NCBI RefSeq assembly: GCF_024580145.1
Contig: NZ_JANINI010000001.1
Location: 5,349 to 57,719, forward strand
DNA: 52,371 nt
Direction of reading: 5' to 3'
Origin: Methyloversatilis sp. XJ19-49
Lineage (GTDB): Bacteria; Pseudomonadota; Gammaproteobacteria; Burkholderiales; Rhodocyclaceae
Below are positions 1 through 52,371 of the stretch, piece after piece. How positions within the stretch are numbered: the stretch's first letter is position 1; each line of letters opens with the position of its first letter. Position numbers and translations under genes: made by a program. The notes under the pieces were generated by a model. That model searched no databases. It was not told the origin of the DNA and was given only the letters and a program-made list of their open reading frames with translations.

Positions 1-145
1 GCCGCGATCGGCGCGTTGATCAACGATCATCGCGGCATCAATCGCGGCGAGGCCGCCGCTCCCACAGGTGAAGCTGCTCACAGGTGATGCTGCCCACAGG
101 CCGCTTCCACAGCGTCCTGACCTGAAGGTTCTGATTCCCCAGGCG
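1..145. other. Intergenic edge with degenerate short repeats
   Basis: No gene is supported here. The stretch lies downstream of the minus-strand SMC gene that ends at 146. Around 60-115 the hexamer CACAGG recurs, twice within a 16-base near-repeat (CACAGGTGAAGCTGCT followed by CACAGGTGATGCTGCC). No nuclease (MksG/JetD-like) reading frame begins here, but the window stops too early to say what follows. Confidence 0.5.
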
Positions 146-2935
146 CTACTTCGCGCGCTTCAGGATGCCGATCGGCGGTGCCCAGCTTTCGGTGGGTGAC
201 TTCTTGCTGGTGATCAGTGTCAGCTGCGAGGGCGCGAACACGTTCGCGTTGTGCGTCACCGGGGTGGTGATGAGGTATTGCGCACGGGTGGCGCCAAGGA
301 AGCGGCCGACGCGGTCGATGTTGGCGACGTCCAGGTGGGCGAACGGCTCGTCGATGAACACGAAGCCGCCGGGTCGGGTGTCGTCCATCAGCAGCGCGAT
401 CAGCAGGATGAGGGACTTCATCACCTGCTGGCCGCCGGACGCTTCGCCGTCATTCAGGCCGACAGCGCCCTTGCGGTCGAAGTCGAAACTCACGTCCAGT
501 CCGGCCTGGGCAAGCGCCAGATCGTCGTTGTCCAGCGGCGGTGCGCCGCAATCGACGCCCACGTTGGCCAGTTCGCCCAGCGCACGCAGGTTCTTGCCGT
601 ACTGACGCACGGTGGCGCGCAGTTTGGCGATGTAGGCGGCGCGGGCGTCGTCGGTGTGACGGCGGGCGGTGGCGCAGTAACCCTGGCGGCTGGCGAAGTC
701 CTGTTCGCGCCGCGCGAGATCATCCTTCAGCCGGTCGCGCAGCGTCAGCGCGGACGGATCTGTGACCCAGTCGCCGGTCGCCAGCAGGTCGCGCAGCCGA
801 CCCAGCTCTCGCCGCGCGGCGCGCGTATCGCCGTAGCGTTCGGCCAGCTGGGCCAGCTCCCGCGGGTCGAGCCAGTGCGCCGGCATGCCGCGGCGGCGCG
901 CGCGCAGCGCCACCAGTCGCTGCGCCTGTTCCGTGCGGCGCGGCATCAGTTGCTGCGTCAGATCGCGCAGGCGCGTACCCACTGCATTCAGCTCGCGGCG
1001 ACGACGGTCGATTTCGGTGTCGATGCCGGTCAGGTTTTCTCGCAGGCGCTCGACCTCGCGCAACGCGGCATCGCGCGCGGTGAGGGTCTGGTCGTTGCTC
1101 GAACGCGCACCGGGCAGCGCCGCCCGGGCCTGCGCAAATTCATTGCTGCGCAGGGCCAGCAGGCTGGCCGACTGCAGGCCGAGCAGGCGGGCGCGCAGCG
1201 CGCTCACCTGCTCGCGTGCCCGGTCCAGCTCCGGGCTCAGCGCGCGGCGCGCGGCATCGAGTCCGGCGATGTCGCGGCCCAACTGCTCGATGCGCGCCTG
1301 CCGGGCCAGTTCGCCAAAGTGGAATTCGGCCGGGCGGCCGAGGTGGCGCGCACCGCGGCGCTCGCGGTGATAGCCATCGCGGGTGATCCATTCGGTATCG
1401 CGCGGCAGGTGACGGGCGGCATCGGCGCTGTCCACGCGCTGCATGCGGCCCAGCAGGTCGGCGAGCCAGCGCGGCACCGCGGCGGCGAAGCGCACCACTT
1501 CGGCCAGCGAGCCGGCGCGTGCCACCGCCACATTTTCGCGTTCGGCGACGATGAAGTGGCGAAAGCGCGCCTGTTCGCCCAGCGCCCAGGCCGCGTGACG
1601 GTCGTCTTCGCGGTCCAGCAGCACGAGGTGGCGGTACGGTCGCAGCACGGCTTCCAGCGCGGCCTGCCAGGCGACGTCGGTCACCTCGACCACGTCGGAC
1701 AGCACGCAGTGCGCGATGCCGGCTTCATCCAGCTTCGCCCGGAAGGTACTCACCTCGGCGTCGCCCGGCGCGCTGCGTCGTTCCTGTGCGGCGCGCAGTT
1801 GTTCGGCCTTGTCTTCGAACTGCGCCACCAGCATGCGCTCGTCGCCCGCCAGTTTCGTCGCCAGCGCTTCGGCTGCGGCATGCTCGGCTTCCAGCGTCAG
1901 CGCATCGGCGCCATGTTCGCTGGCCACCCGCTCGCGCAGCTTGCGTTCTTCCTCGAGCAGCCGCTCGACGTCGCGCAGCGCATCGTGGGCGGCCAGCTGG
2001 CGGGCTTCCGCCTGCTGCGCGTCGGCGCGCACCTCGGCCAGTGCGGCGACGGCCGCTTCGCGTTCGGCCGTCACGGCGGCAAGCCGGTCCGAAAGCGTGC
2101 CCTGTTCGCGGCCGAGCCAGCGCAGGTCATCGCGCAACCGGGCGAGGTCGCCGCGCTCGTTCGACATGTCGCGCGTCAGTTCGGCGACTTCGAGCCGCGG
2201 CACGATTTCGGTTTCCAGCGCCAGCACCTCGTCGGCGTGCTGCTTCCATTGCCGGTAGTTGTCGGCTTCGAGGCGCTTGGCTTCGGCCTGTGCGCGCAAA
2301 CGTTCGAGGTCGAGGCCGATGCCTTCGAGTTCGCGTTCGGCGCCTTTCTGTTCCTCGCGCGCGGCCTGGTAGTTGTCCAGCACCTCCTTGTCGCCGAACA
2401 CGTCGAACACCAGGTCGAGCAGGGCGCGCGGCGAGTATTCGCACAGCTTGTCGGTGTCGCCCTGTTCCAGCGACAGCACCTTGGCGATGGCCGGCGTCAG
2501 CCCGCCCCAGGCGAGGCGGTTCTGGTAGTCGCGCAGGCCGGTCCATTCGCCACCGGATTCCAGCGTTTCGATCGCGACATTGCCGTCGAGGATGGCGTAG
2601 TCGCGCGTCCAGTCGCCGCCGGCGCGCTTGATGCGGCAGGCCAGCGTCACTTCATCATGGACGCACGGAAAGAACGGCCGCTTGCCGGTGCCGCTGGCCA
2701 CGTTCGCCACGACGGCGCGTATCCATGCGTAGTCGTGATCGCCGCGCCGCACGTAGCGGCGGAAGTCGCGCTTGCCGGAACAGCGCAGCGCAAACAGCGT
2801 GCGCAGCGCATCGAGCAGCGTGGTCTTGCCCGAGCCATTCGGCCCGACGATGGTGATGATCTGTGCATCGAGCGGCAGCGTGAAGCGCCGCCAGAAATCC
2901 CAATGCACCAGTTCGAGTTGCTTGATGTGGAACAT
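146..2935 (-). CDS. mksB: SMC-type condensin ATPase, MksB-like
   Basis: A 929-residue SMC-family ATPase, expected to form the DNA-entrapping dimer of a bacterial condensin. A Walker A motif (GPNGSGKTT) lies at about residues 31-39. Two long charged, Arg/Glu/Ala-rich coiled-coil arms flank a globular hinge-like region near 395-520. The C-terminal half-site carries a degenerate ABC signature (ASGGQQ, about 832-837) and Walker B with D-loop (FVFIDEPFAHLD, about 858-869). The length is close to MksB and shorter than canonical SMC (~1170 residues) or MukB (~1480). It is last in a run of minus-strand genes after a KITE-like (233 aa) and a kleisin-like (433 aa) gene, the order expected for mksF-mksE-mksB. 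The start ATG at 2935 matches the conserved N-terminal strand MFHIKQLELVHW. Wadjet JetC is the alternative; the decisive fourth gene (mksG/jetD) is not visible. Confidence 0.8.
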   Translation of the reverse strand: MFHIKQLELVHWDFWRRFTLPLDAQIITIVGPNGSGKTTLLDALRTLFALRCSGKRDFRRYVRRGDHDYAWIRAVVANVASGTGKRPFFPCVHDEVTLACRIKRAGGDWTRDYAILDGNVAIETLESGGEWTGLRDYQNRLAWGGLTPAIAKVLSLEQGDTDKLCEYSPRALLDLVFDVFGDKEVLDNYQAAREEQKGAERELEGIGLDLERLRAQAEAKRLEADNYRQWKQHADEVLALETEIVPRLEVAELTRDMSNERGDLARLRDDLRWLGREQGTLSDRLAAVTAEREAAVAALAEVRADAQQAEARQLAAHDALRDVERLLEEERKLRERVASEHGADALTLEAEHAAAEALATKLAGDERMLVAQFEDKAEQLRAAQERRSAPGDAEVSTFRAKLDEAGIAHCVLSDVVEVTDVAWQAALEAVLRPYRHLVLLDREDDRHAAWALGEQARFRHFIVAERENVAVARAGSLAEVVRFAAAVPRWLADLLGRMQRVDSADAARHLPRDTEWITRDGYHRERRGARHLGRPAEFHFGELARQARIEQLGRDIAGLDAARRALSPELDRAREQVSALRARLLGLQSASLLALRSNEFAQARAALPGARSSNDQTLTARDAALREVERLRENLTGIDTEIDRRRRELNAVGTRLRDLTQQLMPRRTEQAQRLVALRARRRGMPAHWLDPRELAQLAERYGDTRAARRELGRLRDLLATGDWVTDPSALTLRDRLKDDLARREQDFASRQGYCATARRHTDDARAAYIAKLRATVRQYGKNLRALGELANVGVDCGAPPLDNDDLALAQAGLDVSFDFDRKGAVGLNDGEASGGQQVMKSLILLIALLMDDTRPGGFVFIDEPFAHLDVANIDRVGRFLGATRAQYLITTPVTHNANVFAPSQLTLITSKKSPTESWAPPIGILKRAK

Positions 2936-3066
2936 GGGTGCTCGTCAGCGTGCGTGAGAGGTGGGTCGGAGCGGGCCGCTTTGGCGATGGGGCGTGAAGT
3001 CAGCCGCCTGCCGATGATCGACAGGCGCGTCGCGGGCGGGGCCTGCGCCTGCGAAGGACGAATGAA

Positions 3067-3768
3067 TCATGATTCGACCTCATCGTCGTCGGCCTCTGCG
3101 GCCCGCTCGAAGGCATTGGCTTCAGGCACGGCGCGGCCGGCGCCGGTGAGCACGTCGGCCAGCGTGCCGTGGATGACGCGGTCGGCCAGGATGCGATAGT
3201 CGAGCAGCACGTCGAGCAACGGGCCTTCGAACACCAGGCCATTGCGCCGCTCGATGAATCCGAGCCGCGCCAGCTTGCCGAGCGTGATGTTCAGTTTCAT
3301 CTTGCCGCCCAGCCTGCTGCCGAAGTCGGCCAGCAGCGACGCTTCGGTGAGTGCGCCCGATACCGCATCGCCGTGCTCGACCGGCTGTTCGGCGCCGAAC
3401 ATGTCGTCCTGCCCTTCGTCGTTCAGTGCGCGCCGGCTGACCTGGCGTTCGCGCTTGGGCAGCACGATCAGCGACCAGATCACCATCAGCCAGGCCAGTT
3501 CGTCACGCATCAGCCCGACATTGCTGGCGGCGTATTCGCGTGTCTGGCCGAACACCGGCTCGCGCATGTCGTCGGCGATGCCTACGGCGATGTGCGCGGC
3601 ATAGGGATTGTCGAACAGTTGCAGTCCGACCGCAGCGAGCCGCTGGTCCAGTGCGTGGCGGAAGCCGTCATCGACCAGGGCGCGGCGCGCCAGCCGGTCC
3701 GTGCGCGGCATCGAGCGGTGCGCCAGCAGGCGCGCGGTAAGGGTGCGAAGTTCTGTTTCCATATCCAT
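3067..3768 (-). CDS. mksE: Condensin KITE-type subunit, MksE-like
   Basis: A 233-residue acidic protein with no membrane segment. By position and size it is the small winged-helix (KITE) subunit that binds the kleisin in MksBEF/Wadjet complexes. The N-terminal half (to about 110) is helical with an aromatic-rich stretch (ELAWLMVIWSLIVLPKRERQ). The C-terminal half (about 140-205) reads as a winged helix ending in a hydrophobic helix (LLDVLLDYRILADRVI), followed by an acidic tail. It lies 102 bases after the kleisin-like gene and 131 bases before the SMC gene, on the same strand. A second ATG two codons in (3762) is an equally good start. The assignment relies mainly on gene order and length; sequence recognition alone would be weak. 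Confidence 0.65.
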   Translation of the reverse strand: MDMETELRTLTARLLAHRSMPRTDRLARRALVDDGFRHALDQRLAAVGLQLFDNPYAAHIAVGIADDMREPVFGQTREYAASNVGLMRDELAWLMVIWSLIVLPKRERQVSRRALNDEGQDDMFGAEQPVEHGDAVSGALTEASLLADFGSRLGGKMKLNITLGKLARLGFIERRNGLVFEGPLLDVLLDYRILADRVIHGTLADVLTGAGRAVPEANAFERAAEADDDEVES

Positions 3769-3870
3769 CAGGTCAGAGGACCTGCCGCAGGCAGGATCCG
3801 GTCAGTTCGGATGAAACCATCAGCACAGCGGCCGTACTCCGGTGCATCCGCATCCATGCCGGGCGAGTAC

Positions 3871-5172
3871 TCATGACGGCGCGCCCCGCGGCAGCACTTC
3901 GCCGACCGTGATCGCGGCGATGTCGTCATCGGCCAGCGGCTGCAGGTGTTCGGTGAAACGCACGTCGATGGCCAGACGCAGGAAATCGGCGACCGGACCT
4001 TCGCCAGCTTCGACCGCCGGGTCGCCGCCGGCTCCGGCATCGCGCAGCAGCGCGAGCAGCGACATGCGGTAGGACGCCTGAGCGAAGCCGTTGCCCGGAA
4101 TCACATCGGCCAGCGCGATCGGGCCGGGCAGGGCGCCAAGGCGATGGGCGAAGCGTTCGAGCAGGTGCAGGTCTTCGGCGGGCGGTTCCGCGGCGACCGG
4201 TGCGTCGTCGGGCGCCGGCAGCGCCGTTTCGGCTTCGCTGACCGGTTCGGCAGACAAGGTTGGTTCGGCGCGGTCCAGCAACTCGTGGTCGCCGGCCAGC
4301 AGGGTGAGGTCGGGGCAGGGCGCGAGTGCGTCGGCGGCCAGCGCCGCGAGCGCCGCGCTGTCGAGCCGGCGCAGCCAGCCGGCGACGTCCGACGACGAAA
4401 TGCCGGAGCCGCCCAGCGTTACGCGCTGCGACTCGATCTTGTTCAGGGCGCGCTGGAAGGAGGCGTCGACCCGGGCCAGGCGTGACTGCGCGAGGCCGAT
4501 GCGCTGCGCCAGACGGGCGCGCTCGAACGGCAGGTCGTCATCGGCGAGCAGGTCGCGCAGCAGCGCGGTGCCCCGTTCCAGCCAGCGGCCGTTGGCATCC
4601 AGACGGCGGCGCGCCGCGATGATGCGGAATTCCGACCCGGAGGCGATCGCATCCTCGAAGTGCAGCGTGAGATCGTTGAGCTTGCCCAGCAGGTGCTGCA
4701 GCGCGTCGCCGGTGTCGCCATCGACCGCCTGCAGGCCGGCGATCTGTGCGGTCAGGAAGCCCAGTTCCACATCTTCGTCGCCGGACAGTTCGAGCAGCAT
4801 GGCCAGCGCGGCGCATGCATTGCGGCCGATGTCGGACAACTGGTACTGGCTGTCCGCTACGCGCAGCAATGCGTGGTCGCGCAGGCGGCGCAGCACGGTT
4901 TCGAGCTTGACAGGATCGATGAAGGCGAAACGTGCGCGCAGCGCCTCGGGCGACCAGCGCGGCGCGTCGGCGGTGCGGCCGATCTCGCCCAGCACGAGCA
5001 CGCGCAGCAGCACTTCGGCTTCCGAGCCGTGGAACAGCGTCGTGAAGGCGGACAGCAGGGGCCGCGCGCGCGCCAGCCGGTCAAGTTCCGGCAGGTCGCC
5101 GGGGCTGACGCCGGGCGAGAGGAAGTCGGCAAAGTCCACCGCAGGATCGATCCGGAATTCGCCCGCGCTCAC
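3871..5172 (-). CDS. mksF: Condensin kleisin-like subunit, MksF-like
   Basis: A 433-residue protein, probably the kleisin that bridges the SMC heads. The N-terminal ~130 residues look like a winged helix (ALRARFAFIDPVKLETVLRR, then a wing ending QYQLSDIGRNACA). A central helical segment (about 150-270) is followed by a Pro/Ala/Glu-rich linker (about 300-335) and a second compact C-terminal domain. Translation starts at a GTG (5172-5170) that overlaps the TGA of the upstream membrane-protein gene by four bases (GTGA), so the two are translationally coupled. MksF and JetA are the closest family matches by size and context. The order kleisin, KITE, SMC supports the call. Confidence 0.65.
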   Translation of the reverse strand: MSAGEFRIDPAVDFADFLSPGVSPGDLPELDRLARARPLLSAFTTLFHGSEAEVLLRVLVLGEIGRTADAPRWSPEALRARFAFIDPVKLETVLRRLRDHALLRVADSQYQLSDIGRNACAALAMLLELSGDEDVELGFLTAQIAGLQAVDGDTGDALQHLLGKLNDLTLHFEDAIASGSEFRIIAARRRLDANGRWLERGTALLRDLLADDDLPFERARLAQRIGLAQSRLARVDASFQRALNKIESQRVTLGGSGISSSDVAGWLRRLDSAALAALAADALAPCPDLTLLAGDHELLDRAEPTLSAEPVSEAETALPAPDDAPVAAEPPAEDLHLLERFAHRLGALPGPIALADVIPGNGFAQASYRMSLLALLRDAGAGGDPAVEAGEGPVADFLRLAIDVRFTEHLQPLADDDIAAITVGEVLPRGAPS

Positions 5173-6437
5173 CGGTACAGCTCCAGTCTTGCGAGGCGGG
5201 CCTCGATGTCGTCGATCACTGCCTTGTAGGCGGGGGCATCGACGCCACCGAAGCGGCGCAGAAACTCGTCCTCCGGCATGAATTCGGGCAGGCCGTCGAG
5301 CGGCGGCAATACGTCGTCAACCGGCAGACCGGCTGCAAAGCGCTGCGCGATGTTGCCGCGGCCGGCGGCAATCTGTTCGCCAAGCCGGGTGCCGGCGCGG
5401 TCGGCCAGCAGGTCGGTGAAGGAAAAGCCGCTGCCGATGCGCGCATCGCTCACTTCCTTCGACAGGCCGATGGCATCGGCCCACGCGGCGCCCGCCTGCA
5501 GGGCGAGCAGGGCGGAACCGACGTAGTGCTGCGACAGATCTTCCCGGCCGCGCAAGGTCAGGCTCAGGCGCGGCACGGGCAACCATTCGGCGGCCTGCGG
5601 CACCAGATCCCGCGGATGGCGCCCATGGACGAACAGCGCCAGCGCGAGTACGGCGGACCGCTCTTCCGCCAGTGCGTCGCCATCGCCTGAGCGCTGTTCG
5701 GCCAGTGCAAACAGCGCCTGCATGGCACGCAGCAACTCGCTGTCGCCGTCCTTGCGCATGCCCACCACGACCTTCACCAGCGCCTCGTGATAGAAGCCTA
5801 GCCGTTGGGCTTCGCCGGCCGGCAGCATCGACTGCACGCCTTCCTTCCACAGTTCGGTCGACCAGACGTAATTCAGTGCGATGCCCGCCGGGCTGATCTG
5901 CACCCGGTCGAGCAGATCTATGAAACGCTGCGGATCGATGCCGACGCCGGCCACGGAGAGCGCTTTCGGCACGGCGTAATACACCAGCGGCTGAGCGATG
6001 AAGTCGGGCACGTTGATCTGGCCGATGCGCAGGGTGTCGAGTTCAGGCTGGCCGGTGTCGGACACCGCCACGCGCGCCTGCACATTGACCCAGCGTGATG
6101 CAGCCGGCAGTTCGAGGCTGGCGGCGATGTTCATTCCGCCGGCATCCGGCTGCAGATCGAGGCGGGTCGCCGGCAGCCGGCGGCCCGCCTCCTGCGCCAG
6201 CAGCTTCAGGTCAGCCGTGCCGAGCCGGATTTCGCTGCGCTGGCCGGTACGCAGGTGGCGCGGGTCGTTCAGCGCCAGTTGCTGCAGCAGCTTTTCGGCG
6301 GCGGCCGGCGCCACGACCGGCGGCTCGGGCAGCGCCGGATTGGCATCGAGCATCAGCGACACTGCGCCGATCACGGCAGCCAGCGCAAGCAGCAGCGACA
6401 GCGGCAGCAACCACAGCAGGAACTTCAGCAACTTCAC
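5169..6437 (-). CDS. Membrane-anchored protein of unknown function, condensin operon
   Basis: A 422-residue protein with one N-terminal hydrophobic segment (about residues 5-30, [20 protein letters not shown]), then a Pro/Ala-rich linker and a large domain that should lie in the periplasm. I do not recognise a family. The GTG start (6437-6435) overlaps the prfB stop codon (GTGA), and its own stop overlaps the GTG of the kleisin-like gene. It is therefore locked between a translation factor and a chromosome-organising complex. It has no lipobox, catalytic motif or repeats that I can see. The tight coupling on both sides makes an unrelated passenger less likely, but no function can be assigned. 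Confidence 0.75.
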
Positions 6438-7538
6438 ACGCCCTGCTTCAGGCTGGCCTGGATGAAGCCGTCGAGGTCGCCGTCAAGCACGCCCTGCGTG
6501 TTGCCCACTTCGTAATTGGTGCGCAGATCCTTGATCCGGCTCTGGTCGAGTACGTAGGAACGGATCTGGTGACCCCAGCCGATGTCGGTCTTGGAATCTT
6601 CCAGCGCCTGCTGCTCGCTCTGCCGCTTGCGCAGTTCGGCTTCGTACAGGCGCGACTTCAGCATGGCCATGGCCTCGGCACGGTTTCGGTGCTGGCTGCG
6701 GTCGCTCTGGCACTGCACGACGATGCCGGACGGCAGGTGCGTGATGCGGATCGCCGAGTCCGTCTTGTTGATGTGCTGGCCGCCGGCGCCCGACGCGCGG
6801 AAGGTATCGACCCGCAGATCGGCCGGATTGATTTCGATCTCGATCGAATCGTCCGCTTCCGGATAGACGAACACGCTGGAAAAACTGGTGTGGCGGCGCG
6901 CGCCGGAATCGAATGGACTTTTGCGCACCAGACGGTGAATGCCGGTTTCGGTGCGCAGCGTGCCATAGGCGTATTCGGCGGTCACCTTGATGGTGGCGCT
7001 CTTGATGCCGGCCACGTCGCCTTCCGATTCTTCCATCACCTCTACGTCGAAGCCCTTGCGTTCGCAGTACTTCACGTACATGCGCAGCAGCATCGATGCC
7101 CAGTCCTGCGCTTCGGTGCCGCCGGCGCCGGCCTGTATTTCCAGAAAGCAGGGGTTCGGGTCCTGCGGGTTGTTGAACATGCGGCGGAATTCGAGCCCGG
7201 CCACGTCGGCTTCGACCTTCGCCTTGTCGGCTTCGATCGCCACCACGGTGTCCTCGTCGGCTTCCTCGCGGGCCAGTTCGAACAGCTCGCTGGCGTCGGC
7301 AAGCCGCGCGTCAATCGATTCGATGGCGCGCACGACCGCTTCCAGCGTGTGCTTTTCCTTGCCCAGTTCCTGCGCGCGTGCGGTGTCGCTCCAGATGCCC
7401 GGATCTTCCAGCGCGCGTTCTACCTCTTCGAGCCGCGATGCCTTGGCATCGAAGTCAAAGGTACCTCCGCAGTTCGCCGGCCCGCGACTGCAGGTCGGTC
7501 AGATGATTGGCGATGGCGTTGAGACGTTCTGCTTCCAT
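6434..7538 (-). CDS. prfB: Peptide chain release factor 2 (frameshifted)
   Basis: RF2 terminates translation at UGA and UAA. The gene is read in two frames. Codons 1-27 run from the ATG at 7538 to an in-frame TGA (7457-7455). After a +1 shift the second frame continues from 7456 to the stop at 6434, giving about 367 residues, the normal RF2 length. The anticodon-mimic tripeptide SPF (in [11 protein letters not shown]) and the catalytic GGQ loop ([16 protein letters not shown]) are both present. The stop overlaps the GTG of the next gene, a membrane-anchored protein. In many proteobacteria lysS follows prfB; here it does not. A gene caller that ignores the frameshift would report a truncated 299-residue protein starting inside the gene. 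Confidence 0.97.
7454..7468 (-). promoter_or_regulatory. RF2 autoregulatory +1 frameshift site
   Basis: On the minus strand the sequence reads GGAGG-TAC-CTTTGAC. It has an internal Shine-Dalgarno-like GGAGG three bases upstream of the slippery CTT, then the in-frame TGA and a C. This is the standard bacterial prfB element: low RF2 lets the ribosome slip +1 at CTT-TGA instead of terminating, so RF2 controls its own level. Confidence 0.95.
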
Positions 7539-7892
7539 GATGTGCGGGCCCGGAATACGGAAAACCGGTGATTGTACCGGCTGCAGCGGCCGGGCACGGA
7601 TCGCAGGCGTGCGGCAGGCGATGCTCGACCTTGTCGGGCGGCGGGTGGGCCGGGACGATTTCCCTTGTAGCGCGGGGTGACGGTGCGACACCGTAACGGG
7701 AGGGTTTCCCGGTCGGCGGGGTCGCACCCGCGTCGCCCGCAGCCCCCGATTGGCGGATTTCCTGAACCGAAGGCCGCTCGACGGTCTCTATACTTCGGCG
7801 CTTCGATCATGTCGTCCCGACGCCTTGCACACGCGTTGGGGTTCGGTGTGGCCGACAGCCGTCCAATAAGAATGAATCAAGGAGGAAGCCCC
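7539..7892. other. Divergent intergenic region, prfB / beta-propeller
   Basis: There is no credible gene in these 354 bases. The region separates minus-strand prfB from the plus-strand beta-propeller gene and should hold both promoters. Weak candidates are a TATACT -10 on the plus strand at 7789-7794, with no good -35, and TACAAT on the minus strand at 7576-7571. A small perfect hairpin (ACGGTG-CGA-CACCGT) lies at 7680-7694. The only strong signal is the AGGAGG ribosome-binding site at 7880-7885, which fixes the ATG at 7893. Confidence 0.4.
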
Positions 7893-9011
7893 ATGAAAAC
7901 GATGACCCCACCGATGTTCGCAGCGCGCAGCCTGTGGTCTGCCGCACTTCTTTCGATGTTTGCCGCTGCCGGTCTGGCGCAGGCAGAGGGCACCGCCTAC
8001 GTGAGCAATCAGGAAGGCGGCATTTCGATCATCGATCTGGCGAAGATGCAGGTGACCGGCGAATACGCGGTCGGCGGCAAGGTGCCGCGCGGCCTCGGCG
8101 TTACCGACGACGGCAAGACGCTGGTGGTCGCGGTGCGTGAAACCGGTGACGTTGCGCTGATCGATACGGCCAGCGGCAAGATCCTGAAGCGCGTCAGGAT
8201 CGGCAAGAACCCGGAATTCGTGCGCGTGCGCGGCGACATGGCATTCGTGTCCTTCGAGCCGACCTCGAAGCTCGGACCGCCGCCCAAGCCGGGTGCGGAA
8301 AAGAAGGAAGAAAAGAAGGACGGTGGCAAGGACGGCGGCCACGGCCATGACGACGACGATGACGACGACAAGGAGCCGGCACAGGTCGCCGTGGTCGATC
8401 TGAAGGCCGGCAAGGTGGTGCGCAACATCGTCGGCGGCCCGGAGACGGAAGGCATCGAGTTTTCGCCCGACGGCAAGAGCCTGGTGGTCACCAACGAAGC
8501 CGACAACACGCTGACGCTGCACGACATCAAGTCGGGCAAGCTGGTGAAGAGGGTCGATGTGGAAAAGTACGGTGCCCGCCCGCGTGGCATCAAGCTCTCG
8601 CCGGATGGCAAGACCTACATCGCCACGCTGGAATTCGGCAACAACTTCCTGGTGCTGGACGACAAGCTCACGCCGATCAAGACGGTTGCGACCGGCCAGA
8701 CGCCCTATGGCGTGGCCTTCGACCGCAAGGGCGAGCGGCTTTATGTGGCCACCGCGCGGGCCCAGGCGCTCGAAGTGTTCGACGCGAAAACCTTCGCCAA
8801 GATCAAGGATGTGCCGCTCGCCGCCGAGCGCTGCTGGCACTTCACCTTCACACCGGACGAAAAGCAGATCCTGGTGGCGTGCGGCCGCTCGAATCAACTC
8901 GTGGTCGTAGACGTGGCAAAACTCGAAGTCACCGCCCGGATCGAGGACAAGAAACTGCCCTGGGGTGTGGTGACCTGGCCGCGTGCGATGGGCAGCCTGG
9001 ATCAGCCCTGA
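7893..9011 (+). CDS. Secreted YVTN-type beta-propeller protein with His/Asp insertion
   Basis: A 372-residue protein with a Sec signal peptide (MKTMTPPMF..., hydrophobic core LWSAALLSMFAAAGL, likely cut after AQA). It then has repeated beta-propeller blades (AYVSNQEGGISIIDLAK; PDGKSLVVTNEADNTLTLHDIKSGK; ERLYVATARAQALEVFDAK). It resembles the YVTN propellers often found with PQQ-dependent alcohol oxidation in methylotrophs, but no dehydrogenase or cytochrome gene is adjacent. Between blades (residues about 130-165) it carries a low-complexity loop: a Pro-rich start, then Lys/Glu-rich, then Gly/His, then a run of seven Asp. This could bind divalent metals or calcium. The start is set by AGGAGG seven bases upstream of the ATG at 7893; longer in-frame upstream starts lack a signal peptide at the N-terminus. 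Confidence 0.85.
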   Translation: MKTMTPPMFAARSLWSAALLSMFAAAGLAQAEGTAYVSNQEGGISIIDLAKMQVTGEYAVGGKVPRGLGVTDDGKTLVVAVRETGDVALIDTASGKILKRVRIGKNPEFVRVRGDMAFVSFEPTSKLGPPPKPGAEKKEEKKDGGKDGGHGHDDDDDDDKEPAQVAVVDLKAGKVVRNIVGGPETEGIEFSPDGKSLVVTNEADNTLTLHDIKSGKLVKRVDVEKYGARPRGIKLSPDGKTYIATLEFGNNFLVLDDKLTPIKTVATGQTPYGVAFDRKGERLYVATARAQALEVFDAKTFAKIKDVPLAAERCWHFTFTPDEKQILVACGRSNQLVVVDVAKLEVTARIEDKKLPWGVVTWPRAMGSLDQP

Positions 9012-9042
9012 AAGTCGCGGTATGCGGAGAGTGAAAAGCCCT

Positions 9043-9071
9043 GCCTGCGCCGGTCAGTAACCGGCGCAGGC
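9043..9071. terminator. Hairpin between convergent genes (12-bp stem)
   Basis: A perfect inverted repeat, GCCTGCGCCGGT - CAGTA - ACCGGCGCAGGC, lies 32 bases after the propeller stop. There is no T-run. It probably ends or protects the propeller transcript and could also act on the opposing carboxylase operon transcript. Confidence 0.6.
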
Positions 9072-9114
9072 GGGCGTGCATTCGCGGTCGCCTGTGGTAA
9101 GGACGCCGCGACCG

Positions 9115-9180
9115 CGCAGGCCGGTAAGGCCTGCGGGCTTGATGCGCGGTGTTAGGGGGCATCCCGGGCGGGATGTCCCC
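9115..9180. terminator. Two further hairpins closing the carboxylase operon
   Basis: CGCAGGCC-GGTAA-GGCCTGCG lies at 9115-9135. A second stem with one bulge (GGGGCATCCC / GGGATGTCCCC) lies at 9156-9180, just after the last gene of the minus-strand operon (stop at 9187). Neither has a T-run. The spacing suggests termination or 3'-end protection of the operon mRNA. Confidence 0.5.
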
Positions 9181-9186
9181 GGTTGT

Positions 9187-10065
9187 TCAGCCGCCGATCG
9201 ACGCGCGCAGCGCAGCCAGCGATTCGAGGACGGACTCGGGTTTCTGGCTCGCCGGAATGTCGGCGAAGCAGAACTGACCGGCTTCGAGCACCGGCAGCGA
9301 CGCACCACTCCACAGTGCCTGACTGACATCGACGCCGGTCGACGACGGTGCCGCCACGCGCAGGCTCGGCGAAATCATCGCATCGAAGTCGGCCAGCGCA
9401 GGCGAAGGCAGCAGGGCATCGCCCTGCGGGCGCAGCGCGGTCGACCAGCGATAGTGTTTCGCGACATTGATCAGCGGGCGATAGCGTTCGACGTCGGTGT
9501 CGCCCATGCGGGCGTCGTCCGGATGTTCCTCCAGCAGGATGCCGCCGACCGGGTGAGCGGACACCGAACGGATCAGATCCGCCATGTACATGGCCGCATC
9601 CTCGATGCCGTCCGGATCCAGTTCGATGTCGGTGCGGCCTGCCAGCTCGTTGGCGTGAAACAGCCAGTGCTTGGGCGAGGGCATCGACAGCACCAGCGGC
9701 GTCTGGCCGCGCAGATTGGCGATGACCGCCTCGACGATCTCCGCCAGCAGCAGGCGCGGCTCGTCCTGCTCCAGCAGCTTGCGCAGCGGAAAGGAGAGCC
9801 GCTTCTTCGACCCGAGTTCGGCGCGCACCTCCGGGTGACGCACCAGCCATGAATCGAACAGCTCGCCGACCTCCACCACGGCCACGTCGGGCCGAAGCAG
9901 CCCCTGGGCCTGCGAGAAGTACGCCAGATACTGGGCACCGCTGAGCCATGGATCGCCGCCTTCACCCAGCAGCAGTCGCCGGGTGTAGGCGGAGGACTTC
10001 AACCAGACCTTGAGGCCGCCGCCGCCTTGCTGACCGGGCAGGATGTCGGCGAGGCGCTGACTCAT
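9187..10065 (-). CDS. Putative fifth subunit of acetophenone-carboxylase-like enzyme (ApcE position)
   Basis: A soluble 292-residue protein (~32 kDa), last gene of the carboxylase operon; its ATG overlaps the stop of the HyuB-like gene by four bases (ATGA). In Aromatoleum acetophenone carboxylase a ~34 kDa fifth subunit (epsilon) is needed for activity but is not in the core complex. Size and position here match it. The sequence has a loose uroporphyrinogen-decarboxylase-like look (alternating strands and helices, LVLSMPSPKHWLFHANEL, VGGILLEEHPDD). There is no membrane segment or signal peptide. Homology to ApcE is inferred from size and position. Confidence 0.6.
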   Translation of the reverse strand: MSQRLADILPGQQGGGGLKVWLKSSAYTRRLLLGEGGDPWLSGAQYLAYFSQAQGLLRPDVAVVEVGELFDSWLVRHPEVRAELGSKKRLSFPLRKLLEQDEPRLLLAEIVEAVIANLRGQTPLVLSMPSPKHWLFHANELAGRTDIELDPDGIEDAAMYMADLIRSVSAHPVGGILLEEHPDDARMGDTDVERYRPLINVAKHYRWSTALRPQGDALLPSPALADFDAMISPSLRVAAPSSTGVDVSQALWSGASLPVLEAGQFCFADIPASQKPESVLESLAALRASIGG

Positions 10066-12338
10066 TGCTTGTCGCTCCCCATCGCACCCAGCGCAGCCAG
10101 ACGGGCTTCCAGTTCGGCGATCCGCACGTCCTTCGGGTGCACCATGTAGTTCGGGCGCGGCGTGTTGGCGTCACGGAACTTGTCGGCGCTGCCCATGTAG
10201 AGCTTGGTGATGTCGTCGCCCCAGCAGCCGAAATACTGCAGATGCGACGGCGGCGTCGGCTTGTTCCAGCTCTTGATGAATTCGGCGTAGGGCACGCTGC
10301 GGGCGATCCGCGCCTTGCGTTCGGCATCGCGCGCAGCGTCGGTCGCTTCCTGGTTGATGGCCAGCGTCACCGGGTCGAACTTCACCTTGTACAGGCGTTC
10401 TGCAACGCCCGGCGAGATCAGGCCTTCCTCGATGTCGCGGATGACCCCGGCCGGGTCGCGCTCCAGCAGATCGCCGTAACCGGCGCCGGCACCCTGCGAA
10501 ATCATGAACAGCTCGCCGCGCTTCGAAATTTCGAAGCCCATGCCCATGTGATGGGTGGTGTAGGCGGCACCTTCGAACGGGCGCTCGTTCATGATTTCCT
10601 CGATCGAGTGCTTGAACTTCTCCGGCTCGTTGAGCAGGACGTCATAGACGTCGACACCCTTGACCTTCGACAGCGGATAGCAGCCGCAGGCGTAGCCGCC
10701 GAAAAGACCCTGGATCGGCGGAATCTTCGCGCCCTGGGTGGTGGTCATGAAGCCCCACTGTTCGGAATCCTTGGTCGCCACGATCATCGTGTAGCCCTGG
10801 CCGCCGCGGTACTTGCCCGGGGCGATGGCATCACGCGTCATCTTCTTCGACACCAGTTGCAGGAAGGGCACGTCTTCCTCGTTCAGCTCCTGCTCGCCGA
10901 TGTCCGCCATGGTGGCGAAGATCGGGGCGAGGGCATGCTCGCCGTCGGTGTCGGAACGGGCGCCGCCGCCCATGCCGTTCAGGTCGGCACACAGGTTGCC
11001 CAGCGTTTCGCCGTGCTGGCTGACTCCACCCCAGATGAAGGTGTTGATCATGTTGAAGGTCGGCGCATGCACCTTGGTGTACTTCTCCGGGCAGCTGTAG
11101 AGGAACTTGGCCACGGCGTGCTGACCGGCGGTGAAGCCGGTGAAGATGGACATCAGTGACTGCGAGTTCGGCGCGTCATACGACGAATTGACGATCGAAT
11201 GCGGATCGGTGATCACCTCGATCGGTGCGAACGCCGCCTGGCCGCGCGGCAGGTCCGGCCACACATAGCACAGGAAACACTGCGCCAGCATGCCCTTGAG
11301 GCCGGCCAGGATGGTGTTGGTGGCGCGATTGGTGAATTCCGGGCTGGAGCCGCGGAAGTCGAAGATCAGCCGGTCGCCGGTCTTGGTCAGCTTGCAGTTG
11401 ATCTTCACCACGCAGTTCTCGCGCAGCGTCGAGTCCTGGATGATGTAGGTGCGCACCGTCATGTCCGGCCATTCGCTGACCCGGCGCTTCACTTCGGCAC
11501 GGACGTTTTCCATCGTCGTGCGCAGCGTGGCGACCAGCGCTTCCGGGCCGTCGCTGTTCAGCGTTTCCTCGATGCGCTGCTTGATGCGCAGGCAGGCGAA
11601 AAGCTTCACCTTCATGTCTTCGTACTGCAGCTTGGGCTCGCGCACCGAGTTCTGCAGGAAGGTCAGGATGTCGCGCTTGATCTGGTAGTTCTCGACCACC
11701 TTGAACGGGCACATCTTGAGGCCTTCGTCGGACGGGCTTTCGGCCATCGACGGCATGCCGCCCGGCTCGATCGCGCCGTTCTCGCCCTCATGCACGGTGG
11801 ACGCCACCCAGCACACCAGCTTGCCCTTGTGGAAGATGGGCAGGATCATCGACTGGTCGGTGTTGTGGACGTTGCCGTAGCGCGAGTCGTTGTGGATGAA
11901 GCCGTCGCCGTCGCGTACGCCCACCGTCGGCTCGTTCACCCAGTTCTTGATGATGAACTTAATCGGGTGGTGCACCAGCGCCGAGAAGATCAGCACGCCG
12001 CCGGCGCTGGCGATCGCCAGGTCACCGGACGCGGAATACACGCCGGTGATGATGTCGCCCCACTTGGCGCCGGGTGCGGCACCCATCTGCTCGACCATTT
12101 CGTAGCCTTCGTCGCAGCCCGCCTGGATGCGGTCGCGGATCTTGGCCACGGTGTGCGCGTCGCTGATGGTCTTCATCGCGGCGTCTTCTTCGGCGCTGCG
12201 CGGCATCAGGTCGTGGTTCTGCATGATTTCCGGGTCGGGACCCAGAAACAGCGTGGTGTCGTTCAGGAACTTCTTGATCAGCGCAACTTCTTCGGCGCTC
12301 GGCATTTTCGGTGCCACCTTCGTGCTTGTCTCGCTCAT
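10062..12338 (-). CDS. HyuB-type carboxylase subunit (acetone/acetophenone carboxylase family)
   Basis: A 758-residue (~83 kDa) member of the hydantoinase B / acetone carboxylase alpha family. In this family HyuA-type subunits phosphorylate the enolised ketone and bicarbonate, and the HyuB-type subunit completes carboxylation. Family features include the N-terminal domain (IKKFLNDTTLFLGPDPEIM), a GDGFIHNDSRYGNVHNTDQ segment matching the metal/substrate domain of HyuB proteins, and a C-terminal KYRGGQGYTMIV motif. The start is taken at the ATG at 12338 (MSETSTKVAPKMPS), which has an AGGA eight bases upstream; an ATG five codons earlier lacks this. It lies 46 bases after the HyuA-like gene and overlaps the next gene by four bases. 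Confidence 0.85.
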   Translation of the reverse strand: MSETSTKVAPKMPSAEEVALIKKFLNDTTLFLGPDPEIMQNHDLMPRSAEEDAAMKTISDAHTVAKIRDRIQAGCDEGYEMVEQMGAAPGAKWGDIITGVYSASGDLAIASAGGVLIFSALVHHPIKFIIKNWVNEPTVGVRDGDGFIHNDSRYGNVHNTDQSMILPIFHKGKLVCWVASTVHEGENGAIEPGGMPSMAESPSDEGLKMCPFKVVENYQIKRDILTFLQNSVREPKLQYEDMKVKLFACLRIKQRIEETLNSDGPEALVATLRTTMENVRAEVKRRVSEWPDMTVRTYIIQDSTLRENCVVKINCKLTKTGDRLIFDFRGSSPEFTNRATNTILAGLKGMLAQCFLCYVWPDLPRGQAAFAPIEVITDPHSIVNSSYDAPNSQSLMSIFTGFTAGQHAVAKFLYSCPEKYTKVHAPTFNMINTFIWGGVSQHGETLGNLCADLNGMGGGARSDTDGEHALAPIFATMADIGEQELNEEDVPFLQLVSKKMTRDAIAPGKYRGGQGYTMIVATKDSEQWGFMTTTQGAKIPPIQGLFGGYACGCYPLSKVKGVDVYDVLLNEPEKFKHSIEEIMNERPFEGAAYTTHHMGMGFEISKRGELFMISQGAGAGYGDLLERDPAGVIRDIEEGLISPGVAERLYKVKFDPVTLAINQEATDAARDAERKARIARSVPYAEFIKSWNKPTPPSHLQYFGCWGDDITKLYMGSADKFRDANTPRPNYMVHPKDVRIAELEARLAALGAMGSDKQ

Positions 12339-12384
12339 TTTCAATCCTGTCATCTGTATGGGTTTGATCGGGATGCCCGCGCGT

Positions 12385-14520
12385 TCAGCCGCGCAGGAAC
12401 CAGGACGCACCCTGTTTCGCGGCCACGAAGGTCCAGCCCGGATCCACCAGGAAGGTCGTGACTTCGGAGGCGATGATGGCCGGGCCGGCGATCTGCATGC
12501 CGGGCTCGATCGCATCGCGGCTCCATACCGGGGTATCGAAGGCACTTTCGTGGCCCACGAACCAGCACTTGCGGCGGCTGGCCGGGGCGGGCGCAGCCGT
12601 ACGCGCTTCAGCAGGTACCGGCTTGATGTTCTCGAACTTCACCGTTTCGTGGCGCACGAAGGCGGCGACCCGGATGGTGTTGATGCGGATGCCCGCTTCC
12701 GGCGCCTGCGAGCCTTCGCCGAAGCGCTTGCCGTAGTCGTTGGAGAATTGCGTGATGATGGCCATCACGTCGCTCACGCCATTCACTTCATGCTGCGGGA
12801 TGACGGCGGTGGTCTGCACCAGCTGGTTGCCGTAGCGCATGTCCAGCTCGAGGCTGTGGCAGACGTCCTCACGCGGCACGCCCTGGCGCTGCAGATCCTG
12901 GGTGCCCAGTTCCTTCAGCTCGGCCACGATGGAATTGAAGCGGGCGTAGTCGTCGAACAGGTGACGCGTGTTCGAGTCGTAAAGCACCATGTAGAGCGAC
13001 TGTTCGTGGATGTGCAGCTGGTGCATGTTGCCGGCACCGACCGCCGAGAACACCGAACTGAGCGGCGGCGCAAGGATCTTGTCGATGCTCAGGTTCTGCG
13101 CGATGCCGCAGCAGTGCAGCGGACCGTTTCCACCGTAGGCCAGCATGGTGAATTCCTTCGGGTCGTAGCCCCGGGCGCGCAGTTCGGTGAACAGGCCGTT
13201 GGCCATGTTGGCATCGACCTTCTCGCGAATCAGCAGCGCCGCTTCGATCACCTCGCAGTCGAGGTCGTCGCACAGCGCGTCTTCGATGGCCGCCTTGGCA
13301 CGACGCGGATTCAGCGGAATCGACCCACCGGCGTAGTTGGCCGGGTCGAGATAGCCGAGCAGCAGGTCGGCGTCGGTCACGGTTGGATTCATGCCGCCGC
13401 GGTCGTAGCAGGCCGGGCCGGGGTCCGAGCCGGCCGACTCCGGACCGCACTTCACCGTGTTGTACATGCGGTCGTAGCTGGCGATCGAACCGCCACCGGC
13501 GCCCAGCGTGACCAGGTGAACCATCGGCACGGACACCAGCCAGCGGTCGATGACCGGGTTGAAGTCATAGTGCTTGATGCCGCCTTCGACGACGATGCCG
13601 ATGTCGTAGCTGGTGCCGCCCATGTCGGTCGCCACCACATTGCCCAGGTCGCACTGCATGGCCAGGTGTTCCGACGCCGCGATGCCCGACACCGGACCGG
13701 AGTGGATGGTCTGCAGCGCGTCGGTCGAATTCAGCTGTGCCATGCCGCCGGAGTTGTGGATCACCAGCATCGGCTTTTCGTACTTGTGGGCGCGCAGGTT
13801 CTGCTCGAGCGCCGACAGCGCGTGATACATGGTCGAGTGCAGGTAGCCGTCGATGACGGCCGAGGTGGCGCGCACGTACTCGCCCTTGCGACCGGCCACC
13901 TGGTGCGACAGGATGATCGGGATCGCGCCGAGCAGGTGCGACGGATATTCCTCGAGCAGGATTTCTTCGATGCGCTGCTCGTTCACCGGGTTGACCACGG
14001 AATTCACCAGTGCCACGACGATGATTTCGGCACCGCGGTCCACCAGTTCGCGGATCTGCGTGCGAACGTCTTCTTCGTCGAGCGGCATGACCAGCTCGCC
14101 TTGGAAGTCGAGGCGTTCGCGCACGCCGCGGATCATGTGTGCCAGCACCAGCGGCTCGGGGCGCTGCGCGTTCGGCAGATCCTGCTGGCCGAGATTGTCC
14201 AGCCCTTCACCGTAGCCGCGGGCACGGCTCAGCGGCACCGTGGCCTCGAAGCCGGCGGTCACCAGCATGCCGATCTTCGGGCCCTTGTGTTCGATCAGGG
14301 CATTGGTGCCGAGCGTCGTGGCGTAACGGACCGAATCGACCTGGGACAGGATTTCTTCCAGTTCCAGACCGAGCACGTGATAGGCCTTGCTCAGCGCTTC
14401 GTTGAAGCCGAGTGCAAGGTTGTGGTGGGTGGTCAGGGCCTTGGCCTCGATGTGCTTGCCGTCCCACACCACGAAACAATCGGTGAATGTGCCACCGATA
14501 TCAACTGATACGCGCCTCAT
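12385..14520 (-). CDS. HyuA-type ATPase subunit of acetophenone/acetone-type carboxylase (larger)
   Basis: A 711-residue (~77 kDa) protein of the hydantoinase A / oxoprolinase / acetone carboxylase beta family, with the ASKHA ATPase fold. Motifs are DIGGTFTD near residue 7 (phosphate 1), SVRYATTLGTNALIEHKGPK (family signature), ATDMGGTSYDIG near 295 (phosphate 2) and LAYGGNGPLHCCGIA near 475. It should activate substrate at ATP cost for the HyuB partner. A strong GAGGAG ribosome-binding site lies six bases before the ATG at 14520. It sits between the small zinc-ribbon gene (72 bases away) and the HyuB gene. Its length also fits AcxA of acetone carboxylase, so the acetone enzyme is the main alternative. 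The second HyuA gene in the operon argues for the five-subunit type. Confidence 0.85.
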   Translation of the reverse strand: MRRVSVDIGGTFTDCFVVWDGKHIEAKALTTHHNLALGFNEALSKAYHVLGLELEEILSQVDSVRYATTLGTNALIEHKGPKIGMLVTAGFEATVPLSRARGYGEGLDNLGQQDLPNAQRPEPLVLAHMIRGVRERLDFQGELVMPLDEEDVRTQIRELVDRGAEIIVVALVNSVVNPVNEQRIEEILLEEYPSHLLGAIPIILSHQVAGRKGEYVRATSAVIDGYLHSTMYHALSALEQNLRAHKYEKPMLVIHNSGGMAQLNSTDALQTIHSGPVSGIAASEHLAMQCDLGNVVATDMGGTSYDIGIVVEGGIKHYDFNPVIDRWLVSVPMVHLVTLGAGGGSIASYDRMYNTVKCGPESAGSDPGPACYDRGGMNPTVTDADLLLGYLDPANYAGGSIPLNPRRAKAAIEDALCDDLDCEVIEAALLIREKVDANMANGLFTELRARGYDPKEFTMLAYGGNGPLHCCGIAQNLSIDKILAPPLSSVFSAVGAGNMHQLHIHEQSLYMVLYDSNTRHLFDDYARFNSIVAELKELGTQDLQRQGVPREDVCHSLELDMRYGNQLVQTTAVIPQHEVNGVSDVMAIITQFSNDYGKRFGEGSQAPEAGIRINTIRVAAFVRHETVKFENIKPVPAEARTAAPAPASRRKCWFVGHESAFDTPVWSRDAIEPGMQIAGPAIIASEVTTFLVDPGWTFVAAKQGASWFLRG

Positions 14521-14592
14521 GCTATCTCCTCAATTCGTTCGTACTGGCGCGCGGCGCCCCTGCGGACCCGCTCGCCGGCAAACCATCCGGGT

Positions 14593-14991
14593 TCAGTGGC
14601 CGTGTCCCTTGTCCGCAGCGACTGCGGGGCCGACGACCGGCGTCTTCTGCTCGCCGCGGCTGGCCCACTGGGCCTTGAGTGCGGGCAGATCCGGTTCCAT
14701 GTCGTACAGCGGCGGATGGCCGGGGATGGCGTATTCGGTTTCCACCTGCGTGCCGCAGGACGGGCAGCAGAATTCGAGGATGCGCACCCATTCCGGATCG
14801 GGGCTGAAGGTGAAGCGGTACTTTTCCGGGTCGAGGATGGGCGGATGGATTTCGCGCGGGTCACGGTTGTGCACCAGCAGACCTTCCTTGTAGCTCTTCG
14901 TGGCCGAGCCGATCACGTGGTCGCACACGCGGCATTCCCAGTTCTCGGTGTCCAGGTCGATGCGCAGATATTCGGTCATCAGTACTTTCAT
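14593..14991 (-). CDS. Small zinc-ribbon subunit of acetophenone-type carboxylase
   Basis: A 132-residue (~15 kDa) protein related to the gamma subunit of acetone carboxylase. It has a CxxC pair at Cys20/Cys23 (WECRVCDHVIG) and a second at Cys76/Cys79 (EFCCPSCGTQVETEY), the pattern of a zinc ribbon. The ~15 kDa subunit of acetophenone carboxylase is reported to hold zinc, which fits. The C-terminus ends in a short His-containing tail (DKGHGH). AGGAAGG lies about 10 bases before the ATG at 14991; an ATG four codons later is possible. The gene starts five bases after the stop of the first HyuA gene, so the two are surely co-transcribed. Confidence 0.8.
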   Translation of the reverse strand: MKVLMTEYLRIDLDTENWECRVCDHVIGSATKSYKEGLLVHNRDPREIHPPILDPEKYRFTFSPDPEWVRILEFCCPSCGTQVETEYAIPGHPPLYDMEPDLPALKAQWASRGEQKTPVVGPAVAADKGHGH

Positions 14992-14996
14992 TTGTT

Positions 14997-16934
14997 TCAG
15001 CCCTTCCTGTTCAGCATGATGTCGCCCGCGTCGCTGATGACGAAACTCCAGCCATCAAGCACCCGGCAGGTGAAGTAGTCTTCTTCGAGAATGGCCGGAC
15101 CGGCGGCCTGGTCGCCCGCCTTGAGCTGGCTCAGCTTGTAGACCGGCACCTCGACGCGTCCCTTGTCGCGGATCAGCACCTTGCGCATTCCGTCGGCCTT
15201 GGCGGCGGCGCCCGCAACGAAGCGCGCGGTGTCGGCTGCGCTCGTACGCAGTGACTTGACCGCTCTGAGCTGCAGTTCGACCGCCAGGGCATTGGCCAGC
15301 GCAGCGGGCAGGGTGGGCGTGCCGGAGATGGCATGCGTGCTTTCGCTGCCGTCGCTGTTCTCGCCCACGAGCCAGGCTTCGACCTCATATTCGCCGGCGC
15401 CGAAGCCTTCGGCGAACATGTCGCGCGATGCCTTGATCTTCAGTGCTTCCAGCGCCGCGCCCAGTGCCTTGTCGCTGCGGTCGTTGAGCGCCACTGCGTA
15501 GCGCTGCGAGATATCGCAGGAACCGATGCCGAAGGCGCTGAACACGGCGGCCAGCTTCGGCACGGCCACCTTGTCGATGCCGGCCTTTTCGGCGACGCCG
15601 CAGGCATTCAGCGGGCCTGCGCCACCGAAGGCCAGCATCACGGTGTCCTTCGAAATCTTCGTGAAGCGGTGCAGTTCGACGGCGATCTTGTCTTCGTAGG
15701 CGTGCTCCATCTTCAACAGCGCTTCGTCGAGATCGACGCCGAGCGGCTCGGCGATCCTGACCTGGACGGCCGTTGCGGCACGGTCCAGATCGAGCGTCAT
15801 GCCGCCGCCGAAGTAGGACTTCGGATCGAACAGCCCACCCAGCAGGCAGGCGTCGGTGATGGTCGCTTCCTTGCCGCCACGGCCGAATGCCGCCGGTCCG
15901 GGCACGGCGCCGACGCTTTCCGGTCCGATGACGACGCGGCCGTTCACCACCTTGATGATGGAACTGCCACCGGCGCCCGCGCTCATGATTTCGCACAGCG
16001 GGAAGGACACGCTGATGCCTTCCACGTGACCGCGCTGCACCTCGGCGACCTTGCCGTCCAGACACTGGCCGATGTCGGTCGTCGTGCCGCCGACGTCGAT
16101 GCCGATCACGTCCGACATGCCGTACAGCCGGGCGAAGGACTTCATGCCTTCCATGCCGCCGCGCGGGCCGGAACTGTAGGTCTTGATCGCCACGGTCTTG
16201 GCCACGCGCGAAGCGTCGCCGTCATTGCGGAAGATCAGCAGCGGATTCTTCGTGCGGTAGTCACGCAGGCGCTTTTCCGCGTTGAACAGGAAGGCTTCCA
16301 TCGCCGGATGGAGGAAGGAATTGATCAGCGAGGTCCAGGTGCGGCGGACCATGTCGCGATCGGTGGACAGGTCGCTGCCGTACAGGATGGGCACCGCGCC
16401 GAGCAGGTGGCGCGGGTACTTGCGCAGCGCCACCTTCTTGAAGCAGGTTTCCACCGCCATGAAGTCGGCGCCGTCGAAGCTCACGACGAGGCGGCTGGCA
16501 CCCATCGCGGTCAGCTTGTTGATCGCCTTGACCACTTCGATTTCGGCACTGGCGCCGGTGACGTCTGCGCCGTCGAGGAACACCACGCGATCACCGACCA
16601 GCGCTTCGTACACTTCCGGGTCATGTTCGGCCAGACGGATCGGCAGGTCACGCGACTTGCCGTCGACAATCAGTCCCAGACGCGGGCCCTTGCGTTCGCA
16701 GATGGCATTCGTACCCTGCGTGGTCGAGTAGCGGATCAGGTCCACCTCCTCGAGCAGGCGCTTCACGTCCGCTGCGCCGTAGATCACTTCGGACGCTTTG
16801 TGAAGACCGTCGAAGAAGCATTTGCTGAGGTCATAGGGTGTGGTGAGCACCTTTGTCTTTTTGACGACGCCGTCCGCCATGATGCAGATATCGGTGAGCG
16901 TTCCACCGTTATCGATGTTGATGTGCACTGCCAT
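14997..16934 (-). CDS. HyuA-type ATPase subunit of acetophenone-type carboxylase (smaller), first gene of operon
   Basis: A 645-residue (~69 kDa) HyuA-family protein, matching the ~70 kDa first subunit of acetophenone carboxylase. ASKHA motifs are NIDNGGTLTDI near residue 6, IRYSTTQGTNAICERKGPRLG, IGIDVGGTTTDIG near 275 and MLAFGGAGPLNACGVAEKAG near 435. Two different HyuA subunits plus one HyuB distinguish this operon from three-subunit acetone carboxylase. The start ATG at 16934 follows a GGGAGG about ten bases upstream. The sigma-54 promoter at 17085-17100 implies a leader of roughly 140 nucleotides. It is the first gene of the five-gene operon. Confidence 0.85.
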   Translation of the reverse strand: MAVHINIDNGGTLTDICIMADGVVKKTKVLTTPYDLSKCFFDGLHKASEVIYGAADVKRLLEEVDLIRYSTTQGTNAICERKGPRLGLIVDGKSRDLPIRLAEHDPEVYEALVGDRVVFLDGADVTGASAEIEVVKAINKLTAMGASRLVVSFDGADFMAVETCFKKVALRKYPRHLLGAVPILYGSDLSTDRDMVRRTWTSLINSFLHPAMEAFLFNAEKRLRDYRTKNPLLIFRNDGDASRVAKTVAIKTYSSGPRGGMEGMKSFARLYGMSDVIGIDVGGTTTDIGQCLDGKVAEVQRGHVEGISVSFPLCEIMSAGAGGSSIIKVVNGRVVIGPESVGAVPGPAAFGRGGKEATITDACLLGGLFDPKSYFGGGMTLDLDRAATAVQVRIAEPLGVDLDEALLKMEHAYEDKIAVELHRFTKISKDTVMLAFGGAGPLNACGVAEKAGIDKVAVPKLAAVFSAFGIGSCDISQRYAVALNDRSDKALGAALEALKIKASRDMFAEGFGAGEYEVEAWLVGENSDGSESTHAISGTPTLPAALANALAVELQLRAVKSLRTSAADTARFVAGAAAKADGMRKVLIRDKGRVEVPVYKLSQLKAGDQAAGPAILEEDYFTCRVLDGWSFVISDAGDIMLNRKG

Positions 16935-17084
16935 TCCCCATTACCTCCCACCATCCATTCGTGGATCAAGACCGCTTTTAGAAGATCAGAAATCGATACC
17001 GACGCCGCATGGCCTGTCCGCCGGTCGATGACATCGATGCCGCGGACAGGACCCGTGTGACAGTGGATTTCCCGACAGCAGCGA

Positions 17085-17100
17085 CGCAAGCGCTGTGCCA
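17085..17100 (-). promoter_or_regulatory. Sigma-54 (-24/-12) promoter of the carboxylase operon
   Basis: On the minus strand it reads TGGCACAGCGCTTGCG. This matches the RpoN consensus TGGCAC-N5-TTGC, with GG and GC exactly ten bases apart. Transcription should start about 12 bases past the GC, near 17073, running into the carboxylase operon. Confidence 0.9.
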
Positions 17101-17115
17101 TACGGCGATTTATTT

Positions 17116-17128
17116 CAAGATATTGATT
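17116..17128 (-). promoter_or_regulatory. IHF binding site
   Basis: The minus strand reads AATCAATATCTTG, a perfect match to the IHF consensus WATCAANNNNTTR, inside an unusually AT-rich patch (about 17105-17145). It lies between the sigma-54 promoter and the upstream palindrome, where DNA bending would bring the activator to RpoN polymerase. Confidence 0.7.
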
Positions 17129-17182
17129 TATTAGGGAATAAGAAACTCGGGCTGACGCGGGGAGCCAGACGATGGTCCGCTA

Positions 17183-17200
17183 ACCGGACGATCGTCCGGT
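17183..17200. promoter_or_regulatory. Perfect 18-bp palindrome, likely activator (UAS) site
   Basis: ACCGGACGATCGTCCGGT is its own reverse complement. A related imperfect copy (GACGATGGTCCG) starts about 20 bases before it. The palindrome centres about 120 bases upstream of the predicted start, the usual place for an enhancer of a sigma-54 activator. The AcoR/AcxR-like regulator at 22214-24310 is the natural candidate ligand. Confidence 0.65.
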
Positions 17201-17379
17201 GTCCTGCGATTGCTGCGACGCAATATCGGCGCCGCTTGGGATCGCGTTCAGGACGGGTCCGGAGGACGGATTGCCGGGCGGAAAGGCGTACGGAAAGTGG
17301 GGCGGGCAGGTGCGCTGGGAAAGCACGGAAGGGAAGCGCGAACCGCAGTGCGTGCGCGCGCCTGCGGTCGGGCAAGTCG

Positions 17380-17399
17380 GGCCGGCGGGGCCGCCGGCC
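17380..17399. terminator. GC-rich hairpin after the isochorismatase-like gene
   Basis: GGCCGGCGG-GG-CCGCCGGCC sits just past the stop of the minus-strand hydrolase gene (17406). There is no T-run. It may limit read-through into the sigma-54-controlled operon downstream. Confidence 0.45.
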
Positions 17400-17405
17400 T
17401 TGTGG

Positions 17406-17948
17406 TCAGCGGATGAAGCGTTGCAGCACGGCGCGGAAGACCGGTGTGTTCGATTGTTCGAGCCATTCGAACGCCACCATTTCGCGGCTGACGATCTCGG
17501 CGCCGTTCTGCTGCATGCGCTGCAACGCCAGCGCCTTGTCCCGGGCGCGTCGGGAGCCGACCGCGTCTTCCACGACGAAAACCTGGCCACCCATGGCCAG
17601 CCGGTCCAGCACGGTCTGCTGCACGCAGACGTGAGCCTCGGTGCCGACGACGATCCATTGTCTTCGTCCGGCTTCGGGTGCGCCGAGCAGGCTGCCTTCG
17701 GCGAGCGCCGAGAAGTGCGTCTTCTCGACGATGCAACCGTCCGGAATACGGGCCCGCAGCCCGGCTTCGGTCACCCCGAGGCCCTGTGGATACTGCTCGG
17801 TCGCCAGTATCGGTACGCCGATCGCCTGTGCCACATCGACCATCCAGGTCGCGTTCTCCAGCACGGTCCGGCCGTCATCGATGGCCGGCAGCAGCCGTCC
17901 CTGAAGGTCGATGACCAGAAGCAGGGAGTCGCAAGGTTTGATGCGCAT
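17406..17948 (-). CDS. Isochorismatase-family cysteine hydrolase
   Basis: A 180-residue single-domain protein of the isochorismatase/nicotinamidase superfamily, cytoplasmic. The triad can be read directly: Asp in LLLVIDLQGRLLP (about residue 14), Lys in IVEKTHFSAL (about 75) and nucleophile Cys in VGTEAHVCVQQTVLDRL (about 107). The family hydrolyses amides, vinyl ethers and related bonds, and the substrate cannot be told from sequence. It starts 72 bases after the 4-hydroxybutyryl-CoA-dehydratase-like gene on the same strand and is probably co-transcribed with it, under TetR control. The ATG at 17948 matches the family N-terminus. Confidence 0.88.
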   Translation of the reverse strand: MRIKPCDSLLLVIDLQGRLLPAIDDGRTVLENATWMVDVAQAIGVPILATEQYPQGLGVTEAGLRARIPDGCIVEKTHFSALAEGSLLGAPEAGRRQWIVVGTEAHVCVQQTVLDRLAMGGQVFVVEDAVGSRRARDKALALQRMQQNGAEIVSREMVAFEWLEQSNTPVFRAVLQRFIR

Positions 17949-18020
17949 GCTGGCTCTTTCCTGTTGCGCCGGTCTCCCGCCGTTGCGGGAGGCGGCTGGT
18001 GTTCGGGTCAGGCCCGGTTG

Positions 18021-19649
18021 TCAGTCATCGGTCGGGAGGGTGCGGGGCAGCGGCACCATCACGGCCTGCCCGGGCTGGCTGCAGCCCGCGTCGCAGCAGC
18101 GGCCGGGCTGCCGGTTGCGCGTGATCGAACGCGTTTCATCAGCCAGCACACCGCGATCGAGCAGACGTTCGACCAGATCGACCTTGTCGCCGACCGGGTA
18201 GTTGCGCCAGATTTCCTGCTTCAGCGCGGCCGGCGATCCGCCGCCGTGCAGGCTGATCAGCGAATACCAGCCGCCCTGGTAGGACGCGGTCAGGTCTTCC
18301 ATGAAGCGCGCGACCTCGATCCGCTTGTCGTACGGGATGTCCGGATTGGCGCGCAGCACCTCGGCCAGCGTCGCGGCCGTGGCCGGGTTGTGGTCTTCGT
18401 CCGGGCCGGGCAGGGCGACGATCAGGCCACCCGACACTTCGTGCGCCAGCCGGTGCATGTCGTAGATCTGGGTGGACAGCAGCAGCTTGCCGATATTGGC
18501 GAACACCGGCTCCGGCATGAAGGTGTGCGAGTACGGATCGGCCGCCGCATAGACGCTGGCCGCCACGCCGCAGGCGTAGAACCCTTCTGTGATCTTGATC
18601 AGTTCGACCATCGGGTCGCGCAGATTGGCCTTGCGGTCCGGGTCCAGACCGTTGGCTTCGCACATCAGCGCGGCGGCGCCGATCAGCAGGTCGCCAAAAC
18701 CGGCGCGCGCCGCGATGCAGCTGTGGCGGTGATGGGTGGCGTAGTTGTAGGTGACGGCGCCCGAGTGTTCCCACTCGCCAGCCAGGAACACGCGCTCCCA
18801 GGGCACGAACACCTGGTCGAAGATGACCACGCCGGTGGACTGTCCGTAGCGGCGCGAAAACAGCGGTGAGCCGTGTTCGGGTTTCTCGCCCGGGCGCCCG
18901 GCGGGTCGGGCGACGATGGTGATGCCCGGCGCGTCGACCGGCACCGCGCAGCACACGGCAAAGTCGGCGTCCGCTTCCGTCATGTTGCGCGACGGCATGA
19001 CCAGGAACTCATGCATGTAGGGCGCACCGGTGACGATGGCCTTGGTGCCGGAAATGACGATGCCGCGGGCGTTGCGCTCGACGATGTGCAGATAGACGTC
19101 CGGATTCGACTGCTGGTGCGGCCGCTGGCTGCGGTCGCCCTTGGCGTCGGTCATCGCGATGCCCAGCGTCAGGTCTTCGTCCTGCACGCGCTGAAGATAG
19201 TCGGCGAAGCGGGCGCCGTATTCGGTGTTGCCCCGCGCGTCATCCAGTCGCGCCACCGCCTGACCGATGCCATTGAGTGCGTCATGCGCCAGATAGCGCT
19301 GCGCGCAGCCTGTTTCCTGACACAGGATGCGCACCGCTTCGAGCTTGTTCAGCAGGTCGCCGGACGACTCGTTGATGTGCAGCATGCGATTGACCGTGCG
19401 GCCGCTGCGCGTCTGCAATGCCGTCATCAGCGGGGCCCTGGCCGGGTCGTGCGCGAAGTCGTAGCTCACTGCGAGCGCGTTGATGCCGGGCTGCAGCGAC
19501 GGCGCATCGACGACCGAATCGATCCGCTGGCCATCGACGTACACGGTGGGGGCGTACCTGCGCAGGGACTCACGGTAGTCCTGTCCGGTCATCAGCGTGG
19601 CGGTGCCGGGTGGCGCGTGCTTGTGCATGGGAAGTGTGGTGTGTTCCAT
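18021..19649 (-). CDS. 4-hydroxybutyryl-CoA dehydratase / HpaB-family protein lacking a full Fe-S ligand set
   Basis: A 542-residue protein of the HpaB/AbfD superfamily (flavin-binding, acyl-CoA-dehydrogenase fold). It follows AbfD along most of its length: MTGQDYRESLRR, VSYDFAHDP, DAKGDRSQRPHQQSNPDVYL, VVIFDQVFVPWERVF, and HGGGSPAA near the end. From my memory of AbfD, its [4Fe-4S] ligands are Cys99, Cys103, His292 and Cys299. Here the first Cys (ETGCAQRY) and the His (HHRHS) remain. The second Cys position is Tyr and the last is Ala. The C-terminus adds a Cys-rich tail (GRCCDAGC). A flavin-only reaction is therefore plausible. The start is uncertain: ATG at 19649, ATG at 19628, or TTG at 19667, which would put the operator inside the gene. 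I prefer 19649. Confidence 0.75.
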   Translation of the reverse strand: MEHTTLPMHKHAPPGTATLMTGQDYRESLRRYAPTVYVDGQRIDSVVDAPSLQPGINALAVSYDFAHDPARAPLMTALQTRSGRTVNRMLHINESSGDLLNKLEAVRILCQETGCAQRYLAHDALNGIGQAVARLDDARGNTEYGARFADYLQRVQDEDLTLGIAMTDAKGDRSQRPHQQSNPDVYLHIVERNARGIVISGTKAIVTGAPYMHEFLVMPSRNMTEADADFAVCCAVPVDAPGITIVARPAGRPGEKPEHGSPLFSRRYGQSTGVVIFDQVFVPWERVFLAGEWEHSGAVTYNYATHHRHSCIAARAGFGDLLIGAAALMCEANGLDPDRKANLRDPMVELIKITEGFYACGVAASVYAAADPYSHTFMPEPVFANIGKLLLSTQIYDMHRLAHEVSGGLIVALPGPDEDHNPATAATLAEVLRANPDIPYDKRIEVARFMEDLTASYQGGWYSLISLHGGGSPAALKQEIWRNYPVGDKVDLVERLLDRGVLADETRSITRNRQPGRCCDAGCSQPGQAVMVPLPRTLPTDD

Positions 19650-19652
19650 TGA

Positions 19653-19667
19653 TTGAACACTGTTCAA
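19653..19667. promoter_or_regulatory. TetR-type operator between divergent genes
   Basis: TTGAACA-C-TGTTCAA is a perfect 7-1-7 inverted repeat in the gap between the minus-strand dehydratase-like gene (ATG 19649) and the plus-strand TetR gene (ATG 19695). Occupancy would block both genes, giving autoregulation and control of the enzyme operon. Confidence 0.8.
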
Positions 19668-19694
19668 ATAATTGCGTCAGGTTAAAATCAGGCC

Positions 19695-20393
19695 ATGGTC
19701 AAGTCAACCGTACGGTCACCGGACGACGCCCCGGCGCAGGCTGAACCGAGCGCGCCGCGCGTGCTGCGCGAGGCCGTCATCAACGAAGCGCGGCGCATGC
19801 TGATCCTTGATGCCGCGCGGTCCGCATTCCTGGAACTGGGGCTCGATGGCGCCAGCCTGCGGGAAATCGCCAAGCGTGCCGGCTACACACCGGGCGCGCT
19901 CTACAGCTACTTCGGCAGCCGCGAGGAAATCTACGCCGCACTGCTCGGCGAGTCGCTGCTGCGTCTGCAGCGCCGTGTGGATGACGCGACGCCGGCGGAT
20001 ACCGGGCCCGTGACGGATGAGCGTGCCGCGCTGATCGCGTTGCTGCGTGCCCGGGTGATGGCTTTTTTCGACTTCTATCGCGAGCACCCGCAGGACATGG
20101 ACCTCGGGTTCTATCTGTTCAATGGCGCGCGGCCACGCGGTCTGACCCCGGAACTGAACCAGCAGCTGAACGGCCGGCTGCAGGCCACACTGCAGCCGAT
20201 CCAGACCGTGCTGGTCCGGCTCGGTCTGAATGAAGCGGAGGCGGTGATCGAAACCACCGCGATCTTCGCCCACACCGTCGGCCTGCTGATGCTGAACAAC
20301 ACCGGCCGCATCCGCTTGTTCGGGCAGAACGCGCAGGACCTCCTGGTGCGCTATCTCGAGCCGCTTTCTGCGCGCTTCGCCGGCCCCGCCTGA
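19695..20393 (+). CDS. TetR/AcrR-family transcriptional regulator
   Basis: A 232-residue repressor. The N-terminal helix-turn-helix (about 35-80) is clear: ILDAARSAFLELGLDGASLREIAKRAGYTPGALYSYFGSREEIYAALL. The C-terminal ligand domain is helical. It is divergent from the dehydratase-like gene, and the palindrome at 19653-19667 lies between them. The likely ligand is an intermediate (perhaps a CoA thioester) of the pathway that the neighbouring enzyme serves; this is inference. A TTAAAAT stretch at 19681-19687 could be its -10, leaving almost no leader. Its stop is six bases from that of the convergent COG0523 gene. Confidence 0.9.
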   Translation: MVKSTVRSPDDAPAQAEPSAPRVLREAVINEARRMLILDAARSAFLELGLDGASLREIAKRAGYTPGALYSYFGSREEIYAALLGESLLRLQRRVDDATPADTGPVTDERAALIALLRARVMAFFDFYREHPQDMDLGFYLFNGARPRGLTPELNQQLNGRLQATLQPIQTVLVRLGLNEAEAVIETTAIFAHTVGLLMLNNTGRIRLFGQNAQDLLVRYLEPLSARFAGPA

Positions 20394-20399
20394 CGCCGT

Positions 20400-21686
20400 T
20401 CAGCCGCCGCCGCGAACCGGTGCGGGGCGCGCCGAAAAGCGCCGGGCCTGAACGACCCAGCCGTCTGCCTGCAGGCCGCCGGCTTGCGCGACCGGCATTC
20501 TCTGCGACAGCCAACAGCGCGTCGCCATGAAAGGGTTGGCGGCCACCGCGCGCGCGGCGGCTGCCTGCGGCGGAAGATTGGCAAGCATCGTGCGGATGAG
20601 GTCGCGCTCGTCTTCACCGATGTCGCGCGTGATGAACACCAGACGCCCGTGGCGATCGTCGAACGGGCCGCCTGCCGGCCACGCGGGCAGGCGCAGCGGC
20701 GGGTAGGCCACGTCCTGCACGCACTGGATCACCTGCGGCAGGTCGTCGCCGGCCACATTCATCAAGCCTTTCACCCGCAGCAGACGCGGGCCCCAGGTCT
20801 CCAGGATGCGGCCCATGGCGACTGAAAACCCGTACCAGGGAACCGGTGCTTCGAAGCGGACGACGAAGCTCGATACCGAATCGTCGTGGCGCGCCGACGT
20901 TGCGCGCGCCGGTGCCGGCTGCGTGGTCCAGCGCAGCGGAGCCGCGGCCTGTGCGGCCCGGGCGCTTTCATCGAGCACGCGTTCCTCACCCAGCCACGCC
21001 GCCACATCCGGCAGCTTGCCGGCGGTGGAATAGATGCCGCTGCCGAACAGCTGGTCGGGCTCGATCCGCCCATGGCGCACGTCCAGACGCTGCGCGCCCG
21101 GATTGAGCATGTCGATCCGCGCATCGAGCGCCGTTCGGCTGTCGGCATCGGCCAGGTCGCCCTTGGTGATCAGCAGGCGGTCGGCCATGGCGATCTGGCG
21201 CAGCGCCTCCTGATGGCGGTCGATCTGCTCCAGGCCGTGTGTTGCATCGACCGCGGTCAGCACGCTGTCGCACACGAAACGTGCGGCGATGAAGCGCTCT
21301 TCCATCAGCGTGTAGATGACCGGCACCGGGTCGGCCAGACCGGTGGTTTCGATGAGCACCCGCGTGACCGGCGGAATTTCGCGCTTCGAACTTCTGAGGT
21401 GCAGCTGCCTGAGTGCCGCCACCAGATCGCCCTGCACGCTGCAGCACAGGCAGCCGGAATCAAGCAGAACGGTGGTGTCGTCGAGTCTTTCCACCAGATG
21501 GTGGTCGATGCCCACCTCGCCGAATTCGTTGATCAGGACCGCAGTGCCGGCCATCGCCGGATGCTTCATCAGGCGGTTCAGAAGGGTCGTCTTGCCGGCA
21601 CCGAGAAAGCCGGTCAGCAGGCTCACCGGGATCCGGTCCACCGGGGCGGAACCGGTGCGGGCAGTCGATGGAACACGAGAGGTCAA
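20400..21686 (-). CDS. COG0523 (CobW/P47K) metallochaperone GTPase
   Basis: A 428-residue G3E-family GTPase. It has a Walker A GFLGAGKTTLLNRL (about residue 26), the metal-binding CxCC motif in DSGCLCCSVQGDL (about 80), an ETTGLADP switch region, an ITKGD base-recognition motif and a C-terminal CobW_C domain. COG0523 proteins deliver zinc, cobalt, iron or other metals to client enzymes. No B12 or urease or nitrile-hydratase genes are nearby, so the zinc-ribbon and metal-dependent carboxylase subunits are the best client candidates. The start is a TTG at 21686 with GGAG seven bases upstream; no in-frame ATG precedes the P-loop. Confidence 0.88.
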   Translation of the reverse strand: MTSRVPSTARTGSAPVDRIPVSLLTGFLGAGKTTLLNRLMKHPAMAGTAVLINEFGEVGIDHHLVERLDDTTVLLDSGCLCCSVQGDLVAALRQLHLRSSKREIPPVTRVLIETTGLADPVPVIYTLMEERFIAARFVCDSVLTAVDATHGLEQIDRHQEALRQIAMADRLLITKGDLADADSRTALDARIDMLNPGAQRLDVRHGRIEPDQLFGSGIYSTAGKLPDVAAWLGEERVLDESARAAQAAAPLRWTTQPAPARATSARHDDSVSSFVVRFEAPVPWYGFSVAMGRILETWGPRLLRVKGLMNVAGDDLPQVIQCVQDVAYPPLRLPAWPAGGPFDDRHGRLVFITRDIGEDERDLIRTMLANLPPQAAAARAVAANPFMATRCWLSQRMPVAQAGGLQADGWVVQARRFSARPAPVRGGG

Positions 21687-22213
21687 GGGATTCTCCGAAG
21701 GTTCTGGCGGCGCGGGCGAGTCCGGGAGCCCGGAATCCTCTGGCGCGTTGCAACGGTACTCGAGTCGCCGACCGGGTAGTACCCGGCCTGCGCAAACGCA
21801 GCTTTCGCACCAGCGGCCGACGGCGTGACCCGCCCGCCGCGATGATGCATTTCACCTTTGTTATCAATGACTGAACCCCGTTCGTGGCCGCTACAAGCGT
21901 GGTGCAGGCGATCGTACTTTGGTATAACGCATCATTGTAGAGGGTCGGGGTCGCATCGCTCTCGTGTCCGCTTCGGGATACCGACGCACAGAGCCGGTCA
22001 GCGGTTCTTGTGGCAACGGTTCCCGCGCACGCGCGCAGCGGCGTCACCGGCAGACCCGTGCTTCTCTCCCGTTGCAAGGCGGGACAGTCCGATCCCCCGC
22101 ATGTTGGCCAGATTGATCCGGATCGCTGCGGCCTTGCCGACGCGTGCCGCTCGACCGCGTCGGCAAGACGATGCGCGGATGCTGCGGTGCTTCAGGACAA
22201 ACCAGGGAGGTGC
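21687..22213. other. Divergent intergenic region, COG0523 / AcoR-like regulator
   Basis: There is no convincing gene in 527 bases, although plus-strand frames stay open into the regulator. The region is less GC-rich at 21840-21940. A TATAAC -10-like hexamer at 21923-21928 lacks a good -35. I see no Zur-type palindrome. The GGGAGG at 22205-22210 sets the regulator start at 22214. Confidence 0.4.
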
Positions 22214-24310
22214 ATGAGTTCGACCACTTCAGCCCAGCTGTTTTCCGAGCCGGAAAACGATCATCAGGTGATGGCGTCGTGGGAGCGTTTCCTGAATGGC
22301 GACGAGGGCGGTGCGGATGCCCTGCGCCGCCTGATCGATGATTCATGGCGACGCTGCCAGGGCGCCAGCGTCGATCCGGCGATCTATCAGGCGCCGCCGC
22401 CGATCAAGGAAAACTCGCTGCATTCGCTGCAGACCGAATGCAGCGAACTGCTGACGGCGAGCACGCCGGTGATGGCTGCGGCGCGCGACTTCCTCGCGGA
22501 AACCGGTACGGTCATGGTGCTGACCGACCAGAGCGGCACGATCCTGAATCTCGAAGGCGACATGTCGACGCGTGGCGCAGCGGAGGACGTGCATCTGCTG
22601 TCCGGCGCCAACTGGAGTGAACTCGCCTGCGGCACCAACGCGATCGGTACCGCGCTGGCGGTCGGGCATGCCGTGCAGATCCACTCGGCGGAGCACTACT
22701 GCGCGGGCATCAAGCGCTGGTCCTGCGCGGCCACCGTGGTGCGCGACCCGTACGACAAGTCCATCCTCGGTGTCGTCGATGTGTCCGCCCTGACCGAGTC
22801 CTACAACCGTCTCAGTCTCGCGCTGGTGCTCGCGACGGCAGGCCGCATCGAAAACCGGCTGGCCAAGCTGGAACTGGACATCCGTTACCGCCTGCTCGAA
22901 GAGTGCGTCGCCCGGCTGTCCAGCCGGACCACCGATGGCGTCATCGTGTTCGACCGTCGCGGGCGTGCCATCAAGTCCAACGGGCGCTCGTCGGCGATCA
23001 TTTCCGATCTGGGCATCGACGCGGCCGCCGTCGATCCGGAAGGGCTGTCATCGCTGAGCTTGCGCTGGAACAAGCGAAAGGATTCGCCGGACGATCTGCC
23101 CGACTGGATACGCCGGGAGTGGGTCGAGCCCGTCATCGAGAATGGCGAGCACATCGGCAGTGTGCTGACCCTGCCGAGCCGGCGCGGATCGATGCTGGCA
23201 GGCAGTCGCCGCAGCAGTCTGCCTGCTGCCAGCGGCGACGCATCCGACAAGCGCGGTTTCGAGAGGATCATCGGTCAATCCGATGCCCTGATGCAGGCAG
23301 TCAGCCGCGCCCAGCAGTTGGCCAAGTCCCGCGTGCCGGTGCTGCTGCTGGGAGAAACCGGCGTCGGCAAGGATGTGTTCGCGCGCTGCATCCATGAATC
23401 GGGGACGTCGGCGGGCGCGCCATTCGTGGCGTTGAATTGCGGTGGCTTTTCGCGCGAGCTGCTGTCGAGCGAGCTGTTCGGTTACGCTGAGGGCGCCTTC
23501 ACCGGTGCCCGGCAGGGCGGGGCCATCGGCAAGATAGAAGCGGCCAGCGGCGGCACCCTCTTTCTCGATGAAATCGGTGAAATGCCGCTCGATCTGCAGC
23601 CCCACTTCCTGCGCGTGCTAGAGGAGGGCGAGGTCTATCGAATCGGTGAAAACAAGCCGAGAAAGGTGAGCTTCCGGCTCATTGCCGCAACCAATCGCGA
23701 CCTGCGCAAGGAAATCCAGTCCGGCGGATTCCGCATGGACCTGTTTTACCGGGTGGCCGTCACCAGCATCAACATCCCTTCGCTGCGTGACCGCACCGAC
23801 GATATCGCGCTGCTCGGCGAGTATTTCCTGACGCAACTGTCGCACCGGCACGACATGCCCAGGCGGACCTTGTCACCTGCCGTCCTGAGCGTATTGCAGC
23901 GGCACGCCTGGCAGGGAAACATCCGCGAATTCCGCAACGTGATGGAAAGCATGCTGCTCATGTCCGGGAACACGGTTCTGGACGTGAGCGATCTTCCGCC
24001 TCATGTGCTGTCGCCACCACTGTCATCCGCATCAAGCCCTTCAGCGGCGACCGTTGTACCGGCCGGATCCGTCGCGGCAATGACGGTTGCGGACGGCGCC
24101 ACGCCATTGACCGGCATGGAGAATGCCGAACGGGAAGTGATCTTGAACGCCATCATCAAGCATGGCGGAAACATGACCGCCGCTGCGCGCGAAGCGGGCA
24201 TCGCCAAGAGCACGCTCTACGTGAAGCTCAAGCGCTTCGGCATCGACGAGCGGCTTAAACGCTCCGGTCTGGACGGCCTCACGCGTGACCGGCAGGACAT
24301 GCCGGCCTGA
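22214..24310 (+). CDS. AcoR/AcxR-like sigma-54-dependent activator
   Basis: A 698-residue enhancer-binding protein. The N-terminal part has the AcoR-type SWRRC motif and a GAF-like sensor (about 65-210: TVMVLTDQSGTILNLEGD, ACGTNAIGTALAVGHAVQIHSAEHY). A second PAS-like segment follows (about 230-330). The AAA+ domain has GETGVGKDVFARCIH, the sigma-54 contact loop GAFTGA, and Walker [17 protein letters not shown]-terminal Fis helix-turn-helix (NMTAAAREAGIAKSTLYVKLKRFGI) completes it. This is the architecture of activators of acetoin and acetone carboxylase operons. It is the most likely activator of the sigma-54 promoter at 17085-17100, about 5 kb away. The ATG at 22214 is fixed by GGGAGG four bases upstream. 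Downstream, 24311-24588 holds only a small hairpin (24313-24327) and no gene. Confidence 0.92.
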   Translation: MSSTTSAQLFSEPENDHQVMASWERFLNGDEGGADALRRLIDDSWRRCQGASVDPAIYQAPPPIKENSLHSLQTECSELLTASTPVMAAARDFLAETGTVMVLTDQSGTILNLEGDMSTRGAAEDVHLLSGANWSELACGTNAIGTALAVGHAVQIHSAEHYCAGIKRWSCAATVVRDPYDKSILGVVDVSALTESYNRLSLALVLATAGRIENRLAKLELDIRYRLLEECVARLSSRTTDGVIVFDRRGRAIKSNGRSSAIISDLGIDAAAVDPEGLSSLSLRWNKRKDSPDDLPDWIRREWVEPVIENGEHIGSVLTLPSRRGSMLAGSRRSSLPAASGDASDKRGFERIIGQSDALMQAVSRAQQLAKSRVPVLLLGETGVGKDVFARCIHESGTSAGAPFVALNCGGFSRELLSSELFGYAEGAFTGARQGGAIGKIEAASGGTLFLDEIGEMPLDLQPHFLRVLEEGEVYRIGENKPRKVSFRLIAATNRDLRKEIQSGGFRMDLFYRVAVTSINIPSLRDRTDDIALLGEYFLTQLSHRHDMPRRTLSPAVLSVLQRHAWQGNIREFRNVMESMLLMSGNTVLDVSDLPPHVLSPPLSSASSPSAATVVPAGSVAAMTVADGATPLTGMENAEREVILNAIIKHGGNMTAAAREAGIAKSTLYVKLKRFGIDERLKRSGLDGLTRDRQDMPA

Positions 24311-24588
24311 TCACGACGGAACGTCGTTCAGTGGCTGCCGGATTGCGCCATCGCGCAGTGCCACAGCACCCTTGCGCACCGCAAGACCTGCCCCAAGTTG
24401 GCGCACTCGTCACCCGATTGCAACATTCACCCTTGAGAATCCGACATTGCGGCGTGTCACGCATCGCCGCGCAAGTCATTCAGTCCCGTTTTCCGTTTCG
24501 CGCCCATCACGGATTCGCGGAGCGGACATACCGCACACAACGACGGACCGGTCATGCGTCCAGACATACAAGACCGTTCAGGCGCTCC

Positions 24589-25386
24589 ATGAAAGATTCG
24601 CTCGCGCAGGAACAGGTGGACGTACAGCTGCTGCTGTTCACGATCGAAACGTCCATCAGGGTGGTCAAGCGCTTCCAGTTCTTTCTGTGGGCGCAGGGTT
24701 CGCTGCAGACCTTCCTGCCGCACGAAACCCTGCTTTGTGCCTGTGGTGATCTGGACCGCGGCAACTTCCGCGCGCTGGTGTTTTCGCGTTCCGTCCTTGC
24801 GCCTGAGATCGAGGCGCAGATGACCAATCCGGTCGATGGGTTGATCGGCCGTCTGATCGAGGACTGGCGCAACGGCGCGCGCGAACCGCTGGCCCGTTCG
24901 AGCGGTCCGCGCAACCGCGACAGCAGTACGGCGCTGCTGCGCACGCTGGGCATCGAGCATGCCCTGGCGCACGGCTGTCGCGAAGCGCGCGGCGAGCAGT
25001 CCACGTTCTTTGCGCTGCTCGGCGTGCCGGCGGCGCCGACCAGTCAGGACGCGCGCCACATCGAGCTGCTGATGCCCAATCTTCACCTGGCACTGCTGCG
25101 CATCGTCGAGTTCGAGCGCGCCGAATCGGGTGAGCGCACAGGCAGACGCTCGCCTTTTCAGGCGACACTGAGCGGACGCGAGCTGCAGGTGCTCGACTGG
25201 GTGCGCGAAGGCAAGACGAATCAGGAAATCGGGCAGATCCTGGACATCAGCCCACTGACCGTGAAGAACCATATCCAGAAAATCCTGCGCAAGCTCGACG
25301 TGACCAACCGCGCACAGGCCGTGGCGCGGATCACTGCGCTGCGCGCACACGAAGGCGGCGTCGAAACGGCGCGGGACATGTCATGA
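24589..25386 (+). CDS. epsA: EpsA-like LuxR-family regulator
   Basis: A 265-residue regulator with an N-terminal ~190-residue sensory region of the EpsA/XrtB-associated type (VKRFQFFLWAQGSLQTFLPHETLLCACG) and a C-terminal LuxR/GerE helix-turn-helix (LSGRELQVLDWVREGKTNQEIGQILDISPLTVKNHIQKILRKLDV, about 195-245). In methylotrophic betaproteobacteria EpsA-type proteins sit at exopolysaccharide/PEP-CTERM loci. No such genes are here, so this is an orphan copy. Its stop overlaps the ATG of the ankyrin gene (ATGA). The start at 24589 matches the family; upstream in-frame extension is unconserved in appearance. Confidence 0.8.
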   Translation: MKDSLAQEQVDVQLLLFTIETSIRVVKRFQFFLWAQGSLQTFLPHETLLCACGDLDRGNFRALVFSRSVLAPEIEAQMTNPVDGLIGRLIEDWRNGAREPLARSSGPRNRDSSTALLRTLGIEHALAHGCREARGEQSTFFALLGVPAAPTSQDARHIELLMPNLHLALLRIVEFERAESGERTGRRSPFQATLSGRELQVLDWVREGKTNQEIGQILDISPLTVKNHIQKILRKLDVTNRAQAVARITALRAHEGGVETARDMS

Positions 25387-26207
25387 ACAGGACGATATCG
25401 ATGCTGCAGCGCCAGACATTCTTCCTTCTGCTGGGCTTCTGGCTGGCCGGCGCGCAGGCACAGGATGTACCACCCGAGTGGCAGGGCCGCATCGCCGAGC
25501 CCGAACGGCCGCGCGCCGCCGTGCCGGTGACCGCGCTCGAGTACGCCGACATCCGGCGCAGCGGTGCCGACGTCGAACCACGCACTTATCGTGCGGCGGA
25601 TATCGCGCTGCTCTCTGCTGCGCGTCGCGGTGAGTGGGTCACCGCGGCGAAACTGCTGAAGGCCGGTGCGCCGGCCAACGCACGAGACGTGTGGGGCGAC
25701 AGCGTGCTGGTCCATGCGGCGGCGGCCGGTGAAACCGAGTTCGTGCGCGCGCTGATCAACGCCGGTGCCCACGTCGACCGGCGCGGCTCCAAGGGCTTCA
25801 CGCCGCTGGGCGCGGCAGCGCTCGCCGGCCATCACAAGGTGGTCGATCTGCTGCTGCGCGCCGGTGCCGACATCGACGCCAAAAGTTCGAACGGCCACAC
25901 GCCGCTGATCGACGCCGTGATGCTCGACCGCAGCGAGGTGGTGGCCGTGCTGCTGCGCCACCGGCCGCAATGGGAATTCCAGACCGAGCGCGAATTCGGC
26001 CGCCATGCGCTGTCGCTGGCGGCATCTCTCGGTCACCTGAACGTGCTCGACCAGTTGCTGGAGGCCGGTTTCGACCCGAATATTCCGGATCGCGGCGGTT
26101 TCAATGCGCTGTACTGGGCGGTATTCAAGAAGCAGCGGCTGGCCGTCGCCCACCTGCTGGCGCTCGGCGCCGATCCGGGCGCCATGTCGACCGACATCTA
26201 CGACTGA
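25383..26207 (+). CDS. Exported ankyrin-repeat protein
   Basis: A 274-residue protein with a signal peptide (MNRTISMLQRQTFFLLLGFWLAGAQAQ, likely cut after AQA). It has about six ankyrin-type repeats from residue 75 (ALLSAARRGEWVTAAKLLKAGAPANARD; GFTPLGAAALAGHHKVVDLLLRAGADIDAK; GGFNALYWAVFKKQRLAVAHLLALGADP). It should be a periplasmic protein-protein interaction module; its partner is unknown. The ATG overlaps the stop of the EpsA-like gene by four bases, so both are translated from one message. A short GC-rich hairpin (GGCGG-TCCGG-CCGCC) lies about 40 bases past the stop. Confidence 0.85.
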   Translation: MNRTISMLQRQTFFLLLGFWLAGAQAQDVPPEWQGRIAEPERPRAAVPVTALEYADIRRSGADVEPRTYRAADIALLSAARRGEWVTAAKLLKAGAPANARDVWGDSVLVHAAAAGETEFVRALINAGAHVDRRGSKGFTPLGAAALAGHHKVVDLLLRAGADIDAKSSNGHTPLIDAVMLDRSEVVAVLLRHRPQWEFQTEREFGRHALSLAASLGHLNVLDQLLEAGFDPNIPDRGGFNALYWAVFKKQRLAVAHLLALGADPGAMSTDIYD

Positions 26208-26424
26208 CCGCCGGCACCGCGCAGGTCATCATCTCTGCCGCGCCCGCGCGGCGGTCCGGCCGCCGTCTCGCGGTTGTCGGTTCGGGCAGGGCGCCGGCTG
26301 GCCCGGGATGTCGCCCCGGTGATACCATTCGCTGCTTTTCCCACGACCTGCGCGGCCTGCAAAACGATGCGTCCGGCACACCGCGGCGCGCACTGAGCGG
26401 CCCGGGCTCCCAAGGCTTGAATTC

Positions 26425-28401
26425 ATGGTGTCTTCCAATTCGGTGGCGGAACACGTCCGTTCGGTTCACGCCATCATCAGCCGTCCGCAACGCCCGGCGG
26501 GCCACGAACTCGTGGCCCGCTCGTGGTTGCGCTGCTTTCACGAACTGGGCCTTGACCCGGCCGCCGAAGACAGCCCGCCACCGCTGGCGCCCCAGGCCTG
26601 GCGCGAACGCGGCGACCGGCTGGGTGAGGTCATGGACAGCGCAATCCCGGAAATGCAGACACTGCATCGTCAGCTCGACGACCCGCAGTCGGCGCTCGTG
26701 CTGGCAGACGCCGAGGGCGTCATCGTCAGCATCGTGCGTCACCCGGGTTTCGCGCGTGAAGCGTCGCTGCGCGGACTGGTTGAAGGCGCGCGCTGGAGCG
26801 AGGACGTGCAGGGCACGAATGGCATCGGCACCGTGCTGGCCGAACGTCATTCGCTGGTGATCGCCGGCGAAGAGCACTTTTTTGCGCGCCATACCGACAT
26901 GGTGTGCGCCGCGGCACCGATCTACGACGGCGTCGGCGAGGCGGCGGCGGTGCTGGCGGTATGTTCGCTCGCTCCGGGCGGCGCACGCGCGCTGCGAGCG
27001 CTGATCGAGCGTTCGGCACGGGTGATCGAACACCGCGCCTTCCGGGCCCGCCATGCCGCCGACTACATCATCCGCTTCCACGCCCACGCCGGCCGCGTTC
27101 TGACTGCGGTCGACGGTCTGCTTGCGCTGTCGCCGGAGGGTGAGGTGATCGAAGCCAATCACATTGCGTTCGAACTGCTGTCGCCGGAGGGCGAGGCGCT
27201 GCTCGGACGCGAAGTGACCGAATTTTTCGGCCAGTCGCTGCCGGAACTGCTGTCGCGTACCTTCCGCGCCGGTTTTCATCCGCTCGCGTTGTCGATGCCG
27301 CAGCACCAGACCTGGCATCTGCTGGCCCAGCAACCCTCGCGTACCCGCACGCAAAGCGGTACGCGCGCCAGCGATTCAGCGTCCGCGGCGCAGGCGCTGG
27401 CCGAGCTGGACCTGGGCGACCTGCGCATGGCCGGCAACGTACACAGCGCGATGCGCATCCTCGATCGCGACATTCCGCTGCTGATCGCCGGCGAAACCGG
27501 CACCGGCAAGGAAGTGTTCGCACGTGCCTTTCACGCGTCAAGCCAGCGCGCGCGCGGGCCTTTCGTCGCGATCAACTGCGCGTCGCTGCCCGAAGCACTG
27601 ATCGAATCCGAACTGTTCGGCTACAAGCAGGGCGCCTTCACCGGCGCCAATCGCGACGGCCGTCGCGGCAAGGTGCTGCAGGCCGACGGCGGGACGCTGT
27701 TCCTCGACGAGATCGGCGACATGCCGCTGCAGCTCCAGGCACGCCTGCTGCGCGTGCTCGAAGAGCGCAAGGTGACGCCGCTGGGTGGCGAGAACGCGGT
27801 GCCGGTCGATCTGCAGCTGGTGTGCGCGACACACCGTGATCTGCGCGCCATGGTGCGCGACGGCAGCTTCCGCGAAGACCTGTACTACCGTCTGCGCGGC
27901 ATGGAAATCAGTCTGCCCCCGTTGCGCGAGCGCACTGACCGCCGCTCGCTGATCGAGCGCTGCCTGAGCGAGGAAAGTGCCGGGCGCCACCCGCCGGTGC
28001 GCCTGGGCCATGCGGCGATGAATGTGCTCGACCGCTTCCGCTGGCCGGGCAATATCCGTCAGCTGCGCTATGTGCTGCGCACGCTGGTCGCACTGTGCGA
28101 CGGACCTGAAATCACGCTGCGCGACATGCCTGCCGAAATGCTGGACGCGCCCGAGCCGGTGCCGCCCGCCACCATCGCGCACGAACCCGCGCATGAGACC
28201 GCAGCGGTTCCATCTGCGCCGCCGAGCAACCTCAATCCGTTGCAATCAGCCGAGCGTGACGCGCTGCTGAGCGAGCTGCGTCGCCATCGCTGGAACATCG
28301 CCGGACTGGCGCGCGAGCTGGGCGTCAGCCGCAACACCATCTACCGCAAGATGAAGCGGCTCGATATCGACACTGACGCGCAGGTCGGCGATGGCTTCTG
28401 A
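26425..28401 (+). CDS. Second AcoR-like sigma-54-dependent activator
   Basis: A 658-residue activator with a GAF-like sensor (about 60-200; GTNGIGTVLAERHSLVIAGEEHFFARH), a PAS-like segment (about 215-300; LLALSPEGEVIEANHIAFELL) and an AAA+ domain with GETGTGKEVFARAFH, GAFTGA and [16 protein letters not shown]-terminal Fis helix-turn-helix (WNIAGLARELGVSRNTIYRKMKRL) follows. It is a paralogue of the regulator at 22214, with a different sensory part. Its last codons overlap the start of the flavoprotein gene by 11 bases, so it heads the H4MPT gene run. I did not find a sigma-54 promoter near the H4MPT genes, so its target is unknown. AAGG about ten bases before the ATG supports the start. Confidence 0.9.
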   Translation: MVSSNSVAEHVRSVHAIISRPQRPAGHELVARSWLRCFHELGLDPAAEDSPPPLAPQAWRERGDRLGEVMDSAIPEMQTLHRQLDDPQSALVLADAEGVIVSIVRHPGFAREASLRGLVEGARWSEDVQGTNGIGTVLAERHSLVIAGEEHFFARHTDMVCAAAPIYDGVGEAAAVLAVCSLAPGGARALRALIERSARVIEHRAFRARHAADYIIRFHAHAGRVLTAVDGLLALSPEGEVIEANHIAFELLSPEGEALLGREVTEFFGQSLPELLSRTFRAGFHPLALSMPQHQTWHLLAQQPSRTRTQSGTRASDSASAAQALAELDLGDLRMAGNVHSAMRILDRDIPLLIAGETGTGKEVFARAFHASSQRARGPFVAINCASLPEALIESELFGYKQGAFTGANRDGRRGKVLQADGGTLFLDEIGDMPLQLQARLLRVLEERKVTPLGGENAVPVDLQLVCATHRDLRAMVRDGSFREDLYYRLRGMEISLPPLRERTDRRSLIERCLSEESAGRHPPVRLGHAAMNVLDRFRWPGNIRQLRYVLRTLVALCDGPEITLRDMPAEMLDAPEPVPPATIAHEPAHETAAVPSAPPSNLNPLQSAERDALLSELRRHRWNIAGLARELGVSRNTIYRKMKRLDIDTDAQVGDGF

Positions 28402-29011
28402 TCCGCGGCTCGACCCGCAGTGGGACCCGCTGGAACTGCTGCCCGACGCGCGCATTGCGTGGGGGCTGACCGGATCCGGTCACTTCCTGAAGGAGTCTCT
28501 CGAACTGGCGGACGCCATGAACGGCATCGACCTCTTCATGACGCGCGCCGGTGAAGAAGTGCTGAACATGTACGGCTATCCGCTGGCCGACATGAAGAAG
28601 CGCTATCGCATCTTCCGCGACAACACCGCGAGCGCGGCGCCGGTCGGGCTGTTCTATCAGGGCCAGTACCACACCGTGGTGATCGCGCCGGCGACGTCGA
28701 ACACCGTGGCCAAGTGCGCGCTGGGCATTTCCGATACGCTGGTGAGCAATATCTTTGCGCAGGCCGGCAAGCTGCGCATTCCGACCATCGTGTTCGCGTG
28801 CGACAGCGAGCCGGTGGTGATCACCGAATCGCCCAGCGAATGGGTGACGCTTTACCCGCGCGCCATCGACCTCGCACACACCGCGACCCTCGGGACCTTC
28901 GAACACGTGACCGTGGTCGACAGCGTCGAGGCGCTGAACGCAGCGCTCAAGCGAAGATTGGCATGCCTGAAAACGACTCCGCCCGCTCCGTCGAACGCGT
29001 CCTCTTCCTGA
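28391..29011 (+). CDS. Flavoprotein of archaeal-type C1 cluster (DmrB/DmrX-like)
   Basis: A 206-residue member of the flavoprotein (DFP) family, cytoplasmic. FMN-binding features are an N-terminal Rossmann-like GLTGSGHFLKES and APATSNTVAKCALGISDTLVSN in the middle. In methylotrophs this protein is encoded with tetrahydromethanopterin genes and is thought to reduce dihydromethanopterin to H4MPT. The ATG at 28391 overlaps the end of the activator gene, and the last 49 bases overlap the next gene. A start a few codons later is possible. Confidence in the family is high; the reductase role is known from related systems and is inferred here. Confidence 0.82.
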   Translation: MASDPRLDPQWDPLELLPDARIAWGLTGSGHFLKESLELADAMNGIDLFMTRAGEEVLNMYGYPLADMKKRYRIFRDNTASAAPVGLFYQGQYHTVVIAPATSNTVAKCALGISDTLVSNIFAQAGKLRIPTIVFACDSEPVVITESPSEWVTLYPRAIDLAHTATLGTFEHVTVVDSVEALNAALKRRLACLKTTPPAPSNASSS

Positions 29012-30468
29012 CCGGGCATCTGGCGCAGAAAAGCCTGCACCGGATACTCGACGACATGCAACCGCTGCCCTTCGCGCCCGAGGTGCTGGACATCGGCGTC
29101 AATGTCGCCGGTCTGATGACGGCCGAACTGATCCGTCGCCGCCTGCCGGCGCCGGTCGCCGCCGACCGCATCATCGTGCCCGGCCGCTGCCGCGGCGACC
29201 TCGATGCGCTGGCGCAGCACTACGGCGTGCCGGTGCAGCGCGGACCGGACGAACTGAAGGACCTGCCGCTGCACTTCGGGCGCAAGGCGAAGGTGGCCGA
29301 TCTGTCGAAGCACGACGTGCTGATCTTTGCCGAGATCGTCGATGCGCCCCGGGTCGAAGTGGCTGCCGTCGTCGAACGCGCACAGCGCTACCGGCGCGAC
29401 GGTGCGGACGTGATCGACATCGGTTGCCTGCCCGACACCGATTTTCCGCATCTCGAAGACTGCGTGCGTGCGCTCAAGGCCGAAGGTTTCCGCGTCAGCG
29501 TCGATTCGCTCGATCCAAAGGACCTGCTGCGCGGTGCCCATGCCGGCGCGGATTTCCTGCTCAGCCTGAAGGAAGACACGCTGTGGGTGGCCGACGAGGT
29601 CGACGCCACGCCCATCCTGATTCCAAACACGCCGGGCGACCTCGATTCGCTGCGTCGCGTGGTCGACCTGATGGTCCAGCGCGGCCGGCCTTTCTTCGCC
29701 GACCCGATACTGGAACCCATCCACTTCGGGCTGACCGCGTCCATCGTGCGTTTCCACGAGCTGCGGCGCAGCCACCCGGACATTCCGATGATGATGGGCG
29801 TGGGCAATCTGACCGAACTGACCGATGCCGACACCAGCGGCATCAATGCGCTGCTGATGGGCATCATTTCGGAGCTGCGCGTGGGCGCCATCCTTGCCAC
29901 CGAAGTCAGCCCGCATGCGCGTCGCGCGGTGCGCGAGGCCGACTGGGCGCGCCGCATCATGTTCGCCGCGCGCGAGGACAACGCGCTGCCGCGCGACTAT
30001 TCCGGTGCGCTGATGACCACTCATGCACGACGGCCCTACACCGACACGCCGCAGGAAATCGTCGACGTGGCCGGTGCGGTGCGCGACCGCAATTTCCGCA
30101 TCCAGGTCGCCGAGAACGGCGTGCATATCTACAACCGCGACGGCCACCAGGTCGCGACCGACCCGTTCGATCTCTACCCTAAGCTGGGCGTCGAGGACGA
30201 CGCCGGTCACGCGTTCTACCTCGGTGTGGAGCTGGCGCGCGCGCAGATCGCGTATCAGCTGGGCAAGCGCTACGCGCAGGATGAAGAGCTGGAGTGGGGC
30301 GCTGCGGTCGATCCGAAGCCGGTCGACCTGCAGGTGCATCGCGCGCCGGGCAGCACCACGAAGAAGAAGCCGAAGAAGGCCGCCGAGCGGCTGGCCGACG
30401 CACAACAGGGCAGCATGCCCGACGGCACACAGGATCCCGACCAGGACCGCATACAGGACACGCCATGA
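28963..30468 (+). CDS. DUF6513 / dihydropteroate-synthase-like protein, H4MPT biosynthesis
   Basis: A 501-residue two-domain protein. The N-terminal ~120 residues form the domain seen in archaeal and methylotroph DHPS-like proteins (RVLFLTGHLAQKSLHRILDDM, DRIIVPGRCRGDLDALAQHYGV). A TIM-barrel DHPS-like domain (about 140-400) has GADVIDIGCLPDT, FRVSVDSLD and PMMMGVGNLTELTDADTSGINALLMGI. The Lys/Asp-rich C-terminal tail (about 450-501) looks disordered. It is thought to act in the pterin branch of H4MPT synthesis; the exact step is not established as far as I know. It starts inside the flavoprotein gene (49-base overlap), and its stop overlaps the next ATG (ATGA). Confidence 0.85.
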   Translation: MPENDSARSVERVLFLTGHLAQKSLHRILDDMQPLPFAPEVLDIGVNVAGLMTAELIRRRLPAPVAADRIIVPGRCRGDLDALAQHYGVPVQRGPDELKDLPLHFGRKAKVADLSKHDVLIFAEIVDAPRVEVAAVVERAQRYRRDGADVIDIGCLPDTDFPHLEDCVRALKAEGFRVSVDSLDPKDLLRGAHAGADFLLSLKEDTLWVADEVDATPILIPNTPGDLDSLRRVVDLMVQRGRPFFADPILEPIHFGLTASIVRFHELRRSHPDIPMMMGVGNLTELTDADTSGINALLMGIISELRVGAILATEVSPHARRAVREADWARRIMFAAREDNALPRDYSGALMTTHARRPYTDTPQEIVDVAGAVRDRNFRIQVAENGVHIYNRDGHQVATDPFDLYPKLGVEDDAGHAFYLGVELARAQIAYQLGKRYAQDEELEWGAAVDPKPVDLQVHRAPGSTTKKKPKKAAERLADAQQGSMPDGTQDPDQDRIQDTP

Positions 30469-31028
30469 TCTGGGAAACCATACTCACCACTGTCGACGTG
30501 CAGGGTCGCACCCACATCACGCCATTGGGCATCCGCGAGGAGCGCGGACTCACCGTGCTGTCGCCGTTCCGCCCGTCCTCCACATTGGACAACGTGCTCG
30601 CCAACCGTGTGGCAGTGGTCAATTTCACCGACGATGTGCGCGTGTTCGCCGGGTGTCTGACCGGCCGGCGCGACTGGCCGGTGCAGCCCGGTGAAGAAGT
30701 TGCCTGCGCGCGGCTGGTCAACACGCTGGCCCATCGCGAACTGGAGCTGGTCGAGGTCGAGGAAGACGATGTCCGCCCGCGTCTTTACTGCCGCACCGTG
30801 CACGAGGCCGGTCACGGTGCCTTCCCCGGTTTCAACCGCGCCCGATCGGCGGTGGTGGAAGCCGCCATCCTGGTCAGCCGCCTGCACATGCTGCCCATCG
30901 AGAAGATCGATGCCGAACTGGCTTACCTGCAGATTGCCATCGACAAGACCGCCGGCCCGGCCGAACGCGAGGCCTGGGGCTGGTTGATCGAGAAGATCAA
31001 CGCCCATCGGGCCGGAGTGCAGCCTTGA
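30465..31028 (+). CDS. DUF447-family protein of the H4MPT cluster
   Basis: A 187-residue protein of the DUF447 family, with a flavin-reductase-like split barrel in the N-terminal half (TPLGIREERGLTVLSPFRPSSTLDNVLANRVAVVNFTDDVRVFAGCL) and helices after. It is conserved with H4MPT/methanofuran biosynthesis genes in methylotrophs and archaea, but its reaction is not known to me. It overlaps its upstream neighbour by four bases (ATGA). Its stop TGA overlaps the TTG start of mfnB. Confidence 0.85.
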   Translation: MIWETILTTVDVQGRTHITPLGIREERGLTVLSPFRPSSTLDNVLANRVAVVNFTDDVRVFAGCLTGRRDWPVQPGEEVACARLVNTLAHRELELVEVEEDDVRPRLYCRTVHEAGHGAFPGFNRARSAVVEAAILVSRLHMLPIEKIDAELAYLQIAIDKTAGPAEREAWGWLIEKINAHRAGVQP

Positions 31029-31744
31029 TCCGCATGCTTGCCAGCGTGAGAGACCTGGCCGAGGCGCGGGTCGTGCTCGACGCCGGCGTCGACCTGATCG
31101 ATCTGAAGAACCCCGCCGACGGCGCACTCGGCGCATTGCCGGTCGATGTCATCCGGGAAGTCGTCGACTTCGTTGCCGGCCGCACGATTACCAGCGCCAC
31201 CGCCGGCAACCTCGACCCGGATGCCAGCGAACTGCAGGCAGCGATGGCGCGCATCGCCGCCACTGGCGTCGACTACGTGAAGGCCGGCCTGTTTCCACGC
31301 GGCTGGGCGCACGGTGGGCGGGGCTACATCGAGGTGTTCGACTGTCTCGCCGGGCTGCAGCCGCAGCCCGGCGTGCGCCGCATCGCGGTCCTGTTCGCCG
31401 ATCTCGCGCCGACGCTCGATCTGGTGGATGCGGTGGCCGAAGCTGGCTTTGAAGGTGTCATGGTCGATACGGCGCTGAAGCAGGGCGGCAGCCTGTGCGA
31501 TGTTGCTTCTTCTGGATGGCTGGCCGATTTCGTTGCACGCGCTCACGGCCGCAGCCTCATGTGCGGCCTGGCTGGGTCGTTGCGTGTGGAGCACATCGAC
31601 GCGCTGGCTTTACAGGCTCCCGACTACCTTGGCTTTCGCGGCGCGCTGTGCGTCGGGCGCGAGCGCGGCAGCGAACTCGACAGCGAAGCGGTGCGGCGCG
31701 TGCGCCAGAGGCTGCGCGCCATCGAGCACGATGCGGTCGTCTGA
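31025..31744 (+). CDS. mfnB: (5-formylfuran-3-yl)methyl phosphate synthase
   Basis: A 239-residue TIM-barrel enzyme that makes the furan ring precursor of methanofuran from two glyceraldehyde-3-phosphate molecules. Family residues are DLIDLKNPADGALGAL (Schiff-base Lys about 29), VDYVKAGLF, VMVDTALKQGG and LCGLAGSL. The start is a TTG at 31025, with GGAG at the right spacing (31013-31016). The first ATG (31034) is three codons in and has poor spacing. It is the last gene before the repeat region. It makes the H4MPT/methanofuran assignment of this operon firm. Confidence 0.92.
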   Translation: MIRMLASVRDLAEARVVLDAGVDLIDLKNPADGALGALPVDVIREVVDFVAGRTITSATAGNLDPDASELQAAMARIAATGVDYVKAGLFPRGWAHGGRGYIEVFDCLAGLQPQPGVRRIAVLFADLAPTLDLVDAVAEAGFEGVMVDTALKQGGSLCDVASSGWLADFVARAHGRSLMCGLAGSLRVEHIDALALQAPDYLGFRGALCVGRERGSELDSEAVRRVRQRLRAIEHDAVV

Positions 31745-31774
31745 CGGCTCGTCGGTCGCCCGTCTTCAGCCCGT

Positions 31775-31850
31775 TGTTGGGCATCGCTGCGCTCACCCCA
31801 ACCTACGCGCCGCACTCCGTAGGTTGGGGTGAGCGCAGCGATGCCCAACA
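31775..31850. repeat. 33-bp perfect inverted repeat with 10-bp spacer
   Basis: The left arm (31775-31807, starting TGTTGGGCATCGCTGCGC) is the exact reverse complement of the right arm (31818-31850). It lies 30 bases past the mfnB stop, between convergent genes. The core (TAGGTTGGGGTGAGCGCAGCG) is of a dispersed-repeat type common in beta- and gammaproteobacterial intergenic DNA. It could terminate transcription from both sides. No T-run follows and no transposase is present. Confidence 0.85.
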
Positions 31851-31863
31851 CATCGGCCGTATC

Positions 31864-32105
31864 ACCCGTGTCGCCGGAGCGACGCAAGCGTCGCTAAACC
31901 CCAGATGTGGGAGGTCGGCTGGGTACAGCCGACCCGTGGCGCCGGAGCGACACATGCGTCGCTAAACCCCTGATGTGGGAGGTCGGCTGGGTACAGCCGA
32001 CCCGTGGCGCCGGAGCGACACATGCGTCGCTAAACCCCTGATGTGGGAGGTCGGCTGGGTACAGCCGACCCGTGTCGCCGGAGCGACGCATGCGTCGCTA
32101 AACCC
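31864..32105. repeat. 68-bp tandem repeat array, 3.5 copies
   Basis: Units start at 31864, 31932, 32000 and 32068 (last one partial, ~38 bases). Units 2 and 3 are nearly identical. Each full unit encodes two hairpins. One is GGTCGGCTG-GGTA-CAGCCGACC. The other is an AGCGAC...GTCGCT stem, which in the last unit becomes the palindrome AGCGACGCATGCGTCGCT. The array runs into the 3' end of the minus-strand regulator gene and includes its stop codon (32098-32100). Confidence 0.9.
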
Positions 32106-33489
32106 CGGCGACACCCCACATCGCGCATTTGCGTTCTATGGTTTTGCGCGACACGCCCAGTTGGCGGGCGGCTTCGGACTTGTTGCCGCCGCAGGCGGTG
32201 AGCACATCGAGGATGTGCTTGCGTTCGACGTCATCGAGCGCGGTGCGCTCGCCTGCGGCGGGCGGGGACAGGCTGCCGAGGGCGTCGGCCGGAAAGTAGC
32301 CGAGGATGAGGGCGCGTTCGACCAGGTTGCGCAGTTCGCGGATGTTGCCGGGCCAATCGTAGCCAGCCATGCGAAGCACGGTGTCGCGGTCGAGCGGAAT
32401 GGGCGCCACGCCGAGGCGGCACGACAGTTGCGCCATGAAGTGGGCGATCAGCAGCTTCACGTCTTCACGCCGTTCGCGCAGCGGCGGAATGGTGATGCGC
32501 ACGACGTCGAGCCGGTAGAAAAGGTCCTGACGGAAGCGGCCGGTGCGCACTTCGGTGGCGAGGTCACGGTTGCTGGCGGCGACGATGCGGATGTCGACCG
32601 GGACTTCGCGCGTCGAGCCGACCGGGCGGATCATGCGGTCTTCGAGCACGCGAAGCAGCTTGGTCTGCATGGCCTGCGGCAGTTCGGAAATTTCGTCCAG
32701 GAACAGCGTGCCGCCCTGAGCATAGAACAGCAAACCGGGGTAGTTGTCCTGCGCGCCGGTGAACGCGCCTTTCACGTGACCGAACAGTTCGGATTCGATC
32801 AGTTCGGCACTGATGGCGCCGCAATTGACCGGCACGAACGGTGCTGCGGCGCGCGGGCTCATCTGGTGCAGCGCACGCGCGGCGACTTCCTTGCCGACGC
32901 CGGACTCACCGGTCAGCAGCACGGTGCTGGGCATCGCCGCGGCGCGTCGCAGCACGGTGGCCAGTTCGCGCACCGGTGCGGATTCGCCGACCATGCCTTC
33001 AACGCCTTCGGTCTGGCGCGCGATTTCCCGGCGCAGCACATAGTTTTCACGAAGCAGGCCGGCGCGGTCGAAGCAGCGGCCGACGGCATTCATCAGCTGG
33101 TCGATGCGGAAGGGCTTCAGGATGAAGTCCGACGCGCCGGCACGCAGCGCGTTGATGGCGGTTTCGATGTCGGCAAACGCGGTGATCAGGATGACATCGC
33201 ACTGGTGCCCCTGTTCGCGCAGCTCGTTGAGCCATTCAAGGCCGCTGCGGCCGGGCAGGGTGATGTCGAGAATGATGAGGTCGAAGTGCAGCCTGGCGAA
33301 CAGTTGCTGCGCGGATTCGACGCTGCCGGCTGCTTCCACCAGACCACAGCGCACACCGAGTGCGCGCGTGATGAAACTCCGCATGCCTTCTTCGTCGTCG
33401 ACCACCAGCACCGAATACTGCTGCCAGTCGCGCGTGCCCGCGCGCGCCGCAGCCGTCACGGGTTCTGCACGGCGACCAGGATGCTGCAT
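32098..33489 (-). CDS. NtrC-family response regulator (REC-AAA+-HTH)
   Basis: A 463-residue response regulator. It has an N-terminal receiver ([14 protein letters not shown]; phospho-acceptor in [13 protein letters not shown]; Lys in SDFILKPF), then a sigma-54 AAA+ domain ([35 protein letters not shown]) and a Fis helix ([24 protein letters not shown]). No sensor kinase gene is next to it. The start is taken at the ATG at 33489, with AGGAAG six bases upstream, inside the universal stress protein gene, whose stop is at 33456 (34-base overlap). The two are therefore one unit. A longer form from 33531 adds 14 residues but lacks a clear ribosome-binding site. The stop codon lies within the tandem repeat array. 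Confidence 0.9.
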
Positions 33490-33893
33490 GGCGCTTCCTC
33501 GACAAGCGAAGCGCCTACCGAGCCCTTCCACCAGCGCTCCAGCCGCGACGGGTGGTGCTTGTGGCCGATCACGATGAGGTCGACCTTCAGTTCGCGCGCC
33601 ATGCGGCTGATCTCGCGCACCGCGTCACCGGTCACCAGATGGCCGGCCGCCTTCACGTTGCGTGCCGCGAGCTGGGCCAGGCCATCGTCGAGCACCTGCG
33701 CGAAGCGTGCGTTTTCCTCTTCCTGCGGCACGTCGGCGACAAAGCCTTCGGCGACGAATAGCGTCGGTGCAATCGGCGCGACCGCCAGCAGGTGAATGTC
33801 GGCATGCAGCAGGTTATTGATGTCGGCGCACTCGAACAGCGCGCGGCGGCCGGATTCGGATCCGTCGTAGGCGAGCAGGACCTTGCTGTACAT
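33456..33893 (-). CDS. Universal stress protein (UspA family)
   Basis: A 145-residue cytoplasmic UspA-fold protein. It has N-terminal KVLLAYDGSESGRRALFECA, the core IVIGHKHHPSRLERWWKGSVGASL (the ATP-binding loop region, with the second Gly of the G-2x-G motif replaced by His), and C-terminal [12 protein letters not shown] binding is therefore uncertain. It overlaps the response regulator downstream and may be controlled with it. The ATG at 33893 fits the family N-terminus. Confidence 0.9.
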   Translation of the reverse strand: MYSKVLLAYDGSESGRRALFECADINNLLHADIHLLAVAPIAPTLFVAEGFVADVPQEEENARFAQVLDDGLAQLAARNVKAAGHLVTGDAVREISRMARELKVDLIVIGHKHHPSRLERWWKGSVGASLVEEAPCSILVAVQNP

Positions 33894-33921
33894 GGGACGC
33901 TCCCTGTCGATACAGTCAGAT

Positions 33922-33945
33922 CTGCCGCGCGGGACTGCGCGGCAG
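33922..33945 (-). terminator. Hairpin after bamD
   Basis: CTGCCGCGC-GGGACT-GCGCGGCAG, a perfect 9-bp stem, lies six bases past the bamD stop on the minus strand and before the universal stress protein gene. There is no T-run, so it may attenuate rather than fully terminate. Confidence 0.5.
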
Positions 33946-33950
33946 GATGA

Positions 33951-34745
33951 TTACCAGAGCTTCCACCACGGGTCGTCCTTGCCGTCCTGGAAGCCCAGTT
34001 CCGGATAGGTGCTCTCGGGGAAGTTCTTCACCATGACGCGCTGGGCATCTTCCTGCAAGTCGCTCAGGCCGAGCTGTTCATACGAGCGGGTGAGGATGTA
34101 CAGCGCTTCTTCGGTCGACGGCGATTCCTGGAAATTGCTGATCGCGAACTGTGCGCGGTTCGCCGCGGCGAGATAGGCGCCGCGCCGGAAGTAGTATCGC
34201 GCCACGTGTACTTCGGCGGCGGCCAGCGCATTGACCAGATAGCCCATGCGCGCCTTGGCGTCCGGCACATACTTGCTGTCCGGATAGCGCGTGATCAGTT
34301 CCTTCAGCGCATCGAACGAGTCGCGCAGGCCCTTGGGGTCGCGTTCGGTCATGTCCTGACGCGAAATCTTGCTCATGAAACCCATGTCTTCGTTGAAGTC
34401 GACCAGGCCGCGCAGGTAGAAGATGTAATCGATGTTCGGGTGATTGGGGTGCAGGCGGATGAATCGTTCGCAGGCGGCAAGCGCCTGTACGCGGTCACCG
34501 GAGCGGTAGTAGGCGTAGGCCACCTCGATCTGCGCCTGCTGCGCGTAACGGCCGTAGGGGTAACGCGCTTCCAGCTTTTCGTACATCTTGACCGACTGGT
34601 CGAAGGCGCCTTCGTCGAGCAGTTGCTTGGCTTCGGTGTAGAGGCGCTGCGCCGACCAGTTGGCCGTTTCGTCGATCTTCTTCGGCAGGATGTTGCAGCC
34701 AGCGGACAGCATCACCACAAGCACTATCGTTAAAATACGCCACAT
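33951..34745 (-). CDS. bamD: Outer-membrane assembly lipoprotein BamD
   Basis: A 264-residue lipoprotein of the BAM complex, which inserts beta-barrel proteins in the outer membrane. A lipoprotein signal with lipobox LSAGC (Cys about 17) is followed by TPR-like helices (LYTEAKQLLDEGAFDQSVKMYEKLEARYPYGRYAQQAQIEVAYAYYRSGD) and a conserved C-terminal half with KELITRYPDSKYVPDAKARM. The length is usual for the family. The ATG (34745-34743) shares two bases with the ATG of divergent rluD (34744-34746); the two start codons form a CATG. Confidence 0.96.
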   Translation of the reverse strand: MWRILTIVLVVMLSAGCNILPKKIDETANWSAQRLYTEAKQLLDEGAFDQSVKMYEKLEARYPYGRYAQQAQIEVAYAYYRSGDRVQALAACERFIRLHPNHPNIDYIFYLRGLVDFNEDMGFMSKISRQDMTERDPKGLRDSFDALKELITRYPDSKYVPDAKARMGYLVNALAAAEVHVARYYFRRGAYLAAANRAQFAISNFQESPSTEEALYILTRSYEQLGLSDLQEDAQRVMVKNFPESTYPELGFQDGKDDPWWKLW

Positions 34746-35709
34746 GACCGAACCAGCCCTGGAAGAGATTCAAGAAGAGGATTATATCGCCGAGCCGCCC
34801 GGTCATCGACTTCATGCAGTGGTGCCGCCCGGCGTGGTCGGCCAGCGGCTCGACGTGGTGCTGGCTGCAGTGTGGCCGCAGTACTCGCGGGCGCGGCTTC
34901 AGGACTGGCTGCGCGCGGGTCGGGTGAAGGTGGACGAGGCGGTGGCGAGCGACACCCGGCGCCGCACCTTCACCGGCGAGCGGCTCGAACTCGATCCCGA
35001 CGTACCGGCGCCGGACACTGTGCATGCGCCGCAGGACATCCCGCTCGACATCATCCACGAAGACGACACGCTGCTGGTGGTCAGCAAGCCGGCCGGCATG
35101 GTCGTGCACCCGGGCAATGGTGTGCCGGACGGCACCTTGCTCAATGCACTGCTGCATCACCGCCCGGCGCTGGCGCAGGTGCCGCGCGCGGGCATCGTGC
35201 ATCGGCTGGACAAGGACACGACCGGCCTTCTGGTGGTGGCCTGTACGCTCGAAGCGCAGACCGATCTGGTGCGTCAGCTGCAGGCGCGCTCCGTGTCGCG
35301 TCGCTACATTGCGGTGGTCAGCGGCACCGTGCGGGCCGATGGGGTGGTTGACGCGCCGATCGGCCGTCACCCGGTGCATCGCACGCGCATGGCTGTCGTG
35401 CCGACCGGGCGGCCTGCGCGCACCCACTACGCCTTGCGCGATCGGCTGCGTGACGCCACGGCGGTCGAGTGCCGGCTGGAAACCGGCCGCACGCACCAGA
35501 TACGCGTACACATGGCATCCATCGGTCACCCGCTGCTCGGTGACGACACCTATGCGCCACGTCCGGTGGCGGCGCAGTTCGGCCGGCAGGCGCTGCACGC
35601 CTGGCGCCTCGGACTGATCCACCCGCGAAGCGGTGCCGACGTCGCCTGGGAGGTGCCGCTGCCGGATGATCTGGTGCAGTTGATCGACAGCCTGCGACTG
35701 CCCCGATGA
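34744..35709 (+). CDS. rluD: 23S rRNA pseudouridine synthase RluD
   Basis: A 321-residue RluA-family enzyme that makes pseudouridines in helix 69 of 23S rRNA (1911/1915/1917 in E. coli). It has an N-terminal S4 domain (GQRLDVVLAAVWPQYSRARLQDWLRAGRVKVD) and a catalytic loop GIVHRLDKDTTGLLVVA with the active-site Asp. The motif RTHQIRVHMASIGHPLLGDDTY completes the family pattern. Its acidic N-terminal extension (EEIQEEDYIAEPP) is usual in betaproteobacteria. No Shine-Dalgarno is visible; an AT-rich TTAAAAT just upstream may make this a very short leader. Its stop overlaps pgeF (ATGA). Confidence 0.95.
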   Translation: MTEPALEEIQEEDYIAEPPGHRLHAVVPPGVVGQRLDVVLAAVWPQYSRARLQDWLRAGRVKVDEAVASDTRRRTFTGERLELDPDVPAPDTVHAPQDIPLDIIHEDDTLLVVSKPAGMVVHPGNGVPDGTLLNALLHHRPALAQVPRAGIVHRLDKDTTGLLVVACTLEAQTDLVRQLQARSVSRRYIAVVSGTVRADGVVDAPIGRHPVHRTRMAVVPTGRPARTHYALRDRLRDATAVECRLETGRTHQIRVHMASIGHPLLGDDTYAPRPVAAQFGRQALHAWRLGLIHPRSGADVAWEVPLPDDLVQLIDSLRLPR

Positions 35710-36461
35710 CGCTGCCGCTGATCCGCCCCGACTGGCCGGCACCGCCTGGCGTGCACGCGGCCGTGACGACCCGTCTCGGCGGGGTCAGTCAGCCTCCGTT
35801 CGGTCCGTTCAACCCGGCGTCGCACGTCGGGGACGATCCGGCTGCGGTTGCGGCCAATCGCGCGTTGTTGCGCGCCTGCCTGCCTGCCGAACCGCTCTGG
35901 CTCGATCAGGTGCACGGTGCGGACGTTGCGGATGCGGACCGCGACCGCACGGCGTGTGCCGACGCATCGGTGTCGCATCAGCCGGGTTCGGTGTGCGCGG
36001 TGCTGACCGCCGACTGTCTGCCGGTGCTGTTCTGCAACCGTCAAGGCACGGTCGTGGCTGCCGCGCATGCAGGCTGGCGTGGCCTGGCCGCTGGCGTGCT
36101 CAGCCGTACCGTCGAACGCATGGGCTGTCCGGCGTCAGACATCCTTGCCTGGCTCGGACCGGCCATCGGGCCGGATGCCTTCGAGGTCGGACCTGAAGTG
36201 AAGGATGTCTTTGCGGCACGGCTGGCACGGGCAGAAGACGCGTTCCGGTCCGGCGAGGGCGACCGGCTGTTTGCCGATATCTACCGGCTGGCCCGGCTCG
36301 AGCTCGCACAGGCCGGTGTGCAGGCCGTGTATGGCGGCGGTTTGTGTACGGTCGGACAGGCCGGGCTGTTCCATTCGTTCCGGCGCGACGGTCGCACCGG
36401 GCGCATGGCCAGCCTGATCTGGCGGACTGCAAACCCCTCTATGTCGCCGGATCAAGGATAA
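35706..36461 (+). CDS. pgeF: YfiH/LACC1-family purine nucleoside phosphorylase-like protein
   Basis: A 251-residue protein of the polyphenol oxidase/laccase-like YfiH family. The conserved residues are present: WLDQVHGADV (His), VLTADCLPVLFC (Cys), AAAHAGWRGLAAGVL (His) and LGPAIGP. Family members act on purine nucleosides or edit peptidoglycan precursors. It overlaps rluD by four bases, a pairing seen in many proteobacteria. It has no signal peptide. Confidence 0.93.
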   Translation: MTLPLIRPDWPAPPGVHAAVTTRLGGVSQPPFGPFNPASHVGDDPAAVAANRALLRACLPAEPLWLDQVHGADVADADRDRTACADASVSHQPGSVCAVLTADCLPVLFCNRQGTVVAAAHAGWRGLAAGVLSRTVERMGCPASDILAWLGPAIGPDAFEVGPEVKDVFAARLARAEDAFRSGEGDRLFADIYRLARLELAQAGVQAVYGGGLCTVGQAGLFHSFRRDGRTGRMASLIWRTANPSMSPDQG

Positions 36462-36493
36462 TCCGGCCTCTTTTCAGCTACTCGCGGCACTTT

Positions 36494-37384
36494 ATGTCTG
36501 TACTCATGTGGATCGTGCTTGCCTCTTTCGTGGGTGGCGTGATCAGTGTATGTGCCGCTGCCCTGGTCGGTTTTGCCGCGAAGCCGCACAGCATTCCGCT
36601 GCTCATCAGCTACTCGGTCGGTGCGCTGCTCGGTGCATCGCTGCTCGGTGTGCTGCCGCAGGCGATCACCGAAATCGGCAGCGTCGAGCTGGCCACGAGC
36701 ATTCTGCTGGCCGGCATCCTCGGCTTCTTCCTGCTGGAAAAGCTGGTGCTGTGGCGGCACTGCCATGAAGTGAGCTGCGAGGCGCACGATCCGGTCGAAG
36801 TGAAGCGAAGCGCGACTGCGCATTCATACCGGCCGGTTGCGCCGGCGGCCATACCCGTCGCGCTCAAGGCTCACAGCCACCTCCCGGGCGGTGGCCATGC
36901 GCATGGGTACGGCAGCGAGGAATCGATGCGCAGCGCATCGTTGATTCTGATCGGCGATGCCTTTCACAATTTTGTCGACGGCGTGCTGATCGCCGCTGCC
37001 TTCACTCAGAGCATTCCACTCGGCATCGTCACCGCGACCGCGATCGTGGCGCACGAAATTCCGCAGGAGGTGGGTGACTATCTGGTGCTGCTGCACTCGG
37101 GCATGAGCCGCATGAGGGCGCTGGCCTTCAATCTGCTGTCGAGCATGGCCACGCTGGTCGGCGCAGTGGGCGCGTACTTCGCGCTGGCGTCTATCTCAGG
37201 GGCGGTGCCCTACCTGCTGTGCATCGCGGCTGCCAGCATGATCTATGTCGCCGTCGCCGACCTGATCCCCGGTCTGCACCGCCGTGCCGAGCTGTCCGCC
37301 ACCATTCAGCAGGTGGTGCTCATTTCGGCCGGCATCGGCAGCATCGTGCTGATCCACCATCTGGTCGACGGATTCGCCCACTGA
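36494..37384 (+). CDS. ZIP-family divalent metal transporter
   Basis: A 296-residue inner-membrane protein with about eight hydrophobic segments. The ZIP metal-site helices read DAFHNFVDGVLIAAAF (HNxxDG) and IVAHEIPQEVGDYLVLLHSG (HExPQE). A His-rich cytoplasmic loop (HSHLPGGGHAHGYG, about residues 130-142) should bind zinc or other divalent metals. The ATG at 36494 gives a normal first membrane segment; a longer frame into pgeF is not credible. It may be in the rluD-pgeF operon, 32 bases after pgeF. Confidence 0.92.
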   Translation: MSVLMWIVLASFVGGVISVCAAALVGFAAKPHSIPLLISYSVGALLGASLLGVLPQAITEIGSVELATSILLAGILGFFLLEKLVLWRHCHEVSCEAHDPVEVKRSATAHSYRPVAPAAIPVALKAHSHLPGGGHAHGYGSEESMRSASLILIGDAFHNFVDGVLIAAAFTQSIPLGIVTATAIVAHEIPQEVGDYLVLLHSGMSRMRALAFNLLSSMATLVGAVGAYFALASISGAVPYLLCIAAASMIYVAVADLIPGLHRRAELSATIQQVVLISAGIGSIVLIHHLVDGFAH

Positions 37385-37576
37385 AGCTTCGGCCTGCGCG
37401 AGCAGCGATTTCCGATGCGCCGCGCGCCGTCGCGCCGGCGTGCCGAAAATCCACAGAAAAAGGGCCAGTGGCGCCAGACCGTAGAAAACAAAGGTCATGA
37501 TGCCGGCGATGACGGACTGTTCGGTGATCGACATCATCAGCACGACGTAGATCCAGGCGATGGCGACGATGTACAT
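37196..37576 (-). CDS. Small membrane protein overlapping the ZIP gene
   Basis: A 126-residue protein with two N-terminal hydrophobic segments (MYIVAIAWIYVVLMMSI; IMTFVFYGLAPLALFLWIFG) followed by an Arg-rich GTPARRRAAHRKS. This is a pattern I associate with small conserved betaproteobacterial proteins of unknown function. AAGGAG ten bases before the ATG supports it. The last ~63 residues are antisense to the end of the ZIP gene (189-base overlap) and look like non-coding read-through (His/Asp-rich). The functional part may be only the first ~65 residues. Confidence 0.65.
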   Translation of the reverse strand: MYIVAIAWIYVVLMMSITEQSVIAGIMTFVFYGLAPLALFLWIFGTPARRRAAHRKSLLAQAEASVGESVDQMVDQHDAADAGRNEHHLLNGGGQLGTAVQTGDQVGDGDIDHAGSRDAQQVGHRP

Positions 37577-37604
37577 CCGGTATGACTCCTTCCGCACTAC
37601 GGGA

Positions 37605-37682
37605 TTGACACAGTTTTTGTGCAATGCAACAATTCTTGGCGATGCTGGATGGCGCAAGGTATAAATGCGCTGCATTCATGCA
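37605..37682 (+). promoter_or_regulatory. phaC promoter region with possible PhaR sites
   Basis: A TTGACA hexamer lies at 37605-37610 and a second candidate promoter TTGGCG-18 bases-TATAAA at 37636-37665. Two TGCA-type palindromes flank the latter: TGCAATGCA at 37620-37628 and TGCATTCATGCA at 37671-37682. TGC/GCA-rich palindromes are the kind of site PhaR regulators bind, so they are candidate operators for the phaR product encoded 4 kb downstream. Inference only. Confidence 0.45.
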
Positions 37683-37819
37683 AGGCCGGACCTGAAGACA
37701 GGTCCTTTGATGTTGCCGCTGCTATGCTCGGTAGCCGTAAATCCGTACCCGATCACACCACAGCTTACCGTCGCTGGCCGTGCATACGGGTACATCAGGA
37801 ACGACAGGAATCGAAATAG

Positions 37820-39601
37820 ATGAGCAGTGAATCGGCAAGCCCCGGGCCATCTTCGATGCCGCCATCCGGCGAACAGACCCAGGACTGGATGGCCATCATG
37901 ACTGCCATGAGCCGCCACTTCAGCGATTTCATGGCTCGTCAGCAGCCAGCGGATGGTGCCCGCGCCGCTGCTGGTCAGACAGCGCTTCCGCCAATCGGTT
38001 TTCCGCCGCCGGAAGCCGAGCGCTTCAACGCCCTGCATCAGCAGTGGCTGACCAGCCAGCATCAGCTCTGGCAGGCCTTTGCACAACGCAAACACGATGA
38101 GCCGGGTACCCCGGTGGTCAGGATGGATCCGTCGGATCGCCGCTTCCGTGCGCCGGAATGGTCGGAGAGCCCGTATTTCGACTATCTGCGCCAGGCTTAT
38201 GCGCTCAACTCTGCCTTCATGCGCGAATGCGTCGAGGCGACGCCGGTGGCCGACGGACGTGCCAAGGAGCGCATGCGCTATCTGTCGAAACAGATGATTG
38301 AGGCGATGTCGCCGGCGAATTTCGCCGCGACCAACCCCGAATTCATCCAGACGGCGCTGCGCACCGAAGGCGAAAGCATCCGCAAGGGCATGGAAAACCT
38401 TTTGCGCGACCTGCAGCAGGGCTACATTTCGATGTCGGCACCGGGTGCCTTCGAGGTCGGGAGGAATCTGGCCGTGACGCCAGGCTCGGTGGTGTTCGAG
38501 AACACGCTGATACAGCTGATCCAGTACGCGCCGCTGACCGCCAAGGTGCATGCGAAGCCATTGCTGATCATTCCGCCCTGCATCAACAAGTACTACCTGA
38601 TGGACCTGCAGCCGGAAAACTCGCTGGTGCGCTATCTGGTCGAACAGGGCTTTACGGTTTTCCTCGTGTCGTGGCGAAATCCGGACGATTCGATGGGCAA
38701 CCTGACCTGGGAAAACTACCTCAGTCTCGGCCCGCTGGCGGCGCTGGATGTCGTACGCGACATCACGGGTGACGCACAGCCGAACACGCTGGGTTTCTGC
38801 GTCGGCGGCACCATTCTGGCCTCGGCGCTCGCCGTGGCTTGCGGACGCGGCGAGAAGCCGGCGGCCAGCATGGCCTTGCTGACCACGCTGCTCGACTTTT
38901 CCGACGCCGGCGAACTTGCCTGCCTGATCGACGAAGGCATGGTGGCTGCGCGCGAAGCAACCATCGGACGCGGTGGCGTGCTGCCCGGGCGCGAACTGGC
39001 GCAGACCTTCAGCAGCCTGCGGCCGAACGACCTGATCTGGAATTACGTGGTCGGCAACTACCTGAAGGGCGAAACACCCCCGCCTTTCGACATCCTGCAC
39101 TGGAACTGCGACAGCACGAATCTGCCCGGGCCCTTCCTGACCTGGTATCTGCGCAACCTGTATCTGGAAAACAGCCTGCGCGTGCCGGGCAAGCTCGAAG
39201 TGCTCGGCGTGCGGCTCGATCTCGGCAAGGTCGACATGCCGGCCTACCTGCTCGCCACATCGGAAGATCACATCGTGCCCTGGACCGGCGCCTACCTGGC
39301 GCGCGGACTGCTCGGCGGCGACACCACCTTCGTGCTCGGCGCCAGCGGCCATGTTGCCGGCACGATCAATCCGGTTTCGAAGGACAAGCGCTCGCACTGG
39401 ACAGGCGGCGACGCATCGACCGCGCTGGAATGGCGCGCGGGCGCCACCGAACATCCGGGCAGCTGGTGGAAGCACTACGCCGTGTGGCTGGCGGGCAAGT
39501 CCGGCAAGAAGGTCGCCGCGCCGAAAGCCCCCGGAAATGCAAGGTATGCCGTGATCGAAGCGGCACCCGGACGGTACGTGAAAGGGCTGGCAACGACTTG
39601 A
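37820..39601 (+). CDS. phaC: Class I polyhydroxyalkanoate synthase
   Basis: A 593-residue PHA synthase that polymerises hydroxyacyl-CoA on granules. It has the N-terminal PhaC_N domain (about 100-270; SPYFDYLRQAYALNSAFM) and the alpha/beta hydrolase core with the lipase-like box GFCVGG (nucleophile Cys327), Asp in TSEDHIVPW and His in GASGHVAGTINP. The length and box are those of class I enzymes of betaproteobacteria. The Met-rich N-terminal stretch is usual. AGGAA ten bases before the ATG at 37820 supports the start. It is followed by two acetoacetyl-CoA reductase genes; no phaA thiolase is in the window. Confidence 0.97.
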   Translation: MSSESASPGPSSMPPSGEQTQDWMAIMTAMSRHFSDFMARQQPADGARAAAGQTALPPIGFPPPEAERFNALHQQWLTSQHQLWQAFAQRKHDEPGTPVVRMDPSDRRFRAPEWSESPYFDYLRQAYALNSAFMRECVEATPVADGRAKERMRYLSKQMIEAMSPANFAATNPEFIQTALRTEGESIRKGMENLLRDLQQGYISMSAPGAFEVGRNLAVTPGSVVFENTLIQLIQYAPLTAKVHAKPLLIIPPCINKYYLMDLQPENSLVRYLVEQGFTVFLVSWRNPDDSMGNLTWENYLSLGPLAALDVVRDITGDAQPNTLGFCVGGTILASALAVACGRGEKPAASMALLTTLLDFSDAGELACLIDEGMVAAREATIGRGGVLPGRELAQTFSSLRPNDLIWNYVVGNYLKGETPPPFDILHWNCDSTNLPGPFLTWYLRNLYLENSLRVPGKLEVLGVRLDLGKVDMPAYLLATSEDHIVPWTGAYLARGLLGGDTTFVLGASGHVAGTINPVSKDKRSHWTGGDASTALEWRAGATEHPGSWWKHYAVWLAGKSGKKVAAPKAPGNARYAVIEAAPGRYVKGLATT

Positions 39602-39669
39602 GAAATGGCGGCCTTAAAGAGGGGGGCCGCGGCAGCGAAATACCCTCACAAAAATCGGAGGAGACAAGC

Positions 39670-40410
39670 ATGGCAAGAGTTGCACTGGTAACGGGCGGCA
39701 TGGGCGGATTGGGTGAAGCGGTCTGCATCAAGCTCGCTGCACTGGGTTTCCGCGTGGTCACCACGCACAGCCCGGGCAATACGAAGGCAGCCGAATGGCT
39801 GCAGGCAATGAACAACATGGGCTATGGATTCAAGGCCTACGCGTGCGATGTGTCGGACTTCGATTCGTGCAAGGCGTGCGTGGAAACCGTGACCCGGGAA
39901 GTGGGGCCTGTGGATGTGCTGGTGAACAACGCCGGCATCACGCGCGACATGACATTCAAGAAGATGACGGCGGCGGACTGGAAAGTGGTGATTTCGACCA
40001 ATCTCGACTCCTGCTTCAACATGACCAAGCAGGTCATCGACGGCATGACCGAGCGCAAGTGGGGCCGCGTCATCAATGTGTCGTCGGTCAATGGTTCCAA
40101 GGGCGCCTTCGGCCAGACCAACTATTCGGCTGCCAAGGCCGGCATGCATGGCTTCACCAAGGCGCTGGCGCTTGAAGTGGCGCGCAACGGCGTCACGGTC
40201 AACACGATTTCACCGGGCTACATCGGCACCAAGATGGTGATGGCGATTCCGCAGGAGATTCTCGACAGCAAGATCCTGCCGCAGATTCCGGTGTCGCGTC
40301 TGGGAAAGCCGGAAGAAATTGCAGGCCTCGTGGCCTACCTGGCGTCGGACGAAGCCGCTTTCGTCACCGGCGCCAACATTGCAATCAACGGTGGTCAGCA
40401 TATGGCCTGA
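39670..40410 (+). CDS. phaB: Acetoacetyl-CoA reductase (first copy)
   Basis: A 246-residue SDR-family NADPH-dependent reductase supplying (R)-3-hydroxybutyryl-CoA to PhaC. It has the cofactor loop TGGMGGLGEAV, NNAGITRD, catalytic Ser in NVSSVNGSKGAFGQ, and YSAAK with Tyr and Lys. AGGAG lies close before the ATG at 39670. It is 68 bases after phaC and 85 bases before a second, very similar reductase gene. The Lys/Cys-containing middle differs most between the two copies. Confidence 0.94.
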   Translation: MARVALVTGGMGGLGEAVCIKLAALGFRVVTTHSPGNTKAAEWLQAMNNMGYGFKAYACDVSDFDSCKACVETVTREVGPVDVLVNNAGITRDMTFKKMTAADWKVVISTNLDSCFNMTKQVIDGMTERKWGRVINVSSVNGSKGAFGQTNYSAAKAGMHGFTKALALEVARNGVTVNTISPGYIGTKMVMAIPQEILDSKILPQIPVSRLGKPEEIAGLVAYLASDEAAFVTGANIAINGGQHMA

Positions 40411-40436
40411 CCGCCAGCGCGGATGTCCGCGCAAAA

Positions 40437-40464
40437 CTTCCACCCCGTCCGGCGGGGGTGGAAG
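40437..40464 (+). terminator. Intercistronic hairpin between the two phaB genes
   Basis: CTTCCACCCC-GTCCGGCG-GGGGTGGAAG, a perfect 10-bp stem, has no T-run. It lies between co-directional genes and more likely sets mRNA stability or relative expression of the two reductases than a full stop. Confidence 0.5.
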
Positions 40465-40495
40465 CTCACTGACGCAGCTGGCTGGGAGATGAGTG

Positions 40496-41236
40496 ATGAC
40501 GAAAAGAGTGGCGCTGGTAACCGGCGGTATGGGCGGCCTGGGAACGGCAATCTGCAAGGCACTGGCAAAGGACGGCTACACCGTGGTGGCCAACTGTCTG
40601 CCGGGCTTCCCGCAGAAGGACGAGTGGCTGACGAAGATGCAGACGGAAGGTTTCGACCTGAAGGCTGCCGAAGGTGACGTGTCGGACTATGAGTCCTGCA
40701 AGGCCATGATCGAAAAGGTCGAACAGGATTTCGGACCGGTGGACGTTGTCGTCAACAACGCCGGCATCACCCGCGACAAGTTCTTTTCGAAGATGGACAA
40801 GGGCCAGTGGGACGCCGTGCTGACCACCAATCTCGACAGCCTGTTCAACGTGACCCACCAGGTTGCCGGCCGCATGGCCGAACGTGGCTGGGGGCGCATC
40901 ATCAACATCTCGTCGGTCAATGGCGTCAAGGGTCAGGCGGGGCAGACGAACTACTCGGCCGCCAAGGCTGGCGTGATCGGTTTCACCAAGGCGCTGGCGG
41001 CCGAAATGGCCACCAAGGGCGTCACCGTCAATGCCATTTCGCCGGGCTATGTCGGTACCGAAATGGTCATGTCGATCCGTGACGACATCCGTCAGAGCAT
41101 CATCGATTCCGTGCCGATGAAGCGTCTGGGCAAGCCGGAAGAAATCGGTGCGGCGGTGTCCTATCTTGCGTCGGAACTGGCGGGCTATGTCACCGGCGCA
41201 ACGCTGAACATCAACGGCGGGCTTTACTACCAGTAA
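40496..41236 (+). CDS. phaB: Acetoacetyl-CoA reductase (second copy)
   Basis: A 246-residue SDR reductase, same length and motifs as the first copy: TGGMGGLGTAI, NNAGITRDKFFSKMDKGQWD, INISSVNGVKGQAGQTNYSAAKAG and ISPGYVGTEMV. The sequence is closer in look to canonical PhaB (FSKMDKGQWDAV). A GTG three bases earlier (40493) is possible, but the ATG at 40496 has GGGAG at better spacing. The two copies look like a tandem duplication that has diverged. It ends before a large palindromic terminator. Confidence 0.94.
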   Translation: MTKRVALVTGGMGGLGTAICKALAKDGYTVVANCLPGFPQKDEWLTKMQTEGFDLKAAEGDVSDYESCKAMIEKVEQDFGPVDVVVNNAGITRDKFFSKMDKGQWDAVLTTNLDSLFNVTHQVAGRMAERGWGRIINISSVNGVKGQAGQTNYSAAKAGVIGFTKALAAEMATKGVTVNAISPGYVGTEMVMSIRDDIRQSIIDSVPMKRLGKPEEIGAAVSYLASELAGYVTGATLNINGGLYYQ

Positions 41237-41272
41237 GCCTTGGCGTCTGAGCAATCAGCGCACTAAGTATCA

Positions 41273-41315
41273 AAGCAAAGGCCTTATGCGGCACTGCCGC
41301 ATAAGGCCTTTGCTT
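41273..41315. terminator. Bidirectional terminator-like palindrome, 21-bp arms
   Basis: The left arm (41273-41293) and right arm (41295-41315) are exact reverse complements around one base. The core is GGCCTTATGCGGCA / TGCCGCATAAGGCC, with the A-rich side and T-rich side (CCTTTGCTT) giving a rho-independent look in both directions. It closes the phaC-phaB-phaB operon and sits just before phaR. Confidence 0.8.
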
Positions 41316-41388
41316 GCTGTATGATCGAAAATGTTGCGGGCAAAACCCACCGCTCCGACGCAGAGCCATCGAACGAGGACAGGACATA

Positions 41389-41991
41389 ATGAGCGTTTCG
41401 CAAAGCCGCGAGGGGACCAGTTCCACCCACAGGCTGATCAAGAAATACCCCAACCGCCGGCTTTACGACACCCGTACGAGTTCCTACATCACCTTGTCCG
41501 ACGTGAAGGAACTGGTCCTCGAGAACGCGGAATTCCAGGTGGTCGATGCCAAGACCGGCGACGACCTGACGCGCAGCATCCTTCTGCAGATCATCATCGA
41601 AGAAGAGAGCGAAGGCGTGCCGATGTTCACGTCCGACCTGCTGTCGCAGATGATCCGTTTCTACGGCAATGCGATGCAGGGCATGATGGGCAAATACCTT
41701 GAAGGCAACATCAAGGCATTCACCGACGTACAGTCCAAGCTGCAGGATCAGGCGCGCGCCATCTACGGCGACAACAATGCCATGAGCAAGGATCTGTGGG
41801 CCCAGTTCCTGAACTTCCAGGGCCCCGCCATGCAGAGCATGATGGGTGCCTACATGGAACAGAGCAAGCGCATGTTCGTGCAGATGCAGGAGCAGATCGA
41901 ACAACAGACGCGCTCGATGATGTCCGGCTTCAAGTTCCCGGGCTTCACGCCACCGCAAGGCGGCGACAAGGGGCCGCCGCCAACCAAGTAA
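41389..41991 (+). CDS. phaR: PHA synthesis repressor PhaR
   Basis: A 200-residue DNA- and PHA-binding regulator. The N-terminal PHB/PHA accumulation regulator domain reads LIKKYPNRRLYDTRTSSYITLSDVKELV (about 15-45), followed by the regulatory domain VPMFTSDLLSQMIRFYGNAMQGMMG. The Met/Gln-rich C-terminal part (MQEQIEQQTRSMMSGF) resembles phasin-like amphipathic helices. PhaR represses granule-protein and pha genes when no granule surface is free to bind it. The ATG at 41389 has GAGGACAGGA upstream; a longer start at 41314 would lie inside the terminator stem. Confidence 0.95.
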   Translation: MSVSQSREGTSSTHRLIKKYPNRRLYDTRTSSYITLSDVKELVLENAEFQVVDAKTGDDLTRSILLQIIIEEESEGVPMFTSDLLSQMIRFYGNAMQGMMGKYLEGNIKAFTDVQSKLQDQARAIYGDNNAMSKDLWAQFLNFQGPAMQSMMGAYMEQSKRMFVQMQEQIEQQTRSMMSGFKFPGFTPPQGGDKGPPPTK

Positions 41992-42020
41992 GCGGCAACG
42001 TATGACGGTGCGAACCACTC

Positions 42021-42050
42021 AGAGCCGATCCGCAGGGTCGGCTCTTTTGT
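42021..42050 (+). terminator. Rho-independent terminator of phaR
   Basis: AGAGCCGA-TCCGCAGGG-TCGGCTCT followed by TTTTGTTT, 30 bases past the phaR stop. Classic stem, loop and T-run. Confidence 0.92.
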
Positions 42051-42066
42051 TTGCGGAGACGCCGCG

Positions 42067-42567
42067 TTGATCAATGCCTGCCTGCTTGCCGATCGGCTGG
42101 TGCTGGTGCCGATGACTCAGGACGACGTATCCGATCTTGCGCTGATCGCGGCCGACGCGTCGATTTTCCGCTACATCCCCGACGTTGCGCTGCCATTCGA
42201 CGCCGGACGCTGGGTGCGCAGCGTGATTGCCAACGACGCGCACCGCATCAAGCACGTGATCCGTCTCAGGACCGGCGAGCCGGTCGGCTTCCTGCAACTC
42301 GGGCAACGGCGCAACGGCGATCTGCAGATCGGCTACTTCCTCGCCCGTGCGCATTGGGGGAACGGATTCGCGCGCGAAGCCTGTCTGTCCGTACTCGGGT
42401 TTCTCGCCAGTCGAGGCGAAGCACACCCCGTTCATGCTGCAGTGCATCGCGACAACCTGGCGTCGCTCCGCATGCTCCGATCGATGGGCTTTCGCCGCCT
42501 CGATTCAATGCCGCCCTGCGCCGATTTGCCGCCAGACATGATCGACCACGTCCGGCCGTCGTTCTGA
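42067..42567 (+). CDS. GNAT-family N-acetyltransferase (RimJ/RimL type)
   Basis: A 166-residue acetyltransferase_3-type protein. The N-terminal strand is LLADRLVLVPMTQDDVSDL; the acetyl-CoA-binding region is YFLARAHWGNGFAREACLSVLGFL; and VHRDNLASLRMLRSMGFRRLD follows. It is typical of enzymes that acetylate protein N-termini or small molecules; the substrate is unknown. The start is a TTG at 42067 with GGAG eight bases before it. The first in-frame ATG (42112) would remove the first strand of the fold. It lies between the phaR terminator and rimO. Confidence 0.85.
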   Translation: MINACLLADRLVLVPMTQDDVSDLALIAADASIFRYIPDVALPFDAGRWVRSVIANDAHRIKHVIRLRTGEPVGFLQLGQRRNGDLQIGYFLARAHWGNGFAREACLSVLGFLASRGEAHPVHAAVHRDNLASLRMLRSMGFRRLDSMPPCADLPPDMIDHVRPSF

Positions 42568-42624
42568 GCGGTCCGGGACGAACTGGGCGGTATACTTGTC
42601 TGTTGATTTCCTATCGAGTGCTTC

Positions 42625-43956
42625 ATGAGCAAGAATCCGAGTGTGGGTTTCCTCAGCCTGGGGTGTCCCAAGGCTACGGTTGACTCCGAATCCATCCTGA
42701 CGCGGCTGCGCTCCGAGGGCTACGACATTTCACCGACCTATGACGGTGCCGACATCGTCGTGGTGAACACCTGTGGCTTCATCGATGCCGCGGTCGAGGA
42801 ATCGCTCGATGCAATCGGCGAGGCGCTGGCCGAGAACGGCAAGGTCATCGTGACCGGCTGCATGGGCGCCGAAGGGCCGAAACGCCAGCAGGTGCTGGAA
42901 ACGCACCCGCAGGTACTGGCGGTGACCGGTCCGCACGCGACCGAGGAGGTCATGAACGCGGTGCATCGCCACCTGCCCAAGCCGCATGATCCGTTCACCG
43001 ATCTGGTGCCGCCTCAGGGCATCCGTCTGACGCCGTCGCATTACGCCTATCTGAAGATTTCCGAAGGATGCAACCACCGCTGCAGCTTCTGCATCATTCC
43101 GTCGATGCGCGGCGATCTGGTCAGCCGGCCGATCGGCGATGTCATGCGCGAAGCCGAAACGCTGCGCGACGCCGGCGTGCGCGAACTGCTGATCGTGTCG
43201 CAGGACACCAGCGCCTATGGCGTCGATGTGAAGTACCGCACCGGCTTCTGGGGCGGCAGGCCGCTGCGCACCAAGCTGTATGACCTGGCCAGTGCGCTGG
43301 GCGAACTGGGCATCTGGGTGCGCATGCACTATGTGTACCCATACCCGCACGTCGATGACATCCTGCCGCTGATGGCGGAAGGCAAGATTCTTCCCTATCT
43401 CGACGTGCCGTTCCAGCACGCCAGCCCGCGCATCCTGAAGGCAATGAAGCGGCCGGCCAATGCCGAGAACAATCTCGAACGCATCCGCGCCTGGCGCGAG
43501 ATCTGTCCGGACATCACGATACGCAGCACCTTCATCGCGGGCTTTCCGGGCGAAACGGACGCCGAGTTCGAAGAGCTGTTGCAGTTTTTGGGCGAAGCGC
43601 GGCTGGACCGTGTCGGCTGCTTCGCCTATTCCCCGGTCGAGGGTGCGACCGCCAACGATCTTCCGGGCGCGGTGCCGGAAGAGGTGCGCGAAGAGCGCAG
43701 GCAGCGTCTGATGGAGTTTCAGGAAGACATCAGCACGCAGCGGCTGGAAGAGAAGATCGATCGCGAAATGATCGTGCTGGTCGACGAAGTGGATGACGAT
43801 GGCGCCGTGGCGCGCAGCGAGGGCGACGCGCCGGACATCGACGGTCTGGTGCACATCCTCGACGGTCAGGACCTCGATGTCGGAGACTTCGTGCGCGTAC
43901 GCATCACCGACTGCGACGTGCATGACCTCTACGCCGAACTGGTCACCGAGGACTGA
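42625..43956 (+). CDS. rimO: Ribosomal protein S12 methylthiotransferase RimO
   Basis: A 443-residue radical-SAM enzyme that adds a methylthio group to an Asp of ribosomal protein S12. It has the N-terminal UPF0004 domain with Cys in [22 protein letters not shown] and TGCMGAEG (auxiliary Fe-S cluster). The radical-SAM CxxxCxxC is in [18 protein letters not shown], and a C-terminal TRAM domain (about 375-443) ends it. The length is as expected. The ATG follows a normal spacing; the downstream FAD oxidase starts two bases after the stop. Confidence 0.97.
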
Positions 43957-43958
43957 CG

Positions 43959-45389
43959 ATGGAGCGCGAGCGCATCGCTGACGCGCTCGCCGGGCTGCGC
44001 GATCTCGTCGGCGACGCCCACGTGCTGACAGCCGCTGCTGATACCGCCCCGTACCTGACGGACTGGCGCGGCCGCTACATCGGCGATGCGCTGTGCGTCG
44101 TGCGCCCGGCAACGACCGAAGAACTGTCTCGCGTCGTACGGCTGTGTGCCGACGCCGGGCTGCCCATGGTGCCCCAGGGCGGCAATACCGGCCTGTGTGG
44201 CGGCGCAACGCCGCGCGCGGGGCAGGGGGAGGTGCTGGTCAATCTTTCGCGCCTGAACCGCATCCGTGCGCTGGATCGCGACAACGCGTCGATCATTGTC
44301 GAAGCCGGCTGCAAACTGGCTGCCGTTCAGGCGGCTGCGCGCGACGCGGGTTTGCTGTTCCCGCTCAGCCTCGCGTCGGAGGGATCGTGCGAAATAGGTG
44401 GCAACCTGTCGACCAACGCGGGCGGCGTGCATGTATTGCGGCATGGCAATGCACGCGACCAGGTGCTCGGGCTGGAAGTCGTGCTGCCCGACGGTCGCGT
44501 CTGGGACGGTCTGCGTGCCTTGCGCAAGGACAATACCGGCTATGACCTCAAGCACCTGTTCATCGGCGCCGAAGGCACCCTCGGCTTCATCAGCGCCGCC
44601 GTGCTGAAGCTGTCGCCGTTGCCGGCGCATTCGGCGCTCGCCTGGGTGGCGCTGGATGATGCGCAGCGCGGCATCGATGTGCTGGCGCATCTGCGCACGC
44701 AGGCAAGCGACGTACTGAACGCCTTCGAACTGATCGGGCGTGAGGCGCTGGCGCTGGTACTCAAGCACATGCCCGACACGCGCGACCCGTTGTCCGGCGT
44801 TGCGCCCTGGTATGCGTTGGTCGAAGTGTCAGGGAACCAGCCCGGGCTCGATGAGCGCCTGGGTGAGCTTCTGGGAGCCCTGATGGTGCGGGGCGTGATG
44901 CGCGACGCGGTGATCGCTCAGGATCTTTCGCAGGCGGCTGCACTGTGGGCGCTGCGCGAAAACATTTCCGAGGCGCAGCGCATCGAGGGTTTCAGCGTGA
45001 AGCACGACATCAGCGTACCGGTCAGTGCGATTCCGTGCTTCATCGATCAGGCCGGTGCGCGCATCTTGAAGGCATTGCCTGGCGTACGTATCGTGGTGTT
45101 CGGTCATGCCGGCGATGGCAACCTGCACTACAACCTGTCCTTCCCGCAGGCAGAAGACAACGCGCGGCTGCTGGCCGACGCAGCAACCGCCAACGCACTT
45201 GTCTATGAAATGGTGCGCGAGCTGGCGGGATCGGTATCTGCCGAGCACGGCATCGGTCAGCTCAAGCCGCAGCTGCTGGCCGCATGCAAAAGTCCGGTGG
45301 AGCTCGACCTGATGCGTGCAGTGAAACACGCACTCGATCCGCAGGCCCTGATGAATCCAGGCAAGCTGCTGCCACCGCCTTTCATCTGA
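43959..45389 (+). CDS. FAD-linked oxidase, GlcD / D-2-hydroxyglutarate dehydrogenase type
   Basis: A 476-residue flavoenzyme. The FAD_binding_4 domain (about 35-215) has the PP-loop-like PMVPQGGNTGLCGGATP and EIGGNLSTNAGGVHVLRHGN. The C-terminal FAD-oxidase domain (about 235-470) has VVFGHAGDGNLHYN and SAEHGIGQLK. It oxidises a D-2-hydroxyacid (lactate, glycolate or hydroxyglutarate) and passes electrons to an acceptor. No GlcE/GlcF partner genes are here, so it is more like the single-subunit D-2-hydroxyglutarate/D-lactate type. Tightly coupled to rimO (two-base gap), with no obvious functional link. Confidence 0.92.
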   Translation: MERERIADALAGLRDLVGDAHVLTAAADTAPYLTDWRGRYIGDALCVVRPATTEELSRVVRLCADAGLPMVPQGGNTGLCGGATPRAGQGEVLVNLSRLNRIRALDRDNASIIVEAGCKLAAVQAAARDAGLLFPLSLASEGSCEIGGNLSTNAGGVHVLRHGNARDQVLGLEVVLPDGRVWDGLRALRKDNTGYDLKHLFIGAEGTLGFISAAVLKLSPLPAHSALAWVALDDAQRGIDVLAHLRTQASDVLNAFELIGREALALVLKHMPDTRDPLSGVAPWYALVEVSGNQPGLDERLGELLGALMVRGVMRDAVIAQDLSQAAALWALRENISEAQRIEGFSVKHDISVPVSAIPCFIDQAGARILKALPGVRIVVFGHAGDGNLHYNLSFPQAEDNARLLADAATANALVYEMVRELAGSVSAEHGIGQLKPQLLAACKSPVELDLMRAVKHALDPQALMNPGKLLPPPFI

Positions 45390-45470
45390 AGGCAGACTTC
45401 CGCAATATGCGGAAGCACTACGTATATGGAATGCATGCGCTGGTCAGGCAAAAATAATCGTCCGGCTCAC

Positions 45471-45498
45471 TTTACAAAGCGCCCGGACTGCTTATAAT
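45471..45498 (+). promoter_or_regulatory. Sigma-70 promoter of the tRNA operon
   Basis: TTTACA (45471-45476), 16 bases, TATAAT (45493-45498). A near-consensus promoter about 17 bases before the tRNA-Ala gene, typical of stable RNA operons. Confidence 0.85.
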
Positions 45499-45514
45499 GC
45501 GCGTCTCTTTCGAC

Positions 45515-45590
<76 letters not shown>

Positions 45591-45625
45591 GGCGAAAGAG
45601 AAGAAGCAAAAGCAGCACAAACTAG

Positions 45626-45701
45626 GTCCCCATCGTCTAGAGGCCTAGGACACTACCCTTTCACGGTAGGTACCGGGGTTCGAATCCCCGTGGGGACGCC
45701 A
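45626..45701 (+). tRNA. tRNA-Glu (TTC)
   Basis: A 76-base cloverleaf with encoded CCA. The acceptor is GTCCCCA / TGGGGAC, the anticodon loop CTTTCAC carries TTC, and the T-arm is CCGGGGTTCGAATCCCCG. It follows tRNA-Ala by 35 bases. Confidence 0.97.
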
Positions 45702-45756
45702 GTGATTCCGCTGGTCAGTCAAGTGAGTCCGGAAATGCTAGTGCCGGCACCAACAA

Positions 45757-45833
45757 GGAGTGGTAGTTCAGTTGGTTAGAATACCGGCCTGTCACGCCGG
45801 GGGTCGCGGGTTCGAGTCCCGTCCACTCCGCCA
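45757..45833 (+). tRNA. tRNA-Asp (GTC)
   Basis: A 77-base cloverleaf with encoded CCA. The acceptor is GGAGTGG / CCACTCC, the anticodon loop CTGTCAC carries GTC, and the T-arm is CGGGTTCGAGTCCCG. It is last in the three-tRNA operon. Confidence 0.97.
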
Positions 45834-45870
45834 GCAATAATCGGGGCACAGCACGTGCTCCGGTCAAAGG

Positions 45871-45900
45871 AAGGGCCGCTTATGCGGCCCTTTTCTTTTT
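45871..45900 (+). terminator. Rho-independent terminator of the tRNA operon
   Basis: AAGGGCCGC-TTAT-GCGGCCC followed by TTTTCTTTTT. Strong stem and T-run, 38 bases after tRNA-Asp. Confidence 0.95.
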
Positions 45901-45948
45901 CATGCCTTCAATCGCGCGTTCCGTTGCGATCGATCGCAGCCTGTCGTT

Positions 45949-46956
45949 TCAGAACAGTTCGATCGCGCCAGAGTTGTCGACTTCGAGCAATTCGTCGCTT
46001 CGCAGCAGCGCCTCATGAGAATGCACCTGATTGCGACCGTGCTTCTTTGCGTGATAGACGGCGCGGTCGCCCCGGTCGACTGCGCTGCTCGCGTTGTCCA
46101 TTTCGCGAACCCGGGTGAATCCCACGCTCGCGGTGACCGTGCCGACCTGCGGGAAGCTGAAGCCGGCAAGCTGTTCGCGAAAGAACTCGAAGGCGAGCAT
46201 GGCTTCACCTTCGTGTTCGGCGCGCAACAGCACGATGAATTCTTCGCCGCCGAAACGATAGAGTTGTTCGCTCTGGCGAAACGCACTGCGCAGCAGGCGC
46301 GCAACCAGCAGCAACACTTCGTCTCCGATCAGGTGCCCGAAGTTGTCATTCACCCGTTTGAAATGATCGACATCGATCACGCCCAGCCACCACGACAAGG
46401 GCCTGTCGTCTTTTGTCGGTTCAATGCATTTGATGAACTGCTCATCGAAGGTCTTGCGGTTAAGCAGGCCTGTCAGGCTGTCGCGCTCGCTGTAATCGAG
46501 CAGCGTGATCTGGTTGCGATAGATCTTCAGCAGACCGCTCACCAGCCGGAGTTGCACCGGCAGCAGTGGCTGCTCGCTGATCAGTTCGATGATACCGAAG
46601 CGTCGGGGTCCGGCCCATACAGCGAAAAGATTGAGCCACGGACCGTCATCGTTGCGCAGCGGCAGATCGAGCAGCGGTTCGTCCTGCGCGAAAGCCTGCT
46701 CGAACTGGGGGCGCGAAGTCAGTTGTGGCAGCGCTTCGAGCGGCGTCCAGGAAGGGTCGGCCGCAACCATGCCTTGACCTTTTTCCATCCCGGCCTGCAG
46801 CAGAAGACGCAGGTCCGATCCGTCGCCGACGCAGCGATACAGATTCAGACGCAGCGGGTCGAGCCAGTCCCCGAGCACCGAAACGAAGGTACTGTCGATG
46901 AGATCACGGTCGCGGTATCCGGTGAGATTGGCGACTGATCCGATGAGGTCTGACAT
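45949..46956 (-). CDS. Diguanylate cyclase (GGDEF) with N-terminal sensor region
   Basis: A 335-residue cytoplasmic protein. The N-terminal ~150 residues may form a GAF-like sensor (LIDSTFVSVLGDWLDPLRLNLYRC). The GGDEF domain (about 155-310) has SLTGLLNRKTFDE, VIDVDHFKRVNDNFGH and the catalytic GGEEF (LYRFGGEEFIVLLRA), so it should make cyclic-di-GMP. The inhibitory RxxD site five residues upstream reads RQSE, suggesting weak or absent product inhibition. No membrane segment or EAL domain. It is transcribed toward the tRNA operon terminator and divergently from the DUF748 gene. Confidence 0.93.
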   Translation of the reverse strand: MSDLIGSVANLTGYRDRDLIDSTFVSVLGDWLDPLRLNLYRCVGDGSDLRLLLQAGMEKGQGMVAADPSWTPLEALPQLTSRPQFEQAFAQDEPLLDLPLRNDDGPWLNLFAVWAGPRRFGIIELISEQPLLPVQLRLVSGLLKIYRNQITLLDYSERDSLTGLLNRKTFDEQFIKCIEPTKDDRPLSWWLGVIDVDHFKRVNDNFGHLIGDEVLLLVARLLRSAFRQSEQLYRFGGEEFIVLLRAEHEGEAMLAFEFFREQLAGFSFPQVGTVTASVGFTRVREMDNASSAVDRGDRAVYHAKKHGRNQVHSHEALLRSDELLEVDNSGAIELF

Positions 46957-47116
46957 AAACGGCGGTGTACCCGGGAGGAAGGAATTCGAAGGGTTTATCG
47001 GCCCGCTTCCGCCTGCACTTTAGCGCGTCCTTGGCGTCGATCCTCGCCGGCGCGCAGAGCGCCGAAGGCGCTGTGCGGTGATACGCTCCGCTTTCACTGT
47101 ACCTGACGGATGCCGC

Positions 47117-50100
47117 ATGCCTGTCCAGATTCTCGAATCCCGCCCACGCCTTCGCAAGACACTGATCGGTTTGATCATTTTTCTTGTGCTGTTCGGCCTG
47201 TTCGGCTTCTTTGCAGCGCCACACATCGTGCGCTCACTGGCGGAAAAGCATGGCTCGGAATTTCTCGGCCGGCAGCTCACGCTGAAAGAGGTTTCGATCA
47301 ATCCCTATACGCTCGAACTGTCGCTGGCCGGCCTGCGCATCCTTGAATCGAACGAGGAAACCGAGGCGCTTAGCCTTGCCCGGCTGGCGGTGGATGTCGA
47401 GTGGTCTTCGCTGTTCCGTGGTGCGCCGATCGTTCGCTCGGTAGAGATCGATCAGCCGCGCATTCGTCTGGCACGCATTGATGCGTCGACCTACAACTTC
47501 AGCGACGTGCTGAACAAGATTCTCGACCAGCCATCGACCGACGACGAGCCAGCGCGCTTCTCGATCAACAACATCGTGCTGCGCGGCGGCCATATCGACA
47601 TCGATGACCAGCCTCTGGGGCGTCAGCACACGATCAGCAACATCGAAATCGGTTTGCCTTTCGTGTCCAATCTGCCGTCGGACGTGGCACTTCATGTCGA
47701 GCCGTCGATTTCTGCGCGGGTCAATGAGGCCGCGTTTGCGCTGCAAGGCAAGGTACGACCCTTCACCGACGAGCGCGAAGCGACGCTCAAGCTGGAATTG
47801 AAGGCACTCGATCTGGCGCGAAGCGACGAATACTCGCCGGTACCGCTGGACTTCCGCATCGCCAGCGGCACGCTCGATACGGACATCGAGATCGGTTTCC
47901 GGCAGCCGCTGGATGGCGAGCCGCGCATCACGCTGCGTGGAACGCTTGGCCTGCACGATCTGAAACTTGACGACATGGCCGGTGCCGCGCTGATCAAGCT
48001 GCCAGCGCTCGACGTCGTACTGAACGAGATTGAACCGCTGATCGGCAAGGTCGACATCGCCAGCGTTCGCATCGACCAGCCGGATATCGATGTCGCGCGC
48101 GCAAAGGACGGTCGCCTCAACCTGTTGTCGCTCGTGCCATCAGGCGGGACGGCGCCGACCGATATTGCCCCGGCCGACGCCGCGGCCACTGCTCAGCCGG
48201 CAGCCGCCACGAAGCCGGACATCAGGATCACGCTGCTCGAAGTGGTGCAGGCACGCATCGGCGTCATTGATGCGGTGCCGGCACGCCCGTTCGCCTTCGT
48301 CGTTGAACCGATCGACGTCGTGCTGCGCGACTTTTCGCTGCAGGGCGAAGCGCCGGCCACGCTGGTTGTGGACGCAAAGGGCGATGGCGGCCTGCAGATC
48401 AAGGTGGAAGCCCGTGTGACGGCCGCGACAATGACTGCCGACGGGGAACTGTCCATCGCCAGCCTGGATATCCCGCGCTTTGCCGGCTATCTGCCGACAT
48501 CGCTCGACTTCATGATCGAGCAGGCGCAGGCGCGGCTCGGCGCGAAGCTGAAGATCGCACTGGTCGAGGGCGTGCCGCAGGGTGAAGTGACGGTGACCGA
48601 AGCGGGGGTCGGCGGGCTCAAGCTGGTGCGCAAGGGCGCCAGGCAGCCTTTCATTCAGGCTGACGACATCGTGCTGTCCGGCGCGACAGTGGATCTGGCG
48701 GCCCGAACAGTGAAGGCGGACGCGTTCGATATCGTTCATCCGAAGCTGCGCGCTGCGCGTGAAGCCGATGGCAACATCGATCTCGCAGGAATTGTCACGG
48801 CATCGTCCCCGCCCGTGGCAGCGGCACCAACCGCACGCGATCCCCAGCCGAACGGTGCGTCGTGGACCGCCTTGCTCGGCGCTTTCCGCCTGAAGGAGGG
48901 TGCGGTTCGGTTCGAAGACCGCACGCTGGCCAAGCCTGGTGTGGTCGAACTGGACAAGATCGCGCTGACGGTGGACAACATCGGCACGGACAAGACCCTC
49001 AAGTCACGTATCGACGTGGCGTTCCGCGATGCGGCGGGCGGCCTGTTCGGTGCGCGCGGCGGCTTTTCGCTGCAGCCGGTGTCAGCCAGCCTCAAACTGG
49101 ACGCGCGACGTCTTGACCTGCTGGCCGGACAACCCTGGATGGCCGAGCGGCTCAACGCCGAATTGCTGCGCGGCAATGTCAGCCTGCGCGGCGACCTGGG
49201 CGTGCAGGTCGCGCCGGCAGGGACCTGGGCTCTGTCGTGGAACGGCGAGACGACGGTGGCCGATGTACATCTGACCGACAAGATCCATGCCTCCGACCTG
49301 CTGAAGTGGCGCACGCTGTTCATCGGTGCTGTGGCGTTGAAGCTCGACAGCAGCAAACCCGATCTGCTGTCTTCGCTGTCGGTCGGCGAGGTTGCGCTGT
49401 CCGATTACTTCGCCCGCATCATCCTTTCGAAAGAGGGCCGACTCAATCTGCAGGATATCGTCAAGCAGCCGGCCGGCGCCGCCACTTCCGTAGCGCCGCC
49501 GGCCGCTCCGGTCGCAGCCGCGCCGCCGGCGCCGCCCAAGCCACCGGCCTCACAGGGTGCAGCGCTGGCGAAGATGATCGATGCGGCGCGGCCGCCGGTC
49601 GACGTGAAGACGATCGTACTGCAGGGCGGACAGGTCGATTTCAGCGACTTCTTCATCAAGCCGAACTACCGCGCGCAGCTTTCGAAGCTGGGCGGACGGG
49701 TGTCCGGCCTCAGTTCGAAGTCGGGTACCGCAGGCGAAGTCGAACTGCGCGGCGTGGTCGAAGGTTCGGCGCCGATCGACATCACGGGCCGCATCAATCC
49801 GCTGGCCGGTCCGCTGTTCCTCGACATCAAGGCGAATGCGCGCGGCATCGAGCTGGCGCCGCTTTCACCGTACTCGGGCAAGTACGTGGGCTACGGCATC
49901 GAGAAGGGCAAGCTGAGCGTCAGCATCGCCTACAAGATCGAGAATGACCAGCTCACGGCACAGAACAATGTGGTGCTCGACCAGCTTACCTTCGGCGCGC
50001 CGGTCGACAGTCCGGACGCGATCAAGGCACCGATCCTTCTTGCCGTGTCGCTGCTGAAGGACCGCAACGGCGTCATCGACATCAATCTTCCGATCAGCGG

Positions 50101-50779
50101 CTCGCTGTCCGATCCACAGTTCTCGATCGGTGGTCTGGTGGTGAAGGTGATCGTGAACCTGATCGTCAAGGCCGTCACATCGCCATTTGCGCTGCTCGGG
50201 TCGCTGTTCGGCTCGGATGCCGACCTCGACCACGTCGCGTTCGAACCCGGACGGGCTTCGCTTGGCGACACCGCGCGCGGCAAGCTCGATACGCTCGGCA
50301 AGGCGCTGGCCGACCGGCCGGCGCTGAAGATCGAAGTCACCGGCCGTACCGACCGCGCGACCGACGTCGAGGGGTATCGCCGCGCGCTGCTCGACAACAA
50401 GGTGAAGGCTGTCAAGGCGGCGAAAACCAAGGTGCCAGTCGACGAGGTGGTGGTTGATCCGGCGGAGTACCCGGATCTGCTGGAGACGGTGTACAAGGCA
50501 GCGTCGTTTCCGAAGCCGCGCAATATTGTCGGGCTGACGAAAAGCCTGCCGGTCGGCGAGATGGAAACACTCCTGCTCACCAATACCGAAGTGAGCGATG
50601 AAGATCTTCGCCTGCTCGGACTGGCACGTGCGCAGGCGGTGAAGGACTATCTCGCACAGCAGGCAAAGATCGATGACGCACGGCTGTTCGTCATTGCGCC
50701 GAATACGGTGGCAAAAAACGGCGAGAAGACAAGTGATGCCAGGACATCACCGGCTCGCGCCGATTTTTCGATCAAGTAG
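47117..50779 (+). CDS. Large AsmA/DUF748-family envelope protein
   Basis: A 1220-residue protein with one N-terminal membrane anchor (about residues 15-40, LIGLIIFLVLFGLFGFFAAP). A very long periplasmic part follows, made of AsmA/DUF748-type repeated beta segments (VRSVEIDQPRIRLARIDASTYNFSDVLNKIL; VRIDQPDIDVARAKDGRLNLLSLVP; RIILSKEGRLNLQDIVKQP). Two Pro/Ala-rich linkers interrupt the repeats (about 355-375 and 795-825). The C-terminus (about 1040-1150) has an OmpA-like segment (GKLDTLGKALADRPALKIEVTGRTDRATDVEGYRRALL). AsmA-clan proteins bridge the periplasm and help move phospholipids to the outer membrane. The start at 47117 (MPVQILESRPRLRKT) gives the best N-terminus; an earlier in-frame start at 47078 is less convincing. 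Confidence 0.88.
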   Translation: MPVQILESRPRLRKTLIGLIIFLVLFGLFGFFAAPHIVRSLAEKHGSEFLGRQLTLKEVSINPYTLELSLAGLRILESNEETEALSLARLAVDVEWSSLFRGAPIVRSVEIDQPRIRLARIDASTYNFSDVLNKILDQPSTDDEPARFSINNIVLRGGHIDIDDQPLGRQHTISNIEIGLPFVSNLPSDVALHVEPSISARVNEAAFALQGKVRPFTDEREATLKLELKALDLARSDEYSPVPLDFRIASGTLDTDIEIGFRQPLDGEPRITLRGTLGLHDLKLDDMAGAALIKLPALDVVLNEIEPLIGKVDIASVRIDQPDIDVARAKDGRLNLLSLVPSGGTAPTDIAPADAAATAQPAAATKPDIRITLLEVVQARIGVIDAVPARPFAFVVEPIDVVLRDFSLQGEAPATLVVDAKGDGGLQIKVEARVTAATMTADGELSIASLDIPRFAGYLPTSLDFMIEQAQARLGAKLKIALVEGVPQGEVTVTEAGVGGLKLVRKGARQPFIQADDIVLSGATVDLAARTVKADAFDIVHPKLRAAREADGNIDLAGIVTASSPPVAAAPTARDPQPNGASWTALLGAFRLKEGAVRFEDRTLAKPGVVELDKIALTVDNIGTDKTLKSRIDVAFRDAAGGLFGARGGFSLQPVSASLKLDARRLDLLAGQPWMAERLNAELLRGNVSLRGDLGVQVAPAGTWALSWNGETTVADVHLTDKIHASDLLKWRTLFIGAVALKLDSSKPDLLSSLSVGEVALSDYFARIILSKEGRLNLQDIVKQPAGAATSVAPPAAPVAAAPPAPPKPPASQGAALAKMIDAARPPVDVKTIVLQGGQVDFSDFFIKPNYRAQLSKLGGRVSGLSSKSGTAGEVELRGVVEGSAPIDITGRINPLAGPLFLDIKANARGIELAPLSPYSGKYVGYGIEKGKLSVSIAYKIENDQLTAQNNVVLDQLTFGAPVDSPDAIKAPILLAVSLLKDRNGVIDINLPISGSLSDPQFSIGGLVVKVIVNLIVKAVTSPFALLGSLFGSDADLDHVAFEPGRASLGDTARGKLDTLGKALADRPALKIEVTGRTDRATDVEGYRRALLDNKVKAVKAAKTKVPVDEVVVDPAEYPDLLETVYKAASFPKPRNIVGLTKSLPVGEMETLLLTNTEVSDEDLRLLGLARAQAVKDYLAQQAKIDDARLFVIAPNTVAKNGEKTSDARTSPARADFSIK

Positions 50780-50822
50780 CCGCTGCACCGGGGGCGCAGA
50801 TCGATCTGCCTGAGCGCCAGTT

Positions 50823-52160
50823 TCAGTGGCTGGCTTCCTGCGCCGGAATGATGTGGGCAATCTGTTCGGTCGCCTCGCGCGTGCGTTCGGACAGTGTACG
50901 CACCTCGTCGGCCACAACCGAGAAACCGCGTCCGGCATCGCCCGCACGCGCAGCTTCTATCGCGGCATTGAGTGCCAGGCGGTTCGTCTGGCTGGCAATG
51001 TCGCGGATCGTGGTGACGATCTCGTGGATCTTCTGCACGTTGTCCTTCAATTGCTGGCGCTGGTTCAGTTCCAGTTCCTGCAGGTGGCGTTCGTTCAGTT
51101 CGCTGTCGATGCTGGTCAGCGCCCCGACGGCACGCAGTGGCGTGCCGTCGGGGGCGCGCCGCGTGCGGCCGCGGGCGCGGAACCAGCGGTACTGGTTGTC
51201 CTTGCAGCGCAGCCGGTAGTCGATGCAGTAGGGCGTACGACCGCTGCGGTCCATCAGATGGTCGATGAAGGCCTTGAACACGGCCTGCTTTTCGTCCGGA
51301 TGCAGACGCGAAGCCCAGCTGTCGAGTACGTTCGGAAACTCCTCTTCGGTCTCGAAGCCGACCAGCTGCCGGAACTGGTCCGACCACCAGAAGGTGTTCG
51401 ACGGATTGACCGGGTCGCCGGCGACGACGTCGAGGTCCCAGATGCCGTCGTTGAGCATTTCGCTGGCCAGCGTGAAACGAGTCAGCGTGACGTCCAGCAT
51501 GGCTTCGTCTTCACGGCGCTGCGTGATGTCGGTCAGCGATCCGGCAATGCGCAGGGACTGGCCTGATGCGTCGAAGGCCGTCACGACGCGACCGCGTATC
51601 CAGCGGTAGCTGCCATCCCTGGCGGCGATCCGGTACTGCATGTCGGGCCAGCTGCCGTCGCGCCGGTTGCACCAGGCGTGGCTCAATGCCTCCAGAGTGG
51701 CCTTTCGATCATCCGGGTGCAGGCGGCTCGACCAGCTCTCGAGCCGGTTCGGAAAGTCGGCTTCGCTTTCAAAGCCCAGCATGTGGCGCATGGTGTCGGA
51801 CCACCAGACGGGCGCTTTCGGATCCAGCGTGCGGCTGTCGCCAGGCGTGGCTTCCCACAAACCCGCATCGGACACCGATGCCATCATTTCGCTGCGCGTA
51901 CGCGCCTGATCGCCCGCCTCACGGACTTCATTCAGCTCAGCCTTCGTGGCCGCGAGATCGCCTTCCAGCTGCCGAACCTGCTCTTCAGCGTGGTGCAAAC
52001 CCTTCTTCAGGCCATTCAGCGCATCCGCCAGCGAACTCAGCAGCGCGCGCTGTCGTGCGCCCCCACCGGCAGGAGGTGCGTAGCCGTCGCCACGCGATGC
52101 GCTGTCTGCGATCTTCTGGATTTCCTGCGGAAGGTTCGACCCGAAAAAGCTGTTCAGCAT
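50823..52160 (-). CDS. Soluble PAS-PAS protein with short MCP-type signalling tip
   Basis: A 445-residue protein with no membrane segment. An N-terminal coiled coil (about 40-90) precedes two PAS_3-type domains (about 95-225 and 230-360) that share strong internal similarity: [33 protein letters not shown] and [33 protein letters not shown]. The C-terminal ~85 residues carry the chemoreceptor hairpin tip ([40 protein letters not shown]) with the conserved E-AARAG segment. The signalling domain is far shorter than in normal MCPs and there are no methylation helices. It is therefore a soluble, energy- or redox-type sensor that may dock to the chemotaxis array. The ATG at 52160 follows a weak GGGGGAA. 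Confidence 0.88.
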
Positions 52161-52371
52161 GTTCTTATTCCCCCGTTATGTGTCCGCTCGTGGCGAACCT
52201 GTAGCAAGGCGATCGGTGCGCCTTGTGGATTCGTGGTTAGCGGACGCTGCGGCCGGATACTTGAAGCATTTCTTCACGCTGCAGGGACGATGATTGCGCA
52301 AAGAAATTCCGGATTTCGAGGCACGACATGCTGCGCTGCGGCTGGGGGGCGGATGCCGCGCGGCATCCGCC
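52161..52371. other. Intergenic end of window
   Basis: Upstream region of the PAS/MCP-type gene. No gene, tRNA or strong repeat is seen. Any promoter for the minus-strand gene would lie here, but no hexamer pair is convincing. Confidence 0.4.

Follow-up and report, generated by a model that had tools for sequence, protein, structure and literature searches.

A five-subunit, acetophenone-carboxylase-type operon of Methyloversatilis and its candidate short-chain ketone substrates

Which ketone, if any, is carboxylated by the product of a five-gene operon that resembles the acetophenone carboxylase (Apc) operon of Aromatoleum and lies in a bacterium with the look of a methylotroph? The operon was found in a 52,371-nucleotide stretch of Methyloversatilis sp. 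XJ19-49 (contig NZ_JANINI010000001.1; the whole stretch is hereafter the window, with positions counted from its first letter). The features on which the argument draws are as follows.

9187..10065, minus strand: apcE-type fifth subunit, 292 aa, URO-D-like barrel by model
10062..12338, minus strand: apcD-type HyuB, 758 aa, three metal ligands of acetone carboxylase kept
12385..14520, minus strand: apcC-type HyuA, 711 aa, counterpart of Apc alpha, predicted ketone kinase
14593..14991, minus strand: apcB-type small subunit, 132 aa, four conserved cysteines (C20, C23, C76, C79)
14997..16934, minus strand: apcA-type HyuA, 645 aa, counterpart of Apc alpha', predicted bicarbonate kinase
17085..17100, minus strand: sigma-54 -24/-12-like promoter TGGCACAGCGCTTGC, 166 bp before apcA
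17406..17948, minus strand: isochorismatase-family hydrolase (Pfam Isochorismatase)
18021..19628, minus strand: HpaB/AbfD-family flavoprotein-like gene (best PDB matches 1u8v, 6vjr)
20400..21641, minus strand: CobW/COG0523-type GTPase (Pfam cobW and CobW_C; CxCC motif, CLCC)
22214..24310, plus strand: AcxR-type sigma-54-dependent activator (Pfam Sigma54_activat, GAF, HTH_8)

The minus strand at 9187-16934 holds five open reading frames in the order apcABCDE, spaced by 5, 72 and 46 bp from apcA to apcD and overlapping by 4 bp at apcD/apcE; all are open, which bears out the gene set that the sequence-only reading had listed (two HyuA, one HyuB, a 132-aa and a 292-aa protein on one strand). Pfam assigned Hydant_A_N/Hydantoinase_A to two products, Hydantoinase_B to one and Acetone_carb_G to one. 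Among solved structures, the four core subunits ApcA-D were nearest to Apc of A. aromaticum EbN1 (5L9W core, 9FOU epsilon), ahead of acetone carboxylase (Acx) or hydantoinases. ApcA ranked 5l9w_b (297.7 bits) above 5l9w_B (210.7 bits), ApcB matched 5l9w_C at 110.6 bits versus 35.7 for Acx gamma, ApcC matched 5l9w_B at 553.8 bits versus 297.9 for Acx beta and 279.6 for 5-oxoprolinase, and ApcD matched 5l9w_A at 277.9 bits versus 133.2 for Acx alpha. DNGGT, DVGGT and GPESVGAVPGPA motifs occur in ApcA; the pattern [RK]ER[ILVM]DxxG occurs in ApcC and not in ApcA. Shared with EbN1 Apc are five genes in identical order with matching subunit sizes, two different HyuA proteins, one HyuB with its metal ligands retained, a four-cysteine small subunit and, by model, a URO-D-like fifth subunit. 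By these homologies the architecture is of the five-subunit Apc type and not of the three-subunit Acx type, in agreement with the class first proposed.

The fifth subunit had no sequence match in Pfam, NCBIfam or the PDB, and similarity to Apc epsilon was undetectable by sequence or profile; the fold model alone (AlphaFold, pLDDT 91.8) placed 9fou, Apc epsilon, first in a Foldseek search (E 7.4e-8, TM 0.62), followed by URO-D enzymes (TM 0.56-0.65). As modelled, ApcE resembles a URO-D-like barrel, as Apc epsilon does.

Relatives were compared across 85 loci, namely the window and 84 others, all chosen for holding such a HyuB, with named loci being the best 80 of 417 confirmed. Subunits were called for HyuA in 82, for the fifth subunit in 82 and for the small subunit in 78 of the 85 loci, some of which are cut by contig ends; in unannotated loci, genes were predicted by a home-made caller based on codon scores. 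Groups A1, A2, B and C were set by identity to the window, a grouping that trees confirm in part only. Neighbours were counted by tblastn at no less than 35% identity, with many flanks cut short by a contig end. Nine loci (L033-L041), some from genomes already represented by named loci, were left out of these counts and kept in the apcB and apcC residue rows and in the HyuB ligand and sensor comparisons. The Acx controls were 21 loci of one family. Xanthobacter, Azotobacter, Zoogloea, Rhizobiales and Geobacter harbour close relatives; kin were also seen on plasmids of Rhodococcus and in one haloarchaeon.

Despite the shared build, the sequence comparisons indicate that the operon product is not the Aromatoleum Apc, because its NCBIfam scores fall far below cut-off, its clade is separate and five of seven pocket residues are changed. 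The core four subunits are 30-50% identical to those of EbN1, and ApcA-D all missed the Apc equivalog cut-offs (343.5/1250, 125.9/250, 590.5/1500 and 323.9/1500 bits, respectively); among 199 family genomes, the ApcD cut-off was passed by one (1502.5 bits), with three more at 1390-1466 bits. Seven ketone-pocket residues of Apc alpha are proposed in PMC5214803, of which the window ApcC keeps P285 and I333; the other five, L81, F281, N282, Q344 and T345, are replaced by T, I/V/M, H, H/Y and L/M in all 97 apcC rows (window, A1, A2 and B, some genomes being counted twice). The predicted bicarbonate pocket of the window ApcA also departs from that of Apc, with S in place of E248 and D in place of K281. 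In HyuB and HyuA trees, built on small reference sets and accompanied by long-branch warnings, EbN1-type rows are set off by branches of 100/99 to 100/100, and the window falls in another supported clade. The HyuA tree separates the two HyuA proteins, each lying on the side of its own Apc counterpart (apcA with EbN1-type ApcA, apcC on the EbN1 ApcC side). The window HyuB lies outside the clade of the five Acx rows (100/100), and the trees did not yield the placement of both HyuA proteins and HyuB inside Acx or oxoprolinase clades that the first reading had named as telling against its class.

The operon also differs from Acx in having five subunits rather than acxABC. Against the host's own Acx, the two large subunits are 26-29% identical, and the Acx small subunit is 36 aa longer (gamma about 168 aa). 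The cysteines C20, C23, C76 and C79 of ApcB are retained in all 102 rows, none of them Acx. The H/D/H metal ligands of the HyuB-type subunit are shared: Acx His150, Asp153 and His175 (PMC5543143) correspond to H157, D160 and H182 of ApcD (757-aa query numbering), these three of the four ligands (the other being Glu89) being identical in 110 of 110 HyuB rows. Retention of these ligands speaks against an ATP-dependent hydrolase of the hydantoinase, oxoprolinase or caprolactamase kind with accessory subunits, a reading that we consider very improbable. Caprolactamase, N-methylhydantoinase and 5-oxoprolinase share the HyuA ATPase and HyuB superfamilies with the operon, and ApcC scored 420 bits against the caprolactamase alpha model, under its cut-off of 1000. 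However, these HyuAB enzymes hydrolyse without carboxylating, and their two-gene hydAB clusters are, according to PMC5214803, without the gamma, alpha' and epsilon subunits that the window operon has; their matches were weaker (at most 279.6 bits for ApcC and 79.1 for ApcD), and some relatives adjoin genes for 3-oxoacid CoA-transferase and thiolase.

By similarity, the predicted regulation points toward Acx (of Xanthobacter, Cupriavidus and the host's own copy on another contig, C44). TGGCACAGCGCTTGC is the best-scoring sigma-54-like site of the window on both strands; sites scoring at least 9 precede apcA in 54 of 74 loci, with about 3.4 expected from single-base shuffles, and sigma-54-like sites precede the Acx operons in 20 of 21 loci. 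From its domains and similarity, the activator at 22214..24310 probably regulates the apc operon. Its sensor part shares 50-57% identity with regulators next to 9 of the 21 Acx loci and 59% with the regulator on the acx contig of its own genome; no sensor match was found beside any of four EbN1-type Apc loci, whose regulator is of another kind. In a quick tree, with several forks at 82-86, Acx-linked regulators form two groups nested among the apc-linked ones. The acx operon of C. metallidurans is described in PMC2864759 as having AcxR and a sigma-54 promoter and as induced by acetone or 2-propanol. That the window regulator alone also controls the host acx was rejected, since the acx contig carries its own AcxR-type regulator, about 10 kb from acx.

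Gene neighbourhoods overlap with those of Acx in part. A sigma-54 regulator adjoins 38 of 61 A1 loci and 13 of 21 Acx loci, CoA-transferase A 17/61 and 7/21, MMPL with YCF48 9/61 and 10/21, and a related alcohol dehydrogenase (ADH) 8/61 and 3/21 (two of the three at 76-77% identity). Genes for CoA activation adjoin 18 and thiolases 15 of the 61 A1 loci; neither thiolase nor acyl-CoA ligase turned up next to any of the 21 Acx loci, and that part of the context is therefore not Acx-like. The CobW-type GTPase, by its domains and motif a probable metallochaperone, adjoins 46/61 A1 loci versus 0/21 Acx loci, a comparison that ignores relatedness. It occurs in 0/21 A2 loci and 1/12 B loci, for which reason a requirement for CobW across the whole branch was rejected; among EbN1-type Apc loci a CobW-type match and a DUF1329 match were each found in 1/4. 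One Geobacter MAG has the order apcABCDE-cobW-CoA-transferase A/B-thiolase-ADH, and one Hydrogenophaga MAG has ADH-regulator-apcABCDE-ZIP-cobW-BktB. For Burkholderiales relatives, a catabolic role of the genes lined up upstream was rejected: judged from their first residues only, these resemble ribosomal and queuosine genes. Isochorismatase and HpaB-like genes occur together in 3/61 A1 loci, those of the window and of two Methyloversatilis MAGs, with the sigma-54 site between them and apcA; they were rejected as pathway enzymes and are lineage-specific neighbours, probably not part of the enzyme.

Pathway partners had been described as missing. A Pfam scan of the 48 window ORFs, spurious ones included, found no AMP-binding ligase, in keeping with that description; no CoA-transferase or thiolase was found in the window either, and its short-chain dehydrogenases (ORFs 38839-40410 and 40493-41236) sit between PHA genes. 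The description does not extend to the family or to the rest of the genome, however: CoA-transferase, acyl-CoA ligase, thiolase and ADH genes lie beside a minority of relatives, contig C44 carries a CoA-transferase pair of the 3-oxoacid type adjoining a separate, true AcxABC, and the regulator and promoter are inside the window itself. The assignment of the host to the methylotrophs was upheld, the nearest named genomes being Methyloversatilis MAGs (97% ApcD identity) and the window carrying flavoprotein, DUF6513, DUF447 and 4-HFC-P synthase genes at 28391-31744, which we take to be of a kind known from methanopterin biosynthesis.

Two other substrate classes compete with small aliphatic ketones. 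An aryl alkyl ketone as substrate (acetophenone, hydroxyacetophenone or a lignin-derived relative), in the manner of the Aromatoleum enzyme, would suit the resemblance of the core subunits and the shared gene order. It would also suit the acyl-CoA ligase and thiolase genes beside some relatives, the ligase being likened to the A. aromaticum arrangement because a benzoylacetate-CoA ligase gene follows apc there, according to PMC4729919. The missed equivalog cut-offs, the altered pocket, the separate clade and a regulator of the Acx-linked kind argue against it, and we regard it as unlikely. A hydrophobic aliphatic ketone with a longer or branched chain (2-alkanones, isoprenoid or terpenoid methyl ketones) appears rather unlikely. 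MMPL/YCF48/DUF1302/DUF1329 genes do stand beside some A1 and A2 loci, the relatives' acyl-CoA ligases are nearest a long-chain-type model (below cut-off), their thiolases are of the thiolase-domain/lipid-transfer kind, and there are hosts from hydrocarbon environments, for instance Neorhizobium petrolearium of petroleum-contaminated soil. Yet the same membrane set flanks Acx in 10 of 21 loci, the host's own included, and the sensor is AcxR-like. This membrane module is no proof of acetone either, because distant relatives of MMPL (33%) and YCF48 (27%), below the neighbour threshold, also lie near two of four EbN1-type Apc loci.

Because the regulator and part of the relatives' neighbourhood look Acx-type, our analysis favours, at a probability of roughly 0.6, a five-subunit carboxylase for a small aliphatic methyl ketone, acetone or butanone being likeliest, with an Apc-like build and an Acx-like role; of the originally suggested aryl or alkyl ketone, the alkyl half is thereby preferred to the aryl half. 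The host already has AcxABC, together with its neighbouring CoA-transferase pair and AcxR-type regulator, and a further acetone carboxylase would duplicate this function unless the two differ in substrate or conditions. No AcxC-type match was found in 28 of 49 A1 genomes, among them Acidovorax facilis and Xanthobacter autotrophicus AM5, and one was present in 21, by an author-set dividing line between AcxC and ApcB (174 vs 141 bits) and in draft genomes that can miss genes; replacement of Acx everywhere by clade A was accordingly rejected.

By analogy with Apc and Acx, the short-ketone carboxylase would be ATP-dependent, presumably biotin-independent, and would yield a 3-oxoacid. ApcC would convert the ketone into an enol phosphate, ApcA would phosphorylate bicarbonate, and the two phosphorylated intermediates would meet at the ApcD metal site, with ApcB as a zinc-binding structural subunit. 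The ApcE barrel may dock so as to close the complex or help C-C bond formation. The 3-oxoacid would then be activated by a CoA-transferase and cleaved by a thiolase. Transcription would proceed from the sigma-54 promoter under the AcxR-type activator, and the adjoining CobW-type GTPase would probably supply a metal. The genes and their homologies, the modelled fold, the conserved ligands, the promoter-like site and the partly shared context are observed; from these we infer substrate, catalytic roles, metal and regulation.

According to PMC5214803, a single member of the Apc branch had been biochemically characterized when the core structure was published, and its authors advised caution in assigning function to more distant members. 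No published study of such operons was recognised in the literature searched, which lay mostly outside subscription journals and is no proof of absence. We tentatively suggest that a third kind of ketone carboxylase, now filed as acetophenone carboxylase-like, may exist: aliphatic, with an Apc build placed in an acetone regulon, transferred horizontally among Proteobacteria and on into Geobacter, the only such carboxylase found in many genomes, metallated by a dedicated COG0523 GTPase and using a URO-D-like barrel, a decarboxylase fold in reverse, to aid C-C bond formation. The role of that barrel in the fifth subunit becomes a concrete question, as does why a ketone carboxylase should be accompanied by its own CobW GTPase, given that, as PMC10865871 reports, two acetone carboxylases acquired their metals without help from a chaperone when produced in E. 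coli. Together, the AcxR-type switch and partly Acx-type neighbours would give a clade of some 60 operons one substrate class.

The five linked genes on one strand that the sequence-only reading had described are borne out by reading frames, gaps and Pfam domains, and they are preceded by a promoter-like site:

9187-16934, minus strand: apc operon, encoding in transcription order a HyuA of 645 aa (apcA), a small subunit of 132 aa (apcB), a HyuA of 711 aa (apcC), a HyuB of 758 aa (apcD) and a 292-aa protein (apcE)
17100-17085, minus strand: sigma-54-like site, the best of the window, 166 bp before apcA

Spacers of 5, 72 and 46 bp separate the first four genes, and the end of apcD shares 4 bp with the start of apcE. 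By Pfam, four of the five proteins have hydantoinase A, hydantoinase B or acetone carboxylase gamma domains, and the 292-aa product has none. The enzyme has the build of acetophenone carboxylase (Apc), and its probable regulator, promoter and part of its surroundings are like those of acetone carboxylase (Acx).

All four assignable subunits found the Apc core structure 5L9W first among solved structures: apcA with 297.7 bits, apcB with 110.6 (Acx gamma, 35.7), apcC with 553.8 (Acx beta, 297.9) and apcD with 277.9 (Acx alpha, 133.2). Together with the placement of each HyuA protein on the side of its Apc counterpart in a tree, this supports the earlier assignment to the five-subunit class. Window apcA and apcC fall on opposite sides of a 47-row HyuA tree, each on the side of its counterpart from Apc loci of the Aromatoleum aromaticum EbN1 type. 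On the apcC side, the EbN1-type ApcC rows are joined by the host's own Acx beta (support 99/97; its branch is long, at 3.97), which leaves window apcC without any special closeness to Apc in this tree. A pattern modelled on the Apc alpha fingerprint published in PMC5214803 is present in apcC and absent in apcA.

The apcE product had no sequence-level match in Pfam, NCBIfam or PDB searches, and a 48-row apcE profile found nothing in the PDB, although the searched copy holds the EbN1 epsilon sequence. Profile-profile comparison was strongly positive against nine fifth subunits of clade B, a related group of operons (E 1.4e-66), and negative against four EbN1-type epsilon sequences (probability 4.6). 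An AlphaFold model built from the 48-row alignment (mean pLDDT 91.8) gave its lowest Foldseek E-value in the PDB to Apc epsilon, 9fou, released in December 2025 (E 7.4e-8, TM 0.62). Uroporphyrinogen decarboxylases come next, and several of them equal or exceed that TM (up to 0.65). Among ten fifth subunits searched at a loose threshold, a single one, related to canonical Apc epsilon, matched Pfam URO-D (E 4.5e-5), with 23.1 bits where the cut-off is 23.9. With 9fou as the top fold match by E-value and no match to Apc epsilon by sequence or profile, the apcE product is a putative epsilon counterpart by position and modelled fold, without detectable sequence likeness.

The operon is distinct from EbN1 Apc in model scores, HyuB clade and both substrate pockets. 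Window subunits score far below the cut-offs of the NCBIfam Apc equivalog models; apcD reaches 324 bits, against 1390-1502 bits for the ApcD of four of the 199 family genomes, one of which exceeds the cut-off of 1500. Identities to one of these four loci, L146, our EbN1 reference, whose ApcE matches 9fou full length, are 32% (apcA), 50% (apcB), 39% (apcC) and 30% (apcD). In the HyuB tree a 100/100 branch sets the four EbN1-type rows apart, and the window joins 27 other clade A and B rows (98/99). PMC5214803 names seven ketone-pocket residues of Apc alpha and three bicarbonate-pocket residues; five of the seven are changed in window apcC and two of the three in window apcA. Across 97 apcC rows (window, A1, A2 and B), L81 is replaced by T, N282 by H and F281 by I, V or M in all, Q344 by H in 95 and Y in two, and T345 by L in 96 and M in one. 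Metal ligands of Acx include His150, Asp153 and His175, the fourth being Glu89 (PMC5543143); ligands matching the first three are kept in 110/110 HyuB rows, window included, and all four small-subunit cysteines in 102/102 rows.

Part of the likeness to Acx lies in regulation. The window regulator's sensor is 50-57% identical to regulators adjoining nine of 21 Acx loci, 37-39% identical to those of two more, and 59% identical to one on the host's acx contig, about 10 kb from acx; it had no match in the four Apc loci. Its identity to the second GAF regulator of the window is 27.5% over 229 residues. A quickly built tree of 62 regulators (support of 82-86 at some forks) splits the 11 Acx-linked members into two groups, both lying among apc-linked members, and the window regulator sits in a group of ten apc-linked regulators. 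Of 74 loci, 54 have a sigma-54-like site scoring at least 9 before apcA (3.4 expected by shuffling single bases), and 20 of 21 Acx loci have one before acxA. For the Cupriavidus metallidurans acx operon, PMC2864759 reports AcxR with a sigma-54 promoter and cites a personal communication for induction by acetone or 2-propanol.

The tblastn count of neighbours (35% identity or more) covered 61 A1 loci, after nine others had been dropped, and 21 Acx controls, all of one family; many contigs end in the flank.

Neighbouring genes of A1 and Acx loci
CobW GTPase: A1 46/61; Acx 0/21
Sigma-54 regulator: A1 38/61; Acx 13/21
CoA-transferase A: A1 17/61; Acx 7/21
Acyl-CoA ligase: A1 11/61; Acx 0/21
Thiolases: A1 12/61 (F7-type), 3/61 (F28-type); Acx 0/21
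Alcohol dehydrogenase: A1 8/61; Acx 3/21
ZIP transporter: A1 9/61; Acx 0/21
Extra RpoN: A1 12/61; Acx 0/21
MMPL: A1 9/61; Acx 10/21
YCF48: A1 9/61; Acx 10/21
DUF1302: A1 10/61; Acx 10/21
DUF1329: A1 9/61; Acx 10/21

The CobW difference gave a Fisher p of 3e-10, ignoring kinship of loci. The window CobW protein has a CxCC motif and a putative role in metal supply. The four EbN1-type loci had one CobW-type and one DUF1329 match and none to the other counted families; below the threshold, MMPL (33%) and YCF48 (27%) relatives lie near two of them. By clustering, 11 alphaproteobacterial loci (L053, L076, L078, L087, L088, L090, L096, L099, L100, L104, L116) carry an extra RpoN-type gene inside the apc/cobW/regulator cluster, as though the operon moved together with a sigma factor of its own.

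Of 199 family genomes, 10 (among them the window's own) have a clade A HyuB (at least 85% identity), as does one of six same-genus genomes showing any match; in a class-wide sample, apcC matched at E 1e-200 or better in five of 368 other genomes (56-77% identity). Named relatives, taken from the best 80 of 417 confirmed stretches, include Methyloversatilis, Zoogloea, Azotobacter, Xanthobacter, Cupriavidus, Acidovorax, Celeribacter, Novosphingobium and Acinetobacter genomes and Geobacter MAGs. A Neorhizobium petrolearium plasmid matched at 90%, and more distant kin lie on Rhodococcus plasmids and in one haloarchaeon. This taxonomic pattern suggests horizontal spread. The haloarchaeal locus (L056, a Halorientalis marina plasmid) has a distant apcABCD-like set whose fifth place is taken by a gene for 295 aa; two AMP-binding genes lie upstream of the set and a thiolase gene lies downstream. 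One genome, G017, holds six Apc-like operons: a near-canonical one on contig C74 and five on C6, C59, C64, C40 and C23 (loci L042, L047, L049, L050, L052, L149). A third Apc-like clade has an unassigned gene for 267-286 aa between small subunit and second HyuA (L051:10609-11412, L052:6916-7776); that of L051 had no Pfam match.

The host also encodes a separate acetone carboxylase, flanked by CoA-transferase A/B and an MMPL/YCF48/DUF1302/DUF1329 module. Among 49 A1 genomes, of which drafts can miss genes, a small-subunit search found an AcxC-type match (at least 174 bits) in 21, only ApcB-type matches (at most 141.5 bits) in 27 and neither in one; the A1 enzyme is thus often, not always, found without Acx. 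Elsewhere in the window, an HpaB-family protein (18021-19628, minus strand) is closest to 4-hydroxybutyryl-CoA dehydratase/vinylacetyl-CoA isomerase and has Y and A at two of that enzyme's four iron-sulfur ligand positions (C103 and C299). Genes for a flavoprotein, DUF6513, DUF447 and 4-HFC-P synthase (28391-31744, plus strand) form a cluster of methanopterin-type biosynthesis and fit a methylotroph host.

Some neighbours bear on the substrate. A Geobacter locus (L102) has a 3-oxoacid CoA-transferase subunit A by NCBIfam, above cut-off. In a Hydrogenophaga locus (L081), the thiolase, the one F28 member examined, is BktB by NCBIfam, above cut-off; the dehydrogenase of this locus matches zinc alcohol dehydrogenases, 5yln and 4cpd (specificity unstated) first, then several named isopropanol or secondary-alcohol dehydrogenases. 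BktB prefers C5 3-oxoacyl-CoA, which would arise from butanone; a BktB-type thiolase at this locus, with similar ones at two others, is no more than a hint at that ketone. We read the window operon, with a probability of roughly 0.6, as a five-subunit carboxylase whose predicted substrates are short aliphatic ketones, the candidates being acetone, butanone or close kin.
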